Of a stretch of 64,000 nt of DNA, positions 1-64,000 are shown in pieces (the stretch's first letter is position 1; each line of letters opens with the position of its first letter). The position numbers and the translations under genes were made by a program. The notes beneath the pieces were generated by a model, which was not told the DNA's origin, made no database searches, and saw only the letters and a program-made list of their open reading frames with translations. The stretch spans positions 62,001 through 126,000 of the forward strand of contig CANTFL010000167.1 in NCBI GenBank assembly GCA_947650285.1, given 5' to 3'. The DNA comes from Hyaloperonospora brassicae. Its lineage: Eukaryota > Oomycota > Peronosporomycetes > Peronosporales > Peronosporaceae.

Positions 1-1473
1 GCGTGCGCACGATGACCCTGATGTAGAGGTCATCTACTCTGGCGAGTCAGACGTGTCTGACTCGGGCAATGCTCCAGAGGCGTCTCGCTCACCGGCGACG
101 ACTCAGTATTCGCCAAGACCACTGCCGAACGAACGGACTCGTGATTTGCATCACAGTCTGTTCGGCAGTGATGACGATGATCAGGGTGGTGAGTTCTATT
201 CTTCACCACCGCCGGCTCGTGCGTCTTCGCACGAGCGTGATGACGATGGCGCGAGCCGTCGTCAATCTGGGAGCCGTGGTACCGACAAGGGTACCACTGT
301 GAAGCGTGATGAGTTGAAGCCGTGGCGTTTGCCCGAACAGCTCATCAATAGCCTGTCTCACGAGACAGGCCAACACTATCTATTCCCCTTTTCGATGCAA
401 GCGAGCTTCACGGCTTGAGTTCCAGCGCGAAGAACTTTCGCGCTGAAGAAGATATTTATCTCGATGTCTTTCTTAGACATCGATGGTACAACGGCAACCA
501 AAAGCGTGACAAAACATCGCTTTTGGCTGCGTGGAACGCGTTCATCCAAAACGTAAAGAATTTTGGACGAGAAGGGTGGCTAAAGAAACTTGAGGCGACA
601 CGCCTCAGGTTCGAACGGCGAACGCCAACCGGTGCTAGGTACCGGTTGCATTGTTTATCTAGTGAGGCAGGCATTCCTTGCCTCACATGGGGAGACCCTT
701 GTGCGAGTTGTGTTGACAACTCGCAGCGTGCACATAGGAATGTGTATTCCCTAGATTCACCCTGGGGAAGGGCACACATCTCGGCTGAGATGCGTGACGC
801 GATTGCAAACTTGCAATCCGTCTACAAGCTCCTAGGGCGCGTGTTTACCGATGGGCCACAGGACTCATCGGATGGGTCTCGTCATACTGGCGGACGAGAC
901 CTTCAACATCCATCAACAGCTGAGAGCGGGGCTCCCAGCTGTTCCAAATGGGTGGATACCCCCGCCACTGGACGAGGTAGCTCGTCCTTGATCCTGAATC
1001 GTCACGGTGATTCAAGATACGCTCCACTAGAAAGCGTTGATCACCGTGAGCATCCACCAAAGGATGTGGTGGAGGAGGAAAGACCTCCTCCAGATGATTC
1101 GGTTCACCATCTCGACCCTTACGAGATGGATCGCGCAATCGATGAATTGCGCGATGACTTGAAGCACGAGCGCGACCGGCGCTACGCTTTGACCGATACC
1201 GTGCGGAAGAACCGCAAGGGTCACGAGGCTGATCGGGCGAGGGATCGCGCCGATTATGCCACAGCGCAGCTCCAGGTCGAGCGGGATGTCCGCTCCCTAC
1301 TCGGCGAGCTGGCGACAGCTCGCGGAGAGATCTCTCGTTTGAGTTCTGAGGTCTCTCATCTACGCGACCAGACGGATCGTCTGAAGCGCGAACGCAAGAA
1401 CCTGATGGAGGTTCATAAGCGTGGGGGCTATCTTCATCGGAAGAAGAAGGCTTGTACTGACAGTACGACCTGA
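1..1473 (+). pseudogene. Antisense ORF of gypsy copy A, coiled-coil protein, one frameshift, 5' end outside window
   Basis: A long plus-strand reading, opposite to gag-pol, at the 3' end of the element. Frame one is open from the window edge to the stop at 416-418 (acidic, Ser-rich; DPDVEVIYSGE near the start, LHHSLFGSDDD at about 150-180). Frame two is open from before 415 to 1473. Copy B has homologous protein on the same relative strand: DPDLEVVYLGE, then LRHELFGSSEE, then IPLF..S..HGL.SSAK and YIDVFFRHQWYHGN. B shows that A changed frame near 375-395. The C-terminal 110 residues (about 1120-1450) are a highly charged predicted coiled coil. Function unknown. It overlaps the chromodomain ORF by 629 bp tail to tail. 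Antisense ORFs next to the 3' LTR are known in plant gypsy elements such as Grande and RIRE2. Confidence 0.7.
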
Positions 1474-2077
1474 GCCTCCCCACGTAAAACGTAGGATGCG
1501 TGCGCATCCTACGTGGAAATTCGAGTGTGTATGCATTGCCCTTTCGATGCAACACTCGAAATGGCCCAATGTATTTCGGCAGTAGTTTACTACTGCCGAC
1601 ACTAGTGACTGCATGTCCAGGTAAGTTTACCGTTGACAGTAGTACTAGGTCGTTAACCTTAAATGAAAGAACATTTGCTCTTCCATTCTTGTCTGCGTTC
1701 CGTTTCTGACGGTCCACCGCATTTGCGGTGGAGTCCTGAACGAAACGGACTACCGCTTCTCGAGTCAGCAGGAAGTTCTCTGCTGACTCTTTGTTTTGTT
1801 TGGCAGTGCGCTTCGTGCGCACTGCTAAGAGGTTCTTCTCTTCTTCAGCGAGGTTGTCTTCTTCCTCGCTGACATAATCGTTGGCGATGCTGAATATACC
1901 AGCATCGTCATCATAATCCGAATCAATAATAGCGTCGTCGCTATTATTGAGATGATCTTCTTCATCGATGTCGACTTGATCGACATCGGCATCATACGTG
2001 ACGACGTTTGCGTCGACACGTGATGAGCAAGAGCCAAAACGATTTTTGCTCGAGCGAGTCCCTCCCCCCTTATCCAA
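845..2077 (-). CDS. Pol C-terminus of copy A: integrase C-terminal domain and chromodomain
   Basis: A 410-codon ORF that continues integrase after the frameshift near 2070. An acidic Asp/Glu stretch (about residues 25-85) precedes the integrase C-terminal SH3-like segment with a GPFRV box and then VGRLR (about 120-205), a basic Ser/Arg/Pro linker, and a chromodomain at about 348-400 ([10 protein letters not shown] ... YLVQWRGYP ... SWEP). Chromodomains of such elements bind histone marks and steer insertion. Residues beyond about 200 lie opposite the plus-strand antisense ORF, so 845-1473 is open on both strands. Family homology makes the chromodomain reading the more certain of the two. Confidence 0.85.
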
Positions 2078-2949
2078 GAGTCACACTCTATAAGGGTGGG
2101 CACTCGTGGATGGCGTAGGCCATTCACGTAAAACGATGTGTGCTGTGTGGAAGCATGCACCGAATTATTGATGGCGAATTCCACCATGGGTAGGAATTCG
2201 CTCCAACTCGGAAACGAGTGGACATATCCTCGAAGGATCTCTTCGAGGACACGGTTCGCGCGTTCCGTCTGACCATCTGTTTCTGGATGGTCAGAAGTGG
2301 ACATCTTCAATCGTGTTCCGAGAGTACGGAACACGGTTTGCCAAAATGCCGCCGTGAATTGAGGGCCACGGTCGGATACGAGTTCACGGGGTAACCCGTG
2401 GAGTCTAAAGACCGTGTCGAGGAAGACACGAGCACAACCTTGAGCCTTGATCGACTCAGGGACTGCAGAAAGATGGACCATCTTGCTGAATCGGTCAACA
2501 AACACAAGAATACCATTATTCTTGTGAGCGTCTTCGGGGAAACCGAAGACGAAGTCCATTGAAACGGACTGCCAGCACTCTGTCGGAACAGGCAGAGGCT
2601 GCAATGGCGCACGGGATGAAGGACTAGGCTTTACCCGTTGACAAACTTCGCAAGCACGTATGTACTTGCGAACAAACTGATACTGGCGGGGCCAGTAAAA
2701 GTCGCGACTTACCGTGAGGTAAGTCTTTTCCTTACCACGATGGCCGCTTGTTGGGGCATCGTGACACTCATACATGATGCGCAAACGCAAATCATGATGA
2801 GCGGGTACGACGACACGAGGCGTGTCGTCGGCAACAGCTGTATAGTACAGCAATCCGTTGCGTTTACTATACCGATCCGATGAGGATCGGTACAAAGCCG
2901 GTAAATCCCTCATGGATTTACTGGATGGATTCACCAGATGATCCATCAA
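1825..2949 (-). pseudogene. Pol integrase segment of copy A
   Basis: The frame is open from about 3112; the listed start is only the first start-like codon. The H2C2 zinc-binding N-terminus (HDAPTSGHRG ... CEVCQ) is followed by the catalytic core with D in SVSMDFVFGF, D in LVSDRGPQFT and E in DGQTERANR, so the D,D-35-E set is complete. It would insert the cDNA into the genome. The reading leaves frame near 2070 at a run of C (plus strand), after which the low-complexity tail up to 1825 is out of frame and the true C-terminus continues in the ORF at 845-2077. Confidence 0.85.
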
Positions 2950-3049
2950 TCGCAGAAGATCCTTATCTTCCGCGTATGCCTTTCGTACGTCGTCAAGTAA
3001 ACTTGACGACGGGACACTGACTGACAGTGTCGCAACAGTGGGCTTATCC

Positions 3050-3805
3050 TCACTGTTGGACTGTGCGTCCGGCTCGAAATCGGGCCGGCGCGAAAGAGCA
3101 TCCGCGACGACTTGAGTCGTCCCGGTTTATACTCCACGGAGAAGTTATATTCCGCGAAGAAAGACAGCCACCTCGCCTTCTTTGCGAGAGGTGTGGGCTG
3201 TTTACGGCCGTGCGTAATGACGCATGGTCCGTGTAGACAACAAACGGTCTATCTCCCAAGAGATAGACGCGAAACTTAGCCAGTGCGTATTTTATGGCAA
3301 GGAGTTCCTTGTCATGCACTGGGTAACTACGCTCAGCTGCTTGCAGCTGACGCGACTGAAAACAGATGACGCGCTCCGCGCCATCTGCATCGAACTGCAT
3401 TAACGCACAGCCGATTGCAAAATCGCTGGCGTCACAGACCTCATGAAATGGTCTGTCCTGATCTGCAATCGCCAAGATCGGCGATTGCATCAAGATCCGC
3501 TTGATACCTTCAAAGGAACGCTGGCACTCAGCGTTCCATGACCACTTGACATTTTTCTTGAGGGGACAAGAAAGATGAACAGTCATCTCGGCGTAGTTGC
3601 GCGAGTACTTGTGCAAGTACGCCGCAAGCCCAAGGAACTTCCTTATTCCCTTGACATCGACTGGCACTGGCCAGTCGGTGATCGCCTTGATCTTTTCGGG
3701 ATCAGGGCGTACGCCGTGTTTACCCACGATGCACCCAAGAAGTGGTATTTCGCTAGCCGCGAATATACACTTCTTGAAGTTGGCGTACAACTTATGCTTG
3801 CGCAT
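3050..3805 (-). pseudogene. Pol RNase H segment of copy A, frameshifted at its 3' end
   Basis: This continues pol in the same frame after the TAA at 3809. It carries the RT connection and a Ty3-type RNase H with its catalytic set in place: D in VCDASDF, E in DKELLAI and D in YTDHASL. Comparison with copy B shows the reading leaves frame after HLSQR, where A lacks one base near 3180. A second one-base loss near 3113 is needed to rejoin the integrase frame. The last 45 or so residues of this ORF are therefore out of frame. Both losses are single-base events and could be old mutations or assembly indels. Confidence 0.8.
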
Positions 3806-3808
3806 AAG

Positions 3809-5686
3809 TTAAAAAATCTGACGCAAGTGTGTACTGTGAACTTCCGTGTCCGTCTTTCCGTTCATAGCCCGGCTATGGACGAACACATCGTCGAAGTAAC
3901 TCGGTGCGAAGTCTCGCACCGGTCTCACTAGATTTGTAACACATCTGTTGAATGTTGCAGGGGCATTACTCAGCCCCTGTGGCATCACTAGCCACTCCCA
4001 CAGCATACCGCTGGGGGTACTCACTGCCGTGAACGGGACGTCCCGTTCACGCATCAGGATCTGATAGAATCCATCCATCAGATCCATGGACGAAAAGATG
4101 GTACTCTTTGACATACCATCTATGATTACGTCCTTCCTCGGTATCGGCGTCTGAGCCGGTACCGTTGCAGCATTCAACTTGTTGAATGCGTGCACTATCC
4201 GCCACCCTCCTGTGGCCTTTCGCACACAGAAGGTCGGAGAGCTGTGAGGGGATGTTGATTCCCTCACATGGCCCGCTGCTAAGCGATCGGCAAAGAACTT
4301 GTCGATCGCTAGTATTTGTTCACGAGGCAGTGGCCACTGCTTCATGACACAGTATTTCGAGCCCGGTTTGAGCTCGATCTCGTGTCGAGTGCCTTTGTCC
4401 TTAGGCAACTCGCAAGGTACGGATTCAGGGAACACATCCCTGAATTCGATCAAATCCTTATACAAAGGATTTGCCTGAAGTGACTCCCAGGATTGGGACG
4501 CGTATCGCTCAACCCGAGTCTTCTCATCGAGGACACTTTCGTCCATCGACGAGCTACTGATAACCCGTTCGCTCTCAGTAAACAGTGTTGCCGACCGAAT
4601 ATCGGCCACATACTCGTCCCCTGTGACGAGTATGCAGATCTGCTTGACTTTGCCACTACGCAGATCACGCAAGAACCGTTTCGGTTCTAGCGTTGGCAAC
4701 TGAGTTATCTCCGAAGTTAACTTCGGAGGCACAATCAGATCAAGCGTATAAGCGCCTACGCTTGATCCGTCATCAACCAAGACGTTCAACGTCTCGGTTT
4801 CTTCCTGGGAACTTGCTTCCACAGGTTGCTGAGGGCCTAATCCCTCAGCAAGCGACTCTTGAGGAATTCCTTCCTCAAGTACGTGGGGACTTATTCCCTC
4901 GACGTCTTCCGACTGTGGCTGTGCAACCACAGTCAGGCACCGATCCTCTACGGTCGACTCTCCAGTCGACCTAGGATTTTCATGTTGCCCCTTGGGGGCA
5001 ACAGGTTTATTTCTTCTAAGATGCTGCCCGCTAGGCATGCATCCATGTCCCGGTCCACTCGACTTCTTCGAGTGGTGGACCTTCGGCGCAGCCTGTACTT
5101 GTGTACAGCCGCCGGGAGCTTGCCCCACAGTGTAGTGATCAACTACACTGTGATCTCGTGCAGTCGTGCTAACGACCGTACCGCAAGTGAGGCCATCGCA
5201 CTCACTCGCAGAACATCCACACGCTTGTGGACGCTCCAAGATGTTCATCAGATGGCCATCTGGTGAACAAGCAGCAGGCATCTTCACGGATCGATGCTGC
5301 CAGCTCACCCTTGGCTCGTACTTTCTGAGCCAAGGTAATCCCAGGATGACATCAAATTTGTCATCCAGATCTAGTACGATGAAGTCATCATCGTACTGTT
5401 CGCCCTCTAACGTGTAGTGGATTTCTACTACACGTTTCTCAACGGTTATCGATGCGCCTGTTGCAAGGCGCACCGTCATCCTTGTGAGGGGAATGTCGCG
5501 CTCAACGAACTTGAGCCTACGACCCTCTAGTGACTGGCGTCGAACAAAGTTGTTCGACGCCCCACAGTCTACTAGGGCACGAAGCGACAAGTCATTTGTC
5601 GCTTCCAACTTCAAGGTGATGAGCGAAACATCATCACCAGGTGCAGAGACACACAATGATTGTGTATCTGGAGCAACTTTCGTCAA
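3809..5686 (-). CDS. pol: Pol N-terminal part of copy A: aspartic protease and reverse transcriptase
   Basis: A 625-codon ORF. An aspartic protease active site of the form D-C-G-A (LVDCGASNNF, about residues 36-45) is followed by a beta-rich retropepsin fold and a long Gln/Ser/Glu-rich linker. The reverse transcriptase domain covers the last 200 residues, with WRIVHAFNKLNA, LMDGFYQI and the catalytic box YFDD at 3887-3898. The ORF ends at an in-frame TAA (3809-3811) exactly at the RT/RNase H boundary; the RNase H reading continues in the same frame 3 bp later. The same TAA is present in copy B, so the stop predates both insertions. Whether it is a lethal mutation or a recoded stop is open. 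Confidence 0.88.
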   Translation of the reverse strand: MTKVAPDTQSLCVSAPGDDVSLITLKLEATNDLSLRALVDCGASNNFVRRQSLEGRRLKFVERDIPLTRMTVRLATGASITVEKRVVEIHYTLEGEQYDDDFIVLDLDDKFDVILGLPWLRKYEPRVSWQHRSVKMPAACSPDGHLMNILERPQACGCSASECDGLTCGTVVSTTARDHSVVDHYTVGQAPGGCTQVQAAPKVHHSKKSSGPGHGCMPSGQHLRRNKPVAPKGQHENPRSTGESTVEDRCLTVVAQPQSEDVEGISPHVLEEGIPQESLAEGLGPQQPVEASSQEETETLNVLVDDGSSVGAYTLDLIVPPKLTSEITQLPTLEPKRFLRDLRSGKVKQICILVTGDEYVADIRSATLFTESERVISSSSMDESVLDEKTRVERYASQSWESLQANPLYKDLIEFRDVFPESVPCELPKDKGTRHEIELKPGSKYCVMKQWPLPREQILAIDKFFADRLAAGHVRESTSPHSSPTFCVRKATGGWRIVHAFNKLNAATVPAQTPIPRKDVIIDGMSKSTIFSSMDLMDGFYQILMRERDVPFTAVSTPSGMLWEWLVMPQGLSNAPATFNRCVTNLVRPVRDFAPSYFDDVFVHSRAMNGKTDTEVHSTHLRQIF

Positions 5687-5736
5687 GAGGTTTGCAAATT
5701 CTCTTGAGGTTGCTGGATCAGTAGGGCGCTCCGCCC

Positions 5737-6891
5737 CTACTGACCCCGACCATTTTTTGATGGCCCGTCTCGCTGTTGCGGCTTCGCAACAGCGCTGGAC
5801 CCACGCCCATTGCCCTTTCTGGCGAATGGTCGTCCATTTCGCTCAGTACTGTTTGGTACTGGGCGTGGAGCACTACACTCGTATGCGTAGTGCCCTAACT
5901 TCTGACAGCGATTGCACCTCTGCAATTGCTTGTTGTTTGAAGAGCGAGGTCTCTCGCTCTCAACATAGCAGAGATCCATTGGTTCTGGACCTCCGATCTC
6001 TTGTCGTCTCGGTGGACGGTAAGAGTTTGAGCTAGCATGAGCCTGTCTCATGCTTAAGTCTTCCTGTTCCGCGGCTGATATCGCTTCTTCAAGCGTATTC
6101 AGCTCAAGGCGGAACAGATGGCTCCTGACGGGCCCTTCTGCGAGCCCTTGCATGAACACCGTAATCAACGTGTGTTCATGAACTGGGTTAGCAGTTATAC
6201 TACTCGCAAGGAGTCGTATATGTTGTGCGTAAGCGTGCACATCACGCTTACCCTGCTTGAGTTTCAGGAGCTCTGAAAGAGCCCTATACTCAGCACGTGG
6301 CGGCTCAAACGTTTGTCTGAGCCGGGACTTGAAGTCATCTAGCGACCTAAACACGTTTGGGTCGCTACTCTCGAGTCCCAGGGACCAAGGTTTGGCACGC
6401 CCTGCCAAGTGGGTCTGAGCAAATGTGAGTTTCATTTGCTCATCTTTGACGCGACGAGCCCTTAGGGCTCTGTCGAGTTCGACAAACCATAGTAACAGGG
6501 AGTCATCCGGGACTCCACTGTACTTGGAGATGTCAACTTTCATGACTTCGGGACGACGCGCATGCGCCGTCCCGCCCACAGCAGCATGGAATTGCTGCTG
6601 TCTCAACAGCTCCGTCTGTTGAGCACCGAGTTCTCTCAACTGCTCGGTCTGTTGAGAGCCTTGCTGGTGAAGCAAGTCTACTTTCTCCCTCTCGAGAGCA
6701 AGTTCATTCTGAATGAACTTGGCAATAGCGGCATGTTGTTGGTCTCTGTCTAGAGACTCCAACATGGTGCTAACGACGAGTTCGCCTACGGTAGAACTCA
6801 TTCGTTCTACCGCACCCCATTCGATGTCACTCAAATGGGTAAACCCTTCACGCGTGGCGTGAAAGGTGTCTTCTTCATCCAACATGTTCAT
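5737..6891 (-). CDS. gag: Gag polyprotein of copy A (capsid and zinc knuckle)
   Basis: A 384-residue structural protein that would form the cytoplasmic virus-like particle and package element RNA. A glutamine-rich, probably helical N-terminal third (about residues 60-100, repeated QQxxQLRELGAQQTELLRQQQ-like heptads) precedes a retrotransposon gag domain (about 115-265). A single CX2CX4HX4C knuckle (CNRCQKLGHYAYEC) lies near residues 329-342, followed by a basic Arg/Gly/Lys-rich tail. The ORF is intact. Its ATG (6889-6891) sits inside a 10-bp hairpin at 6876-6899. The start matches copy B, where the same MNM start follows the primer site. Pol begins about 50 bp downstream in another frame, so gag-pol would need a frameshift or reinitiation. 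Confidence 0.9.
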   Translation of the reverse strand: MNMLDEEDTFHATREGFTHLSDIEWGAVERMSSTVGELVVSTMLESLDRDQQHAAIAKFIQNELALEREKVDLLHQQGSQQTEQLRELGAQQTELLRQQQFHAAVGGTAHARRPEVMKVDISKYSGVPDDSLLLWFVELDRALRARRVKDEQMKLTFAQTHLAGRAKPWSLGLESSDPNVFRSLDDFKSRLRQTFEPPRAEYRALSELLKLKQGKRDVHAYAQHIRLLASSITANPVHEHTLITVFMQGLAEGPVRSHLFRLELNTLEEAISAAEQEDLSMRQAHASSNSYRPPRRQEIGGPEPMDLCYVESERPRSSNNKQLQRCNRCQKLGHYAYECSAPRPVPNSTERNGRPFARKGNGRGSSAVAKPQQRDGPSKNGRGQ

Positions 6892-6915
6892 GTTGGATGA
6901 TGTGGTCCTTGGAAG

Positions 6916-6933
6916 GACTACAAAGTGCTACCA
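6916..6933 (-). other. Candidate primer-binding site of copy A
   Basis: Two bases inside the 5' LTR, the minus strand reads TGGTAGCACTTTGTAGTC, starting with the TGG expected opposite a tRNA 3' CCA. The same site with one difference follows the 5' LTR of copy B (13027-13044). I cannot say which tRNA pairs with it without the genome's tRNA set. Confidence 0.6.
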
Positions 6934-6935
6934 GG

Positions 6936-7326
6936 TGTAACGGGGCACACCCTTGCGTAACTTAACGCAAGGGATTTGGGTGCCCCGACGGACGTACACG
7001 CGGCGAGCGAGGAAGCGTAGGTAGGGTAAAAGTAGAACTGTTATATTAATAAAATTAAGTCTTTAAACTACTGTCTCTTCGTTTGACTTAATTCAATTAT
7101 ACTAATATAACTGCATGTATGGTGACGTCTCGTCACCACTCATTGCGCGCGTCTTGCGGCGATTGGTGGGTTGATATCATCACGATATCAACCAATGAAC
7201 AGACCCTTTGGTCGACCCTTCAATATCACCGCTTTGGTGATATTGTTTAAAGAAAATCCATCTTTATATTCTTTATTGTCACTTTCCTTAAAGTGACAAT
7301 TTCATGTAACGGGCTGCCCCGTTACA
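6936..7326 (-). repeat. 5' LTR of gypsy copy A
   Basis: A 391-bp LTR bounded by TG...CA. Its ends are the inverted 10-mers TGTAACGGGG and CCCCGTTACA, the same termini as the LTRs of copy B. It abuts a primer-binding site at 6916-6933. It is itself built of hairpins, for example at 7275-7300 and around 7220-7245. The matching 3' LTR would lie left of the window, so insertion age and target duplication cannot be read. Confidence 0.85.
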
Positions 7327-8494
7327 TCGGGTACGATGGTATTGATCTACTGTATACATGAACGACAATTCCTACTTCCGTATCCACGTTGTGCTTGCAG
7401 TGGTCTTTGCCTCACCAGAACGCGGCTGAAACTTCATCGTGAGAAAAATGTACACTTTGGTCCTGCGTGTGATGGTCAGCGGCGTTTCTACTTAGCTGGA
7501 GACGGTACGTTCGTGTGGAAATGGAGCCGTTTCCTCCACTAAAGCTTAGCTGCTCTTCGTCTCCGTGATGGAAGTAGATGCGGGTTTGTCATCGGTATCC
7601 ACTTGCTCGACGTTGGCCTCCTGTACCTCAACAGCGCCCTCCAATGTAGCGCCAACGTTCGTCTTCTCCTTCTCTACAACCGTCATAGACTCAGCAACGG
7701 CTTCCGTTTGCGCAGTAAGCGTCACAGCTATAGCCTCTCTAGCAGCGTCAGACGCATCGGCAGAGACAGCCGTCTCGCCAAATGCAGCGGCTTCGGCGCA
7801 GGTCAGTACCCGTCTCGCCAAATGCAGCGAATTCGGCAAGCTCAATTGAGTCAGTACCCGTCTCGGTCTCGACCTTGTATATAAGATTTTGAAGGAAGGG
7901 TGTGAATTTAAGGAAAAGGGGTGTGAATTTAGCAATTCCCTAAAAGTATTACCTACTAGCGTGATTTATATTAGTAGTATCTGCTTAAGATAATTTTGGA
8001 TGCCACTTATTTGGGCACTTTTTTCGTTGACGTACAAATCACAACCAGGTAAATCGGGTCACCCCGTGACATCCGTGCTACGGCTTGGGCATTGAGATGT
8101 GACACACCCTCTGCTCGATGATTGAATTACTATACAGCTACCACATTAAGTTCATTGCCTAATGTTACGCGGTTATCAGATTGCGAGCGTTGACTCTTTA
8201 CTTGTGTGCCTAGCGCGTACGACTCCGGCGCAGCACAAGCTAATACTTTTCGTCGAATTTTCTTAACAAAAAGTCAAGTAAAAAGTTAAGGAAAACCACC
8301 ATAGTTTATGTGTTTGGAGCAAAAAGGTTGTGGTTAGTCAAAGTATAATCAGCATTACTTCTACGAAGCTACAAAAGTGATCACTATATAGCTGCCAGCT
8401 TCACTGACTTTGCTCCCACGGGCTGCTAGAGAACTTGGGCGTGCGCTGCATTCAGCTCGTCGTCCAGATAGTCAACCGCTTGCTCCGACCACGC
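7327..8494. other. Intergenic, no firm gene
   Basis: Between the LTR of copy A and the effector gene. A minus-strand ORF at 7546-7935 (129 codons) has an Ala/Glu/Thr-rich second half that could be the C-terminus of a broken gene, but no family is recognisable. It contains local duplications: an 18-base motif repeats at 7771 and 7811, and a 15-base motif at 7803 and 7851. The 3' side (7940-8490) is AT-rich and shows nothing I can name. Confidence 0.5.
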
Positions 8495-9514
8495 TTAAGT
8501 CGTTGACTCGTGATTCAGAATATCCCTCTTCCCGGTTGCCTTAGGTGGAAGTAAGATATCAAGCTTGGCCCGGACGTAGTCCAGTACATCGCCTAACAGG
8601 TCCTTTTTGTGCACCGGAAGATAGTATTCCGCCATAAACATCATGGCTTTTTCAAATACTTTGATCTTCTCCTCGTTGAAGCCCTCACCAGTAACATACA
8701 ACTCTCTTGAGCCCCACATCATGTCGACAAACTGGTTCGGTGTCACCTTTGCCTTGAGGTAGACCTTGACCAATGACTCCCCATACTGTCGTCCATACAT
8801 GTCAACCAGCTCACGGTGTACGTCGTCGGCGTATCTTGTCATGTCGGGGTTGCTACGACGCTTGAGCAATTTCTTGACCGCAAGTTCAACCTGGACTCGA
8901 CGTTCTTTTTCATTCGACGTCGTGCTGATGAGAGACTCAGCCACGCTCCTAGGGTTCCAGGGTTGGCCCTCCGTCTTCTTCGTCTTTACCTTCATCTCCT
9001 CAATCATCTTCTTCATATTTTTCCTCATCTCCTTCTTCATCTTTTTCTTCATCTCCTTCTTCATCTCCCTCTTTATCTCCTTCTTTATCTCCTTCTTTGT
9101 CTTCTTCGTCTTGGAAACTCCTAGCTTTTTCAAGAACGCCTTATCGTTCGTGATCTCTCTTTTGGCAACGACCTCGCTATTTGACATGTGGGAGGCGAGA
9201 CTAGCGACGGCATTTTCCTTTTCATAAAAAGTTGCGAAGTGATGGATCATTGCGGGGACTTCTTCGAATGTTTGCGGCATCATCCCGGTCCTCTCCTCTC
9301 CATCGTGCTGGCCTTCGTCGTCGGTCTCGACTGCGGCATCGTCGTGTGACGTCCCTGTCCTTAGCACGACGGGCAGGGTCCTGTTCGTGCGAGATAAGGC
9401 AGGGAGCGTGCTGCGAGCAGCGTCGTTAGCCTCTTTGTCGGCAGTGATTGTTGACCCAGCAGTTTCTGCAACAAACACCACTAGAACTGTGAGCACGTAA
9501 GTGAGCAAGCGCAT
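8495..9514 (-). CDS. Secreted RXLR-like/EER effector candidate with Lys-rich helix
   Basis: 339 residues, single exon. A strong signal peptide (about 1-20, MRLLTYVLTVLVVFVAETAG) is followed by a degenerate RXLR region at 45-52 (RTLPVVLR: RTLP lacks the final Arg, VVLR lacks the first) and an exact EER at 73-75 preceded by an acidic stretch. That order is typical of host-translocated oomycete effectors. Residues 140-171 form eight 4-residue units of the KKE(I/M) type, a likely single alpha-helix and possible nuclear or nucleolar signal. The C-terminal 155 residues are helical (VTPNQFVDMMW ... AEYYLPV), which may be a WY-like fold, but I cannot confirm that. The neighbours are transposons, as is common for effectors. 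Start chosen because it gives the signal peptide. The host target is unknown. Confidence 0.75.
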   Translation of the reverse strand: MRLLTYVLTVLVVFVAETAGSTITADKEANDAARSTLPALSRTNRTLPVVLRTGTSHDDAAVETDDEGQHDGEERTGMMPQTFEEVPAMIHHFATFYEKENAVASLASHMSNSEVVAKREITNDKAFLKKLGVSKTKKTKKEIKKEIKREMKKEMKKKMKKEMRKNMKKMIEEMKVKTKKTEGQPWNPRSVAESLISTTSNEKERRVQVELAVKKLLKRRSNPDMTRYADDVHRELVDMYGRQYGESLVKVYLKAKVTPNQFVDMMWGSRELYVTGEGFNEEKIKVFEKAMMFMAEYYLPVHKKDLLGDVLDYVRAKLDILLPPKATGKRDILNHESTT

Positions 9515-10405
9515 GATAAGACTATCGAACTGCTAGGCAAATTGCAGAATGAGCGACAATCGCCGCGATGCTTCCGGTCGCTATTTGTGTAGATATGCCA
9601 GATATGTTCTTGCCCGATTCTCCGGATCCAACGAGACCTGGTCCGGCCTTACTCTGGGCGTACACAGGATTGTCGCATGAGTAAGGGCGGGTCTGCCTCC
9701 GTCAAATAAACTGGCTTATATCTGGATAAACAGACGGTCGCTACCACGCACACGTCACGTGTACATAGCAAGCCACCTAACCAATGATCCGAGCTAAACG
9801 CAGATAGGCTGATACGGTGTCCTCCGATAGAATGGACGAATTGCACTCTTTCGCATTAGCACAAGGGGCTAGATCAATCAGGGCGGAGTCAACAGTGACG
9901 CTAGAAATCCATCAGTGAATCCTGTCCCATCCGCGTCAAGGTGACCATCTGCTCTGACGACGGCAAGCGTAGCCAGCAGGGACAGTCGATGGGCTTCCGA
10001 CCAGAGCGCGGACAGAGGCTTGTAGCCGTGGGACTTGCAGAGACAAATCTGTTTGGCTGAAGATAGAGTGGGAGCGTGCTGCGGAAACAGACTGCATGTA
10101 CAGAGGAAGAGAAAACTCGCGCACAGAATAAGCACGGGCGCCTATGGTTCTGTAAACGGATGTTGTCGGAGTTGATGGGTTCTCGTCCATGTCTTGCACA
10201 ATTGGCTCCTTCCTGCCACCTGTTGATCATGAGTTTGGATCCCCTATCCGCTCAGAATCCATAACACTTACGGGCCATCAGCAATGCCCGGGCGGTCGAC
10301 CGATCAGCAGAAAACCCATGTGCGAAGAATGAAAACTTCCAAGAGTCGTACGAACATGGTGTCATGCACGTTTTACTCAAACAGATTATACGCCTGTAGT
10401 ATCCA
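9515..10405. other. Intergenic, upstream region of the effector
   Basis: About 0.9 kb with only short ORFs on both strands and no recognisable protein. The first 100-200 bp presumably hold the effector promoter, but I see no clear oomycete initiator motif that I would defend. Confidence 0.5.
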
Positions 10406-10760
10406 TGACACCTCGTGATCTAGCAACGTGCAAATATACCTAGCAGCACAATGGGGTGATGCGAAAAGCCTGCGTTAAACAAGACGAAGTATTGAGCTCT
10501 TCACGACAGGGAATATAGCTAGGAAACAGTCCAGAGTTAGAGATAACACAACACAAAAACGCTTTGTCCACGAGAAAACATTGGGATTGAGGAGGAAAAC
10601 CTTTCGAAAAAAACCCTTATCATATAGCCTACACTTCAACCCACCGTTGAGACTAATCTGCTCAATTAGACTGCTCCCAGTTTCCAATACTGAAACACAG
10701 TCAGCACTAACGGTACTGAAAAGAGCGGAGCTTGATACACCGGTACACACCGATCTGACA
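10406..10760 (-). repeat. Probable 3' LTR of copia element E
   Basis: On the minus strand the sequence starts TGTCAGATCGG just after a purine tract (GAAGTGGGAG) and ends in GGTGTCA at 10406, giving TG...CA ends and 355 bp. The first 65 bp match 35570-35634, the 5' end of the same element. The left boundary is a guess based only on the terminal motif. Confidence 0.45.
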
Positions 10761-10779
10761 CTCCCACTTCGAGGTCCGC

Positions 10780-12558
10780 GTCATTGCTTTGTAGGTTTCC
10801 TGTCGCTCGTCTCAAACAGCGGAAGTGGCACTACATTCAAACATCACGTAGCTTGGAGAACTGTGTCTATCCAAGCGGCTTCGTAAAAGATCTGCTAGCA
10901 TATTCGTTGTAGCACAATAGCTAATGTCAAAATCTCCACGTTCATACATATCCCGAACCTTGTGGTACTTCAAGTCCACACCCTTGATTTCATAGTTTCC
11001 TTTTGTAGCTTTAATCACTGAATTGTATACTGGTTATCCTGAAATAACACAGTCAGGTGACGGCGTCGAAGGTTAAGTTCCTCACAAAGATTGTGCGTCC
11101 AAACAATTATGACAGAACATTTAGCAGCTGCAATAAACTTCGTACTTCAGGTATCGTCATGAGTAATGGTTTGCTTGCGACTCTATCAAGCGTAAGTGCA
11201 TCCATTCATTTGCAGCACAAATCCCGTGATTGATCGACGGTCATCCTTTTCACTACCAAGATCAGCATCAGCCTCAGCAGTAAAATTCAGGTCGAGACAA
11301 ACAAGTTTCTTCCGCAAGAGTCCACATTCACGTGTGCCGTGTAGATAGCGCATAACACGCTTTGCCATCACAAAAGGCTCTTTCGTATAATTGTTCTATA
11401 ATTTCCAAGTGTACGCACGGTATTGGCAAGTTCTGGGCGAGTTCCTTGCACTAAATACTAAAGATAGTCCAATAGATCTCGATACGGCAACTTAAGATTG
11501 TTTATGCCTGGTTGGTTGCCTTCAGCGATTTCTGGCAGGTTCCCTAAAGCTTGCGGAGTAGATACAGGACGACATTCTTCCATATCGAAGCGTTTCAATA
11601 CTTTGTCTATATATCCACTCTGTGACATCCACATAAATTGTCCAGGGACATAAGAAATCTCCATTTGCAACAGATCCTTCACAGGACCCAGATCTTTGAT
11701 CTGAAACTGTGCTTGCAGCTTATAGATAACCCGCTCAATATTTTTAGGCGTTCCTACGATATTTAAGTCATCCAGGTAGACCGAAACAAAAATTGGACAT
11801 CCTCCAATCGAACGGGTATGAATACCACCATCCATTTTTGAGCGACGAAACAGGCACGACCCCACATACTTGTCAAGTGTTTATACCATATTAATGTCTC
11901 CTGTTTTAGACCGTAAAGACTTCGTAATAATTTGCAGACACGACCTGACCCATCATCAAAATATTCAGGCATTTCCATATACATTTTTGCCCCTTCAATC
12001 GGTCCATTAATAAATGCAGTCACGGATTTCAAGTGGCGGCACTTAAGGTCCAAAGTAACGCCAACAACAGGATAAACTTAACTGCTTCTTAAAAACCACA
12101 GGAGCGTAGGTCTCCCAAAAGTCAACACCATAGCGCTGCTGACAGCCTTTAAGGGTTATCCGAGTTCGATGGCGAACGACGTGTCCGTGTGCGTCATATT
12201 TTTCTCAAAAACACCCATTTAATTGATTAAATCTTTTTGCCTGTCGGTCTTTCCACAAGTTCCCACGCATGATCCCGCATAAGGTTATTCTACTCCTTCT
12301 CTAGCTCCTTAATCCACTTTTCCGATTCAGGCTCCAACAACGCTTGTTGCACCGTCTGTGATTCCATCACTGCATTGATCGTTTCAATGACTAGACTTGC
12401 TGGCAGCTCTGCCTGAAAGTCTTGCAGCCTTGTGTTTGGTCGACGATCGCGTCTTGGACGCGTTCGCGCATCAGGACCATCGGAATCACTCCCACTATCA
12501 CCGAGTGCACCAGAAACCTTAGTAACATAATCAATGCCACCGCCACCATCATAAGCAA
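10780..12558 (-). pseudogene. Copia reverse transcriptase-RNase H, decayed
   Basis: From right to left the fragments read WELVERPTG (start of RT), YMEMPEYFDDG with LLRSLYGLKQ, then the RT catalytic box YLDD (in VYLDDLNIVG, near 11780) and LKRFDMEECRPVSTP. RNase H follows as RVMRYLHGT, EADADLGSEKDDRRSITGF (11186-11371) and NMLADLLRSRLDRH (near 10860). These are hallmark Ty1/copia motifs. Several stops and frame changes separate them, so the gene is dead. Confidence 0.85.
12554..12558. repeat. Target-site duplication AGCAA, left copy
   Basis: AGCAA lies directly before the 5' LTR of gypsy copy B and again at 34834-34838 directly after its 3' LTR. A 5-bp duplication is the usual Ty3/gypsy size. 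It proves that copy B inserted into copia E as one event. Confidence 0.85.
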
Positions 12559-13024
12559 GCTAACGGGGGGCCCGTTACATAATTTTGATACGAATGTATC
12601 AATTTTTGGGCATTATTTATTTAGATAATACTCAATCAACATCACTTGAGAAGAGGTGATGTTGGCGAAATTTTACCTCTGAGAGTAATATTCTCGGGTG
12701 CTCCACATTTGTTAATGTGGTTACATCAGCCTGATTAGCTACCAATCGCTGCTGGACGCGCGCAATGGGTGGGGATCAAAAACCCACACACAAGATTGTA
12801 GTTTAGTATAGTTAGCTCAAGATAAAGACAGCTTATTAGGAAGTCTTAACTATACTAAATACAGTTCTACTTTTCCCTCAAGACAGAACTTTCGGGTTCT
12901 GTGTTGTCTTGGTCTCACTTTCTCACGCCACGTGTACGTGACGTCGGGCGTACGCGCCCTTGGATTGTTATCAATACAAGGAAGGTCTTGCTCAGTTGGC
13001 TGAGCAAGAGCGTGCCCCGTTACA
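12559..13024 (+). repeat. 5' LTR of gypsy copy B
   Basis: 466 bp, the same sequence family as 34366-34833. The first two bases have changed from TG to GC; the end is CCCCGTTACA. It has the family's hairpins, for example a 9-bp stem around 12990-13012, and is followed two bases later by the primer-binding site. Confidence 0.85.
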
Positions 13025-13072
13025 CCTGGTAGCACTTCGTAGTCCTTCCAGCGACCACCTATCTTATTAATC

Positions 13073-14112
13073 ATGAACATGATGGATGAGGGAGAGATCT
13101 TTCACGTCACACGTGAAGGCTTCTGCCATTTAAGTGACCTCGAATGGGCCGCGGTAGGGCGAATGAGCTCTACCGTGGGCGACATTGACGTTACCGCTAT
13201 GTTGGAATCTCTTGACAGAGACTAACAACATGCCGCTATCGCCAGGTTCATTCAATATGAACTTGGCGCCGAACAAGTGAGAGTAGCCTTGCTTCACCAG
13301 ATGGGATCTCAACAGGCCGAGCATTTGAGAGAACTCGGTGCTCACCAGACACGGCTTTTGAGGCAGCAGCAATTTAATGCTGCTGTGTGCGGGACGACGC
13401 ACACGTGTCGCCCCGAATCTCGAAGGTTGACATCTATAAGTACAGAGGAGTCGAGAAAGACTCCCTGTTGTTATGGTTCGTCGAACAAGACAGAGCCATA
13501 AATGCATGTCGCATCGACTATGAGCAATTTAAACTAACATTTGCTTAAATTTGATTGGCAGGACGTGCCAAGACTTGGGTTTTAGGCCTGGGGATGAGCT
13601 ACCCATACGCTTTTGAGTCGCTCAAATCCTTTAAAACCTGGCTCAAACGTTCGTTTGAGCCGCCAAGGGTTGAGTTCAGGGCTCGATCAGAGCTCCTGAA
13701 ACTCAAGCAAGGTAAGCGTGATGTGCACGCTTACGCTCAGCATATACGACTCCTTGCGAGTAGTGTAACTGCAAATTCGGTCCGCGAACACACATTGATT
13801 ACTGTGTTCATGCAGAGCTCGCAGACGGGCCCGTCAGGGGTCACCTGTTCCGCCTAGAGTTGAATACTCTAAGAGATGCTATTTTAGCAGCGAAATAGGA
13901 AGACTTTAGCATGAGCTTGTCTCATGCTAGCTCGAGCTCTTATCGTCCACCGAGACTACAAGAAACCGGAGGTCCAGAACCAATGGAACTCTATTATGTT
14001 GAGAGCGAGAGATCTCGTTCTTTGAACAACAAGAGATTGAATAGGTGCAATCGCTGCCAGAAGTTCGGACACTACGCTTACGAGTGTAGTGCCGCTCGCC
14101 CAGTACCTTACA
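13073..14112 (+). pseudogene. Gag of copy B, decayed and truncated by a solo LTR
   Basis: Homologous to the gag of copy A: the same MNM start, TREGF and HLSDLEW near the N-terminus, the glutamine-rich helix, the RDVHAYAQHIRLLAS capsid segment and the zinc knuckle CNRCQKFGHYAYEC near 14047-14088. There is an in-frame TAA after SLDRD (near 13223) and more frame changes follow. Coding stops at 14112, where the solo LTR begins. Confidence 0.85.
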
Positions 14113-16027
14113 GTGTGGTAAAGTCGCTGATTAATTTCGGGATGCGGATCGGTGACCACCCAGTTGAGACGCCGCTAACTGGCAGAAAACGACACCGGAT
14201 GATCTAGCGATCCAATGGGCGATGGAAGGCGATCCCAACATGACTCAACGAGCCGATTCAACTATCGACAGAATGATGGACATGGATCGATTTGAGACGA
14301 GGCGTAGAAAGAGATGGTTTTCATGGAAAAATCTGGGAAGAGTCGCAGGTATAGATGATTTCTATGGGGCGATCTGGGACAAAGGAAGTGATGAAGTCAA
14401 GCGATCCGCTTGAAGGTTGGTCAAGGACAAGAATGTGTGTTGAAGCAGGTGAAGACTGAGTACTGTGGCAGAATTACTCTGGGAAAGGTGTCCATGGGAC
14501 CAGGTGATGCGATGTGACTCTGTAACTAAGGTGCAACATCTTGCAGATCGGTGATACTCTTTACCGGTCCCACAATGGGAGTACTGATTTTGTTCAATTA
14601 CAGCCCGATCTGGAAGTGTGAACACTTATAAGATTCCAGGGATCTATTTCAAGACGCGTGGATGGTCCCACTGATCAGATAAATCTTGAAGGATGGTATT
14701 GGAGCACACACGATGAACGGGAGAATGTCTGCTGTCAATTTATACGGTGTCAATCCCTATTTATCTCGGATTGGGCATCAGATCGGTCTTGTTCCCTGTT
14801 GATCATGGATATATCACTGATGGAGCTTTCGGGTCATGATGAATATGCTTGCTGAAGGTCCATGAGTGATGTCTCAAAAGTTCAGACCGAAAGAGCCAGT
14901 GGAAGCTGTCGAATTGACTTCGCAAAATGGATTTAGACACATTTGGTATTTGAGTACTATTTAGTGCTCTCCGGTACCAAAAATGGGAATTGGGTACCGA
15001 ATTTGGGATTTGGTTCTCATTTGGTGTTTAGGTACGATATCGGGGATACCGGCTCTATCTTTGGAGTACAGGTCATGAAATTTCGACACGTGTTCGAGGG
15101 GGCGGTCAAGCTTAAAGGTGATATCGGTTTGCAGAGTGAACAAAGGTTTGGAATAGGCATAAGGATAGGTCGGCTATTAATTTGGTTGGTTAATAAACAG
15201 ACTTGAACTCTACTTCTTCTAAACGCGACGCGCTTTCTCCCCTCTTTTCCGGGCAAGATTGGTTTGGCTTCCCCGGTGGTGTAAGGCACGCGTGTTGGAA
15301 GAACACAGAAGACCTATCTTGGATTGTTATTAAGATCAGGAAGAGCGATCCCGGACAATCTGGTCCGGATCGATCAAGTACTCACACTCAACTCAACTGC
15401 TAGGGTAGCAGCAACAACGGAAAAGGACTGGATACAAGATCGCGAGACGGCTCAAGTGGTTAGAAGATCTGGACAAGGAGTTCAAGACAAGACCGAGCAA
15501 GATCGAGGCGATCTACAGGGCAGATTGTCACATTTCACTTTGGCGAAACAAGAAACCTATCTGGACCACATTGCGCAATTCCAGCACGATAGACCGATTC
15601 CAAGGCCGGATCGGACCGATCCCAAGGCAAGATCAACGCAAGACTATTATTTGCTGAGTGAAGATGTCCGCAAAGCAAAGACCCCGACTTCGAGGATAAA
15701 TCGAGATCGGTGTGATTTAAGATCGAGATCGCGACGCTTCCAGATAGAGATCGCCGCGACTTAATATGAAGATCGCAGAACCCCTATTCGTGGTGTGAAG
15801 ATTTCCGAACCAAGAGCTAACCCTCAACCCCAAACCCTCAGCGAGATCGACATTTCCCAAGGCCGTTACGAAGAGCTCATGCCAGCCTAACTGACGGGTA
15901 CACAAGATGAGCACATGGTTATACAGCAAGGCACGGATCGGAGTACCCCCGTTTGTGAGTCGGAAAGTCTGGGCAAGTGGAAGATCGACCCTCACACAAG
16001 CGATTTTGTGAGTACTACTTCACCACA
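14113..16027 (+). repeat. Solo LTR of the chromodomain family of copy D, in copy B
   Basis: A 1915-bp LTR, TGTGGTAAAG ... CTTCACCACA, clearly the same family as the LTRs of copy D read in the sense direction but well diverged. No internal element sequence is attached. Copy B resumes after it in the region corresponding to copy A position about 5220, whereas gag stops at about copy A 5860. So about 640 bp holding the gag-pol junction and the protease active site is missing. Flanks (TACAG and ACTGT) are not a direct duplication, so deletion or recombination accompanied its formation. Confidence 0.82.
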
Positions 16028-19000
16028 ACTGTGAGTGAGTGCGGTGGTCTCACTTGCAGGACAGTCGTTAGTACGACTGCACAAGACCTCAGTGTAGCTA
16101 TTCATTACACTGTTGAGCAAGCTACCGTTAGCTGTACAGAAGTACAGGCGGCGCCGAAGGTCCGCCATTTGAAAAAGTCGAGTGGACCGGGACATGGATG
16201 AATTCCTAGTGGGCATCATCCTAGAAAGAAAAAGAGGGTGCCCAGAAATGGCAACACGGTAATCCTATGTCGAATGGAGAGTCGATCGTAAAGGATCAAG
16301 ACCTGACTGTGGTTGCACAGCCACAGTCAGAAGACATAGAGAGGATAAGTCCCCACGTACTTGAGGAAGTAATTACTCAAGAGTCACCTGCTGAGGGATT
16401 ATGCTCTCAGAAACCTGTGGAAATAAGCTCACAGAAAAAAATTGAGACGTTGAACGTCTTGGTTGATGACGGATCAAGCGTAGGCGCTTATACGCTTGAT
16501 CTGATTGTGCCTCCGAAGTTAACTTCGGAGATAACTCAGTTGCCAACGCTAGAACCGAAACGGTTGTTGCGCGATCTGCGTAGTGGCAACGTCAAGCAGA
16601 TCTGCATACTCGTTACATAGGATGATTATGTGGCCGATATTCGGTCGGCAACACTGTTTACTGAGAGCGAACGGGTTATCAGTAGCTCGTCGATGGAAGA
16701 AGGTGTACTCGATAAGAAGACTCGGATTCAGAGATACACGTCTCAATCCTGGGAGTCACTCCAGGCAAATCCTTTGTAAAAGGATTTACTCGAATTTAAG
16801 GATGTATTCCCATAATTCTTACCCTGCAAGTTGCCTAAGGATAAGGGCACTCGACACGAGATCGAGCTCAAACCGGGCTCGAAGCATTGTGTAATGAAGC
16901 AGGTTCCGCCTCGTGAACAAGAACTAGCTATCGACAAGTTCTATGCCGATCGCTTTGCAGAGGGTCATGTGATGGAATCTGCATCCCCTCACAGCTCTCC
17001 AACCTTCTCCGTGCGTAAGAATCAGGGGGTTGGTGGATAGTGCACACATTCAATAAGTTAGATGCTGCGATGGTACCGGCTCAGACGACGATACCGAGAA
17101 AGGACGTAATCATAGTTGGTGTATCTATAAGTACCATCTTCTCGTCCATGGATCTGATGGATGGATTCTATCAGATCCTCATGCGTCAACGGGACATTCC
17201 TTACACAGCAGTGAGAACCCCCAGCGGTATGCTGTGGGAGTGGCTAGTGATGCCACAGGGGTTGAGTAACGCCCCTGCAACGTTCAACAGATGTGTCACA
17301 AATCGGTTGAGACCGATGTGAGATCTTGCACCGAGTTACTTCGACGGTGTGTTCATCCATAGCCGGGCTATGGACGGAAAGACGGACACGGAAGTTCACA
17401 GTACACACTTGCGTCAGATTTTTTAACTTATGCGCAAGCATAAGTTGTACGCCAACTTCAAGAAGTGTATATTCGCGGCTAGCGAAATATCACTTCTTGG
17501 GTGCATCGTGTATAAACACGGCGTACGCCTTGACCCCGAAAAGATCAAGGCGATCACCGACTGGCCAGTGCCAGTCGATGTCAAGGGACTAAGGAAGTTC
17601 CTTGGGCTCGCGGCGTACTTGCATAAGTACTCGCGCAACTATGCCGAGATTACTGAGCATCTTTCTTGTGAACTCACGAAAAATGTGAAGTGATCATGGA
17701 ACGCTGACTGTTAGCGTTCCTTCGAAGGTATTAAGCAGAGCTTGATGCAATCGCCCGTATTGTCAATTGCAGATCAGGACAGAACATTTCATGTAATCTG
17801 TGACGCCAGAGATTTTGCAATCGGCTGTGCGTTGATGCAGTATGACACAGACGGTGCAGAGCGCGTCGTCTGTTATCAGTCGCGTCAGCTGCAAGCAGCT
17901 GAGCGTAGTTACCCAGTGCATGACAAGGAACTCTTTGACATGAAGTACGCACTGGCTAATTTTGCGTCCATCTCTTGGGAGATGGGCCGTTTGTTGTCTA
18001 TACAGACCATGCGTCACTACGCACGGCCATAAATAGTTCACACTTCGCGCAAAGAATGGCGAGGTTGCTATCTTTCGTCACGGAGATAAACTTCTCCGTC
18101 GATTAAAAACCAGTTAGAATGAACGTCGTCGCTGATGCGCTTTCATCCTGATCCGATTTAAAGCCGGGTGCGCACTTCAACAGTGAGGAGCCCACCGTTG
18201 CGACACTTGCAGTCAGTGTCCCGTAGTCCCCACTCAAAACAATTTAAGCTTGCGCATCATGTATGAGTGTCACGATGCTTCAACAGGCGGGCATCGTGGC
18301 AGGGTTAAGACTTACCTTACGGTAAGTCGTGATTTTTACTGGTCCCGCCAGTATCCGTTTGTGCGCAAGTACAGTCGTGCATGCGAGATTTGTCAACGGG
18401 AGAAACCTAGTCCTTCTTCCCGTGCACCATTACAGCCTCTACCAGTTTCGAGAGAGTGCTGGCAGTACGTTACATGGACTTCGTCTTCGGGTTTCCCGAA
18501 GATGCTCACAAGAATAATGGGATTCTTATCTTTGTTAAGTGTTCAGCAAGATAGTTCACCTCGCTGTAGTTCCAGAGTCGAACATGGCTCAGGGCTGGGC
18601 TCGTGTCTTTCTCGACACTATATTTCGACTTCACGGGTTACCCCGTGAACTCTTATCCTACCGTGATCCTCGGTTCACGGCGGGCTTTTTGCAATCCGTG
18701 TTCCGCACTTTAAGAACCCGGTTGAAGATGTCGACTTCTGATCAATTTGAAACAGATGGTCAGACAGAACGCGCGAATTTTGGCCTCAAAGAATCCCTTT
18801 GAGGCTATTTCCACTCGTTCTCGACTTTGAGCAAATTCCTCCCGATGGTGGAATTTACCATTAATAACTCGGTACAAACTTCAACACAGCATTAAACGTT
18901 CTTCCTGAATGGCTTAAGCCATCCACGTCTTCCCTCCCTTTTTAGAGTGTGACGCTTGGAAAGGGGGGACTCGCTAGAGCAAAAACCGTTCTGGATCTTG

Positions 19001-20170
19001 CTCATCACATGTCGACTCTAACGTCGTCACGTATGACGCCGTTATAGACCAAGTCGACATCGAAGAAGAAGACCATCTTAATAACATTGATGACGCTAAT
19101 ATTGAGTCAGATAATGATGGTGATGCTGGTATTTTCAGCATCTCCAATGACTACTCCAGCGAGGATCATGACACCTTCGCTGATGAACAAAAAGAGATAA
19201 AGGCTTCTTCTGCAGTTCGCACGAGGCGAACTGGTCAAACAACATCTCGTTAGCAGAAGGATTTCTGCTATACAGAGAAGCTGCGGTCCGCTTCGTTCAG
19301 GATACCGTCGCTCATGCGGTGGACCGGCAGAAACGGAACGCTGACAAGAATGGAAGAGCAAATGTTCTTTCATTTATTGTAGGTGATTTAGTTCTAATTT
19401 CTACGGTAAATCTACCTGTACATGTAGTAAATAACGTGGGAAGCAGTAAACTACTGCCTAAGTACATCGGCTCCTTTCGTGTGCTGCGCCGACAAGGCAA
19501 CGAACACACGATCGAGCTGCAACGTAGGATGCGCACGCATCCTATGATTTACGTGGGGCGTCTCCGCCCGTACTGCCAGTATACGCCCTCTTCCGACGAT
19601 GAAGATAACCCCCGCGTTCAAGAACCTCCATCAGGTACTTGCGTTTACGCTCCAGGCGATCAGTCTCGACGCGCAGTGAAGAGACCTCTCCATGCAATTA
19701 AAAGAGCCCCCCTGTGAGCTGTCGCCAGCTCTCTAACCAGAAAACTGGAAATCCGTTCAACCTGGAGCTATACGAGGACATAATCAGCACGGTCTTTTGA
19801 ACGTTCAGTTTCTCGATCCTTGAGGTGCTTCCGCACAAGATCGGTTAGAGCGTAGTGTCGGTCCCCCTCGTGCTCCACATCTTCGCTCAATGCAGAGATT
19901 GCGCGATCCATCTCGTATGGGTCGAGACGGTGAGTCGAACGACTCGGAGGAGGGTTTTCCTCCTCCCCACATCCTTTGCTTGACTCACACGGTGGTCAAC
20001 GCTTCCTTGTGGAGCGTATCTTGAACCACCGTGACGATTCAGAATCAAGGACGAGTAACCTCGTCGAGTGGCAAAGGTATACACTCTCGTAAGACAGCTG
20101 GGAGCCCCGCTATCAGTGGATAATGGATGTCCCCGGTCTCGTCGAATAGTACGACGAGACGCACCCGTTG
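16028..20170 (+). pseudogene. Pol of copy B (RT, RNase H, integrase, chromodomain), dead
   Basis: Homologous block by block to pol of copy A. The RT catalytic box is YFDG instead of YFDD (17337-17348), a loss of a catalytic aspartate. The RT/RNase H boundary has the same TAA as copy A, just before MRKHKLYANF (17430). RNase H (VICDARDFAIGCAL) and integrase (YECHDASTGGHRG ... CEICQ, near 18250-18420; DGQTERANF near 18760) are interrupted by several stops. The chromodomain ([13 protein letters not shown]) is at 20000-20150. Many shared hairpins persist, for example 16472-16501. Confidence 0.88.
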
Positions 20171-21165
20171 ATGATGGAAGGCCATCGTCGAACGAACGCC
20201 GGGCGCGTTCGTAAAGGGATTGCTAAGTCTCAATTACTTTTGCATCTCAGACGAGATGCTATCCCTTCAATACAGCTGATTAGGGAGGAAGGCCTCCCTA
20301 GGGGCGCGAACAGAGTTGTTTACACAACTCTGACATTTTTCTTCCCACGAGAGGCAAGGTAGTCCTGCTTCTCGAGACAATCGGTGCAATTTGAATCGTG
20401 CACCATTTAAAGATTTCTGTTAATAAAATTGTTGCGAGCTGAAGTAAGTTTGTCCAGCCAAGTTTCACGGCCAACATTCTCAATGTTGCCGATAAAAAAT
20501 TTACGCCTGAGCCAGCGAGAACTCCTCTCGGTTGTGGTTGCCGTGGTACCATTGATGTCTGAAAAAGACATCGATGTAAAACTCATGTTCAGTGCAATAA
20601 TGCTTCGCACTGGAGTCAAGACCATGGATCCATGACGAGTTAAAGAGTGGGATGCGACAACCTCCAGTGGTATAGCCATACCACTCTCTCAACTCGCTCA
20701 AGGCTGGCATCCATGGTTTATGCTCAGGGCGGATCGTAATGCGTTACGATCCTGCTCCTCTTGCGTGGTTCCAAAATAATAAATGGCACCACGGTCGTCA
20801 CAATATCTGTTATTGAAACGACTATGACTACGATGACTTCGTGAAGAGCGATCGACATCTTAATGAGGAATCACAAACGACCTCATGTTTTGCACTCGCC
20901 TCGCACGAATACGAGCGCGATCCGATCAATCCCGGCGACGAGTCTTAAACTCTTCGGATGAACCGAACAATTCATGCCGCAATTTAGGATCGAGACGGCC
21001 GCGAGTTTCGGCAGTCATCGATCCTGCACACACAGCCTCACGGCCGGACTTCGATGGTGACTTCAAGTCGGACGAAGAGTCCGGCTCGCCTAAATAGACA
21101 ACCTCCAAATCGGGATCGACGTCCATGAGGCTATCACCCACAGCAGAAGCTGGGGGTGAAGAAGC
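19720..21165 (-). pseudogene. Antisense ORF of copy B, C-terminal and middle part
   Basis: Minus-strand reading opposite to gag-pol. From the copy C junction leftwards it reads SSPPASAVGDSLMDVDPDLEVV-like acidic sequence (20926-21165), LRHELFGSSEE, then HKPWMPALSELREW and YIDVFFRHQWYHGN (20501-20710) and a diverged tail (19887-20084). Each block has a counterpart in the antisense ORF of copy A in the same order, so this is a conserved protein and not a chance reading. Frame changes and stops show it is dead here. The piece at 34051-34234 is its N-terminus, separated by copy C. Confidence 0.7.
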
Positions 21166-22101
21166 TGTGGTGGAGCGGGGTTCACAAAATTGCTGATGTG
21201 ATCCCGCCTCTCCACTGGTGCCCAGACGACCGACTATCGGAGGGGTACTCCTTTTTCGTGCTTGATTCATTCCTCACCTTGTGTACCCGTCGACAGGGCG
21301 GGTTGCACTCTTCTCGGTGGACTCGTGTCGATGCGTAGCTTGACCGTGGTTGGGGATGGGGTGATCGCGTGGAAATCCTCACTTGATCACTGGTTACTTG
21401 GGGTACTCGATATGAGATACCCGGACCTCGTTGAGATAGCCCTTTCCAAATGCAGATCTTGATCTGTTTGACCTCCTGACCACTTGAGCCGCATCGCGAT
21501 CTTGATCCCCTTTGCGTTCTTGCTGCTTCCTATCGCAGTTGACTTGTTGTATGTGAGAGTCCTTGTATGCACCTGGCCAAACAATACAGGCGCGACACTT
21601 GGGTGGACGGAGCGTGGTTCTTGATCGTCGGGAGACCAAAGATCCTGCCCGGAAGAAGCGGCGCGTGTCTTTTGAAGTAAATTTAACTCTGTTTAATGAT
21701 AGCCAACCATTCTGCTAAACCTACGATATAGCATATTGATACAGGAGGTACTTGCCATGTGTCGCCAGTCAAGCACCTCTGTCTCTTGCACACCGCTGGT
21801 CCCTTGGTTTATCCCCTACCCCTGAATTAAATCTGGATCCTGTATCCCAATCTTGATCCGGATCCACCTTGGCTAGGATTCCAATCCCGGATCCTTCGAT
21901 CGTGGTCCTTGATCCTCTCTTGATCCGGATTCTGGATCCACTCCCAACTGAATCACCTCTCAAATTGGATTCCTTCTCAGACCGGATCCTGTAATGGGTC
22001 AGGTCCGGCAGTTGTGATCCACCTATCCAATTCGTCCTTGATCGGGGTCTATTAATTGTCCTTCTAAGCCACTTATTCATTCTATGGTTCGCTTCTCTAC
22101 A
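21166..22101 (-). repeat. 3' LTR of copy C
   Basis: 936 bp, TGTGGTGGAG ... CTCTACA on the plus strand. It is rich in GGATCC/GATC: the 115 bp around 21832-21945 hold eight GATC sites. It pairs with 33115-34050. Confidence 0.9.
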
Positions 22102-22174
22102 ATCATCCCCTGTACCGTTAGCTGGCAGGCATCGTTAGTCTGACTGTACACTCAGTCCGTAGCTTATCAGCATC

Positions 22175-24710
22175 ATGAACCCCTCGTCCACTCCTTCTTC
22201 GCCGCAATATTCTGCCTTGGAGTCGTCGGCTTTAACCCTAATGGATCCTCCCGACACGTTGGCCCTCCACCCGGATCCACTGATCCAAGATATAAGGTCG
22301 ACGGATCCTGCCTCGTATCATACTGCACAGTCGGATCCCGAGATCCTCTTCCCCGACTCGTGTATTTATCCAGTCGCGGGTCCAAGTCGCCAGGTGGTGA
22401 CGGATCTGTTCGCCCTCTTGTTCGATTGGATCGACACCCTTAAAGGATGCTGGACCAGTACCGCTTAATGAAAACACGTTTGCGAGATGAAAGAATTCGC
22501 AAGGACGAGCTTGAGAAGAGATTGCGAGGTCTGCATACGTCCGCGGGTCCATTTGTGCTTTCGTCCAAAGGAAATATGATCAGTTGCGTCAAAATTATCT
22601 GGATGCAGCTCGGAAGCGCGACGACTACCACCAAGATATCCTTTCGCTCCCGGATCAGGCCGAAGGGATCAAGTGGCTCAAAACCGCGCTCCACAAGGCA
22701 AAGATCGAACGGCACATGATCCAAAACAGGCCCCAACGGCAGCTGGTATCGTCGAAAATTGTTTTGCCTTCCGCTACAGCTAGATTGGGTGTATCTGACC
22801 AGTCTCAAGCCGCTGTAATCCTCGACAAACGACATGAAGCTTCCAAGTACAAGAAGCGCTTCTCCCATCCGCAACAAGAAATCAGTCGGTTGCAAGATCT
22901 CCACCAACAGCGAACGCGAAGCATGCGGGATCAAATTCAATTCTTTCGCGACGACCATGAATCTGTCGCAGCTGATCTTCGGCGCCAACGTGCTGTCGCC
23001 GCCGAGCGTATGAAGAATATTTCGATCCGGAACAAGAAGCTCACTTAATATCAAGACTTGGTAGGTTGCATGGAGATTGAGGGGGCTCGAGCGATCTGCG
23101 AGCGAGATGCGATCCGTGACTCCATCGCCAACCTAGCATCCCAGATACTTTCATCTCCAACAGCAGATCCACCGTTTGCGACAGCTGATGTAGCTGCTGG
23201 TCCGACCACTCGGTCCGGCAAACGCGCTTGAGGTAGCGTCTCGACGGATCTACTTACGCCTGCTTCTACCAAGCGACCCCGTCTGGGAGCTCAATAGATA
23301 CGTCGGCTGTCGGATCTGCCAAGCGTGCTCCGAAAGAAAATCTATCGAATTTAGCTATTAGCAGATCCATTATTAGTCTTCACGAAGGGGGTCCGCCGGA
23401 TCTTTCATCCTCCAGATCCAGCAAGTCGTCGTCGGGTGGGAACCTATCAGATCCAGCTATCGGCGGATCCACCAAGCGTCCCCAGGCAAAAAGTCAGCTG
23501 GATTCAGCTATTGTTGCACCCACCAAGCGCCGACGAAATCCACAGCGGTGACATCCATTCCGCGGCAAGCAGGGTACGCGTATACCGGCATCGAAGGACA
23601 GCTAGGAGTCTACTGGATCATCTGGAGCTGAGACGTTGATCGCTCTATCTCGGTCTCATTCTTCGGGTCGTCGATTCACAGCTACTCCCGCGATCTCAGA
23701 AACGTCACGGTCACACATTGTTGTAGATTCCCCGAGTCCAATTTCTTCCATCTCTACCCGGATTCACCACATTGTGGTACATCATACTCTGGAGGATATA
23801 GGAAGGTTTCCACGGTAAACCTGTTTGGCGAAGCGTTTAGCGATTCAAGGGGAGCTATCAACGTGACCGACGAGGATCGTGACGCGGTTAACGTTGTTCT
23901 TTCTCACCAGGAGTACGAGGATCTTTCGCCGACCAAAATACATCGGAGCCAGTGGATCCCCGGATATCGAGAACGTGTTGATCAGTCCAGTGTTTGAATT
24001 TCGCCTTGGTCAGCCAGGCGAGTTAGCTTGATTTTTCTCGCCGAACTTGATTTGGACATGTTTAGCTAACACTTCTCCAGACTAAAAGGATATCCGTTCC
24101 CGGAGGATAAGATCCGGATTAGGTACGTTCCGACGGTGAACGGGTCCCTCGCTTGTAACGTTCGCACGGGTCTCGACGCTCTACGCCCGAGAGCCTTGGA
24201 CCATCTTAAATATTCCCATCGAACCCATCTAGTTCAAATCGGACGGGTGGTTCCGAGTGTTGATTGATCATCACCGTGATTTCGTGGATCGTAATGCGCA
24301 AGCATTGTGGGAATCCACTCATATGCTACATATACCTTTCGGCAGCGACAGGGTGATCCTGATCTGACTCGTTACGTCCGTCAGCGCAAGAATCGAAGAT
24401 CTCACGCTGGGCCTCGTTGAAAGCCCCTTCTCCAAGTCATCTTACAAGGTATGATCCTCGGGAATTGCGATCTCGACATCTTGCTGGATCCATTCTTCAT
24501 GCACTTCCCTGGTCCAAGTACAAGACGTTCTTGGTCAAGGGTCTAAAAGTATGAATATCCCAAATATAGATTCGGCGTTGTCAATATTGGATCGAGCCGA
24601 GCCTTGGCGCAACTAGTACCGAAGTTCGTTGGATCAGAACCCTGGATCCTCGATCCCACGTCTCTTAGGAAAAAATTTCTCGCAGTGATCTTGACGCTTC
24701 CATTTTAACA
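22175..24710 (+). pseudogene. Antisense ORF of copy C, decayed
   Basis: Plus-strand homolog of the intact 915-residue ORF of copy D. It starts 73 bp inside the 3' LTR with a Ser/Pro-rich N-terminus, then a coiled-coil region (22447-23048, rich in Glu, Arg, Gln). The conserved C-terminal domain reads QALWESTH (near 24300) and CDLDILLDPFF (24467-24499), the latter identical to copy D over 11 residues. Several stops interrupt it. Protein-level conservation with D supports a real gene. Confidence 0.75.
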
Positions 24711-24940
24711 TATTCAATACAAATTCCGTGTTTATTCCACAATATTATTATATAACTGACTTCCTTTTAAGGCCTTTCGGCCGCAATCCGGCGTTCGATG
24801 TGCCTTGATCGTCACACTCATCCGACATAAATTCTTCCATCATCTCTATGCATCCACCCTTCACATGTTAACATCTCTTCCATCATCTCTATGCAGCCAT
24901 CCTGCACAGGTCCACCCTCCCTTAAACAAACATAAGACTG

Positions 24941-27900
24941 TTAATTCTGCAATCCTTCCTCGTGAGACTGCATCCGTTCGAACCGATTTCTATTAGCGCG
25001 ATTGCGATCGAAATCCAGCAGCAGAGCGCCAAAATAAATCCGCTTTATCCACCCAATCTGGATCAATGTATCCTTTCCAATAGACCAGAATCTTTCGATG
25101 TATTCGCCCAAAGCGGGTTTTCCGACCAAAACTTAAATCGGCGAAATTTCACTTCGTATTCGTTATCTTCAACTTAATTCTTCCAGCTGTCTTCTGGTAG
25201 GATTGCCCCATCAAAGTCGACTCGATCCTCTTCCGTCACTCTCAACACATAATTGGGGCGATCGGGGTAAGTCTTCATTTTTTGAAACTAAGAGATATGC
25301 ACCACCGGGAATGATATATACGGTGTGCCGGCAATTTACAATCGCACCGCGCACTCCCCTCACATCTCAGCAACTCGAAAAAGGTCATGCCATATATGCG
25401 CCAATTTGCGAGCATATCCCTCTTTCACCCGATCCAGGTACAGCCATACTTGAGATTCGACTTCTGTACCATCAGGGTAAAGATCCGCATAATGTTGATC
25501 GGCACGATCCTGTTTCGCGATCTTGAGATGCTCGATGATCGCAGCTCTAGCACGTTGGTATTGTTGCTGTATGTTGTAACGCCATTTACTTGGATATGTT
25601 CCCGTATCTTGGTACTTCCCAGAGGCAGAGCTGATTCCAAAATGGATCGAGGGTCCCAACCGTGAATCAAGTAAAAAGACGTGTCGCCGCGCACTCATTC
25701 TTGAGCAGTATTGATCGCAAAGGTTAGCCTCTCCGCGTACTTGTCCCAATCTCTCTAATCGACGTCCGTAATATACCATTTCAACGCCCTCGTCAAGGTC
25801 TGCACCAGCAGTTCTGCCTTTCCATTCGCTTGCGGCCTGCACGCCATCCTAGCTCGCTGTTTCTATCCTGCAATCTTGTTGAAGGCTCGGAAAAAGTATG
25901 ACATGAGCCCTGGCTCTCTATCATGACAGATAACTTCGCTTGCGTCAAACAGCCTGGACACAAACTCTTCGTAACTATCTTTGATCATTTAGGAGGATCT
26001 TTATCTGCTGGCTTTAGCGATTAAGTAGATAAAGAACAGATCCACCCATAACAACAGCTACCGTGTTGCCTTTGAAAGACCTGGGTAAAGACGGAATATG
26101 ACCCATGGCTATTATATGGAAAGGATAAGAAGCTTGAACATTCCCAGGCGATGTGCCATCCACAGTTGGGGTCCCTTTCCCAGTCTTGCAATCTGTAAAT
26201 TCGCCGACGAACCTTTGCATACTTCTGTACAGACCTCTCCACTGGAAACTGGATCGGATACGCTGATACTTCCGGCTGATTCCTTGATGTCCACCCTCCG
26301 CACTTGTGTGGAAATGGTGCAAGAAATCCCTCCGCAGCAGCTCCGGGATCACTAGTCGCATCAACCCGGTGCGATCATCCGCTGGAGTGGACATGGGACA
26401 GAAGAACAACAATCCGTCTTGATCCACCTCATAATCAGGTACGATTAGAGAAGTCTTCTTCATCTCTGCTGCACTCAACGTAGTCAGATCCCCCGTTAAA
26501 TTATCTTTATATTATGCATCCACACTTCTTCATCTTGTGCTTGCTTGATACCTACGATCCGGATTCGCTGTACTACTTCTTCTTGTAACATATCTGGTTC
26601 TTGACGTCTTCGTGAGGCGGATCTGGTTACCGCTGCCATCTTGATCACTTTTTCCGTATTTCCGGGAGTTATCAACTCGTCCAACCTATTAAGAGTAGTC
26701 AATCATTCTTAATCTTCCTCTGTCGCGGCATTCCTGCCTTTCTCCTGTTTTAATGCTTCACTCACAAGCCGATCTGCAGTTTGATTCCAATCCCTTTTTA
26801 CATGTAGGAATTCATGAAGTGGCCAGGATCGAAGTTTTCCCATAGTCTTGAGTCGCAACGACTGTAATCCTTACGCCTTGCAGTCGATCTCGCCTCGCAT
26901 TTGGCGGATCACCAAATTTGAATCGCCACAAATGATGACTTTTCTTCTGGTTTGATCCGCCAACAGGTCGAAACCCACTTTCAAGCCTCGATATTCGGCT
27001 TCATTTACGGTAAAATCTGAAGTGTATTGGTACCCTGCCTCCAGGATCTTCCACTCTGATAGTTGCCATATGGTAGCAACGAAATCTTCACTTTCCTTTT
27101 TCACCCGAGCGGATCCATCAAAGCTAATTACCAGCAGTCGTTCGTCTTTTTGGACCGCTGGGGGTGTTATGCTGATCTTCCGTCTTGGTTGTTTCTTAGG
27201 AGAGATCTCAATTAGAACTTCATCGGCTTATTCTCGGGGCGTGATTTGCAGCTAGCGTTCCCAGGAATTCGTCTTCCCCCTCATCACACTTCCAAATCTC
27301 TAGCGTTCAGTTGGATAACAACGCTGCCCATCTCTCAAAACGTCCATTCAATCCGGGCGATTGTAAACACCAAGCCAAAGTGGAATGACGTGTCAAGACC
27401 TTAATCTCCTTTCCAACCAACATGGTATAGCACAAATCCAAGATCCGATGGAAAGCCGGCGCTTTTTTCTCTACCATGATATAGTGGATCTCGTTTGGTT
27501 TCAGCGTGCGACTTGTAAAAATAACCGGCCAATGTACGCCATCGTGATCTTGCAACAAAGCTGCAGAAACTTCCCATTTCCTTGCGCAGACCACGATCAC
27601 TGGGGGTCGCTCAGGATCAATATGTTTGAGTATCGGGGCCCCGGCGATCTTAGCCTTCAACATGGGTATCGCGATCGTGGCCTTCTCCCATCGAGTTCTG
27701 CCTTCGCTGTCTACTTCGTCCCCAGTATTCGGTACCTGATCCACTACTTCAGTGGATCCACCCGCACTGCCGGGATCCTGTTCTTTCTCCACCTCAAGTG
27801 CTGATCCATCCAAACTATGTTGACGGGAGATCTCAATAAAATATTCTTCTCTCAACTCGTATAATACTGATGCGTAGATCGCGAAATCTTCGATGAAGCG

Positions 27901-30650
27901 ACTGTAATAATTTAGACTTCCTGAAAACTATTGCATTGAACGAAGGGTTCGCGAGAATGAGATATTCACCAAGGATACAAGATCCTTCGGTTGAGCTTTA
28001 ATCGCGCAAGTGAAACTTGATGTCCAAGGTATTCCACCTTTCGACGTCCCCAAAAACATTTCGTAAGACTAATCGAGAGACTCCACATATCGCAAACATC
28101 CCGAAGTCGCTCCACTTTCGTACAAATAAGACCATCATCTTGCCGGGATCAATATGTCGTCGATGTAGGATCTGCGCTCTAACACGGACGGCCTTGGATT
28201 CCCATCTGGTCCACCTTCGGTAAATACATCTTGCGATTCTGGTAATTCGCTGGTGTTCCCGCCTGAACTGGTAGTGGTTTCGTCTGAACCGTTCTGATCT
28301 TAAGAAATCCATACAGTGCATTGTCAATCAACCGTTGGTAGATCTAAGGGGACATTTTCAACCCGAAATGCATTCTTAGCCATTCGAATGGACATGACGG
28401 CTTTATAAATGCCGAGATCAATATTTCCCGCTCCGTCATCTCTACCACCTAAAAATCGCTTGCCATATCTAGGGAGAAATGCCACAGAGCCTTATCCATA
28501 TCTTGCATCAACTCGCTTGTCAGTGGCATCTGATAGGCCATCAATCTTTTGAGCTGATTGACCCGTCTATAGTCGATACGTAACTGAATATCTTCACCGT
28601 TCTTCTTGATGCCGATCACGATTGGCAAAGCCCAGGGTGACGTCGACGGCCGGATGATCTTGGCTGACAACAATCCTTTGATTAGATCCGCCAATTTCTC
28701 CCGAAACTTTGGGGCGACAGGCCTCGCTCGTTTAGCGATCAGATTTGCTCCACCCACATCGATGTCGCAAACGTCTCCACGGGCTGCAGGCGGTAGCGCA
28801 ATTCTTTTCCCCTTTAGCAAACCGACGATTCTTTCATGGTTTCTTGGATCACCAACTTGAATGTCGTCGATGGTGATTTCGGTCGTACACGCCGTCACTT
28901 CGGGTAGCACCACCATGTGTTGATCCACATCTTCTGCATACAGATCACCATTTTTGTGTCGATAGGTGGGGACATTTGCCTCTTCTTCTGTCAACACATC
29001 AACGCCTATCTCCACTGGATCAGTCCCTTTAGTCACCAGCTCGGACTGTCCATGTTCTGCACGATCTCCCATCTTGATCTAACTTTTTGGGTGGTGGCTG
29101 AGACGATTCCAATCAGATCCGCTATCACGAGGACCCTCGAAGTCGGTTGTCGTTTCTTCCACCTTGGTCGAATCATTCATCGGCTTACTGGGCACTGCCT
29201 CACCTTCGCTCGTCATCTTGATGGCGGTGATCTTTACCGACGATGACACGTTATCACGATCCTCTCCACGTAATTTATTCATATTTGCTTTAGCAGCATC
29301 AACTTCGTTCAGCTTATTGTCCCTTTTCTGGGACACCCCATCTCGAACCCACAATCCTTCTGACTGAAAGCTGTATGGCCTGTGTAGCGGAATATCTTTA
29401 TCGCGGATCTCTTCGCTGACCAGGATCCTCTCTCCATTCTGTTCGAACAGCATGTTCATCCGACCTTGATCCTTATCTTCATTCTTGTGGATTCTCATGA
29501 CCGGCATGGACGGTGAAGGTGACTGTGATCGTCGGCGGTCCTCCTTGTTAAACCTCTTGATCTCCTTTTCCTTGGTCTCCTCCTTTTCTTTTGGTATAGC
29601 CAAAATCTGCGTAGGAGTCCTGTAGGCCGGGCGGTTAACGAGAGGTTCCGTATCGTCTTGGATCATCTCATCCGTACGATCCGTAGTCGCTTCAAACGCT
29701 ATCGTTTGCCACTATTGGTATCGGCGTGATTCTACAAAGACATAACTGGGAGATCGGGGCACCACGTCATTCATCATCCACAGACCCAATGGTGATCCAT
29801 GACCTAATATCACTTTGCGATCGCTGATATTAGTGAGCTGTAAATACTTCAATCTCCCGAACCAAGTAGTCACCGTCGTCACCCATGCAACGTCTCTCCT
29901 CACCCAAAGTTTGTACTTGGAGGTTTCGTGCCGATCCTCACCTCTGTTGATCCAACAACCGGTAAAACAACATGTTGATCTGTGATATTGACTGTCTGAA
30001 TGGTGGATCTGTATGGTGGTCTTCGCCCCACCAGACTTATACGAACTTCGTCGGGCAAAAAATGCGTTCCATCCGCCAAGTCCATATGTATCCCTGCCGG
30101 GACCATAAATTCATGCCTAATATAGCCTCTTGACCAACTTGATTGCCGACCTATACATCAAAGTAGTAGACCAAGGATTCATCGAATGTGATCTTAATCT
30201 TAGTACGACCGATCGTCATGTAGGCGTTTTCACCGATTTCCACACACTCTTGAGTCTGACTGTCGTCGATCATGCAACCCATCTTACGAGCAACGGTGGT
30301 ATCGATGATCGAAACTTCAGCGCCAGAGTCAAACTACATGGTGGCCTTTTCTTTGTTGATCTTGCCCGTGGTATTTGCCTGCTTGAATCATTTTCCCGGT
30401 GTGTGGTACTTCCAGTACCCTTGCGACTCGCCCGGAGCAAGATCGAGCTCCATTCTTACGGGCGATCAAGCGTATCAATCGACGCGTTTCAAACTTGAAA
30501 CTGAGCAAACAACTGAGTCAAATTCACATGTATTAATGATCGGTATGGCCGTATCATTGACGCCATGAACTCTCTTCTTCTTCTTCTCCACGTATGCATA
30601 AATGAAGAGCTTAAAACGCTCGGCTCGTGCCAGATTCCATCCTAACGAGT
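24941..30650 (-). pseudogene. Pol of copy C, decayed
   Basis: Broken ORFs give protease flank (29900-30450), RT with YIDD retained (28157-28168), the first RNase H (27307-27855) with the same catalytic changes as copy D (VVCARKW where Asp is expected, LTRHSTLAW), the archaeal-type RNase H (26871-27104; VNEAEYRGL, CGDSNLVIRQMRG), integrase zinc-binding region and core (25360-26478) and a chromodomain remnant near 24960-25130. Because the first RNase H changes are shared with copy D, they are a family trait and not decay of one copy. Confidence 0.85.
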
Positions 30651-33114
30651 GTCCTAGCTTAACATTGATACCACTTCGGGCGGAAACAAACCGGCGTGCT
30701 TGGTTGGCACATACCACTTGCGGATCAAGTTAAAAACTCTTCCATTGGACATTTACCACCCTCGTGTACCCCCTGGCAAGCGGGGTACACGTAAAAGCAC
30801 TTGTCCGATGGGTGTCCCTTTCGTTTGCACTTCTGACAGGTCAATCTCTTCCATCACCCGAGGTCGTCATGCCTAGTAGATGCGCAGTGGGTACGCGACT
30901 TCTATCGTTCAGTGTGAGATAGATCTTTACGACCCGGATCTCAGTCTCCTTCCACACAACTCATATCGCGTGGGTGGACATGTTGGTGACGCTCATGAGG
31001 TCGAACCCCATGATCGGATCCCTCCCCAGGGTCATCATTACCTTGTCAATCACGAAGATCTCTCGGGATCTTCGTGTGATCCTTGGATCCGACCGCATAT
31101 ATTCGACGTCGATCCACTTCCATTTCGGATCCACTAGACTCTGGATTCGATCCGCTCCTCGCGCTCTCTTCCACTCGAATGGCTCGGATAGATCAGGTTG
31201 GTTTCGACGTTGCTGGATCCGCAGTAATTCCAACTCGTGGTAGAAACTTGTTGGGCTCCATCGGCGACTTCTTAACTAGATTTGCCGCTCGTTCGCATGA
31301 CTGCAACGTTTCTTTCACATCGTCAGTGTCTCCCAATCGCAGAAAAAATAATTGCTTGGCCAGATCCCGATCGTCCAGTGATCTGATAAAGTGATTCACG
31401 TGTTCACGTCGTACATTTAGCGTACCCTCTCGGATATTGAACTTCGCCCAAATCGCTGCCACATTAGGAAGATACAGGTACTCCAGTGGGTCTAATCCGC
31501 TCGTTTTCGTGCATAGTAGTATTTCTGATTCGTCGACTTATGATATCCTCCATATTTGATCATGGATCATTCCAGGAGGGGTTTACATTCACGGCGGGTT
31601 GATAGACTTAGCTGGCCGTACCAGTTTCGAGCTGACCCCGTTAGCAGGTCACTAAATGTCAAACACTTCTTGGATCTTCTTTTTGATACCGCAAAAACGC
31701 CGACTTGACTCTGCCTATCCAGCTCCTAGCTCGATCTTCGTCTCTATACCGCCTATTAAACTCCTTCAGGTCGTTAATCGTTAATAAGTGTAGCCGGTGT
31801 GTGGTGATCCTACTACGTGGCATAGCTTCAGCGGTCGACACCGACGATCATCAAAAATCTCTGTCGTCAAAATCATAAGGGTCATAATTGTGGGATCGAC
31901 TATGATTCGAATCCTTTACAGACTTCATCTCCACGTCTGGGAAATCGACTCCTTGGTGTATGTCATACGCCATCACCTGTCCAGAAGCCTGATGGCACTC
32001 ATCCGCAGATCTTTCTCGTACTTTCTTATGGCTGCTTCAAGGTATGATTTCAGATGCCCAGGGTGTAACTTGGGTGGGTCCGCTGATCTCGCCTCGGCTG
32101 GTGCATTCCTGTCACGAATCATTGAAGCTACTAACGGTCCTACTGACATGCGTTGTATGCCCAACAACTGAATCGGATCCGACGTGACCGACGCATACTG
32201 CGATGATCTAGTGTGGTCGCTCTTCGGTGTGCCTGCCGTCGGTGTGATCGCCCGATCCGATAAATCGAATTCGATCGGATCCTCATCGAGAGGCTTGGTC
32301 ACCCTAGTCGCTGAATCATAGTTGCCAGCCAACTGAGCCAGCTTTGCGCGTAGGGATCTGTCCGCAGTAATCACTTCGTCAAGATCTCTCTCTAGTATAG
32401 CGTTCGCGTCAAATGATCCAGCCGCAAATCCCGCGTCTTGTAGCAACCGCATGAGCCCGCGGATAGCGTCCAGCATGTTCGGATGTGAGACATGAGTGGA
32501 TTTCGGTATTCTCAACGAGCCGATTAGCTGTGCTTTCATGATTTTCAGAACTGGATCGCTGGACAGCAGCTTCTTTGACTCCTTGCAGTGATATTGTACT
32601 TTTATCCGCATCACTTGACATTCTTCCAGCCAGCTTTCCATTTTGTCTTCGTCGTCCACCGGCTTGATCGGGTAGATCGTTCGATCGATTGTCTTCAGAT
32701 CGTGATCGCGTGGATCCGGTCTGATATCTTCTTTCTTCATTCGTTCCGTCTTCACAGTCTTCGTCTTCGACGTTGATTTGGAGGTCTTGTGTAGTTTTCG
32801 TTCAGTTTTCGCTGAAGGAATTGCACACGGCGGATAATACTTTGTAGCATTATCCGCGGTGGTCCCCGAAGGGACCTCAGGAGGAGATCGATTTTTTTCC
32901 TTTAAATTAACAAGTCGATTTTCCTCTTTGAATTTTCTCTCATCAGGCCCCTCCCAAAACCTTACTGATCCAGGGATCCTTTAACCTTTCGCGTCTGCGG
33001 TGATCCCTAAGCCTCTGACGCTTCCATAACGGGTTCAGTCTTTATCTTGGCATCTTCACTCAGGCAGTCACGGTGGAATCCCGAGGCACCAGAAGATCCG
33101 GGCACGCACACCAT
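30650..33114 (-). pseudogene. Gag of copy C, decayed
   Basis: The start MVCVPGSSGASGFHRD matches the gag start of copy D. A long middle block (31973-32755; VLKIMKAQLIGSL, RMSVGPL, LEAAIRKYEKDLRM) and the capsid block (31193-31462; VNHFIRSLDD ... LFFLRLGDTDD) align with gag of copy D, and a knuckle region lies near 30700-30850. Early stops begin within 36 codons of the start, so no full Gag can be made. Confidence 0.82.
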
Positions 33115-34050
33115 TGTGGTGGAGCGGGGTTCACAAAATTGCTGATGTGATCCCGCCTCTCCACTGGTGCCCAGACGACCGACTATCGGAGGGGTACTCC
33201 TTTTTCGTGCTTGATTCATTCCTCACCTTGTGTACCCGTCGACAGGGCGGGTTGCACTCTTCTCGGTGGACTCGTGTCGATGCGTAGCTTGACCGTGGTT
33301 GGGGATGGGGTGATCGCGTGGAAATCCTCACTTGATCACTGGTTACTTGGGGTACTCGATATGAGATACCCGGACCTCGTTGAGATAGCCCTTTCCAAAT
33401 GCAGATCTTGATCTGTTTGACCTCCTGACCACTTGAGCCGCATCGCGATCTTGATCCCCTTTGCGTTCTTGCTGCTTCCTATCGCAGTTGACTTGTTGTA
33501 TGTGAGAGTCCTTGTATGCACCTGGCCAAACAATACAGGCGCGACACTTGGGTGGACGGAGCGTGGTTCTTGATCGTCGGGAGACCAAAGATCCTGCCCG
33601 GAAGAAGCGGCGCGTGTCTTTTGAAGTAAATTGAACTCTGTTTAATGATAGCCAACCATTCTGCTAAACCTACGATATAGCATATTGATACAGGAGGTAC
33701 TTGCCATGTGTCGCCAGTCAAGCACCTCTGTCTCTTGCACACCGCTGGTCACTTGGTTTATCCCCTACCCCTGAATTAAATCTGGATCCTGTATCCCAAT
33801 CTTGATCCGGATCCACCTTGGCTAGGATTCCAATCCCGGATCCTTCGATCGTGGTCCTTGATCCTCTCTTGATCCGGATTCTGGATCCACTCCCAACTGG
33901 ATCACCTCTCAAATTGGATTCCTTCTCAGACCGGATCCTGTAATGGGTCAGGTCCGGCAGTTTTGTTCCACCTATCCAATTCGTCCTTGATCGGGGTCTA
34001 TTAATTGTCCTTCTAAGCCTTTTATTCATTCTCTGCTTCGCTTCTCCACA
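33115..34050 (-). repeat. 5' LTR of copy C
   Basis: 936 bp, about 99% identical to 21166-22101; most of the differences lie in the last 60 bp. The gag ATG (33112-33114) begins directly at its inner edge. Confidence 0.9.
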
Positions 34051-34234
34051 TATATGCACGTGGATTATCACGTGCACCTGCAACATCGGGTGTTGCAGTT
34101 TGCTTATCAGCAGCAGCATCAGGCGACGAATCACCTGCTTCTGAGCACGGAGAAGCTTGTTCGCCGGCTGCACGCATCCGTGCAGCCGCGTCAGCAGCGG
34201 CCTTGTGTGCGCAGCGCATGGACGATTTTGTCAT
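34051..34234 (-). pseudogene. Antisense ORF of copy B, N-terminal part
   Basis: Starts at an ATG at 34232-34234, 131 bp inside the 3' LTR, and reads MTKSSMRCAHKAAADAAARM followed by an Ala-rich stretch up to the copy C junction. It shows where the antisense gene begins: next to the 3' LTR, so its promoter is probably in or near that LTR. Confidence 0.6.
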
Positions 34235-34365
34235 GCGCTGAAAGCTGGAATGAGTTCGTTAATACCAACGAGTGCCCCCTTTCCCCAGAGCGACACGACG
34301 GTAGCCACTCTGTTGCCAATCAATCATATCACTCACTATAGTGACTGATGGTTAAGAGGGGGTGA

Positions 34366-34833
34366 TGTAACGAAGTGAACCCGTTACATGAAATTGATAC
34401 TAATGTATCAATTTTTCGGTAATATCTATTTAGGTAATACTTAATCAACATTACGTTAGAAGAGGTGATGTTGGCGGAATTTTACCTCTGAATGTAATAT
34501 TATTGGGTGCTCCACATTTTTTAATGTGGTTACATCAGCCTGATTAGCCACCAATCGCTGCTGGACGCGCGCAATGGGTGGGGATCAAAAACCCACACAC
34601 ATAATTGTAGTCTAGTATAGTTAGCTCACGATAAAGACAGCTTATTAGGAAGTCTTAACTATACTAAATACAGTTCTACTTTTCCCTCAAGACAGAGCTT
34701 TCGGGTTCTATATTGTCTTGGTCGCACTTTATTACGCCACGTGTACGTGACGTCGGGCGTACGCACCCTTGTATTGTTATCAATACAAGGAATGTCTTGC
34801 TCAGTTGTCCGAGCAAGAGCGTGCCCCGTTACA
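34366..34833 (+). repeat. 3' LTR of gypsy copy B
   Basis: 468 bp, TGTAACG ... CCCCGTTACA, preceded by the polypurine tract TAAGAGGGGGTGA at 34353-34365, where plus-strand DNA synthesis would start. The target duplication AGCAA follows immediately. Confidence 0.87.
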
Positions 34834-34838
34834 AGCAA
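34834..34838. repeat. Target-site duplication AGCAA, right copy
   Basis: Partner of 12554-12558. Removing everything between the two copies restores the copia reading from integrase towards RT. Confidence 0.85.
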
Positions 34839-35634
34839 CGTCACTTCCATCCACCCTAACGTTATCCACTCCTTAATGAACTTCACCTAAATTTACTCCT
34901 TCTCGAACTTCACCTTCATGCACGCCTTCCCCCACCGAAGATGACCAGACAAGCGATATCTTAGAATGAGATCCCCCTCGAGGATGGCTGTTAGGCGCAT
35001 CCATGAGGTCTCGTTCAACGGGACAAGCAGCAGGCTCACCATACTCTGTCGCAACAGGAGGAGGCGGGGGAACTCAATCAACGGTAAGACGCCAGGCGCA
35101 TTTAAGTCAACCGGAGGAGTTTGCACGCCGGGGAACATAGCGAAACCACCGTCGCAACGGCGGCGCTTGGGAAGAGGGTCATCTGATGATGGTGTGGCAC
35201 GCGTGCCAGGAACCACCGGTAAACGGACAAAAGGAATTGTGGTAGGTCCAAGTGTACGGCGATTTCCAGGAATAGTTAGATTCCAGAGGACACGCTCAAC
35301 GTAGCTACGAAGAATCGTCCAATCTTCATAAAAGTGAACAGAACAAACTTCATTGACTCTACCAGTCTCCATGCTCAGTACGTGATAACTTTCCGAGTGC
35401 TTTGCATAGCCCACAAATAAGCCAGGCTTGCCAGGATTGTCCAACTTCAAGGTACGGAGCAGCTGAGGAGTAAAGACGTACACGAAACAGCTCCACGTAC
35501 GCAGAAGGGTTACATTCGGACCTTCTCCAAAGCGTCGAAAGTAAGGTGTGTCACCATTCAGGGCGCTTGACACAGTCAGCACTAACGGTACTGAAAGAGC
35601 GGATCTTGACACACCGATACACGCCCGTTTGACA
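34834..35634 (-). pseudogene. Copia integrase C-terminal fragment joined to LTR stub
   Basis: The open frame at 34893-35669 includes TPYFRRFGEGPNV, LLRTWSCFVYVF, GLFVGYAKHSESYHVL and HFYEDW, the copia integrase C-terminal (GKR-like) region. Its first 25 or so codons come from the 65-bp LTR stub and flank, so the ORF start is not a real gene start. The right edge at 34834 is where copy B cut the element. Confidence 0.8.
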
Positions 35635-36462
35635 GGTATCGCCAGTGTAGCGGAGCTACACAGCTCCATAAGTCAGAGGAAGATTTAACGCTCAATAAGC
35701 AACTTTAGTTCTACGAACCCGACTCAAAGAATCAACAGCTCCGAGAGCTAAGGTTTGGTTCATAGAACCCGACTCAAAAAGTCAACAAGCTCAGAGATCT
35801 TACGGTCCCTGTTCCAGGGAGACCAAACGATTTAATGAATCAAACGCACTGAGTGCACAAGGAGTAGCTGCCTCAACAAGGCGTTGCTACTTCCTTACGA
35901 TCGCAAGACGCCTCAGAGAGGCACGTGTCTTTTGTTGATCAAAATGGAAACTGGATCATATTTCTTCTTTCAACCTAAAAGAACACCTTAGAACAAAGTA
36001 AATAACCTACTCACTTATGTCCTAAATAAACCTATTAAAAGATCTCGTAATCAATGGTTGACAGACATCAGTCTTCAACAATTGATACTTGTGTTCTAAT
36101 ATTACTTTAAAGGGGATCCCATCCCTTGTGTGTACCACACCTATTGTCGACTACCAGTCGACGCGTAACCCCGTTACAGCCATCTAGACGAAGTGTACCT
36201 GACAAAAATAAAAGCGAAAATGCGGCTCCCGATGTCATCGCCTGGTAGGTCACAACATGCGTGACATCACTTGAACAGCATCGTCGAATCTATTGACGCA
36301 CAGCATCTGACCGACGAGAGGAGGTCCAGCAAGTCCGGTCTGAAAGTCTGGCTCGGTCAGAACGATTGGCCTTGCATTCTCTGGTAGAATTCGCATCATT
36401 GTGATGTCACATGTACCTGCTGCAGGAGACAAAGGACCTTTCACTAACCCTCTCTGTCAGTT
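35635..36462. other. Non-coding flank with LTR-like end
   Basis: No gene. Two imperfect direct repeats of about 37 bp lie 50 bp apart (35711-35747 and 35761-35798). The 10-mer CCCCGTTACA, identical to the LTR terminus of copies A and B, occurs at 36169-36178 and may be the edge of a decayed related LTR running leftwards. 36180-36460 shows only a short minus-strand reading (36250-36444) that I cannot assign. Confidence 0.4.
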
Positions 36463-36664
36463 TTGTTTAGCTGGCTTCGTACCGTTCGTGAATTGAGTAG
36501 CATGTGCAGAGCTCGTGAACTCGGTCGCGTAAGGTCCTTGCGTAGTTCTACGAGAATGTGGTCTTTTGTGACTGCACGAACAGGTCGCCTACAGTATCGA
36601 CCCCGACGAGCCGTTCCAGAAGGCTTCCAGAGGCATGCAGGTTCTCGTTTCGTGGGAAAAGGTT

Positions 36665-36890
36665 TTCTATCATATTCGTGCTGGTCTTGCTTCACTCAAA
36701 CCGTCTGTCGGCTCGCGCGAACGGATCGTCCATCAAATTCATGCAAATCTTGCTTCGTTAATGCCATCTGCCGGCTCGCGGGAACAGATACTCCATCAGA
36801 TTCTGTCTGGTCCGGCTTCACTCATGCCGTCTGTCGTCCCGCGGGAACGGGGTGTCCATCCGATTCATACTTGTCTTGCTTTATTTGACG
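36665..36890 (+). repeat. Degenerate tandem repeat, about 66-bp unit
   Basis: Three to four copies of a unit near 66 bp. In one plus-strand frame (36635-36970) it encodes a 22-residue motif of the type SREQIxHQIxxxLASLMPSx. The unit length is a multiple of three and the repeats stay in phase, which hints at a former protein-coding repeat. No start, signal or known domain supports a functional gene. Confidence 0.5.
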
Positions 36891-36909
36891 CCGTTTGTGA
36901 ACGACGTAC

Positions 36910-37093
36910 TGAGCCGCGGGGAATCGTAAAAAAACATAGGTGTTCGCCTAAAAAACAGTGCTACGGTTAGGCTATCCATTAACCCTATCAATTTATACCA
37001 AAAAGGGGAAAGAAAATACCACTTTCGATTGACCTTCGTTAAAAACGTTTCTAAGATAAGTCGGACACTTCGCTTTTATAACGCACTGCAGTC
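36910..37093 (-). repeat. Dispersed 185-bp repeat, copy 1 (shared gene 3' end)
   Basis: The reverse complement of 55143-55327 with moderate divergence. On the minus strand it begins inside a short coding end (TAVRYKSEVSDLS then TAG at 37051-37053) and continues into an AT-rich tract resembling a 3' untranslated region. Upstream, on the same strand, the frame reads ERVQRQSPEQAIEIG back to a TGA near 37160, possibly the last exon of a broken gene. The family is not recognised. Confidence 0.55.
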
Positions 37094-38092
37094 CCAATTT
37101 CGATAGCCTGCTCAGGGCTCTGCCGTTGCACACGCTCAGCAATCGCTGCACGTGCATGCCGTCACGTCAACTGTGTCACGGCGCAATCATCGATATTTTT
37201 CCTGTTTCTTCTCTTTTCTCGGTCGTCCCTCCCGCCGTCTCCCGAGAGCGCCATGAATCGTCTGAGTATATAATAGAAGTATACGGGGAATGGGCTATGG
37301 CAGTGGGTGGAGCCATAGCCAAAGCAAGACGAGAAAGAGGGAGAAAATGTGCCTTATATATAAATGTGGCTGATGACTGAGTGACCAAATACTAATCAGA
37401 TATTGTTGTGTTTATTGCCATTGCTGTTATTTTCCTATCTATCGTTGTTGCTGATGTTGTGCAGACCTACGCTGGTGTCGCGTTCTGGGGGGTTGACAAC
37501 TTATTGGCTGGTGCCAAGTATCTACTACTAGTAGTGTCCAGGTACGTGGATGTGCGTAATAAATAATGCGGTACGAGAACTGACTGACGCTTAAATGATA
37601 TTGTGGTGATGGTTGCAGGGTGCTCAAAGCGATCATGGTCATTATGATTGACTTAATACTAGAGGTTTCTAACGTCTCGATGCGACTTGAGTGTCCGCAA
37701 TCAACCCAGCGTTGCTTGCGTCTTGTATTGGCGCAATGCATCAGGTACTTACGATGCTGCGTGATACATACCATCGATATATGAGCTAAATGATCTGTGT
37801 TGTCAAGAAAAATGCAGTATAAGGCACCGGTCTACATGAGTTCAAGCTGGCCCTAGACGACCTATTTCCCATCGACGTTTATTGTGGTGTTTCAACATGG
37901 TTTACTTGCTTCTTTTCCTCTTTATAAGTAATTGCAGGTTGGTAATCTGTGTTGCTGCTGACAGATTTTGTGCAACACGGCTAACTGTTGTCGCGTGTGT
38001 ATTTTTGATTTGATATAGCATACCGATCACACCATAAACTAAAATGGCGTGGGTTGGTCTGCATTCTGTACGAGATATCTTTTGCGCAAAGT
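37094..38092. other. Intergenic, nothing identified
   Basis: Short ORFs only, with no recognisable protein, RNA or repeat. The last four bases before 38093 (AAGT) are the left target duplication of the LTR that follows. Confidence 0.5.
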
Positions 38093-39649
38093 TGTGGCAA
38101 AGTCATTAATTAAATTTTATGATATGGATCGGTGGCCATCTAATTGAGGCGTCACGTACTGGTGAAAAATGGCACCAAGTGATCTGGCGATCCGATGAGA
38201 GACGGAAGGTGATCCCACGGAGATCGACGGACCGATCCAACGGTCGGCCGAAGGATGGACGTGGAACGGTCTGAGACGAGGCGCAGAAAGGGGTGATTTT
38301 CTTGGAACAATCTGGGACGAGTCGCAGACATCGATGATTTCCACGGTGCAATCTGGGACGAGGGACTAGATTGAACCAGAAGACCGATCTGAACTGAGAA
38401 AGGTACTTCTGAGACCAAGCGATGCGACGTGATTCTGTGAGAAAGTTGCAGCATCCAGGTGATCGAAGATACACATCACCGATCTCCAATGGGAGTACTG
38501 ATTTAGGTTAATTATGGACCGATCTGGAAGTGCGGATGTTTGTGGGAGTCCGTGGGACCGTTGTGAGAATTGTGGATGGTCCCATTGTGCGGCTAAACCC
38601 TTGAGGATGGTATCGGATCATTTACAACGAACGGAAGAACATATAGGGCCGGATCGCACTGTGTCGATCCTCAACGATCTCGAATTGGGCATCAGATCGG
38701 TCATGTTCCCTGCTGATTATGGATATATCGATGATGGAGCTATTGGATTGTGATATACATGCTTGTTGAAGGTCCATGAGTGATGTCGCAAAAGTTCAGA
38801 CCGAAAGAGCCAGTGGAAGCCGGTTGAATTGACGTCGCAAAATGGATTTAAACACATTCGGTATTTGAGTACTATTTTGGACTTTTCGGTACCAAAATTT
38901 GGTATTAGGTACCGCATTTGGAATTTGCTCCCTTTTTGGTGTCTAGGTACGATATCGGGAGTATTGGCGCTATCTTTGGAGCACAGGTCACGAGATTTCG
39001 ACACGTGTTCAAGGGGGCGGTCAAGCTTAAAGGTGATATCGGTTTGGAGAGTGACCTACAGTTTGGAATAGGCTTAAGGATAAGATGGCTATTAATTTGG
39101 TTGGATAATAAAACAGTTACCGTTTTTACATATAAAGCACGTCGCAGACTTCCCTTCTGGGCAGGATATTTGGCCTCCCGTCGATCAAGAGACGTTGCAC
39201 GCGCCGTGTTTCGTGTACTCACCTTGGATTGTTTGGCCAAGGTGGGGTTAAGGTAACTCAACTCAACTCAAACTGCTAGGGTAGCAGCAAACAACGGTAA
39301 AGGAAAAGGATTTTGGTTACAAGATCGCGAGGCAGCTCAAGTGGTCAGAAGATCTGGACAAGGAGTTCAAGACAAGACCGAGCAAGACCGAAGCGATCTA
39401 CAGGGCAGATCGGCACGTTTCATTTTGGCGAAACAAGCAACCGATCCACCCACATTGCGCACTTCCGGCAAGATCGGCCGATCCCAAGACCAGATCGGAC
39501 CGACCCCAACGCAAGATCGACGCAAGACTACTATTTGCTGAGTGAAGATTTCCGCACAGCAAAGACCCCGATCCCGAAGATGAATCGAGATCGGTGTGAT
39601 TCAAGATCGAGATCGCGACATCTCCAAATAGAGAATGGGAAACCCTGAC
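38093..39649 (+). repeat. LTR split by copy D, left part
   Basis: An LTR of the copy D family lying in plus sense (TGTGGCAAAG start). It is broken at 39649 by copy D, and its last 277 bp are at 54347-54623. The bases AAGT precede it (38089-38092) and follow its far end (54624-54627), a probable target duplication. The final 16 bp before copy D are not found in the related solo LTR at 14113-16027, so filler sequence lies at the junction. Confidence 0.8.
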
Positions 39650-41512
39650 TGTGGTGAAGTCGATCTCACAAAATTACTTTAGTGAGTGTCAATCTTCCAC
39701 TTGCCCAGACTTGCCGACTCACGGAGGGGGTACTCCGATCCGTGCCTTGCTGTATAACCTTGTGCTCACCTTGTGTACCCGTCGGTTGGGCTGGCTTGAG
39801 CTCTTCGTAACGGCCTTGGGAGATGTCGATCTCGCTGAGGGTTTGGGGTTGAGCGTTCGCTTCCGGTGCGGAAATCTTCACACCACGAACGGGGTTCTGC
39901 GATCTTGATCTTGAGTCGCGGCAGTCACTCTTGGGCGATGTCGCGATCTCGATCTTGAATCACACCGATCTCGATTTGTCTTCGGGATCGGGGTCTTCGC
40001 TGTGCGGAAATCTTCACTCAGCAAATAGTTGTCTTGCGTCGATCTTGCGTTGGGATCGGTCCGATCTAGTCTCGGGATCGGCCGATCTTGCCGGAAGTGC
40101 GCAATGTGGGTGGATCGGTTGCTTGTTTCGCCAAAATGAAACGTGCCGATCTGCCCTGTAGATCGCTTCGGTCTTGCTCGGTCTTGTCTTGAACTCCTTG
40201 TCCAGATCTTCTGACCACTTGAGCTGCCTCGCGATCTTGTAACCAATGTCCTTTTCCTTTTCCTGATGTTGCTGCTACCCTAGCAGTTGAGTTGAGTGTG
40301 AGTACTTGATCGATCCGGGCCAAATATCCCGAGATCGCTCTTCTCGATCTTGGCCAACAATCCAAGATCGGTCTTCTGTGTCCTTGTAACACGCGCGCCT
40401 TGACCCGCCGGGGAAGCCAAATCAATCTTGCCCGGAGAAGAGGGGAGGGGAACGTGCGTCGTGAGCAGAAGAAGTAGAGTTCAAGTCTGTTTATTAACCA
40501 ACCAAATTAATATCCGACCTATCATTAAGCCTATTCCCAACCGTAGGTCACTGTCCAAGTCGATATCACCTTTAAGCTTGACCGCCCCCTTGAACACGTG
40601 TCGAAATCTCGTGACCTGTGCTCCAAAGATAGCGCCAATACTCCCGATATCGTACCTAGACACCAAAAAGGACCAAATTCCAAATACGGTACCAAATACC
40701 CAATTTTGATACCGAAAAGTCCAAAATAGTATCCAAATGCCGAATGTGTCTAAATCCATTTTGCGACGTCCATTCGACCGGCTTCCACTGGCTCTTTCGG
40801 TCTGAACTTTTGGGACATCTCTCATAGACCTTCAACGAGCATGTACATCATCATACGATAGCTCCATCATCGATATATCCATAACCAGCAGGGAACATGA
40901 CCGATCTGACGTCCAATTCGAGATCGAGTAGGCTCGACACAGTGCGATCCGGCCCTATATGTCGTTTCCGTTCATTGTGTGTACTCCAATACCATTCCCA
41001 AGGGTCTATCTGCTCAATGGGACCATCCATAGTTCTTACAACGGTCCCACGGACTCCCACAAACATCCACAATTCCAGATCGGTCCATAATTAACCTAAA
41101 TCAGTACTTCTTTTGGGAGCCCGGTATAGAATGTCACCGATCTAATAGACTTCAACACCGTTGTCACAGAGTCACTTCGCATCGTCTGGTCCCAGATGCA
41201 CCTTTCCCAGAGTAATTCTGCTTCAGATCAGCCGTTTAGTACAATCCAGTCCCTTGTCCCAGATCGCACCGTTACAATCATTCCTTGTCCCAGATCGCAG
41301 CATGGGAATCATCCCTTTTCACGCCCCGTCTCAGATCGTTCCATACCCGTCAGTCTGACGACAGTTGGATCGTATCGTCTTTCTCCGTCGGGATCGCCTC
41401 CCATCTCTCATTGGATCGCCAGGTCCCGTGGTCTAATTCTCCACCAGTAAGTGGCGCCTCAAATATGTGGTCACCGATCCTCGTAGAAAATTTGATTAGT
41501 GACTTTGCCACA
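39650..41512 (-). repeat. 3' LTR of copy D
   Basis: 1863 bp, TGTGGTGAAG ... TTTGCCACA on the plus strand. A purine-rich tract (GCAGGGGGCGG on the minus strand) lies just inside at 41515-41525. GATC is greatly over-represented: 16 sites in about 345 bp at 39901-40245. Confidence 0.93.
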
Positions 41513-41600
41513 ACCGCCCCCTGCACTGAAGTCCATTGTACAGCAATTGACCTCAGTGCAGTCACTCATCAACTTTGCTCCAACCACTTAAGTCCATCTC

Positions 41601-44348
41601 ATGGTCCCTCCGAAGCATCTCCCCACCTCGCCGATCTCGTCGGAAGGCTCCACCGTGTTCCTGTCTCCGGATCGCGACCCGTCACCTGGATCGCCGGATC
41701 GCGGGTGGTATGCTCCCATCGTCCCTGATCGACATGCATCCCCCAGTAGTCTACATTCGGCCGGATCGCCAGTGATCGCCACGAGATCGCCAGATCGACA
41801 GCCGACCAGACCCTCGTCTCCAACCCAAGACTTACCGTCTGGATCGCAGGATCGACGTGAGTCTTTAAGTGATTCCCGTTCGGTCGGATCGCCCTCGATC
41901 ATCACGGACTCACCAGATCGTCCGTTTGAACCGTCCTCACTTCCCGTACCTCCGGCGACTCTGGGTGTATTTAGATCCGACGCCCTGGCCATTAGTGAGT
42001 CTCGTACAGAGTCTGCTCCAGCTGCGGACGTTACCGGCCGCGTTCCAAGAGTTTCTGCCGACGACGTTCGTGTAACGTTGGCTACGATCTCTTATTTATG
42101 GGATCGCGAGGCCACCTTCCGCAGCCAAGCCGACACCATTCATGAGCTTCAGCATTTATACCGAGATGCGGTCGCCCGGGGGGATCGTTTGGACGAAGAA
42201 ATTGATTCTCTGCATGAACTGGTCGCCCCCTTCGTCTCCTTCGTCCAGCGTCGGTACGATTGGATGCAGGGCCGCTACGTCGACGCAGTACATTCTTTAA
42301 GCGACTGTAAACGAGCTCTGCAGACACATCGCGATCAATCGGAGGAGGTTCGTCGACTACGCGCTTTGTTACGTGCCAACGAGGAGGATCAAGGCAACTT
42401 GGAACGACAGGTGAACGCTTTGAGGACTCAAATGCACTCGATCCAAGCCGAGCTTAATTCTCTCCGACGGCAGCGTGACCAGCTGACCTCCGACAGGTCT
42501 TTCCTTCACATAGATGTTTTGCACTTGAAGGAGCAATTGGCTCGATCTCAGGCGGAGATCGCAGAGGGACTGGCTTCGATCAGCGATCTCATACAACAAG
42601 TGGATGGCTTGACTCCTCTGGAGGGTCAGTTGGCACTTTCGCGGCTGGAAAACGCCAACCTCCGTCGTCAGCTTGCGGAACACCTCACGGTACACGACCA
42701 GCTACAGGTGGCGGAACACGATCGGGATCGGGCCATAGCCGAGCACCGAGCGCTGCTCGACACACTGAACAGTGCCATACTCGGGTCCCAATCCTCTACA
42801 TTGACCGTTCGACCGACGCCTACGAGTGCTACTCAGGCCAGATCGCCACCCGCTTCCACTACCCAGAGATCGAGATCGCTTGCCCGTAGGTCCAGATCGA
42901 GATCGTCTGGCCCGCCTGCCAAGCGTCGGCGTGTTCAACTAAGGTCACGATCCCGAGATTCTTCTACCTCCCGTGTGGCCTCCCGGCTATTGTCGTTGAA
43001 CCCCTCAACACCTTCCAAGAAACTTCCCAGATCGGACCCACCCGAGCTTTCATCCGATTCCTCTTCTTCTCCGCCTTCGTCCACGACTTCTGGGGCGGGA
43101 TCGGGAAGTGGGGAACTGACCGGGTCGGACTCCAGCTCGGACGATTTAACTCGTTCTGTATTGTCCCACTCGAGATCGGCCGCTCGTCGTCAACCTAGAT
43201 CGGCTGCCCGATCTTCAATTCCGGACCCCTCTCCGGCTGCTCAGGTTGCTCCCGCTTCTTCCGCAGCTACTATGTTGGCTAAGACACTATCGCGGTCGCC
43301 TTCTCCAGCCGCTCCGGAGCCTCGTTATCTTTCGTACCCGTCCACTCCGGTCGCGGCTGTTCCCGTTGTTGAAATTCAAGATGATGGTTACGTGGAAGAT
43401 GTGGAGGCGTCGCCGACAGAGGAGACACACAGAGAGACTGGATCCGTTAGTCCGCCTCCGGGGTCCACTGCGCTTTCGGATCGCCATTTGTCCGACAGCG
43501 ATAACAGCATCATCCTTCCGACGCGCCCAGTGGCCAACAGAATCATTTCTTCCGTTGATTTCGACAACCTTCCGCCACTCCAGCAGCCACGGGATCGGTG
43601 GATCCCCAACTATCTGGCGCCTTCCCGACGGGTGGCGTCCGAGATCGCTCCGTGGTCAGTTTCGCGCATCGCGATGATTTGTGTGCGGACCATGACCATT
43701 GAGCTGCTGTTTCACCACTACTCCAAGCCCAGGAATTTTCTGTTCCCTTTCCACAATCATGGGAGAGCCCCGCCTACGGGGACTTGGGCTTCTGGGCTGA
43801 TCTCACGGCAACACATCGAGTCTCTTTACGCTACCGCCCCTTGGGATAATGTCGTGGTCCCCGTGAACCCGATATCGTTCACCATGACTGGATGGTACAG
43901 CGACATGAGCCATCGCTACCTGGAGCTCGAGTCCACTCATCGCCAAGCTCTGTGGGAGTCTACTCATGCTTTCCCGATCTCCCAGGCCCAACGACGATCC
44001 GGCCGGTTCATGCAAACATTCTGGCGTCAACGAAAGCAACGCCGATCCCGTTTTGGAGCACGTTGGAAGAACTTCTTGAAGATGATACTCAACGGCATGA
44101 TCGCTGGCCACTGCGATCTCGACATCTTGCTGGATCCCTTCTTCCTCCACTATCCGCGCCCACATGAAGAACGAGTTTGGTATCCAGGGTTAGGACACTC
44201 TAACGACCCCGCCGACTTGTTGGAGGCATTGGATATGGCGGACCAAGAGGATCCTTGGCGCAATCAGTTCCGTAACGCCTATTGGGATCACCCCGGATCG
44301 CAGATCCCTCGTCTACAGGACAAGTTCAAGCCTGCTCCATCATCTTAG
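41601..44348 (+). CDS. Antisense ORF of copy D, intact 915-residue coiled-coil protein
   Basis: Opposite strand to gag-pol, starting 88 bp inside the 3' LTR and ending 251 bp before the pol stop, so the two genes converge. Domains: Ser/Pro-rich N-terminus with repeated SPDR motifs (1-130); long coiled coil with Leu/Arg/Gln/Glu heptads (about 155-390; EEIDSLHEL, NLERQVNALRTQMHSIQAEL); Arg/Ser-rich basic segment with PPAKRRRVQLRSRSR, a likely nuclear signal (about 415-465); acidic Ser-rich linker; and a conserved C-terminal domain (about 660-890; IELLFHHYSKPRNFLFPF, HRQALWESTHAFPI, CDLDILLDPFFLH). Copy C has a decayed homolog with the same end. I recognise no known family. RNA binding, nuclear regulation of the element, or an accessory structural role are all possible. 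Confidence 0.8.
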   Translation: MVPPKHLPTSPISSEGSTVFLSPDRDPSPGSPDRGWYAPIVPDRHASPSSLHSAGSPVIATRSPDRQPTRPSSPTQDLPSGSQDRRESLSDSRSVGSPSIITDSPDRPFEPSSLPVPPATLGVFRSDALAISESRTESAPAADVTGRVPRVSADDVRVTLATISYLWDREATFRSQADTIHELQHLYRDAVARGDRLDEEIDSLHELVAPFVSFVQRRYDWMQGRYVDAVHSLSDCKRALQTHRDQSEEVRRLRALLRANEEDQGNLERQVNALRTQMHSIQAELNSLRRQRDQLTSDRSFLHIDVLHLKEQLARSQAEIAEGLASISDLIQQVDGLTPLEGQLALSRLENANLRRQLAEHLTVHDQLQVAEHDRDRAIAEHRALLDTLNSAILGSQSSTLTVRPTPTSATQARSPPASTTQRSRSLARRSRSRSSGPPAKRRRVQLRSRSRDSSTSRVASRLLSLNPSTPSKKLPRSDPPELSSDSSSSPPSSTTSGAGSGSGELTGSDSSSDDLTRSVLSHSRSAARRQPRSAARSSIPDPSPAAQVAPASSAATMLAKTLSRSPSPAAPEPRYLSYPSTPVAAVPVVEIQDDGYVEDVEASPTEETHRETGSVSPPPGSTALSDRHLSDSDNSIILPTRPVANRIISSVDFDNLPPLQQPRDRWIPNYLAPSRRVASEIAPWSVSRIAMICVRTMTIELLFHHYSKPRNFLFPFHNHGRAPPTGTWASGLISRQHIESLYATAPWDNVVVPVNPISFTMTGWYSDMSHRYLELESTHRQALWESTHAFPISQAQRRSGRFMQTFWRQRKQRRSRFGARWKNFLKMILNGMIAGHCDLDILLDPFFLHYPRPHEERVWYPGLGHSNDPADLLEALDMADQEDPWRNQFRNAYWDHPGSQIPRLQDKFKPAPSS

Positions 44349-44599
44349 TCCAAGATCGGTGTCCAAGCCCGATCGTCTTTCATACTCGTGTAAGTCATTC
44401 AATCATCTTCTGTTTGATACTTCATTCTTTGTAACTTCCACGACCTCGATCCTTCTCGCTCCACATCATTCAGTAGGGTAATTCACTTGACTATCTCCAT
44501 ATTCACACACAAAAACACCCTCCACCAGCATATGCTACCGTCTAGCACATCTTTCAACCCTTCCATCCGCCTTTACCGCCTCCCAGCATATCCAGATCG

Positions 44600-47500
44600 T
44601 TAAGGTTCGTCCGACTTGCCTTCGTGAGACTGCATTGCTTCAAAACGGTTTCGACTCACTCGGTTCCGTTCAAACTCTTGCAAGATCGCCCCACAACTCA
44701 GATCGGCCTCATCCACCCAACTTAAATCGGGATGTCCCTTCCACTTCACCAGAAACTGTCGGTGTACTCGCCCATAACGGGTTTTCCTACCAGATCGCAC
44801 GTCCAATATTTCTTCTACTTCGTATTCTCCCTCTTCGAGATCGCTCTCCCAACTGTCTTCTGGCAGCAAAGCTTCATCAAAGTCCAAACGATCTGCTTCG
44901 TCTATCGTAAGCTGATCCTTCGGCCGTTCAGGGAACGTTTTTACCTTCTTCAGCTTCGATAAATGTACAATCGGAAATAGCCGATACGGGGTCCCAGCGA
45001 TCTCCAGTTTCACAGCGTGCTCTCCACATATGTCTGCAACTCGGAATGGCCCATGCCACATGTGCGCTAGCTTCTTCGCATATCCTTCTTTAACTCGATC
45101 CAGGTATAGCCAAACTTGCGTTCCCACTTCGATCTCGTGTGGTTCTACGTCTTCGTTATGGCGATCTGCCCTCTCGTGGATCGCAAGTCGTAGTTGATCA
45201 TTCACCGCTGATCGAGCTCGCTGATATTGTCTTTGAATACTATATCTCCACCGCTTTGGATCGCGATCTCTCGTCCTCGTGTTTCCCACTGATAACGTAG
45301 CTTCCAACGTTGATCGCGGGTCCCATCCATGAATCAGATAGAATGGGGTGTCCCCTCGAACTCGATCTTGAGCGGTGTTGATGGCAAATGTGAGCCGCTC
45401 AGCATACTCATCCCAGTCTCGTTGGTCAACTTCAGCCACGTACATCTTGAGCGAATGCGTCAAGGTTTGCACCATTCGCTCGGCTGTTCCATTTGCTTGT
45501 GGCCTGTAAGCCATGGTAGCACGCTGTTTTTGTCCTACGATCCGGCTGAAGGCTCGAAAGAAGTCGGACATAAATCCCGGTTCTCGATCGTGCCTGATAG
45601 CCTCGCTAGCCCCGAAGCGTCGAAACACACATTCTTCATAATTTTCCGCTATTGTTTGTGCCGTCCGTGAAGAGCTAGCCTTTGCAATTACATATCCTGA
45701 GAAGAGGTCCACCCAAATGAGCAGTTCGGTGTTCCCTTTGATGGACTTGGGCAACGACGGTATATGATCCATTGCAATGATCTGGAATGGATAGGATGCG
45801 TGTAGATTCCCCGGGGATCTCCCATGAATCATCGGGCTTCCTTTTCCGGTTTCACAGTCGATACATTCGCCCACATATCGTTGAACGCTCCGGTACAGTC
45901 CTCTCCAATGGAATCGCGATCTAATCTTCTGATAGGTTCGGCCGATACCCTGGTGGCCTCCTTCTAGACTCGTATGATAGTGGTGCAAGAAGTCTTGTTG
46001 CAACGTCTCAGGGATCACCAACCGCATCAAACCATCACGATCTTCTGACTTTCTTTTCGCCGAGGGGCAGAAAAATAGCAGATCGTTCTCATCGATCTCG
46101 TACTCCGGCGCTAGCTTTGCGCATACCTTCACTGCTCCCGCGTCCAAGTTTGACACATCGCCATTTAGATACTTCTTGAGATTAACAATCCAACGCTCTT
46201 CATCTTGAGCTTGGACAATCCGTTGAATCCTAATTCGCTGCACTATCTCTTCCTGTATCACTTCAGGTTCATGACGTATCCTCTCGGCCGATCTCGTGAT
46301 TGCAGTTACCCGAGCCAGCTGACCATCTTGCTTGGGCTTCAACAATTCGTCGAGACGGTTCAGTGTCATCAGATCTTGCCGATCTTCTTCAGCTACAATT
46401 GTTCTTCCTTTTTCGTTCTGCAACGCTGTGCTGGCTAGTCGATCTGCGCTCTGATTCCACTCTCGCTTCATATGTAGAAACTCGTGACTAGGCCATGACC
46501 GCAGCTTCTCCAACGCTTTGTGTCTCAGAAGCTGAAGGCCCGGTGCCTTGCAGTCGATCTCACCGCGCATCTGTCGAATCACCAAATTAGAATCTCCACA
46601 CAGAATTACTCGCCCCCTTTCCAGATCGGCGAGTAACTCAAAGCACAATAGCAAGCCATTATACTCCGCTTCATTCACAGTCAAATCGTGAGCATATCTA
46701 GATTCTGCCGCCACAATCGTCCACTCGGGTAACTTCCATACCACAGCACTGTACGACCCTCCTTTCTTTTTGATCCTAGCCGATCCGTCGAAACTGGCCA
46801 CCAACAACTCTTCATCCGTTTCCACCGTTGGAGGAGGCATCGATACTTTGAGTCGGCAGTCTTTTCGAGGGGAAATCGCGATCAGCATCTCTTCTACCTC
46901 TTCTCTCGGAGTGATACTTGCTGCTAGCATACCCAGAATCTCTTCTTCTCCTTTTTCGCACCTCTTCACCTCCATAGTCCAGTTCGACAACAAAGCATCC
47001 CACCGTCCTAATCTCCCGTTGAGTCCTCGAGATTGCATCAACCACGCTAACGTAGAATGTCGAGTCAGCACAGTGATCTCTCGCGAAGCAAGCGTAGTGT
47101 AGCATACATCCAAAACACGAAGTAGCGCCAGCACTTCCTTTTCCACCGTTCCATAGTTAAGCTCGTTGGGCTTCAAGGTGAGGCTAGTAAACGTAACCGG
47201 ATGGTATACGCCCTCGTACTCCTGTATCAGGGCCGCTGAAACAGCCCACTTGCTAGCGTAGACTACGATCACAGGGGGACGATCTGGGTCGAAATGTTTG
47301 AGCATAGGAGCGGTAGCTATCTTAGCCTTTATCATAGTGAAAGCAACCTTGGCTTCCTTCCATCGATCTTCGTTCAACCATTCTTCTCCTGCTGCGAGCT
47401 GAGATCGGCCGATCTCGAAGAAATCCGATTCTCTTAACTCATATAACACCGCGGCGTACACCGCGAAATCTTCAATGAAGCGGCGGTAATAGTTCAAACT

Positions 47501-50050
47501 CCCGAGAAAATATTGCATAGCTCGTAGCGTGCTAAGGAACGGGATGTTGACCAACGACTCTAAGTTCTTGGGCTGAGCCTCCAAACCATCAATCGACACT
47601 CGGTGTCCCAAATAGTCGACCTTACGGCACCCCCAAAAACTTTTCGTGAGACTGATAGACAAATTCCACTTATCACATGCTTCCAGCAATCGCTCTACTT
47701 TTGCGTATAGAGACTCCCATGAAGTGGCTGGTATGAGGATGTCATCAATGTAAGATCGGCGTCCCAGTATAGAAGGTCGTCGATCTGTCTCCGGTTCACC
47801 ATCTTTGAACACGTCGATCTGGCCATCAGCGGATGATCTCTGGCCAATCTTGAGGTATCCATACAGCGCGTTGTCGACCAGACGTTGATAGATTTGGGGC
47901 GCGTCCTTAAGCCCAAAAGGCATTCGCAGCCACTCGAAAAGACCAAACGGTGTGACAAACGCTGAGATCAGTTTGGCTCGCTCAGTCATCTCAACCACCC
48001 AGAATCCACTAGCCATATCCAGCGAACAGTACCATAAAGCTTTATCTAGGTCTTCTAATAGATCAATGATCAACGGCATGGGATAAATTATCAGACGTGT
48101 CAGCTGATTCACTCTTCGATAATCAATGCAAAGGCGAATATCCACTCCGTTCTTCTTGATGATCACCACTATCGGAGACGCCCACGGTGACGTGGATGGC
48201 TGGACGATCTTGGCCGCTAGTAGTCCTTTGATGAGGTCCGATAACTTCTCCCGATATTTAGGTGCGACCGGACGTACTCTTTGCGCTATCGGTGCTGCCC
48301 CACCGACATCAATATCACAGATCGCCTCTCGTGCTGCTGGTGGTAGAGCATTACCTCTACCCATGAGGATGTGACGACTCTTCCAGATCAGCGATCTGAG
48401 CCGCTGTTGATCAGTGGTGAGAGGCATATCGGGATCGCCGATCTGAATGTCCTCAATCGTAACTTCTTCTGTAGTCGCCGACATTTCTGGTAGTACCGCC
48501 ATGTGTTGCTCGATATCTTCAGCAAACAAATCTCCGCTCTCGTGGTAGTAAACTGGTGTTCCCGCGATCTCGGCATCTTCAGTCTTTAACATTGCTTCTT
48601 CCTTGGGCTCGTTCATCTCTCCCGGCTGCTCCGACCTCAGCAGTTTACCGGTCGTATCGGCTTCCGATAGAGACGACATGTCACGTAGCCATTCTTGATC
48701 GATATCGCGATCTCCCTTCGTTGCATGTTGGGTTCCGATCTCCTGGTCGTTTTCCATCCACAATAGCTCAGCTCTGTTGACTGTTTCTTCTTTGGCAACC
48801 ACAACATCTGCCTTTTGCGATTCGCCATTGTTAGTTTGGTGCGTTACCGTGGAGATCGCTGGAGATAGGTTCTTCAACGTACCAGACGGTCGTTTAACGA
48901 AACGTTTGGGGGTGGCATACGTAGGGCGATCTACCAGTGGGCCGGTATGTTCTTTTGAGAATTCCTTCACTCGATCCGTCGTAGCCTCATACGCCAGAGT
49001 TTGCCACTCCTTGTACTTCCCCGATCCGACCGTCACGAAACCTTGAGTTCGTGGTACCATATCGCCTTCGGTCCACAAGCCCAATATAGTGTGGGTGGGC
49101 AATATGATCTCATGGTCGCCAATGTTGGTCATCTGCAGGTACTTCCTACTACCAAACCCCGAGATCACTGTAGGTACCCAGTCTGGTCCTCTGGCGACCC
49201 ACAACTTCATCTTAGCCCCTCCGATCCCGATCTTCACTTCCCTTGACTCTCCGAACGGGATCACCACATGTTGGTCCTTCGCCGTTATATGTTGTATCTT
49301 CGATCCGTACGCGGGGCGACGTCCTGCGAGGTGAATGCGGATTTCTTCTGGTAGACATAGCGCACCATCCGCTAGATCGAGCCGCACTCCGGCAGGAACC
49401 ATAAAGTCCATGCCCAGAATCGCTTCTTGCCCTGCCAGATCGCCTACCCACACATTGAAATAGTACACTAACGACCCCGCGAGGGTTACTTTGATCTTGG
49501 TGCGTTCTATTGTCATGTACGGAGCTTCTCCGATCCCGATACATTCTTGTCGTTGACTCTCGTCAATATTGCAACCGACCTCACGAGCAAAGGTGGTGTC
49601 AATGATCGACACTTCAGCACCAGAATCAAATAGCAGAGTGGCTTTTACATTGTTGATCTTGCCAACAGCTTTCGCTTGTTTGAACCACTTCCCGGGCGAG
49701 TAGTGTTTCCAGTATCCGCGAGATTCACCGTAAGCGAGCTCGATCTCCATAGTTGGTTCAGATCGCGAGTATTCATCGATCCGCTTCAGATGGGACACGG
49801 AAGCAAGACGTTTTGACTTCGAACGAGATATATTTGTTTCCATATCTGTATCCTGCTTACTCTCGCGATCCGTCTTCTTTCTTTCCACGTATGCAATAAT
49901 GCAGAGCCCAGAACGCTCGGCTCGTACCAGATTCAAACCTGGCGAGCGTCCTAGTTTAACATCTTCTCGGCCTTTTCTGGCAGCATCCCCGCATGCTTGT
50001 TCGGGACATACCACTGGCGGATCATGTTGTAGAACTCCTCCATGGGACAC
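44600..50050 (-). CDS. pol: Pol of copy D: protease, RT, two RNase H domains, integrase, chromodomain
   Basis: 1816 codons without a stop. The protease has DSGA at about 142-145 and ILGMDFM. RT is at about 590-800 (LDMASGF, LRMPFGLKDAP, SYIDDIL with YIDD at 47740-47751). The first RNase H (about 925-1045) has lost catalytic residues: VVYASKW where the first Asp belongs and LTRHSTLAW where another belongs. The second, archaeal-type RNase H (about 1080-1210) keeps D in ASFDGSAR, E in VNEAEYNGL, D in CGDSNLVIRQM and D in NQSADRLAS. Integrase (about 1330-1570) has H2C2 (GGHQGIGR ... CIDCETG) and D, D, E in AMDHIPSL, RHDREPGF and NGTAERMV. The chromodomain is at about 1730-1795 (RQFLVKWKGHPDLSW). 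All enzymes except the first RNase H look functional. Confidence 0.93.
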   Translation of the reverse strand: MSHGGVLQHDPPVVCPEQACGDAARKGREDVKLGRSPGLNLVRAERSGLCIIAYVERKKTDRESKQDTDMETNISRSKSKRLASVSHLKRIDEYSRSEPTMEIELAYGESRGYWKHYSPGKWFKQAKAVGKINNVKATLLFDSGAEVSIIDTTFAREVGCNIDESQRQECIGIGEAPYMTIERTKIKVTLAGSLVYYFNVWVGDLAGQEAILGMDFMVPAGVRLDLADGALCLPEEIRIHLAGRRPAYGSKIQHITAKDQHVVIPFGESREVKIGIGGAKMKLWVARGPDWVPTVISGFGSRKYLQMTNIGDHEIILPTHTILGLWTEGDMVPRTQGFVTVGSGKYKEWQTLAYEATTDRVKEFSKEHTGPLVDRPTYATPKRFVKRPSGTLKNLSPAISTVTHQTNNGESQKADVVVAKEETVNRAELLWMENDQEIGTQHATKGDRDIDQEWLRDMSSLSEADTTGKLLRSEQPGEMNEPKEEAMLKTEDAEIAGTPVYYHESGDLFAEDIEQHMAVLPEMSATTEEVTIEDIQIGDPDMPLTTDQQRLRSLIWKSRHILMGRGNALPPAAREAICDIDVGGAAPIAQRVRPVAPKYREKLSDLIKGLLAAKIVQPSTSPWASPIVVIIKKNGVDIRLCIDYRRVNQLTRLIIYPMPLIIDLLEDLDKALWYCSLDMASGFWVVEMTERAKLISAFVTPFGLFEWLRMPFGLKDAPQIYQRLVDNALYGYLKIGQRSSADGQIDVFKDGEPETDRRPSILGRRSYIDDILIPATSWESLYAKVERLLEACDKWNLSISLTKSFWGCRKVDYLGHRVSIDGLEAQPKNLESLVNIPFLSTLRAMQYFLGSLNYYRRFIEDFAVYAAVLYELRESDFFEIGRSQLAAGEEWLNEDRWKEAKVAFTMIKAKIATAPMLKHFDPDRPPVIVVYASKWAVSAALIQEYEGVYHPVTFTSLTLKPNELNYGTVEKEVLALLRVLDVCYTTLASREITVLTRHSTLAWLMQSRGLNGRLGRWDALLSNWTMEVKRCEKGEEEILGMLAASITPREEVEEMLIAISPRKDCRLKVSMPPPTVETDEELLVASFDGSARIKKKGGSYSAVVWKLPEWTIVAAESRYAHDLTVNEAEYNGLLLCFELLADLERGRVILCGDSNLVIRQMRGEIDCKAPGLQLLRHKALEKLRSWPSHEFLHMKREWNQSADRLASTALQNEKGRTIVAEEDRQDLMTLNRLDELLKPKQDGQLARVTAITRSAERIRHEPEVIQEEIVQRIRIQRIVQAQDEERWIVNLKKYLNGDVSNLDAGAVKVCAKLAPEYEIDENDLLFFCPSAKRKSEDRDGLMRLVIPETLQQDFLHHYHTSLEGGHQGIGRTYQKIRSRFHWRGLYRSVQRYVGECIDCETGKGSPMIHGRSPGNLHASYPFQIIAMDHIPSLPKSIKGNTELLIWVDLFSGYVIAKASSSRTAQTIAENYEECVFRRFGASEAIRHDREPGFMSDFFRAFSRIVGQKQRATMAYRPQANGTAERMVQTLTHSLKMYVAEVDQRDWDEYAERLTFAINTAQDRVRGDTPFYLIHGWDPRSTLEATLSVGNTRTRDRDPKRWRYSIQRQYQRARSAVNDQLRLAIHERADRHNEDVEPHEIEVGTQVWLYLDRVKEGYAKKLAHMWHGPFRVADICGEHAVKLEIAGTPYRLFPIVHLSKLKKVKTFPERPKDQLTIDEADRLDFDEALLPEDSWESDLEEGEYEVEEILDVRSGRKTRYGRVHRQFLVKWKGHPDLSWVDEADLSCGAILQEFERNRVSRNRFEAMQSHEGKSDEP

Positions 50051-50430
50051 TTCCCCGGGTCGTGCATCTCACCGCAGGCACGGCACACGAAGAAACAGTT
50101 GTCAGAGGGGTGTCCTTTACGCCCACATTTCTGGCAAGTGAGCCGTTTCCAGCAACCGAGATCTCCATGCTTGGTTGATCCGCAATGAGTACACGGCTTC
50201 GATGGCAAATTGCGATATTGATAGTCTCGACGATTGCTCGGGTCGACCGATCTCGCGTTTGCTGTAACGTCATTAGGAGACGAACGCCGATCCGTAGTGG
50301 CAGCTACATGGACTGATCTCAATCGATCTTCCAAATCCGATCCGTAAGTGTCCGATCCTGACTCGCTGCTGACATCCTTGGTACGGATCATCCGATCCGT
50401 AAGTGTCCGATCCTGACTCGCTGCTGACAT
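49951..50430 (-). CDS. Gag nucleocapsid region of copy D, three zinc knuckles
   Basis: The C-terminal part of Gag in the frame that follows the duplication. It has three knuckles in a row: CTHCGSTKHGDLGC and CQKCGRKGHPSDNC (both CX2CX4HX4C), then CRACGEMHDPGKC (CX2CX3HX4C). These bind element RNA. The ORF start is formal, because the true protein begins at 52483. It overlaps the pol ORF by 100 bp in another frame, so pol would be made by frameshifting or from an internal start. Confidence 0.85.
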   Translation of the reverse strand: MSAASQDRTLTDRMIRTKDVSSESGSDTYGSDLEDRLRSVHVAATTDRRSSPNDVTANARSVDPSNRRDYQYRNLPSKPCTHCGSTKHGDLGCWKRLTCQKCGRKGHPSDNCFFVCRACGEMHDPGKCPMEEFYNMIRQWYVPNKHAGMLPEKAEKMLN

Positions 50431-52483
50431 CCTCGGTACGGATCATCCTCACTGCTCGTGCAGGCTTAGACAGCGCTGGACCCTGAGTTCCCTTCTGTCT
50501 GAACTTGGACGATCCCATCATCACTTTCCCTTGACGCGATCTCCCTTGTTGATATCCATGCAGTGTCTTTTGCATGGCCTCCGTGTCTTCTACATTCAGC
50601 AGTAGCAATTGATTGGACAGATCGGGGTCGTCCAAAGTGTCAATGAAATGGTTGACATGTTCCTTGCGCGCAGCTGGCGATCCAGTCATCACTGGTATCT
50701 TCGCTTCCATTCCCATCACATTAAGCCGATACAGGTACTGCAAAGGATCTTCCTCCGATCGCTTCTTTGCGTGGTAATACTGTCGGCTCGCGGACATCCC
50801 GTGTCCCGCATATTCCACAAGAAAGCTGTTCATCAACTCCTTCCAATTGAATCTCGTCGATCTACTCAGCTGTCGGTACCAATAACGGGCGGGGCCCACC
50901 ATGAGATCACCGAAAACCAGACATCTCTCTTCGTCCGGTGCTTGATCCCGGAGGAACGCTGACTTCAATATACCGATCCAGGTTCGTGCTTTGTCTACTT
51001 CCCGATCCTTCCCTGAGAATTCTTTCAGTTCAGAAATCGATGAGATTCTGATCCTCTGCGTGATGTTTCCCCCTCCGGCAGTCACACCGGTCGAGGCTAC
51101 GTGAGGGCGCCGTGGTTCGGGCATCCATAAATCGTCCGGGTCGTATTCCGCCTCTTGAAGGATCTGCTGGTAAGTGTCCGACTTCACCGATTCCATCTCC
51201 ACATCCGGCATGTCATGGCTTTCGAGCGAGGGATGGAAAAAGGCACGGCGATCTGGGTAGTGGATCGGCTGTCTATTCATTCGCTGAGCTGTACGTTGAT
51301 CCGCCTCGTACTTCCTCATGGCTGCATTGAAGTGCCGACTTAGATCGCCCTCTTCTTGATCATTCAGCCTAGTACGGGTACCGGCCGATCTCTGTGGCAT
51401 GTCGCTCTTGGCTTGTCCTTTAAAGGCGTCGATCTTGGCTTGGCCGATCTTGTCCTTTAAAAACATACCGCCAGACGGTCCTAACGACATTCGACGAATG
51501 CTGATGGATCCATCTGACTCGCTCTCGGAGTCGTCCGAGGCGTAGCGGGGCGATCCCACGGCGTGTTCCTGAAGCGAATCAAAAGGTGTCTCGATCTTGT
51601 CTTCAGGAGCGTTGGCTTTGCCCACCAGCATTATCATGATCTCCACAAACTCGTTCGCCGCGTTCTTCAACTGTTCCAAGCTGCAACTCAGCAGTTCATC
51701 TACATCAAAAGCGTTAGGGCAGACACCCATGTCATCCAACATCTGCAAAATCAAATTGATCTCGTCAACTTTGTTGGTCCCCGGAGGTGGGACCGAGATC
51801 GGCTTGTCCAGAGGACCGATCAACTTGGGCCTTAATATCTTGAACACTGGATCCGTCTTGAGTAGCGTTTTCAAATGGCCATAATAATACTGCCACTTTG
51901 CACGGTCCCGCGCTTCGCTGTTCGTCTCCTTCTCCCTGGACGCGATCTTCCCTGGGTTGTATTCCGTCTTTGGCCTCGCGATCTTACCTGGTGCTTCATC
52001 GCATTCCTCCTTGACTCCGGTCTTCGGTTGCACTGTGTGGCCGATCTGTCGCTCTTTGACATCTGATCCCACCGATCTCATCTTGGATCGTTCCAATGCG
52101 GTCGATCTCGCGGTCGAGTGTCTCGGCTTGAGGTCGGGCGATCTCTCGACGAAAGAATAGGGTTTGGCCTTCGCCGATGTGGTTTTCACCATTGGATTTT
52201 CATCCAGCAGATCGCTCTTTGCAGAGCGATCTGCGGTGGCCCCCGAAAGGGCCCTAGGAGGTGTTTGAGGTTTATCTTCCAGATCGATCTCTCGATCTTC
52301 CTCTTTCATTTTCATTTCATCAGGGCCCCTCCCAAAACTCTGATGATCTGAGGATCTCGTGCTTCTGCGTCGATCCCTCTGTCGCTGACACTTCAATTCA
52401 GGTTCTTGCTTGATCTTGACATCTTCGCCAGTGGACTCACGGTGAAATCCAGAGGCCTCAGAAGATCCGGGCACGCGCACCAT
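50273..52483 (-). CDS. gag: Gag of copy D (matrix-capsid part, frameshifted before the zinc knuckles)
   Basis: 736 codons. The first 300 residues are charged and low in complexity (MVRVPGSSEASGFHRES start, Lys/Glu/Asp/Arg-rich). A helical domain follows (VFKILRPKLIGPL, about 225-300), then RRMSLGPSG. The capsid-like retrotransposon gag domain is at about 480-650 (KARTWIGILKSAF, ARYWYRQLS, EYAGHG, HVNHFIDTLDD). The reading leaves frame in the 55-bp tandem duplication at 50338-50447; without it, gag runs straight into the zinc-knuckle ORF at 49951-50430. As it stands, the last 35 or so residues are out of frame, so particles would lack the RNA-binding tail unless rescued in trans. Confidence 0.88.
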   Translation of the reverse strand: MVRVPGSSEASGFHRESTGEDVKIKQEPELKCQRQRDRRRSTRSSDHQSFGRGPDEMKMKEEDREIDLEDKPQTPPRALSGATADRSAKSDLLDENPMVKTTSAKAKPYSFVERSPDLKPRHSTARSTALERSKMRSVGSDVKERQIGHTVQPKTGVKEECDEAPGKIARPKTEYNPGKIASREKETNSEARDRAKWQYYYGHLKTLLKTDPVFKILRPKLIGPLDKPISVPPPGTNKVDEINLILQMLDDMGVCPNAFDVDELLSCSLEQLKNAANEFVEIMIMLVGKANAPEDKIETPFDSLQEHAVGSPRYASDDSESESDGSISIRRMSLGPSGGMFLKDKIGQAKIDAFKGQAKSDMPQRSAGTRTRLNDQEEGDLSRHFNAAMRKYEADQRTAQRMNRQPIHYPDRRAFFHPSLESHDMPDVEMESVKSDTYQQILQEAEYDPDDLWMPEPRRPHVASTGVTAGGGNITQRIRISSISELKEFSGKDREVDKARTWIGILKSAFLRDQAPDEERCLVFGDLMVGPARYWYRQLSRSTRFNWKELMNSFLVEYAGHGMSASRQYYHAKKRSEEDPLQYLYRLNVMGMEAKIPVMTGSPAARKEHVNHFIDTLDDPDLSNQLLLLNVEDTEAMQKTLHGYQQGRSRQGKVMMGSSKFRQKGTQGPALSKPARAVRMIRTEDVSSESGSDTYGSDDPYQGCQQRVRIGHLRIGFGRSIEISPCSCHYGSAFVS
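50338..50447. repeat. 55-bp tandem duplication in gag
   Basis: Two adjacent 55-bp units (50338-50392 and 50393-50447) differ at one base. Since 55 is not a multiple of three, the second copy shifts the frame between capsid and nucleocapsid. Confidence 0.9.
52465..52482 (-). other. Candidate primer-binding site overlapping the gag start codon
   Basis: Directly inside the 5' LTR the minus strand reads ATGGTGCGCGTGCCCGGA. A primer site starting TGG would use the TG of the gag ATG. Copy C has the same sequence with one change at its LTR edge (33096-33113). The position and the TGG fit a primer site; the tRNA is not identified. Confidence 0.5.
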
Positions 52484-54346
52484 TGTGGTGAAGTCGATCT
52501 CACAAAATTACTTTAGTGAGTGTCAATCTTCCACTTGCCCAGACTTGCCGACTCACGGAGGGGGTACTCCTATCCGTGCCTTGCTGTATAACCTTGTGCT
52601 CACCTTGTGTACCCGTCGGTTGGGCTGGCTTGAGCTCTTCGTAATGGCCTTGGGAGATGTCGATCTCGCTGAGGGTTTGGGGTTGAGAGTTCGCTTCCGG
52701 TGCGGAAATCTTCACACCACGAACGGGGTTCTGCGATCTTGATCTTGAGTCGCGGCAGTCACTCTTGGGCGATGTCGCGATCTCGATCTTGAATCACACC
52801 GATCTCGATTTGTCTTCGGGATCGGGGTCTTCGCTGTGCGGAAATCTTCACTCAGCAAATAGTTGTCTTGCGTCGATCTTGCGTTGGGATCGGTCCGATC
52901 TAGTCTCGGGATCGGCCGATCTTGCCAGAAGTGCGCAATATGGGTGGATCGGTTGCTTGTTCCGCCAAAACGAAACGTGCCGATCTGCCCTGTAGATCGC
53001 TTCGGTCTTGCTTGGTCTTGTCTTGAACTCCTTGTCCAGATCTTCTGACCACTTGAGCTGCCTCGCGATCTTGTAACCAATTTCCTTTTCCTTTTCCTGA
53101 TGTTGCTGCTACCCTAGCAGTTGAGTTGAGTGTGAGTACTTGATCGATCCGGGCCAAATATCCCGAGATCGCTCTTCTCGATCTTGGCCAACAATCCAAG
53201 ATCGGTCTTCTGTGTCCTTGTAACACGCGCGCCTTGACCCGCCGGGGAAGCCAAATCAATCTTGCCCGGAGAAGAGGGGAGGGGAACGTGCGTCGTGAGC
53301 AGAAGAAGTAGAGTTCAAGTCTGTTTATTAACCAACCAAATTAATATCCGACCTATCATTAAGCCTATTCCCAACCGTAGGTCACTGTCCAAGTCGATAT
53401 CACCTTTAAGCTTGACCGCCCCCTTGAACACGTGTCGAAATCTCGTGACCTGTGCTCCAAAGATAGCGCCAATACTCCCGATATCGTACCTAGACACCAA
53501 AAAGGACCAAATTCCAAATACGGTACCAAATACCCAATTTTGATATCGAAAAGTCCAAAATAGTATCCAAATGCCGAATGTGTTTAAATCCATTTTGCGA
53601 CGTCCATTCGACCGGCTTCCACTGGCTCTTTCGGTCTGAACTTTTGGGACATCTCTCATAGACCTTCAACGAGCATGTACATCATCATACGATAGCTCCA
53701 TCATCGATATGTCCATAACCAGCAGGGAACATGACCGATCTGACGTCCAATTCGAGATCGAGTAGGCTCGACACAGTGCGATCCGGCCCTATATGTCGTT
53801 TCCGTTCATTGTGTGTACTCCAATACCATTCCCAAGGGTCTATCTGCTCAATGGGACCATCCATAGTTCTTACAACGGTCCCACGGACTCCCACAAACAT
53901 CCACAATTCCAGATCGGTCCATAATTAACCTAAATCAGTACTTCTTTTGGGAGCCCGGTATAGAATGTCACCGATCTAATAGACTTCAACACCGTTGTCA
54001 CAGAGTCACTTCGCATCGTCTGGTCCCAGATGCACCTTTCCCAGAGTAATTCTGCTTCAGATCAGCCGTTTAGTACAATCCAGTCCCTTGTCCCAGATCG
54101 CACCGTTACAATCATTCCTTGTCCCAGATCGCAGCATGGGAATCATCCCTTTTCACGCCCCGTCTCAGATCGTTCCATACCCGTCAGTCTGACGACAGTT
54201 GGATCGTATCGTCTTTCTCCGTCGGGATCGCCTCCCATCTCTCATTGGATCGCCAGGTCCCGTGGTCTAATTCTCCACCAGTAAGTGGCGCCTCAAATAT
54301 GTGGTCACCGATCCTCGTAGAAAATTTGATTAGTGACTTTGCCACA
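52484..54346 (-). repeat. 5' LTR of copy D
   Basis: 1863 bp, about 99.4% identical to 39650-41512. The gag ATG (52481-52483) is the first codon after the LTR. The promoter for gag-pol should lie in this LTR. Confidence 0.93.
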
Positions 54347-54623
54347 AGATCGCCGCGACTCAAGATCAAGATCACAGAACCCCGTTCGTGGTGTGAAGAT
54401 TTCCGCACCGGAAGCGAACTCTCAACCCAAACCCTCAGCGAGATCGACATCTCCCAAGGCCATTACGAAGAGCTCAAGCCAGCCCAACCGACGGGTACAC
54501 AAGGTGAGCACAAGGTTATACAGCAAGGCACGGATCGGAGTACCCCCTCCGTGAGTCGGCAAGTCTGGGCAAGTGGAAGATCGACCCTCACACAAGTAAT
54601 TTTGTGAGATCGACTTCACCACA
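54347..54623 (+). repeat. LTR split by copy D, right part
   Basis: The remaining end of the LTR that starts at 38093. It aligns with the end of the solo LTR at 14113-16027 and with the reverse complement of the first 280 bp of copy D's plus-strand LTR sequence, ending CTTCACCACA followed by AAGT. Confidence 0.8.
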
Positions 54624-57600
54624 AAGTCATCATTAGAATACTTTTGTTGACTCCAATAGATGATGCCGAGGAGACATGACCTTGCCGACGTAATGCTAAG
54701 GAGAGCGTCAAATGTCCAGATTAGCAACGAATGGATGTGTAAAGAATGTAAATACAGATAAAAGAGATTTCAATGGCAGCACTAAATATATTTAGCTCGC
54801 AACACCTGCAACCATTGTCTTGGGATTGGCCACGATCGGCTTCAGTGTCCCTCTCGTGCGATGATTGAGCCTATTCAAGACAAAGACGCGTTAATACCGT
54901 CTGATCTGTTGCAAGTGCCGCCATCGCGACTCGCGCAGTTGGACATACCGCCGCCATCTTACCTTTCGCTCTCAAACTCGACGACGCAGCCAATCCCGCC
55001 TCTGCAGACAGTGTCGCGTCCGAGGCCGCTGATTTTCCAAGCGCAGCAGGTTCCACCGGTTCAGGAATCGTCGCTGCCGATGTTGCCGTCACGCCCTTGG
55101 CTCCCACCTGCGCCGTTGCAGGAGCCGTCGTCTCGCAACTGAAGACTGCAGTGCGTTTTAAAAGCGGAGTGTCCGACTTATCTTAGAAACGTTTTAACGA
55201 AGGTCAATTGAAAGTGGTATTTTCTTTCCCCTTTTTGGTATATATCAAATAAGGTTAATGGATAGCCTAACCGTAGCACTATTTTTTAGGCGAACACATA
55301 TGTTTTTTACGATTCCCCCTGAGCCGCCACAAAGCAGCTGACTTTCATGCTCAGCGTCCTACTGGCAAAAGTTGCCGTGCCCTTCCGACGTGACACGGGT
55401 TGACAGAAACTTCGCGGCACATTTTTGGGACTATATTACGAAGTGCGCAAGTGTCGAGGCAAATTGCTCCGTCTCCGGACGCGAGCTACTGACCTCCGAC
55501 TAGCGGGTTCCAGTCGCTTCGATAACTGTGCGATTCGTAAAGCTCCGGCGGTATTGGATCTCATGGGGGATCGGCTAATCGTGAGATTCAAGACGATGTC
55601 GAGCCGAGGGAACGGGCTTGGGAAAAGATATGGTTTCTCATGAGCTCAATTTGCGTCACACGTTTATGGTGGGAGCGCAACGACACCGTGTTTCGAGGCG
55701 TGCAGTCCACGACGTCTACCGCTTCTAGACGGCAGGCTAACGGCAACTCCGTGCGTTCGTCCAGCGTAAGCACAGACGCGCCGCTTCCGTGGTCCAAGGA
55801 GCTCGTTCACACGCCTGCCTCCTACTGGTTTCCCTAGATCCTAGCGGCGACTCGCTCCTCTGGCGGACTGCCACGAACCTCAGCCACACCCGGCGCTGTA
55901 TACCTCGCTCAGGCGTTTTCAGACACCTTGCACATGATTATAATGGGAAATAAGACAGTCATGTCTCTCTCTCTCTCTTCCTTTGAAGCCGTCTTCTCTC
56001 ACTCTATCGCCACGTCTCGACTTCGTGCGATCGCGCCGATCAGTCTGTTGCCCCTGTGGTCTCAGAACGAGTGGATCTGTAAGTCGCATGTTTCGTTCCA
56101 GTCACACCGACGTACTTTGTAGCCCTACATGACAAAGCTCTGATGCTCACGTGGCTGGTTGACTGACTGTAGGAAGGACTGGAAGTTCAGCTTAGTTTAT
56201 CGACAATCAAGTGCTAAAACGTCCAGCGTCGCAAGCTGACGCTTCGATGCAAAAACTAGCACAAGCGACATCCCAACTGCGTCCTTGCGCTGTTCCAAAT
56301 GATGCAGTGGGCACACTGACTTGCTAAGCTGCAGCAAACGTTCTCCAGCGCCAGAAGGCGTGAAAGTAGATGTCGAACAGCTGGAAAGCGACGGAAAGGC
56401 AAGAGCCGCAACCGGGCAAGTTCGAGCTCGTATTCTGTTCCTTATGGCAAATTTAGCAGAGAAGAACGGCCGCTTTGACAAGATGGGGCCCAAGGTGAGA
56501 ACGACTTCACGGAATGTAGGTGGCAAGGGACGTGTGGCTCTCAACGGCGAACTACGCACTGCTCCGGGCGTGTAGGATAGCGGAGTTATACCTTACGCGA
56601 GTGGCGACTTTGGACTGCCGGATCCGCATTCCAAGTACGGGACTCAGCAAATGCCACACGATCCCCAGGCTTGGGCTCTGGACCACAGCAATCCTGATGG
56701 TAGCCCGCCGCTCATGGTAGCGGACGATGTGTGCGCCGATACACAACCACTTGCTTTAGCCTCTGAGTGCACCGGGGTTGCTCACGAGGCAAATCTAGTG
56801 GAGAGCGCAAACACTGGCTCCCCATCGCTGTCGTTTCGTTGATAGAGAACGCATACACAACCCGTTTCTTCCCGGCAAGCCGTTGTCAATAAGGCGGAGC
56901 TACTTCCTCGGAAGAGACCAATTACCGCGTGTAGCTGCTAGTTGCATCATTCAGACGTGTACACCACATGTGATGGAAACTTTTTGCACTTTGGTTTGTC
57001 TGCACTAGCAATTGGTACCAATTGGCACAGACAAAGTGAGAGGACAGGCACTTTGCTGCTTTGTTGACCAGTATCGACAGTGCGAAACGGCTGCGGTGTA
57101 TTGAGTGAGATGCCAGAAAATAAGCGATACCCGTCGAAGTGTAGAACAAAAGGAAGTCGTTGTTATGGTGGTGGGAACTTGGTTCTGCTTCATCCAGCTA
57201 TTCTTGCAACGTCGTGGTATTTTGTTCGGCGAAAGAGAGAGGCGCGGTTACATGATGCACTGGCACAACAAGCACCTGAACAATGACACGATGCGCGCTT
57301 GCTCGTGGACCTTGCGACGGAGAGTTGTAGCTACTCTGAACTCTGTGGTCCATCACGGCACACAAAATGCGAACTCGATGGCCAGCGACGCGCAGAGATG
57401 AGTTGGTACATTGCGTGCACAGGGCGTGGCCCACGACGACAAGGACATCTTTCGATCGACTTCCGCCTCTCGTGAATCCTCAAGCGGTAGTCGTTGGTCG
57501 ACTGGTCTCGACACGACGTTAAGTCTACTGATAGACCTCTGGAAGACCCAGTCTGCGACAAAAACTTCAAACATCACTGAAACAAGCGTTGCATTGTGTC

Positions 57601-57637
57601 CGTCACTGCAACAAGATTCGCTGCACGAGCTTCGGTC
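54624..57637. other. Intergenic, remnants only
   Basis: No supported gene in 3 kb. The first part holds an Ala-rich open frame (about 54909-55186) joined to the dispersed repeat. 55330-57630 has only short ORFs (for example 56321-56575 and 57105-57401) without recognisable domains or start context. Pieces near 57000-57400 could be remains of a decayed gene or transposase, but I cannot name it. 3' processing signals of SCO1 would lie near 57600. Confidence 0.45.
55143..55327 (+). repeat. Dispersed 185-bp repeat, copy 2 (shared gene 3' end)
   Basis: The inverted counterpart of 36910-37093. The open frame upstream (Ala-rich, ending VVSQLKTAVRFKSGVSDLS, TAG at 55184-55186) shares only its last dozen residues and the following AT-rich tract with copy 1. 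Both copies look like 3' ends of members of one gene family. Together they bracket the copy D region as an inverted pair 18 kb apart. Confidence 0.55.
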
Positions 57638-58592
57638 CTACGCCTTGATGTACGTCTTGATTTTCGCTACAATGTCGTCGACACGAGCAGCCTGCGTGAA
57701 AAAGTCGAGGAACTCGCCGTCGGGACCGACAAGGTACATGACAATGGAGTGGTCCACCAAGTAGTCGTCCTCGTCCTCGTCGTTCTCGTCCGCCTTGGAA
57801 AAGTAGACGCGATAAGCCTTCGCAATGTCAGCGACCTGATCTTGCGTACCAGTGAGCATCTTGAACTTGGGGTGGAAGTCGGCCTTGTAGACCTGCATTT
57901 GCTTGATGGTGTCACGTCTCGGGTCCACCGTCACAAACAGCGGCACGACTTCCGGACACTTATCAGCCTCTAGCTGGTCAAGCACGTCACCAATGCGCAC
58001 CAACTCATTGGGGCAGATATCGGGGCAGTGCGTGAAGCCAAAGTACAGCAGCGCGTATTTGCCACGAAACGACGCGTCTGTGACCGCACGTCTCGTGTCA
58101 CAGTCCACCAGCGTCCAGGGTCCACCAAGCAGTGGCTTGCCCACAGACGTCACCTTGGACGTAGCTGCTAGCAGCAAAAGCAACGAAAAGACAACGTAGC
58201 ACAATAAGTGACAAGTCTCCAACATCCGCGCACCCAGTCGACAGACTCGTTGGTCCGTAGTCGATACGCACATTGGGTCTGCAGCCGGTCCTTCTCCGAG
58301 TAGTAATAGTACACGACGCCACTGCTCACGACGCCCGCTAGTGTCAATCCGCTCCAAGTGACGGGCTACTCATTGCCATACCACCATAACAAGCCAATCA
58401 TCAGTTAGCACTGGAACTCTCTCTCTCTCTCTCTCTCTCGCCAATCGCTCGACAACGGCGAGCGACACGGACCCCAAACTTGTCGACTCGCGTGCCTGGC
58501 GCAGGTGCAGACGAGAACAGGCGCCGTGCGCTCTCGACGCGCGCCTGTCGTCGGCACAGCGACTGGATCGCGTGCGCCACGTGCTTCGACAT
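57638..58592 (-). CDS. SCO1: SCO1/SenC-type cytochrome c oxidase copper chaperone, three exons
   Basis: Delivers copper to the CuA site of cytochrome c oxidase subunit II, from the mitochondrial inner membrane. My model is exon 1 58473-58592, exon 2 58272-58365, exon 3 57638-58164, giving 246 residues. Both introns are 107 bp (58366-58472, GTCCGT...TAG; 58165-58271, GTGCGT...CAG). Evidence: an Arg-rich presequence MSKHVAHAIQSLCRRQ, then the junction KFG/PVTWSG matching the conserved GPV(S/T)W before the membrane segment (about 47-62, ending YYYY), GKPLLGGPW, FGFTHCPDICP with copper ligands Cys118 and Cys122, and His210 in YLVDHSIVMYLVGPDG. A single-exon reading from 58357 would lack the presequence and read through intron 2, so I reject it. 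A (CT)n tract lies in intron 1. Confidence 0.9.
58417..58439. repeat. (CT)n microsatellite in SCO1 intron 1
   Basis: About 11 uninterrupted CT units (GA on the coding strand) inside the 107-bp first intron, so length changes here would alter intron length but not protein. Confidence 0.85.
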
Positions 58593-58736
58593 GGCAGTTG
58601 CTGCTGCTGCAGGTGGCGGTGGGGCGCGTTTGTGCGGTGGGGCGCGACAACTGCGTCTCATTGGTTGAAAAGTGTTGCACAATATTGACGAATCACCGTC
58701 TCCCCTATCGACGCGTGCGAAGAGAGAGCAGCCGTC
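58593..58736. promoter_or_regulatory. Bidirectional promoter between SCO1 and NAA25
   Basis: Only 144 bp separate the two divergent ATGs. The left half is GC-rich. Near 58646-58660 the plus strand has TCTCATTGGTTGAAAAG, which loosely resembles the oomycete initiator plus flanking element (GCTCATTYYNCAWTTT) and would place NAA25 transcription about 80 bp before its ATG; it also contains ATTGG, an inverted CCAAT box. Assignment is by resemblance only. Confidence 0.5.
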
Positions 58737-61703
58737 ATGTCCAGCGACAGCGCGCGGCTCCTGACGCGGTACGTGCGGCCCATCTACGAGGCCATTGACG
58801 GTCGCCAGTACAAGGCCGCGATCAAGCTGTGCGCGCAGAAGCGTGTGGCAGATCTGGACATTGTGCAGGTCCTGAAGGCGCACTGCCTCGAGCGCACGGG
58901 CCGCGGGGACGAGGCGCTGACCATCTGCCGCCGGATCCAACGCACGCAGCCGACGGACGAGACGCTGCTGAATACTATGAATTTGGTGTTTAAGCTCGCG
59001 GGCTGTGAGCAAGAGATGCTGCCGACGTTCGAGTACGCGTGCAGCGCGAGCGATCCGCCCCACGAAGAGCTCTACCAGTCGCTGTTTGTGAGCTACGCGA
59101 GACGCGGGGCGTTCCTCAAGCAACAGCAGACGGCGCTCAAGATGTTCAAGTGCTTTGGCAACACCAAGTACGTGTGCTGGGCTGCGCTCGGCATGATGTT
59201 GCAGGTGGAGCACGAAGGAGCGTCATCGCAGATGCTGGCGCTGGCGGAGAAGATGCTGCTCAAGACGTTGCGCGTGTCGGGGTCGGACGATGGCGAGGCG
59301 CTGCAGCTGACGGTGCTGATTCTGCAGCTGCAAGACAAGCACCAAGGGGCGCTGGACGCTTTTGACGAGTTTGTCAAGAGGGAAGACAGCAACGACACAA
59401 CGGCAAAGCAGCAGCAGAAAAAGCAATCGACGACGTTGAGACGAGCTGCAGAGGGAGAAGGAGCGTATGAAGAGGACATTGAGCTTGGACCGATGCAGGC
59501 TATAGATCGACTGTCTCTCGAAGCGACATTGGCAAAGAATGTGGCAGACTGGACTCGGTGTGCAGCAGCGAACCGCAAGTTGCTGGAAAAGTACAATGCG
59601 GATGATTGGACGTTTTTGAAAGACTACATCACTGCACGATTTGAAGAGAAGAAGGATTGCACAGTGGAGGAAATGCTGGCACTAGGAGAGGAAATCACGC
59701 GGTTCTTGAACGAGCTGCAGTCTCGTCCGGACAACGAGCGCATTCGAGGCCCTGCTCTCGCTTTGATCCACGTTTGTGCCGAAACCTTGCGTCGTATAAA
59801 GCCGGAAGATGCGGCTGTATCGCAGGTAGAAACGAAGCTGCATACGCTCATTGTTGCCTACGCGGATCGGCTTCACTCCAAAGCGTGTTGCTTCACAGAC
59901 TTGAAGCAGTACTTTACTTTCTACCTGAAGATGAGGACGTCGTCATCTGCGAAATCTAATCTAGTCCAGCACTTTAGCGAGCTGTCGAAGATTTCTGCAG
60001 GCTTGCTCAAGAACAACCCGGTACATGGTGACATGGATGAGAAGACCCGTAAAGATGGGCAAAGCAACTTGAGCAGGCGCCTGCTTGCGCTGAAGGCACT
60101 CCGCTTCCTGGGCTACTATGACACTCCTGGAAAGTTTTCGGTCAACGATCTGAACCATTTAGTAACGGAGCTTGAGGACGAGTACGAAGCCACGAACTGG
60201 CTCAATATTGGTAGTGCAGGCGGCCAGCGCGAAGTGCAGCTCACGGACGACTTGCTACTGCTTGCAGCGCACTTTTTGCTGGATATTTATCAGCGATCTA
60301 GCGGTCATCGCGAATACCTGAAGCGTGCCGCAGGACTTTTGGAATATGGGCTAGAAAGGAGCGCGTACAACTTCCAAATGAAGCTCCTCTTGTCCCGTGT
60401 CTATGGTTACTTGGGTGCTGCGGAGGCGATGCTGAAGCGTCACGCAGAGCTGGATGTGAAGTATATCCAGCTGGACTCGTTGTCGTTTTTGGTGCTGGAC
60501 AAAATGCTTGACCTTTGCCAGTATGCTGAGGCACAGAAGCTCACGGATGCAATTGAAGCCCTTCACCGCAGCACCTTGCACGACACACCTGAGTACATTG
60601 TCCGTGCTTATCGACTCGGTGTCTACTCGAAGGTGGTTGACATGTCTTCGTTTCTGCACAAGCGCATGAAGAAGTCACACACGTTGGCTATCAGCAAAGG
60701 AGAGACGTTGCGCTTCAAGTTGCTCGACTCTTTGGCTGCTGGCCCTGCTGCACTTTACGAGCTTGTAACGTCGGTAGATTTTGGTGCTCAGATCACCGGG
60801 TTGGAGAATATGCTGGCGTCGAATGGTGCCGAGTTGTCGCACAATCAGCACCGCGAAGTTGTCGTGGACTGGACGTCGCAGCAGCGCGTGCCGACCGGCG
60901 ACTGTTTCAGCCACGACGACGCGCCTCTTGTCGAATGCGATCGGTCAGCAAACGCAAACACGTCACTGTTGTGGCTGAAGCTCAGCGTGCTGGTTCCAAA
61001 ACTGCTCAAGAGTCTTGCCAGCGATGACCAGTCCACTCTGACCGCGGCGATGACCGAATACGACGACGTCACCGAGCAGCTGCGTCTTCGTAACGTAACC
61101 GGTGAGCTTCAGCTACACGAGCGACTGTGGAAATGGAGCTCGGACAGCATCGCCGTTTCCGTTCGGATTGTGACTGCAGTGAACGACGACCAAAGCCAAG
61201 TGGACGAAGAGCGAGAGCTTCCGCCGAAGATCACGCGCCTCGAGGAGGACTTTGCATCGATTGTGGAGCTTCTGGGTGCCGGCTTTGCGTTTGCTGGTGC
61301 CGGGTCATCATCGGCCGAGGAGGTGGCGCTGTCCCCATACGCTGTATCGGCGCTGTCGTCACTGCTGCTGACCTGTGGTCTCTCTGCGCTCAGCGCCTTA
61401 GCCCTCGCCCAGCGCACTCTCGTGAAGAAGAAAGCCAAGAAAAGCGCACAGCTGTCCGTCACTGCGTCTTTGCTGCGCAACCTGTTCAAGCGCATGCACG
61501 AGGCACTGGTCGAGTTAGAGACGTCGGTTGGCGGGCTCCAGTTCGCGTCGCACGCGCTGCCACCGACGTCGACTGTGGCCCGAGGCGCTGGTCAGAACAA
61601 GGCGGATGCGAACGTCGTGCGGTCCTACCAGTTACTTCAGACGAGGCTGGTCGAGCTGCTAAGTGCGCGCGGCAGCTTCCTTCACGCTCTGTGGCAGAAG
61701 TAG
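58737..61703 (+). CDS. NAA25: N-terminal acetyltransferase B auxiliary subunit NAA25 (MDM20)
   Basis: 988 residues in one exon, close to the roughly 970 of human NAA25. The protein is the ribosome-anchoring, TPR-like scaffold of NatB, which with the catalytic NAA20 acetylates nascent proteins starting Met-Asp, Met-Glu, Met-Asn or Met-Gln. The N-terminus RLLTRYVRPIYEAIDGRQYK with ALKLC-type helical pairs, KAHCLERTGRGDEAL and LVFKLAGCEQEM are typical TPR-like repeats; YLGAAEAMLKRHAELDVKYIQLDSL-type sequence (about 560-600) belongs to the conserved central region. A Gln/Lys-rich, probably disordered insertion is at about 215-245. The C-terminal 150 residues contain two hydrophobic helices (about 865-885) of unclear role. 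Start chosen because it is the first ATG after the promoter. Confidence 0.9.
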   Translation: MSSDSARLLTRYVRPIYEAIDGRQYKAAIKLCAQKRVADLDIVQVLKAHCLERTGRGDEALTICRRIQRTQPTDETLLNTMNLVFKLAGCEQEMLPTFEYACSASDPPHEELYQSLFVSYARRGAFLKQQQTALKMFKCFGNTKYVCWAALGMMLQVEHEGASSQMLALAEKMLLKTLRVSGSDDGEALQLTVLILQLQDKHQGALDAFDEFVKREDSNDTTAKQQQKKQSTTLRRAAEGEGAYEEDIELGPMQAIDRLSLEATLAKNVADWTRCAAANRKLLEKYNADDWTFLKDYITARFEEKKDCTVEEMLALGEEITRFLNELQSRPDNERIRGPALALIHVCAETLRRIKPEDAAVSQVETKLHTLIVAYADRLHSKACCFTDLKQYFTFYLKMRTSSSAKSNLVQHFSELSKISAGLLKNNPVHGDMDEKTRKDGQSNLSRRLLALKALRFLGYYDTPGKFSVNDLNHLVTELEDEYEATNWLNIGSAGGQREVQLTDDLLLLAAHFLLDIYQRSSGHREYLKRAAGLLEYGLERSAYNFQMKLLLSRVYGYLGAAEAMLKRHAELDVKYIQLDSLSFLVLDKMLDLCQYAEAQKLTDAIEALHRSTLHDTPEYIVRAYRLGVYSKVVDMSSFLHKRMKKSHTLAISKGETLRFKLLDSLAAGPAALYELVTSVDFGAQITGLENMLASNGAELSHNQHREVVVDWTSQQRVPTGDCFSHDDAPLVECDRSANANTSLLWLKLSVLVPKLLKSLASDDQSTLTAAMTEYDDVTEQLRLRNVTGELQLHERLWKWSSDSIAVSVRIVTAVNDDQSQVDEERELPPKITRLEEDFASIVELLGAGFAFAGAGSSSAEEVALSPYAVSALSSLLLTCGLSALSALALAQRTLVKKKAKKSAQLSVTASLLRNLFKRMHEALVELETSVGGLQFASHALPPTSTVARGAGQNKADANVVRSYQLLQTRLVELLSARGSFLHALWQK

Positions 61704-62107
61704 CAAAAAGTGGGCACGTTTTGGGAGCGAACATATGGAGATATGAGCAGACTTTCTTACGCGGTTTTGTGTATCCGATGGTTAATGGGGTGTATACTTG
61801 ACCTTTTTCTCATGCAGTGCCATGCCGGTGCGTATACCCACCACGATCCATCATTGTTTTTCTACCAATGAGCTAACAAGCACCTGGCAAAGCACACATT
61901 CGCTGTTCACTATGTGTGTCCGGGCACAAAAAAGCACCAGCCGCGCTCCATTGACGAAAACTCTCACAATACGAACAGAGCACTTAGCCAGTCGAGCGTA
62001 AAAAAAGCAGTCACAAAACAGTCCCCCATCGGTCCTCTTTTGTGTACTGACTGATCAGATCCAAAACGCAGTGATGGACCAAATCGCAATCGGTCCCGAC
62101 CAGCGCC
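61704..62107. other. Intergenic and 5' leader between NAA25 and WDR59
   Basis: 404 bp that must contain the NAA25 3' end and the WDR59 promoter. The only feature I can name is a short upstream ORF at 62074-62142. Confidence 0.6.
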
Positions 62108-62142
62108 ATGCGGCGACGCCAGCGCAAGTTCGTCGCCACTGA
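62074..62142 (+). promoter_or_regulatory. Upstream ORF overlapping the WDR59 start
   Basis: An ATG 34 bases before the WDR59 ATG opens a 22-codon ORF in another frame (MDQIAIGPDQRHAATPAQVR...) that ends at the TGA 62140-62142, inside the main gene. If the transcript includes it, scanning ribosomes would be diverted past the WDR59 start, which would lower translation. Confidence 0.5.
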
Positions 62143-64000
62143 CGGCCCCAGCAGCGCTCCCAACGCGACGCACGACGCGCAAAGTGCACCCGCAACGATC
62201 GCCAGTGCCTTAGGTACGTCTCCCAGTGCGTCGCTCGCTCCTGACGAGTCAGTTGCCGTTGCAGGGAGCTCCACGATCTACGGGAATGTCCACGTGCGCC
62301 TGGACGTGACCGCCAGCGCGCTCAGTGTGGACGCCACAGGCGCTGTGGCTATCCTGGCAGGACGGAAAGGACTGCACGTGATGGCCCTTGAGACGCCGTT
62401 CGCGCCGTGGGCGACGTTGCCCCACCAGACGAAGCTCGAGGTGGCCGTGGTCAAGTGCAACCCGCATACGCTGTTCAAGAGCCACGTGGCCTCTTCGAGC
62501 AACCGGAACACACTCATTTGGGACATTGCCGATGCTATAGAGACAGTGGGAAGTGTGGCGTCCATTGGACAAGCGCAGGGCGCGTCGAGGGGCTACAAAC
62601 AGGGTCAGCCGAGCAGCAGGGGCGCGAACGACCGGGTCGGCTCGCAGACAACCGCACAGCCTCTTGTGGCAACGCTGAGGGCTCACACGCGATCAGTGAG
62701 TGACGTTGCCTGGTCGCCGAGGGAGCCCTCGCTGCTAGCGACGTGCTCGGCCGATGCAAAGACGCTGTTGTGGGACATGCGGTCACCGCAGAGACCGATA
62801 CAGACGTTGAATGCTTACAACAAGAGTGTAGTCCAAGTCGAATGGAATCGAGTGGATGCGACGTCGTTGGCGACGGCCCACGACGGAGAAGTGAGGGTTT
62901 GGGACTTACGAGTCGGCGCAGGGCGAATGGTAGCTCCCGCAGCTCTGATTACAGCGCATATGCAAAAGATCTATGGCATCGACTGGCACCCAGAGCGGAC
63001 GTACGAGCTGGTGACGTGCTCGGAAGATAAGACGGTCAAGTTTTGGAATGTGACACAGCCCCGCGTTTGTCAGGGGACGCTGAATACAGGGGCGCCAGTG
63101 TGGCGAGCGCAATACACGCCATTCGGGGACGGCCTAGTGACGATCTCGCAACGAATGGACAACACGATACGACTGTGGGCACTTTCGCATGCTGATGGGG
63201 ATAGTCGAGGCAATGGAGATAGCGGAAACGTGGCCAATGCACCATCGTCTGTCACTGCAGACTTAGTGCATTCATTCGCAGGTCATAATGATTTAGTGAG
63301 AGGTATGGCGTGGCGTTGTCGTCCGTCCACAAGTGTGTACCAGCTGGTGTCGTGGTCGAAAGACCAAGAGCTGCGCATGTGGCAAGTAGATGTACCACAG
63401 CTTGAGGCTTGTGGCTACGACACAGCGTCGTATCGCGCAGATGCTGCTCCTTCCGAGAACACCAGCACCACCAATGCTCGCCTGCACTCGGATGCTCGTC
63501 GTTTGCTGCACGCTGAGTTTGTCGAGATGCGAGCCCAGCACTCCAAGTACAGCCTGTCGGCTTTGAAAACTGACTTTCTACCGCTCGTGGTGCCAAAGTC
63601 AGCAGTACCACTGAGTACGGAGGAGTACACGTTGGGTGGCGACGATAGATCGTTGCAAGCCCTCCTTGCGCTCGAAGAAGAGCTTAACAGAGAATGCACG
63701 ACCCAGTTGCGTCCAGAGGGCGAAGAAGACGAAGCATTGTTGTCTGCGAGGGAAAAAGATGATGCTCGACCAGACGATTCGACGAGTACAAACGAACGGT
63801 CAACAAGATCGAGCGGTGCGAGAGCGCTGCCGTGTCCACGTATCTCAGGCGCAGTTTTCAGCGGGCCCAATATGCTGCTGGTGTTTGATTCGCGGGTGGC
63901 AATCGGTCAATCTCGCAGCTCCGCAGTGCCAACAGCTGTTGCAGCAGGCAAAGAGGGCAAGCCACCAGTGGCTGTAAACAAGCTACCGCGCACCTACGAC
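62108..64000 (+). CDS. WDR59: WDR59-like GATOR2 subunit (C-terminus outside window)
   Basis: 631 codons are open to the window end. WDR59 (Sea3 in yeast) is part of GATOR2, which acts at the lysosome or vacuole to relieve GATOR1 inhibition of TORC1 when amino acids are present. After a low-complexity N-terminus (1-55), a WD40 propeller spans about 65-430: HTRSVSDVAWSP, LLATCSADAKTLLWDMRSP, SVVQVEWNRVDATSLATAHD, GEVRVWDLR, YGIDWHPERTYELVTCSEDK, VWRAQYTPFGDGLVTIS, YQLVSWSKDQELRMWQVD. These match WDR59 blade by blade. A Ser/Glu-rich linker follows, then PRISGAVFSGPNMLLVF, the conserved PRTSGA-type block. I do not see a clear RWD domain between them. The C-terminal RING-like zinc domain should lie beyond the window. 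Confidence 0.88.
   Translation, partial: MRRRQRKFVATDGPSSAPNATHDAQSAPATIASALGTSPSASLAPDESVAVAGSSTIYGNVHVRLDVTASALSVDATGAVAILAGRKGLHVMALETPFAPWATLPHQTKLEVAVVKCNPHTLFKSHVASSSNRNTLIWDIADAIETVGSVASIGQAQGASRGYKQGQPSSRGANDRVGSQTTAQPLVATLRAHTRSVSDVAWSPREPSLLATCSADAKTLLWDMRSPQRPIQTLNAYNKSVVQVEWNRVDATSLATAHDGEVRVWDLRVGAGRMVAPAALITAHMQKIYGIDWHPERTYELVTCSEDKTVKFWNVTQPRVCQGTLNTGAPVWRAQYTPFGDGLVTISQRMDNTIRLWALSHADGDSRGNGDSGNVANAPSSVTADLVHSFAGHNDLVRGMAWRCRPSTSVYQLVSWSKDQELRMWQVDVPQLEACGYDTASYRADAAPSENTSTTNARLHSDARRLLHAEFVEMRAQHSKYSLSALKTDFLPLVVPKSAVPLSTEEYTLGGDDRSLQALLALEEELNRECTTQLRPEGEEDEALLSAREKDDARPDDSTSTNERSTRSSGARALPCPRISGAVFSGPNMLLVFDSRVAIGQSRSSAVPTAVAAGKEGKPPVAVNKLPRTYD

What the first reader, a model, noticed from the sequence alone, without database searches (positions are those of the whole stretch)
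1..7326. A gypsy family whose entire sequence is built from short perfect hairpins
Seen: short inverted repeats with 7-12 bp arms and small loops succeed one another across antisense ORF, pol, gag and LTR. In 361-817 I count at least ten perfect stems of 7 bp or more with loops of 11 or fewer; random sequence would give roughly 0.3. The longest checked is 12 bp (1923-1950). Some nest: near 107-174 an outer stem encloses an inner one, and near 6066-6118 two stems sit one inside the other. The gag start codon lies in a 10-bp hairpin. Copy B has the same pattern, with hairpins at homologous places and some loop differences (461-483 versus the 20550-20575 region). Copies C and D and the host genes lack it. 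Inference: either selection for a fully structured genomic RNA (packaging, RNAi escape, template-switch control), or a mutation process, such as template switching in reverse transcription, that turns imperfect palindromes into perfect ones. I know of no description of this.
Basis: seen in the sequence. Interest (0 to 1): 0.92.

Follow-up and report, generated by a model that had tools for sequence, protein, structure and literature searches.

The report
Retrotransposon packed with selected hairpins
A jumping element of a downy mildew carries a short perfect hairpin about every 60-70 letters, genes included, and evolution keeps these hairpins far better than chance would, as if the element needs its RNA to be folded everywhere.

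Summary
Ty3/gypsy element A has 108 perfect local hairpins (arm 7+, loop 3-12) in 7,328 bases against 3.5-4 in dinucleotide shuffles; each of five ORFs has 7-28 against 0.55-1.55 in synonymous shuffles. Folding-energy excess (MFED) is 44% in A and 53% in a young copy, against 1.0-4.5% for gypsy elements C and D, two host genes and a flank; a published virus survey records at most 23.4%. Across 50 copies plus A, stem interiors carry 0.019 shared variants per column against 0.106 outside stems; single-copy variants are only mildly depleted, 0.141 against 0.212. A copy 6.4% diverged keeps 72 of 82 stems; neutral expectation is 48%. Stems are thus protected while the element replicates. A second gypsy family, about 60% identical in Pol, is hairpin-rich at other positions, more weakly folded (MFED 10.5%). 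Best reading: selection for pervasive local RNA folding, like GORS of RNA viruses; ten literature searches showed no retrotransposon case. Template-switch conversion lacks its expected signatures but is not excluded; wobble-pair evidence for RNA-level selection is weak; shielding from silencing is inferred.

The parts
1..7328 (-). Element A, Ty3/gypsy, the part inside the window (about 650 more bases with the other LTR lie to the left, L009:9347-10000); 108 perfect hairpins
6934..7328 (-). LTR of A (395 bp), 6 hairpins; the other LTR (L009:9347-9741, 98.99% identical) also has 6
5737..6891 (-). gag ORF (383 aa): Retrotrans_gag, Ty3_capsid, zinc knuckle (the last below its curated cut-off); 16 hairpins
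3809..5686 (-). protease and reverse transcriptase ORF; 28 hairpins
3050..3805 (-). RNase H ORF; 7 hairpins
1825..2949 (-). integrase ORF (H2C2 and rve); 17 hairpins
415..1473 (+). antisense ORF (352 aa), conserved in other downy mildews; 16 hairpins, registers 9:6:1 in its own frame
1923..1950 (.). longest perfect stem of A: 12 bp, loop 4
6875..6900 (.). 11-bp hairpin, loop 4, that holds the gag start codon
461..483 (.). 9-bp hairpin, loop 5; counterpart in B at 20554-20572 with another loop
7304..7327 (.). 10-bp hairpin, loop 4, at the end of the LTR
13004..14114 (+). B, gag-side stretch aligned with A (80.9% identical)
16029..20614 (+). B, pol-side stretches aligned with A (87.5% and 75.7%); about half of A's hairpin density
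12571..13024 (+). left LTR of B (92.3% identical to 34380-34833, 454 bp): an older insertion
34380..34833 (+). right LTR of B, beyond the nested element C
21166..34050 (-). element C (LTRs 936 bp, 98.9%), gypsy-like, nested in B; no hairpin excess (control)
39650..54300 (-). element D (LTRs 1817 bp, 99.3%), gypsy with a chromodomain; no hairpin excess (control)

Best explanation
While it replicates, the family is under selection to keep its single-stranded genome folded all along into short stable hairpins, mostly of 8-10 bp, and it reaches this chiefly through choices that its proteins tolerate. Shown: the hairpin excess; its presence in the copies examined; conservation of stems in replicating lineages and decay in old copies; compensatory changes; stem lengths that peak at 8-10 and stop at 12 in A (one 13 found in another copy). 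Inferred: that the folded molecule is the genomic RNA rather than cDNA, and that the benefit is shielding: compact RNA with few open stretches for small RNAs, RNA-dependent RNA polymerase or nucleases, in stems too short for Dicer. [quoted passage not shown]
For: Excess over dinucleotide and synonymous shuffles in every ORF. 36 of 36 windows below z -2. MFED 44% in A, 53% in L010, 24% in B. Stem/non-stem ratio of variants falls from 0.71 (one copy) to 0.41 (2-4 copies) to 0.33 (5+ copies), the same frequency pattern that PMC7642675 reports for SARS-CoV-2 (passages). Shared variants: 29 of 333 end columns, 10 of 333 next, 15 of 790 interior, 379 of 3591 outside stems. Retention 72 of 82 in L022 vs 0.48 neutral, 24 of 80 in B vs 0.11. 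L022 keeps 16.0 hairpins/kb at 7.5% divergence from A. Compensated pairs: 7 of 622 in L022, 17 of 656 in B. Registers 34:27:7 vs 71:125:65 in synonymous shuffles, p 5e-5. Interior shared variants G-T 13, A-C 5, other 7 vs single-copy 41:49:69, p 0.05-0.07. Second family with its own hairpins.
Against: One-mismatch stems of A show no wobble preference (G-T 13, A-C 15, other 13). Predicted G-U pairs are equally rare on both strands (6.0 and 6.2%). Comparisons of A, L010 and L022 give G-T:A-C of 1:2, 7:7, 5:9, 9:6, 8:11 and 5:6. With L022 as stem reference the interior shared variants are only 11:7:15. L022 stems seen in A or L010 have 4 and 3 compensated pairs but also 3 and 3 other double changes. 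Gaps between stems are random, so coverage is not evenly optimised. No RNA, probing or small-RNA data were available. The second family folds much less strongly (MFED 10.5%, 2 of 6 windows below z -2).
Confidence: 0.6

Rival explanations
1. Template-switch conversion: in reverse transcription or replication one arm of an imperfect palindrome is copied from the other, so that stems become and stay perfect without any benefit to the element.
For: Stems are Watson-Crick perfect with few G-U pairs and strand-symmetric defects. Such conversion is argued for RNA genes (PMC8794818, abstract and Discussion) and considered for nematomorph mitochondrial palindromes (PMC6649704, Discussion). One-armed multi-change stems are slightly above expectation: 16 of 35 vs 12.1, 17 of 37 vs 13.4, 12 of 22 vs 7.8, three overlapping comparisons with B. 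Gain of pairs by shared variants 30 of 100 vs 77 of 366 in slid registers.
Against: 54 shared stem variants uncompensated, 4 compensated. Gain of pairs by single-copy variants is close to control (54 of 169 vs 171 of 627). One-armed excess is small, and absent for stems of B (0 of 6, 0 of 3, 0 of 2). 41 one-mismatch stems persist in A where shuffles give 2.9. Stems stop at 12 instead of growing. Young elements C and D of the same host lack the trait.
Confidence: 0.18
2. Selection acts on single-stranded DNA, or on both strands (cDNA, or sense and antisense RNA alike), rather than on the sense RNA alone.
For: Sense and antisense strands fold equally well (z -6.4 and -6.2; MFED 44.3 and 45.5%). 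G-T and A-C defects in A are equal. An antisense ORF conserved in other downy mildews implies an antisense transcript at least at 415-1473.
Against: Perfect stems fold alike on both strands whatever the cause, so the energies do not discriminate. Interior shared variants lean to G-T (13:5, 11:4, 11:7). Loops lean to A over T on the sense strand in 4 of 4 sequences (p 0.05-0.26).
Confidence: 0.13
3. The hairpins are distributed binding sites for Gag or another element protein (packaging, dimerisation, priming).
For: Genomic RNA structure has packaging and dimerisation roles in Ty1 and Ty3 (abstracts of PMC5454406 and of PMC11381356).
Against: No loop motif: among tetraloops only one sequence occurs twice; all 108 arms differ. 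Positions differ between the two families (2 of 15 shared, 0.8 expected).
Confidence: 0.08
4. Chance, base composition, a repeated motif or an assembly error.
For: None found.
Against: Dinucleotide and synonymous shuffles; copies in many contigs show it; all arms distinct.
Confidence: 0.01

Closest known systems
[quoted passage not shown] abstract of PMC3950689)
   Same: Folding excess throughout the genome, coding parts included; many sequential local stem-loops; duplexes kept short (14 or less in that paper, 12-13 here); variants at paired sites purged in proportion to their frequency; positions not shared between distant relatives.
   Different: An LTR retrotransposon, not a positive-strand RNA virus. 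MFED 44-53% against 15% for SARS-CoV-2 and a record of 23.4% in that paper (shuffling methods differ). Stems are mostly perfect and few-G-U, and within the family keep their positions (63 of 78 in L022, 29 of 40 in B).
Coding palindromes of nematomorph mitochondrial genes (PMC6649704: abstract, Discussion and first part of Results)
   Same: Perfect inverted repeats inside protein-coding genes with function kept; the same avoidance of the register that ties codon positions 1 and 2.
   Different: There 110 repeats of 15-142 bp in four genomes, nearly all perfect and often species-specific; here 7-12 bp, about 15 per kb, with an excess of one-mismatch stems.
Template-switch mutations that create and maintain RNA hairpins (PMC8794818: abstract and Discussion)
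   Same: Perfect stems and compensatory changes as outcome.
   Different: Its footprints (multi-base compensatory changes from one arm) are not clearly present here. In A, 5' arms hold G above C and A above T; that paper reports G-C and U-A as the favoured pairs.
Ty3 genomic RNA structure in yeast (abstract of PMC11381356)
   Same: A Ty3/gypsy genomic RNA with a well-folded core.
   Different: The abstract describes a core and cis-acting structures; I did not compute MFED for Ty3, so the difference in degree is not measured here.

Membership tests
Ty3/gypsy LTR retrotransposon | Gag, protease, RT, RNase H, integrase in this order | tested here: met
   Pfam matches on successive minus-strand ORFs, integrase last
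Ty3/gypsy LTR retrotransposon | Long terminal repeats | tested here: met
   395 bp, 98.99% identical
Ty3/gypsy LTR retrotransposon | Primer-binding site, polypurine tract, target-site duplication | not tested
   not looked for
GORS | Folding-energy excess over composition-matched shuffles along the whole genome | tested here: met
   36 of 36 windows z below -2; MFED 44.3%
GORS | Variation restricted at paired sites, more so for common variants | tested here: met
   stem/non-stem 0.71, 0.41, 0.33
GORS | Short interrupted duplexes | tested here: met
   perfect stems at most 12 bp in A; one 13-bp stem (L052) in the loci held other than L009
GORS | Pairings not conserved between relatives | tested here: inconclusive
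   between families 2 of 15 shared; within the family 63 of 78 and 29 of 40 shared
GORS | Genome of a positive-strand RNA virus | tested here: not met
   LTR retrotransposon; hence 'works like', not 'is'
GORS | Compact RNA, inaccessible to probes | not testable with these tools
   needs RNA
Template-switch conversion | Mismatches resolved, so that compensated pairs outnumber lasting mismatches | tested here: not met
   4 compensated, 54 not, among shared stem variants
Template-switch conversion | Several changes on one arm at once | tested here: inconclusive
   16 of 35 vs 12.1 expected
Template-switch conversion | New variants make pairs | tested here: inconclusive
   singles 54 of 169 vs 171 of 627; shared 30 of 100 vs 77 of 366

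The most novel reading that the evidence does not exclude
A clade of oomycete Ty3/gypsy elements has evolved, in at least two families and at different sequence positions, a genome folded into perfect mini-hairpins along its length as armour against RNA silencing: folded enough to hide the RNA, each stem too short to be diced, with a genome-wide folding excess about twice the highest recorded in the virus survey that I could read.
Probability: 0.28. Interest if true: 0.93.

Novelty: new variant of a known kind. Interest (0 to 1): 0.86.

Why it matters
It would show that large-scale RNA folding, known from persistent RNA viruses, also evolves in retrotransposons and to a higher degree. The many genomic copies preserve both the replicating lineage and its neutral decay, so that the open question of what such folding is selected for becomes testable: stems lost after insertion can be told from stems lost in replication. 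It also asks how a reverse transcriptase and ribosomes cope with such a template, and whether silencing in downy mildews is the driver.

Tried and rejected
Even spacing of hairpins (a sign of coverage optimisation): rejected, gaps look random (CV 0.97 vs 0.99). Common loop motif: not seen. Conversion beside stems: weak at best. Erosion of Pol by stems: not seen; residues fully in stems are as conserved as others or more (0.953 vs 0.895, 0.792 vs 0.748, 0.498 vs 0.500 in three identity bands). A strict both-strand reading from all stem pairs (9 G-T, 8 A-C among variants in 5+ copies) was softened after separating stem ends, which hold 29 of the 54 shared variants. Relatives in viral contigs (two scans) and genome contigs (one scan): none, so other species could not be compared at DNA level. 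Copy numbers are lower bounds, since only the best candidates are scored: 40 of 2214, 40 of 1982, 150 of 3528, 49 of 7077. The Pol search lists 120 of 537 homologues, and the conservation test used those 120. Rows left out of the copy set: L001, L013, L042 (A itself), L009 (flank), L012 (B again, represented by the window stretch); the rest fall into 50 family copies plus B. Columns covered by fewer than 15 sequences were left out. One search printed 23 comparisons (divergence above 2%, plus two young copies), not all copies.
Full report
What is there. Window 1-7328 is the larger part of a Ty3/gypsy element on the minus strand. Its LTRs are 395 bp and 98.99% identical, the left one just outside the window at L009:9347-9741. 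Gag, protease-RT, RNase H and integrase domains are found by Pfam, and an antisense ORF lies at 415-1473. The genome has 100.56 Mb in 898 contigs. The 150 scored of 3528 candidate places match a 182-residue piece of its protease-RT ORF at 96-100% amino-acid identity, A itself included. A's own pol frame is interrupted; other copies have longer open frames. The host is an oomycete: its NatB subunit is 82% identical to that of Hyaloperonospora arabidopsidis and 80% to Peronospora matthiolae, and the antisense-ORF protein is 93% identical over 64% of its length to a Hyaloperonospora brassicae prediction. I infer a Hyaloperonospora-like downy mildew.

A has 108 perfect hairpins (arm 7+, loop 3-12) where dinucleotide shuffles give 3.5-4; each of five ORFs exceeds its synonymous-shuffle mean by a factor of about 11 to 23; C, D and host stretches are at shuffle level. 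In 36 of 36 windows of 200 nt A folds below z = -2, mean -6.4; the antisense strand likewise, mean -6.2; B -3.3 to -3.6; C -0.2, D -0.6, two host genes -0.1 and -0.2. As MFED in 350-nt windows: A 44.3% (20 windows), L010, a young copy, strand as stored, 52.8% (19), B 24.4% (13), C 2.1% (17), D 4.5% (19), genes 1.0 and 2.7% (8 and 7), flank 2.5% (13). PMC7642675 gives about 15% for SARS-CoV-2, 7.5-10.7% for HCV and 23.4% for the highest vertebrate RNA virus on record (passages). My shuffles keep dinucleotides, 15 per window, and are not that paper's procedure, so the comparison is approximate.

Anatomy of the stems. Loops peak at 4 and 5. The counts of arm length 7 to 12 in A are 20, 30, 30, 21, 6, 1; chance extension of 7-bp stems would fall fourfold at each step. 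One 13-bp stem was found in the other loci held (L052). All 108 arms differ. Hairpins cover 35% of A. One-mismatch stems number 41 against 2.9 in shuffles. Codon registers in the four minus-strand ORFs are 34, 27 and 7, the rare one tying codon positions 1 and 2 to each other; synonymous shuffles give 71:125:65, p = 5e-5. The same avoidance is reported for nematomorph mitochondrial palindromes (PMC6649704). In the antisense ORF the registers in its own frame are 9:6:1.

Evolution. I compared 50 copies projected on A, plus B. Copies less than 3% from A carry 15-17 hairpins/kb (A itself 14.7); density relative to A falls with divergence (r = -0.78). With L010 as reference, variants found in one copy are mildly rarer in stems (0.151 vs 0.212 per column), those in 2-4 copies more so (0.021 vs 0.051), those in 5+ copies most (0.0165 vs 0.0504; loops 0.074). 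Shared variants sit at stem ends (29 of 333 columns), less at the next pair (10 of 333) and least inside (15 of 790), against 379 of 3591 outside stems; end versus interior p = 5e-7. Single-copy variants in stem interiors are also depleted, 111 of 790 against 0.212 per column, but far less. So most mutation after insertion is tolerated, while variants that pass through replication are purged from stem interiors. Against a neutral calculation, L022 keeps 72 of 82 stems at 6.4% divergence (0.88 vs 0.48) and B 24 of 80 at 16.9% (0.30 vs 0.11); 23 of 23 printed comparisons lie above expectation. Compensated Watson-Crick pairs: A stems in L022 7 of 622 pairs with no other double change; A stems in B 17 of 656 with 9 other double changes; L022 stems in A and in L010 4 and 3, with 3 and 3 other double changes.

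Selection or conversion? Conversion should resolve mismatches, pile up compensated pairs and lengthen stems. Shared stem variants are 54 uncompensated and 4 compensated; single-copy ones 220 and 16. Gain of pairs beside stems is 54 of 169 single and 30 of 100 shared variants, against 171 of 627 and 77 of 366 in slid registers. One-armed multi-change stems are 16 of 35 vs 12.1 expected. I therefore prefer selection; a contribution of conversion is not excluded.

RNA or DNA? The evidence is mixed. Against a sense-RNA reading: one-mismatch stems in A have G-T 13, A-C 15, other 13; predicted G-U pairs are 6.0% and 6.2% on the two strands, half the shuffled level; comparisons among A, L010 and L022 show no G-T excess. 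For it: once stem ends are set aside, shared variants are G-T 13, A-C 5, other 7, while single-copy ones are 41:49:69 (Fisher p = 0.069; binomial against rates outside stems p = 0.050); with A as stem reference 11:4:7, with L022 11:7:15. B seen from A stems has G-T 39, A-C 26. Loops lean to A over T on the sense strand in 4 of 4 sequences, p 0.05-0.26.

Not one family only. A second gypsy family of the same genome (open frame of 1795 codons in the copy read; 58% identical to L010 and 60% to A over the main aligned Pol part) has 16 hairpins in 2,196 bases against 1.3 in shuffles, with MFED 10.5% and 2 of 6 windows below z -2 (L072). Only 2 of 15 mapped hairpin centres coincide with those of L010, 0.8 expected; its registers are 7:7:2. 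L073, 701 bases of a degenerate place matched by the same search, has 6 hairpins. C and D, 25-36% identical to A or L072 in Pol pieces, lack the trait. So the trait belongs to part of the gypsy elements here, and the hairpins of the two families arose or moved independently. This rests on one 2.2-kb and one 0.7-kb stretch.

Function. Shielding is inference. Small RNAs of 21 and 25/26 nt from LTR retrotransposons, and sense and antisense small RNAs along two gypsy families, are reported for Phytophthora infestans (passages of PMC3522703). Structured viral transcripts are poorly sensed in mammalian cells (abstract of PMC3950689). In maize, miRNA-like structure in TEs goes with more small RNAs, that is, a cost (abstract of PMC10760457); stems kept at 12 bp or less might avoid it. 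That Dicer needs longer duplexes is from general knowledge, not from a call.

Novelty. Ten searches of the open PMC library listed no paper on a retrotransposon with such genome-wide hairpins. I saw listings for all and parts of seven papers; subscription papers and preprints are not covered.

Noticed in passing
window 415-1473 (+): The antisense ORF belongs to a protein family present in large numbers in Peronospora matthiolae predictions; three matches in Hyaloperonospora arabidopsidis are named 'RxLR effector candidate protein' (P0205, P0235, P0301). Those names may be retroelement ORFs mistaken for effectors.
   Followed up: partly
L072 (G000:C786:8646-10841) and L073 (G000:C268:98000-98700): A second gypsy family with its own hairpin excess at other positions.
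   Followed up: partly
window 21166-34050: Element C (LTRs 936 bp, 98.9%) is nested in element B.
   Followed up: no
window 14573-15750 and 38487-39634: A non-coding-looking repeat in two copies, 71-91% identical, one inside B's span and one left of D, with 20-22-base tandem units.
   Followed up: no
window 34893-35669 (-): ORF with a retroviral-polymerase SH3-like domain (PF25597), probably a remnant of another retroelement.
   Followed up: no
window 50335-50448: Two near-identical 55-base tandem units (98% matches) beside the start of D's main ORF.
   Followed up: no
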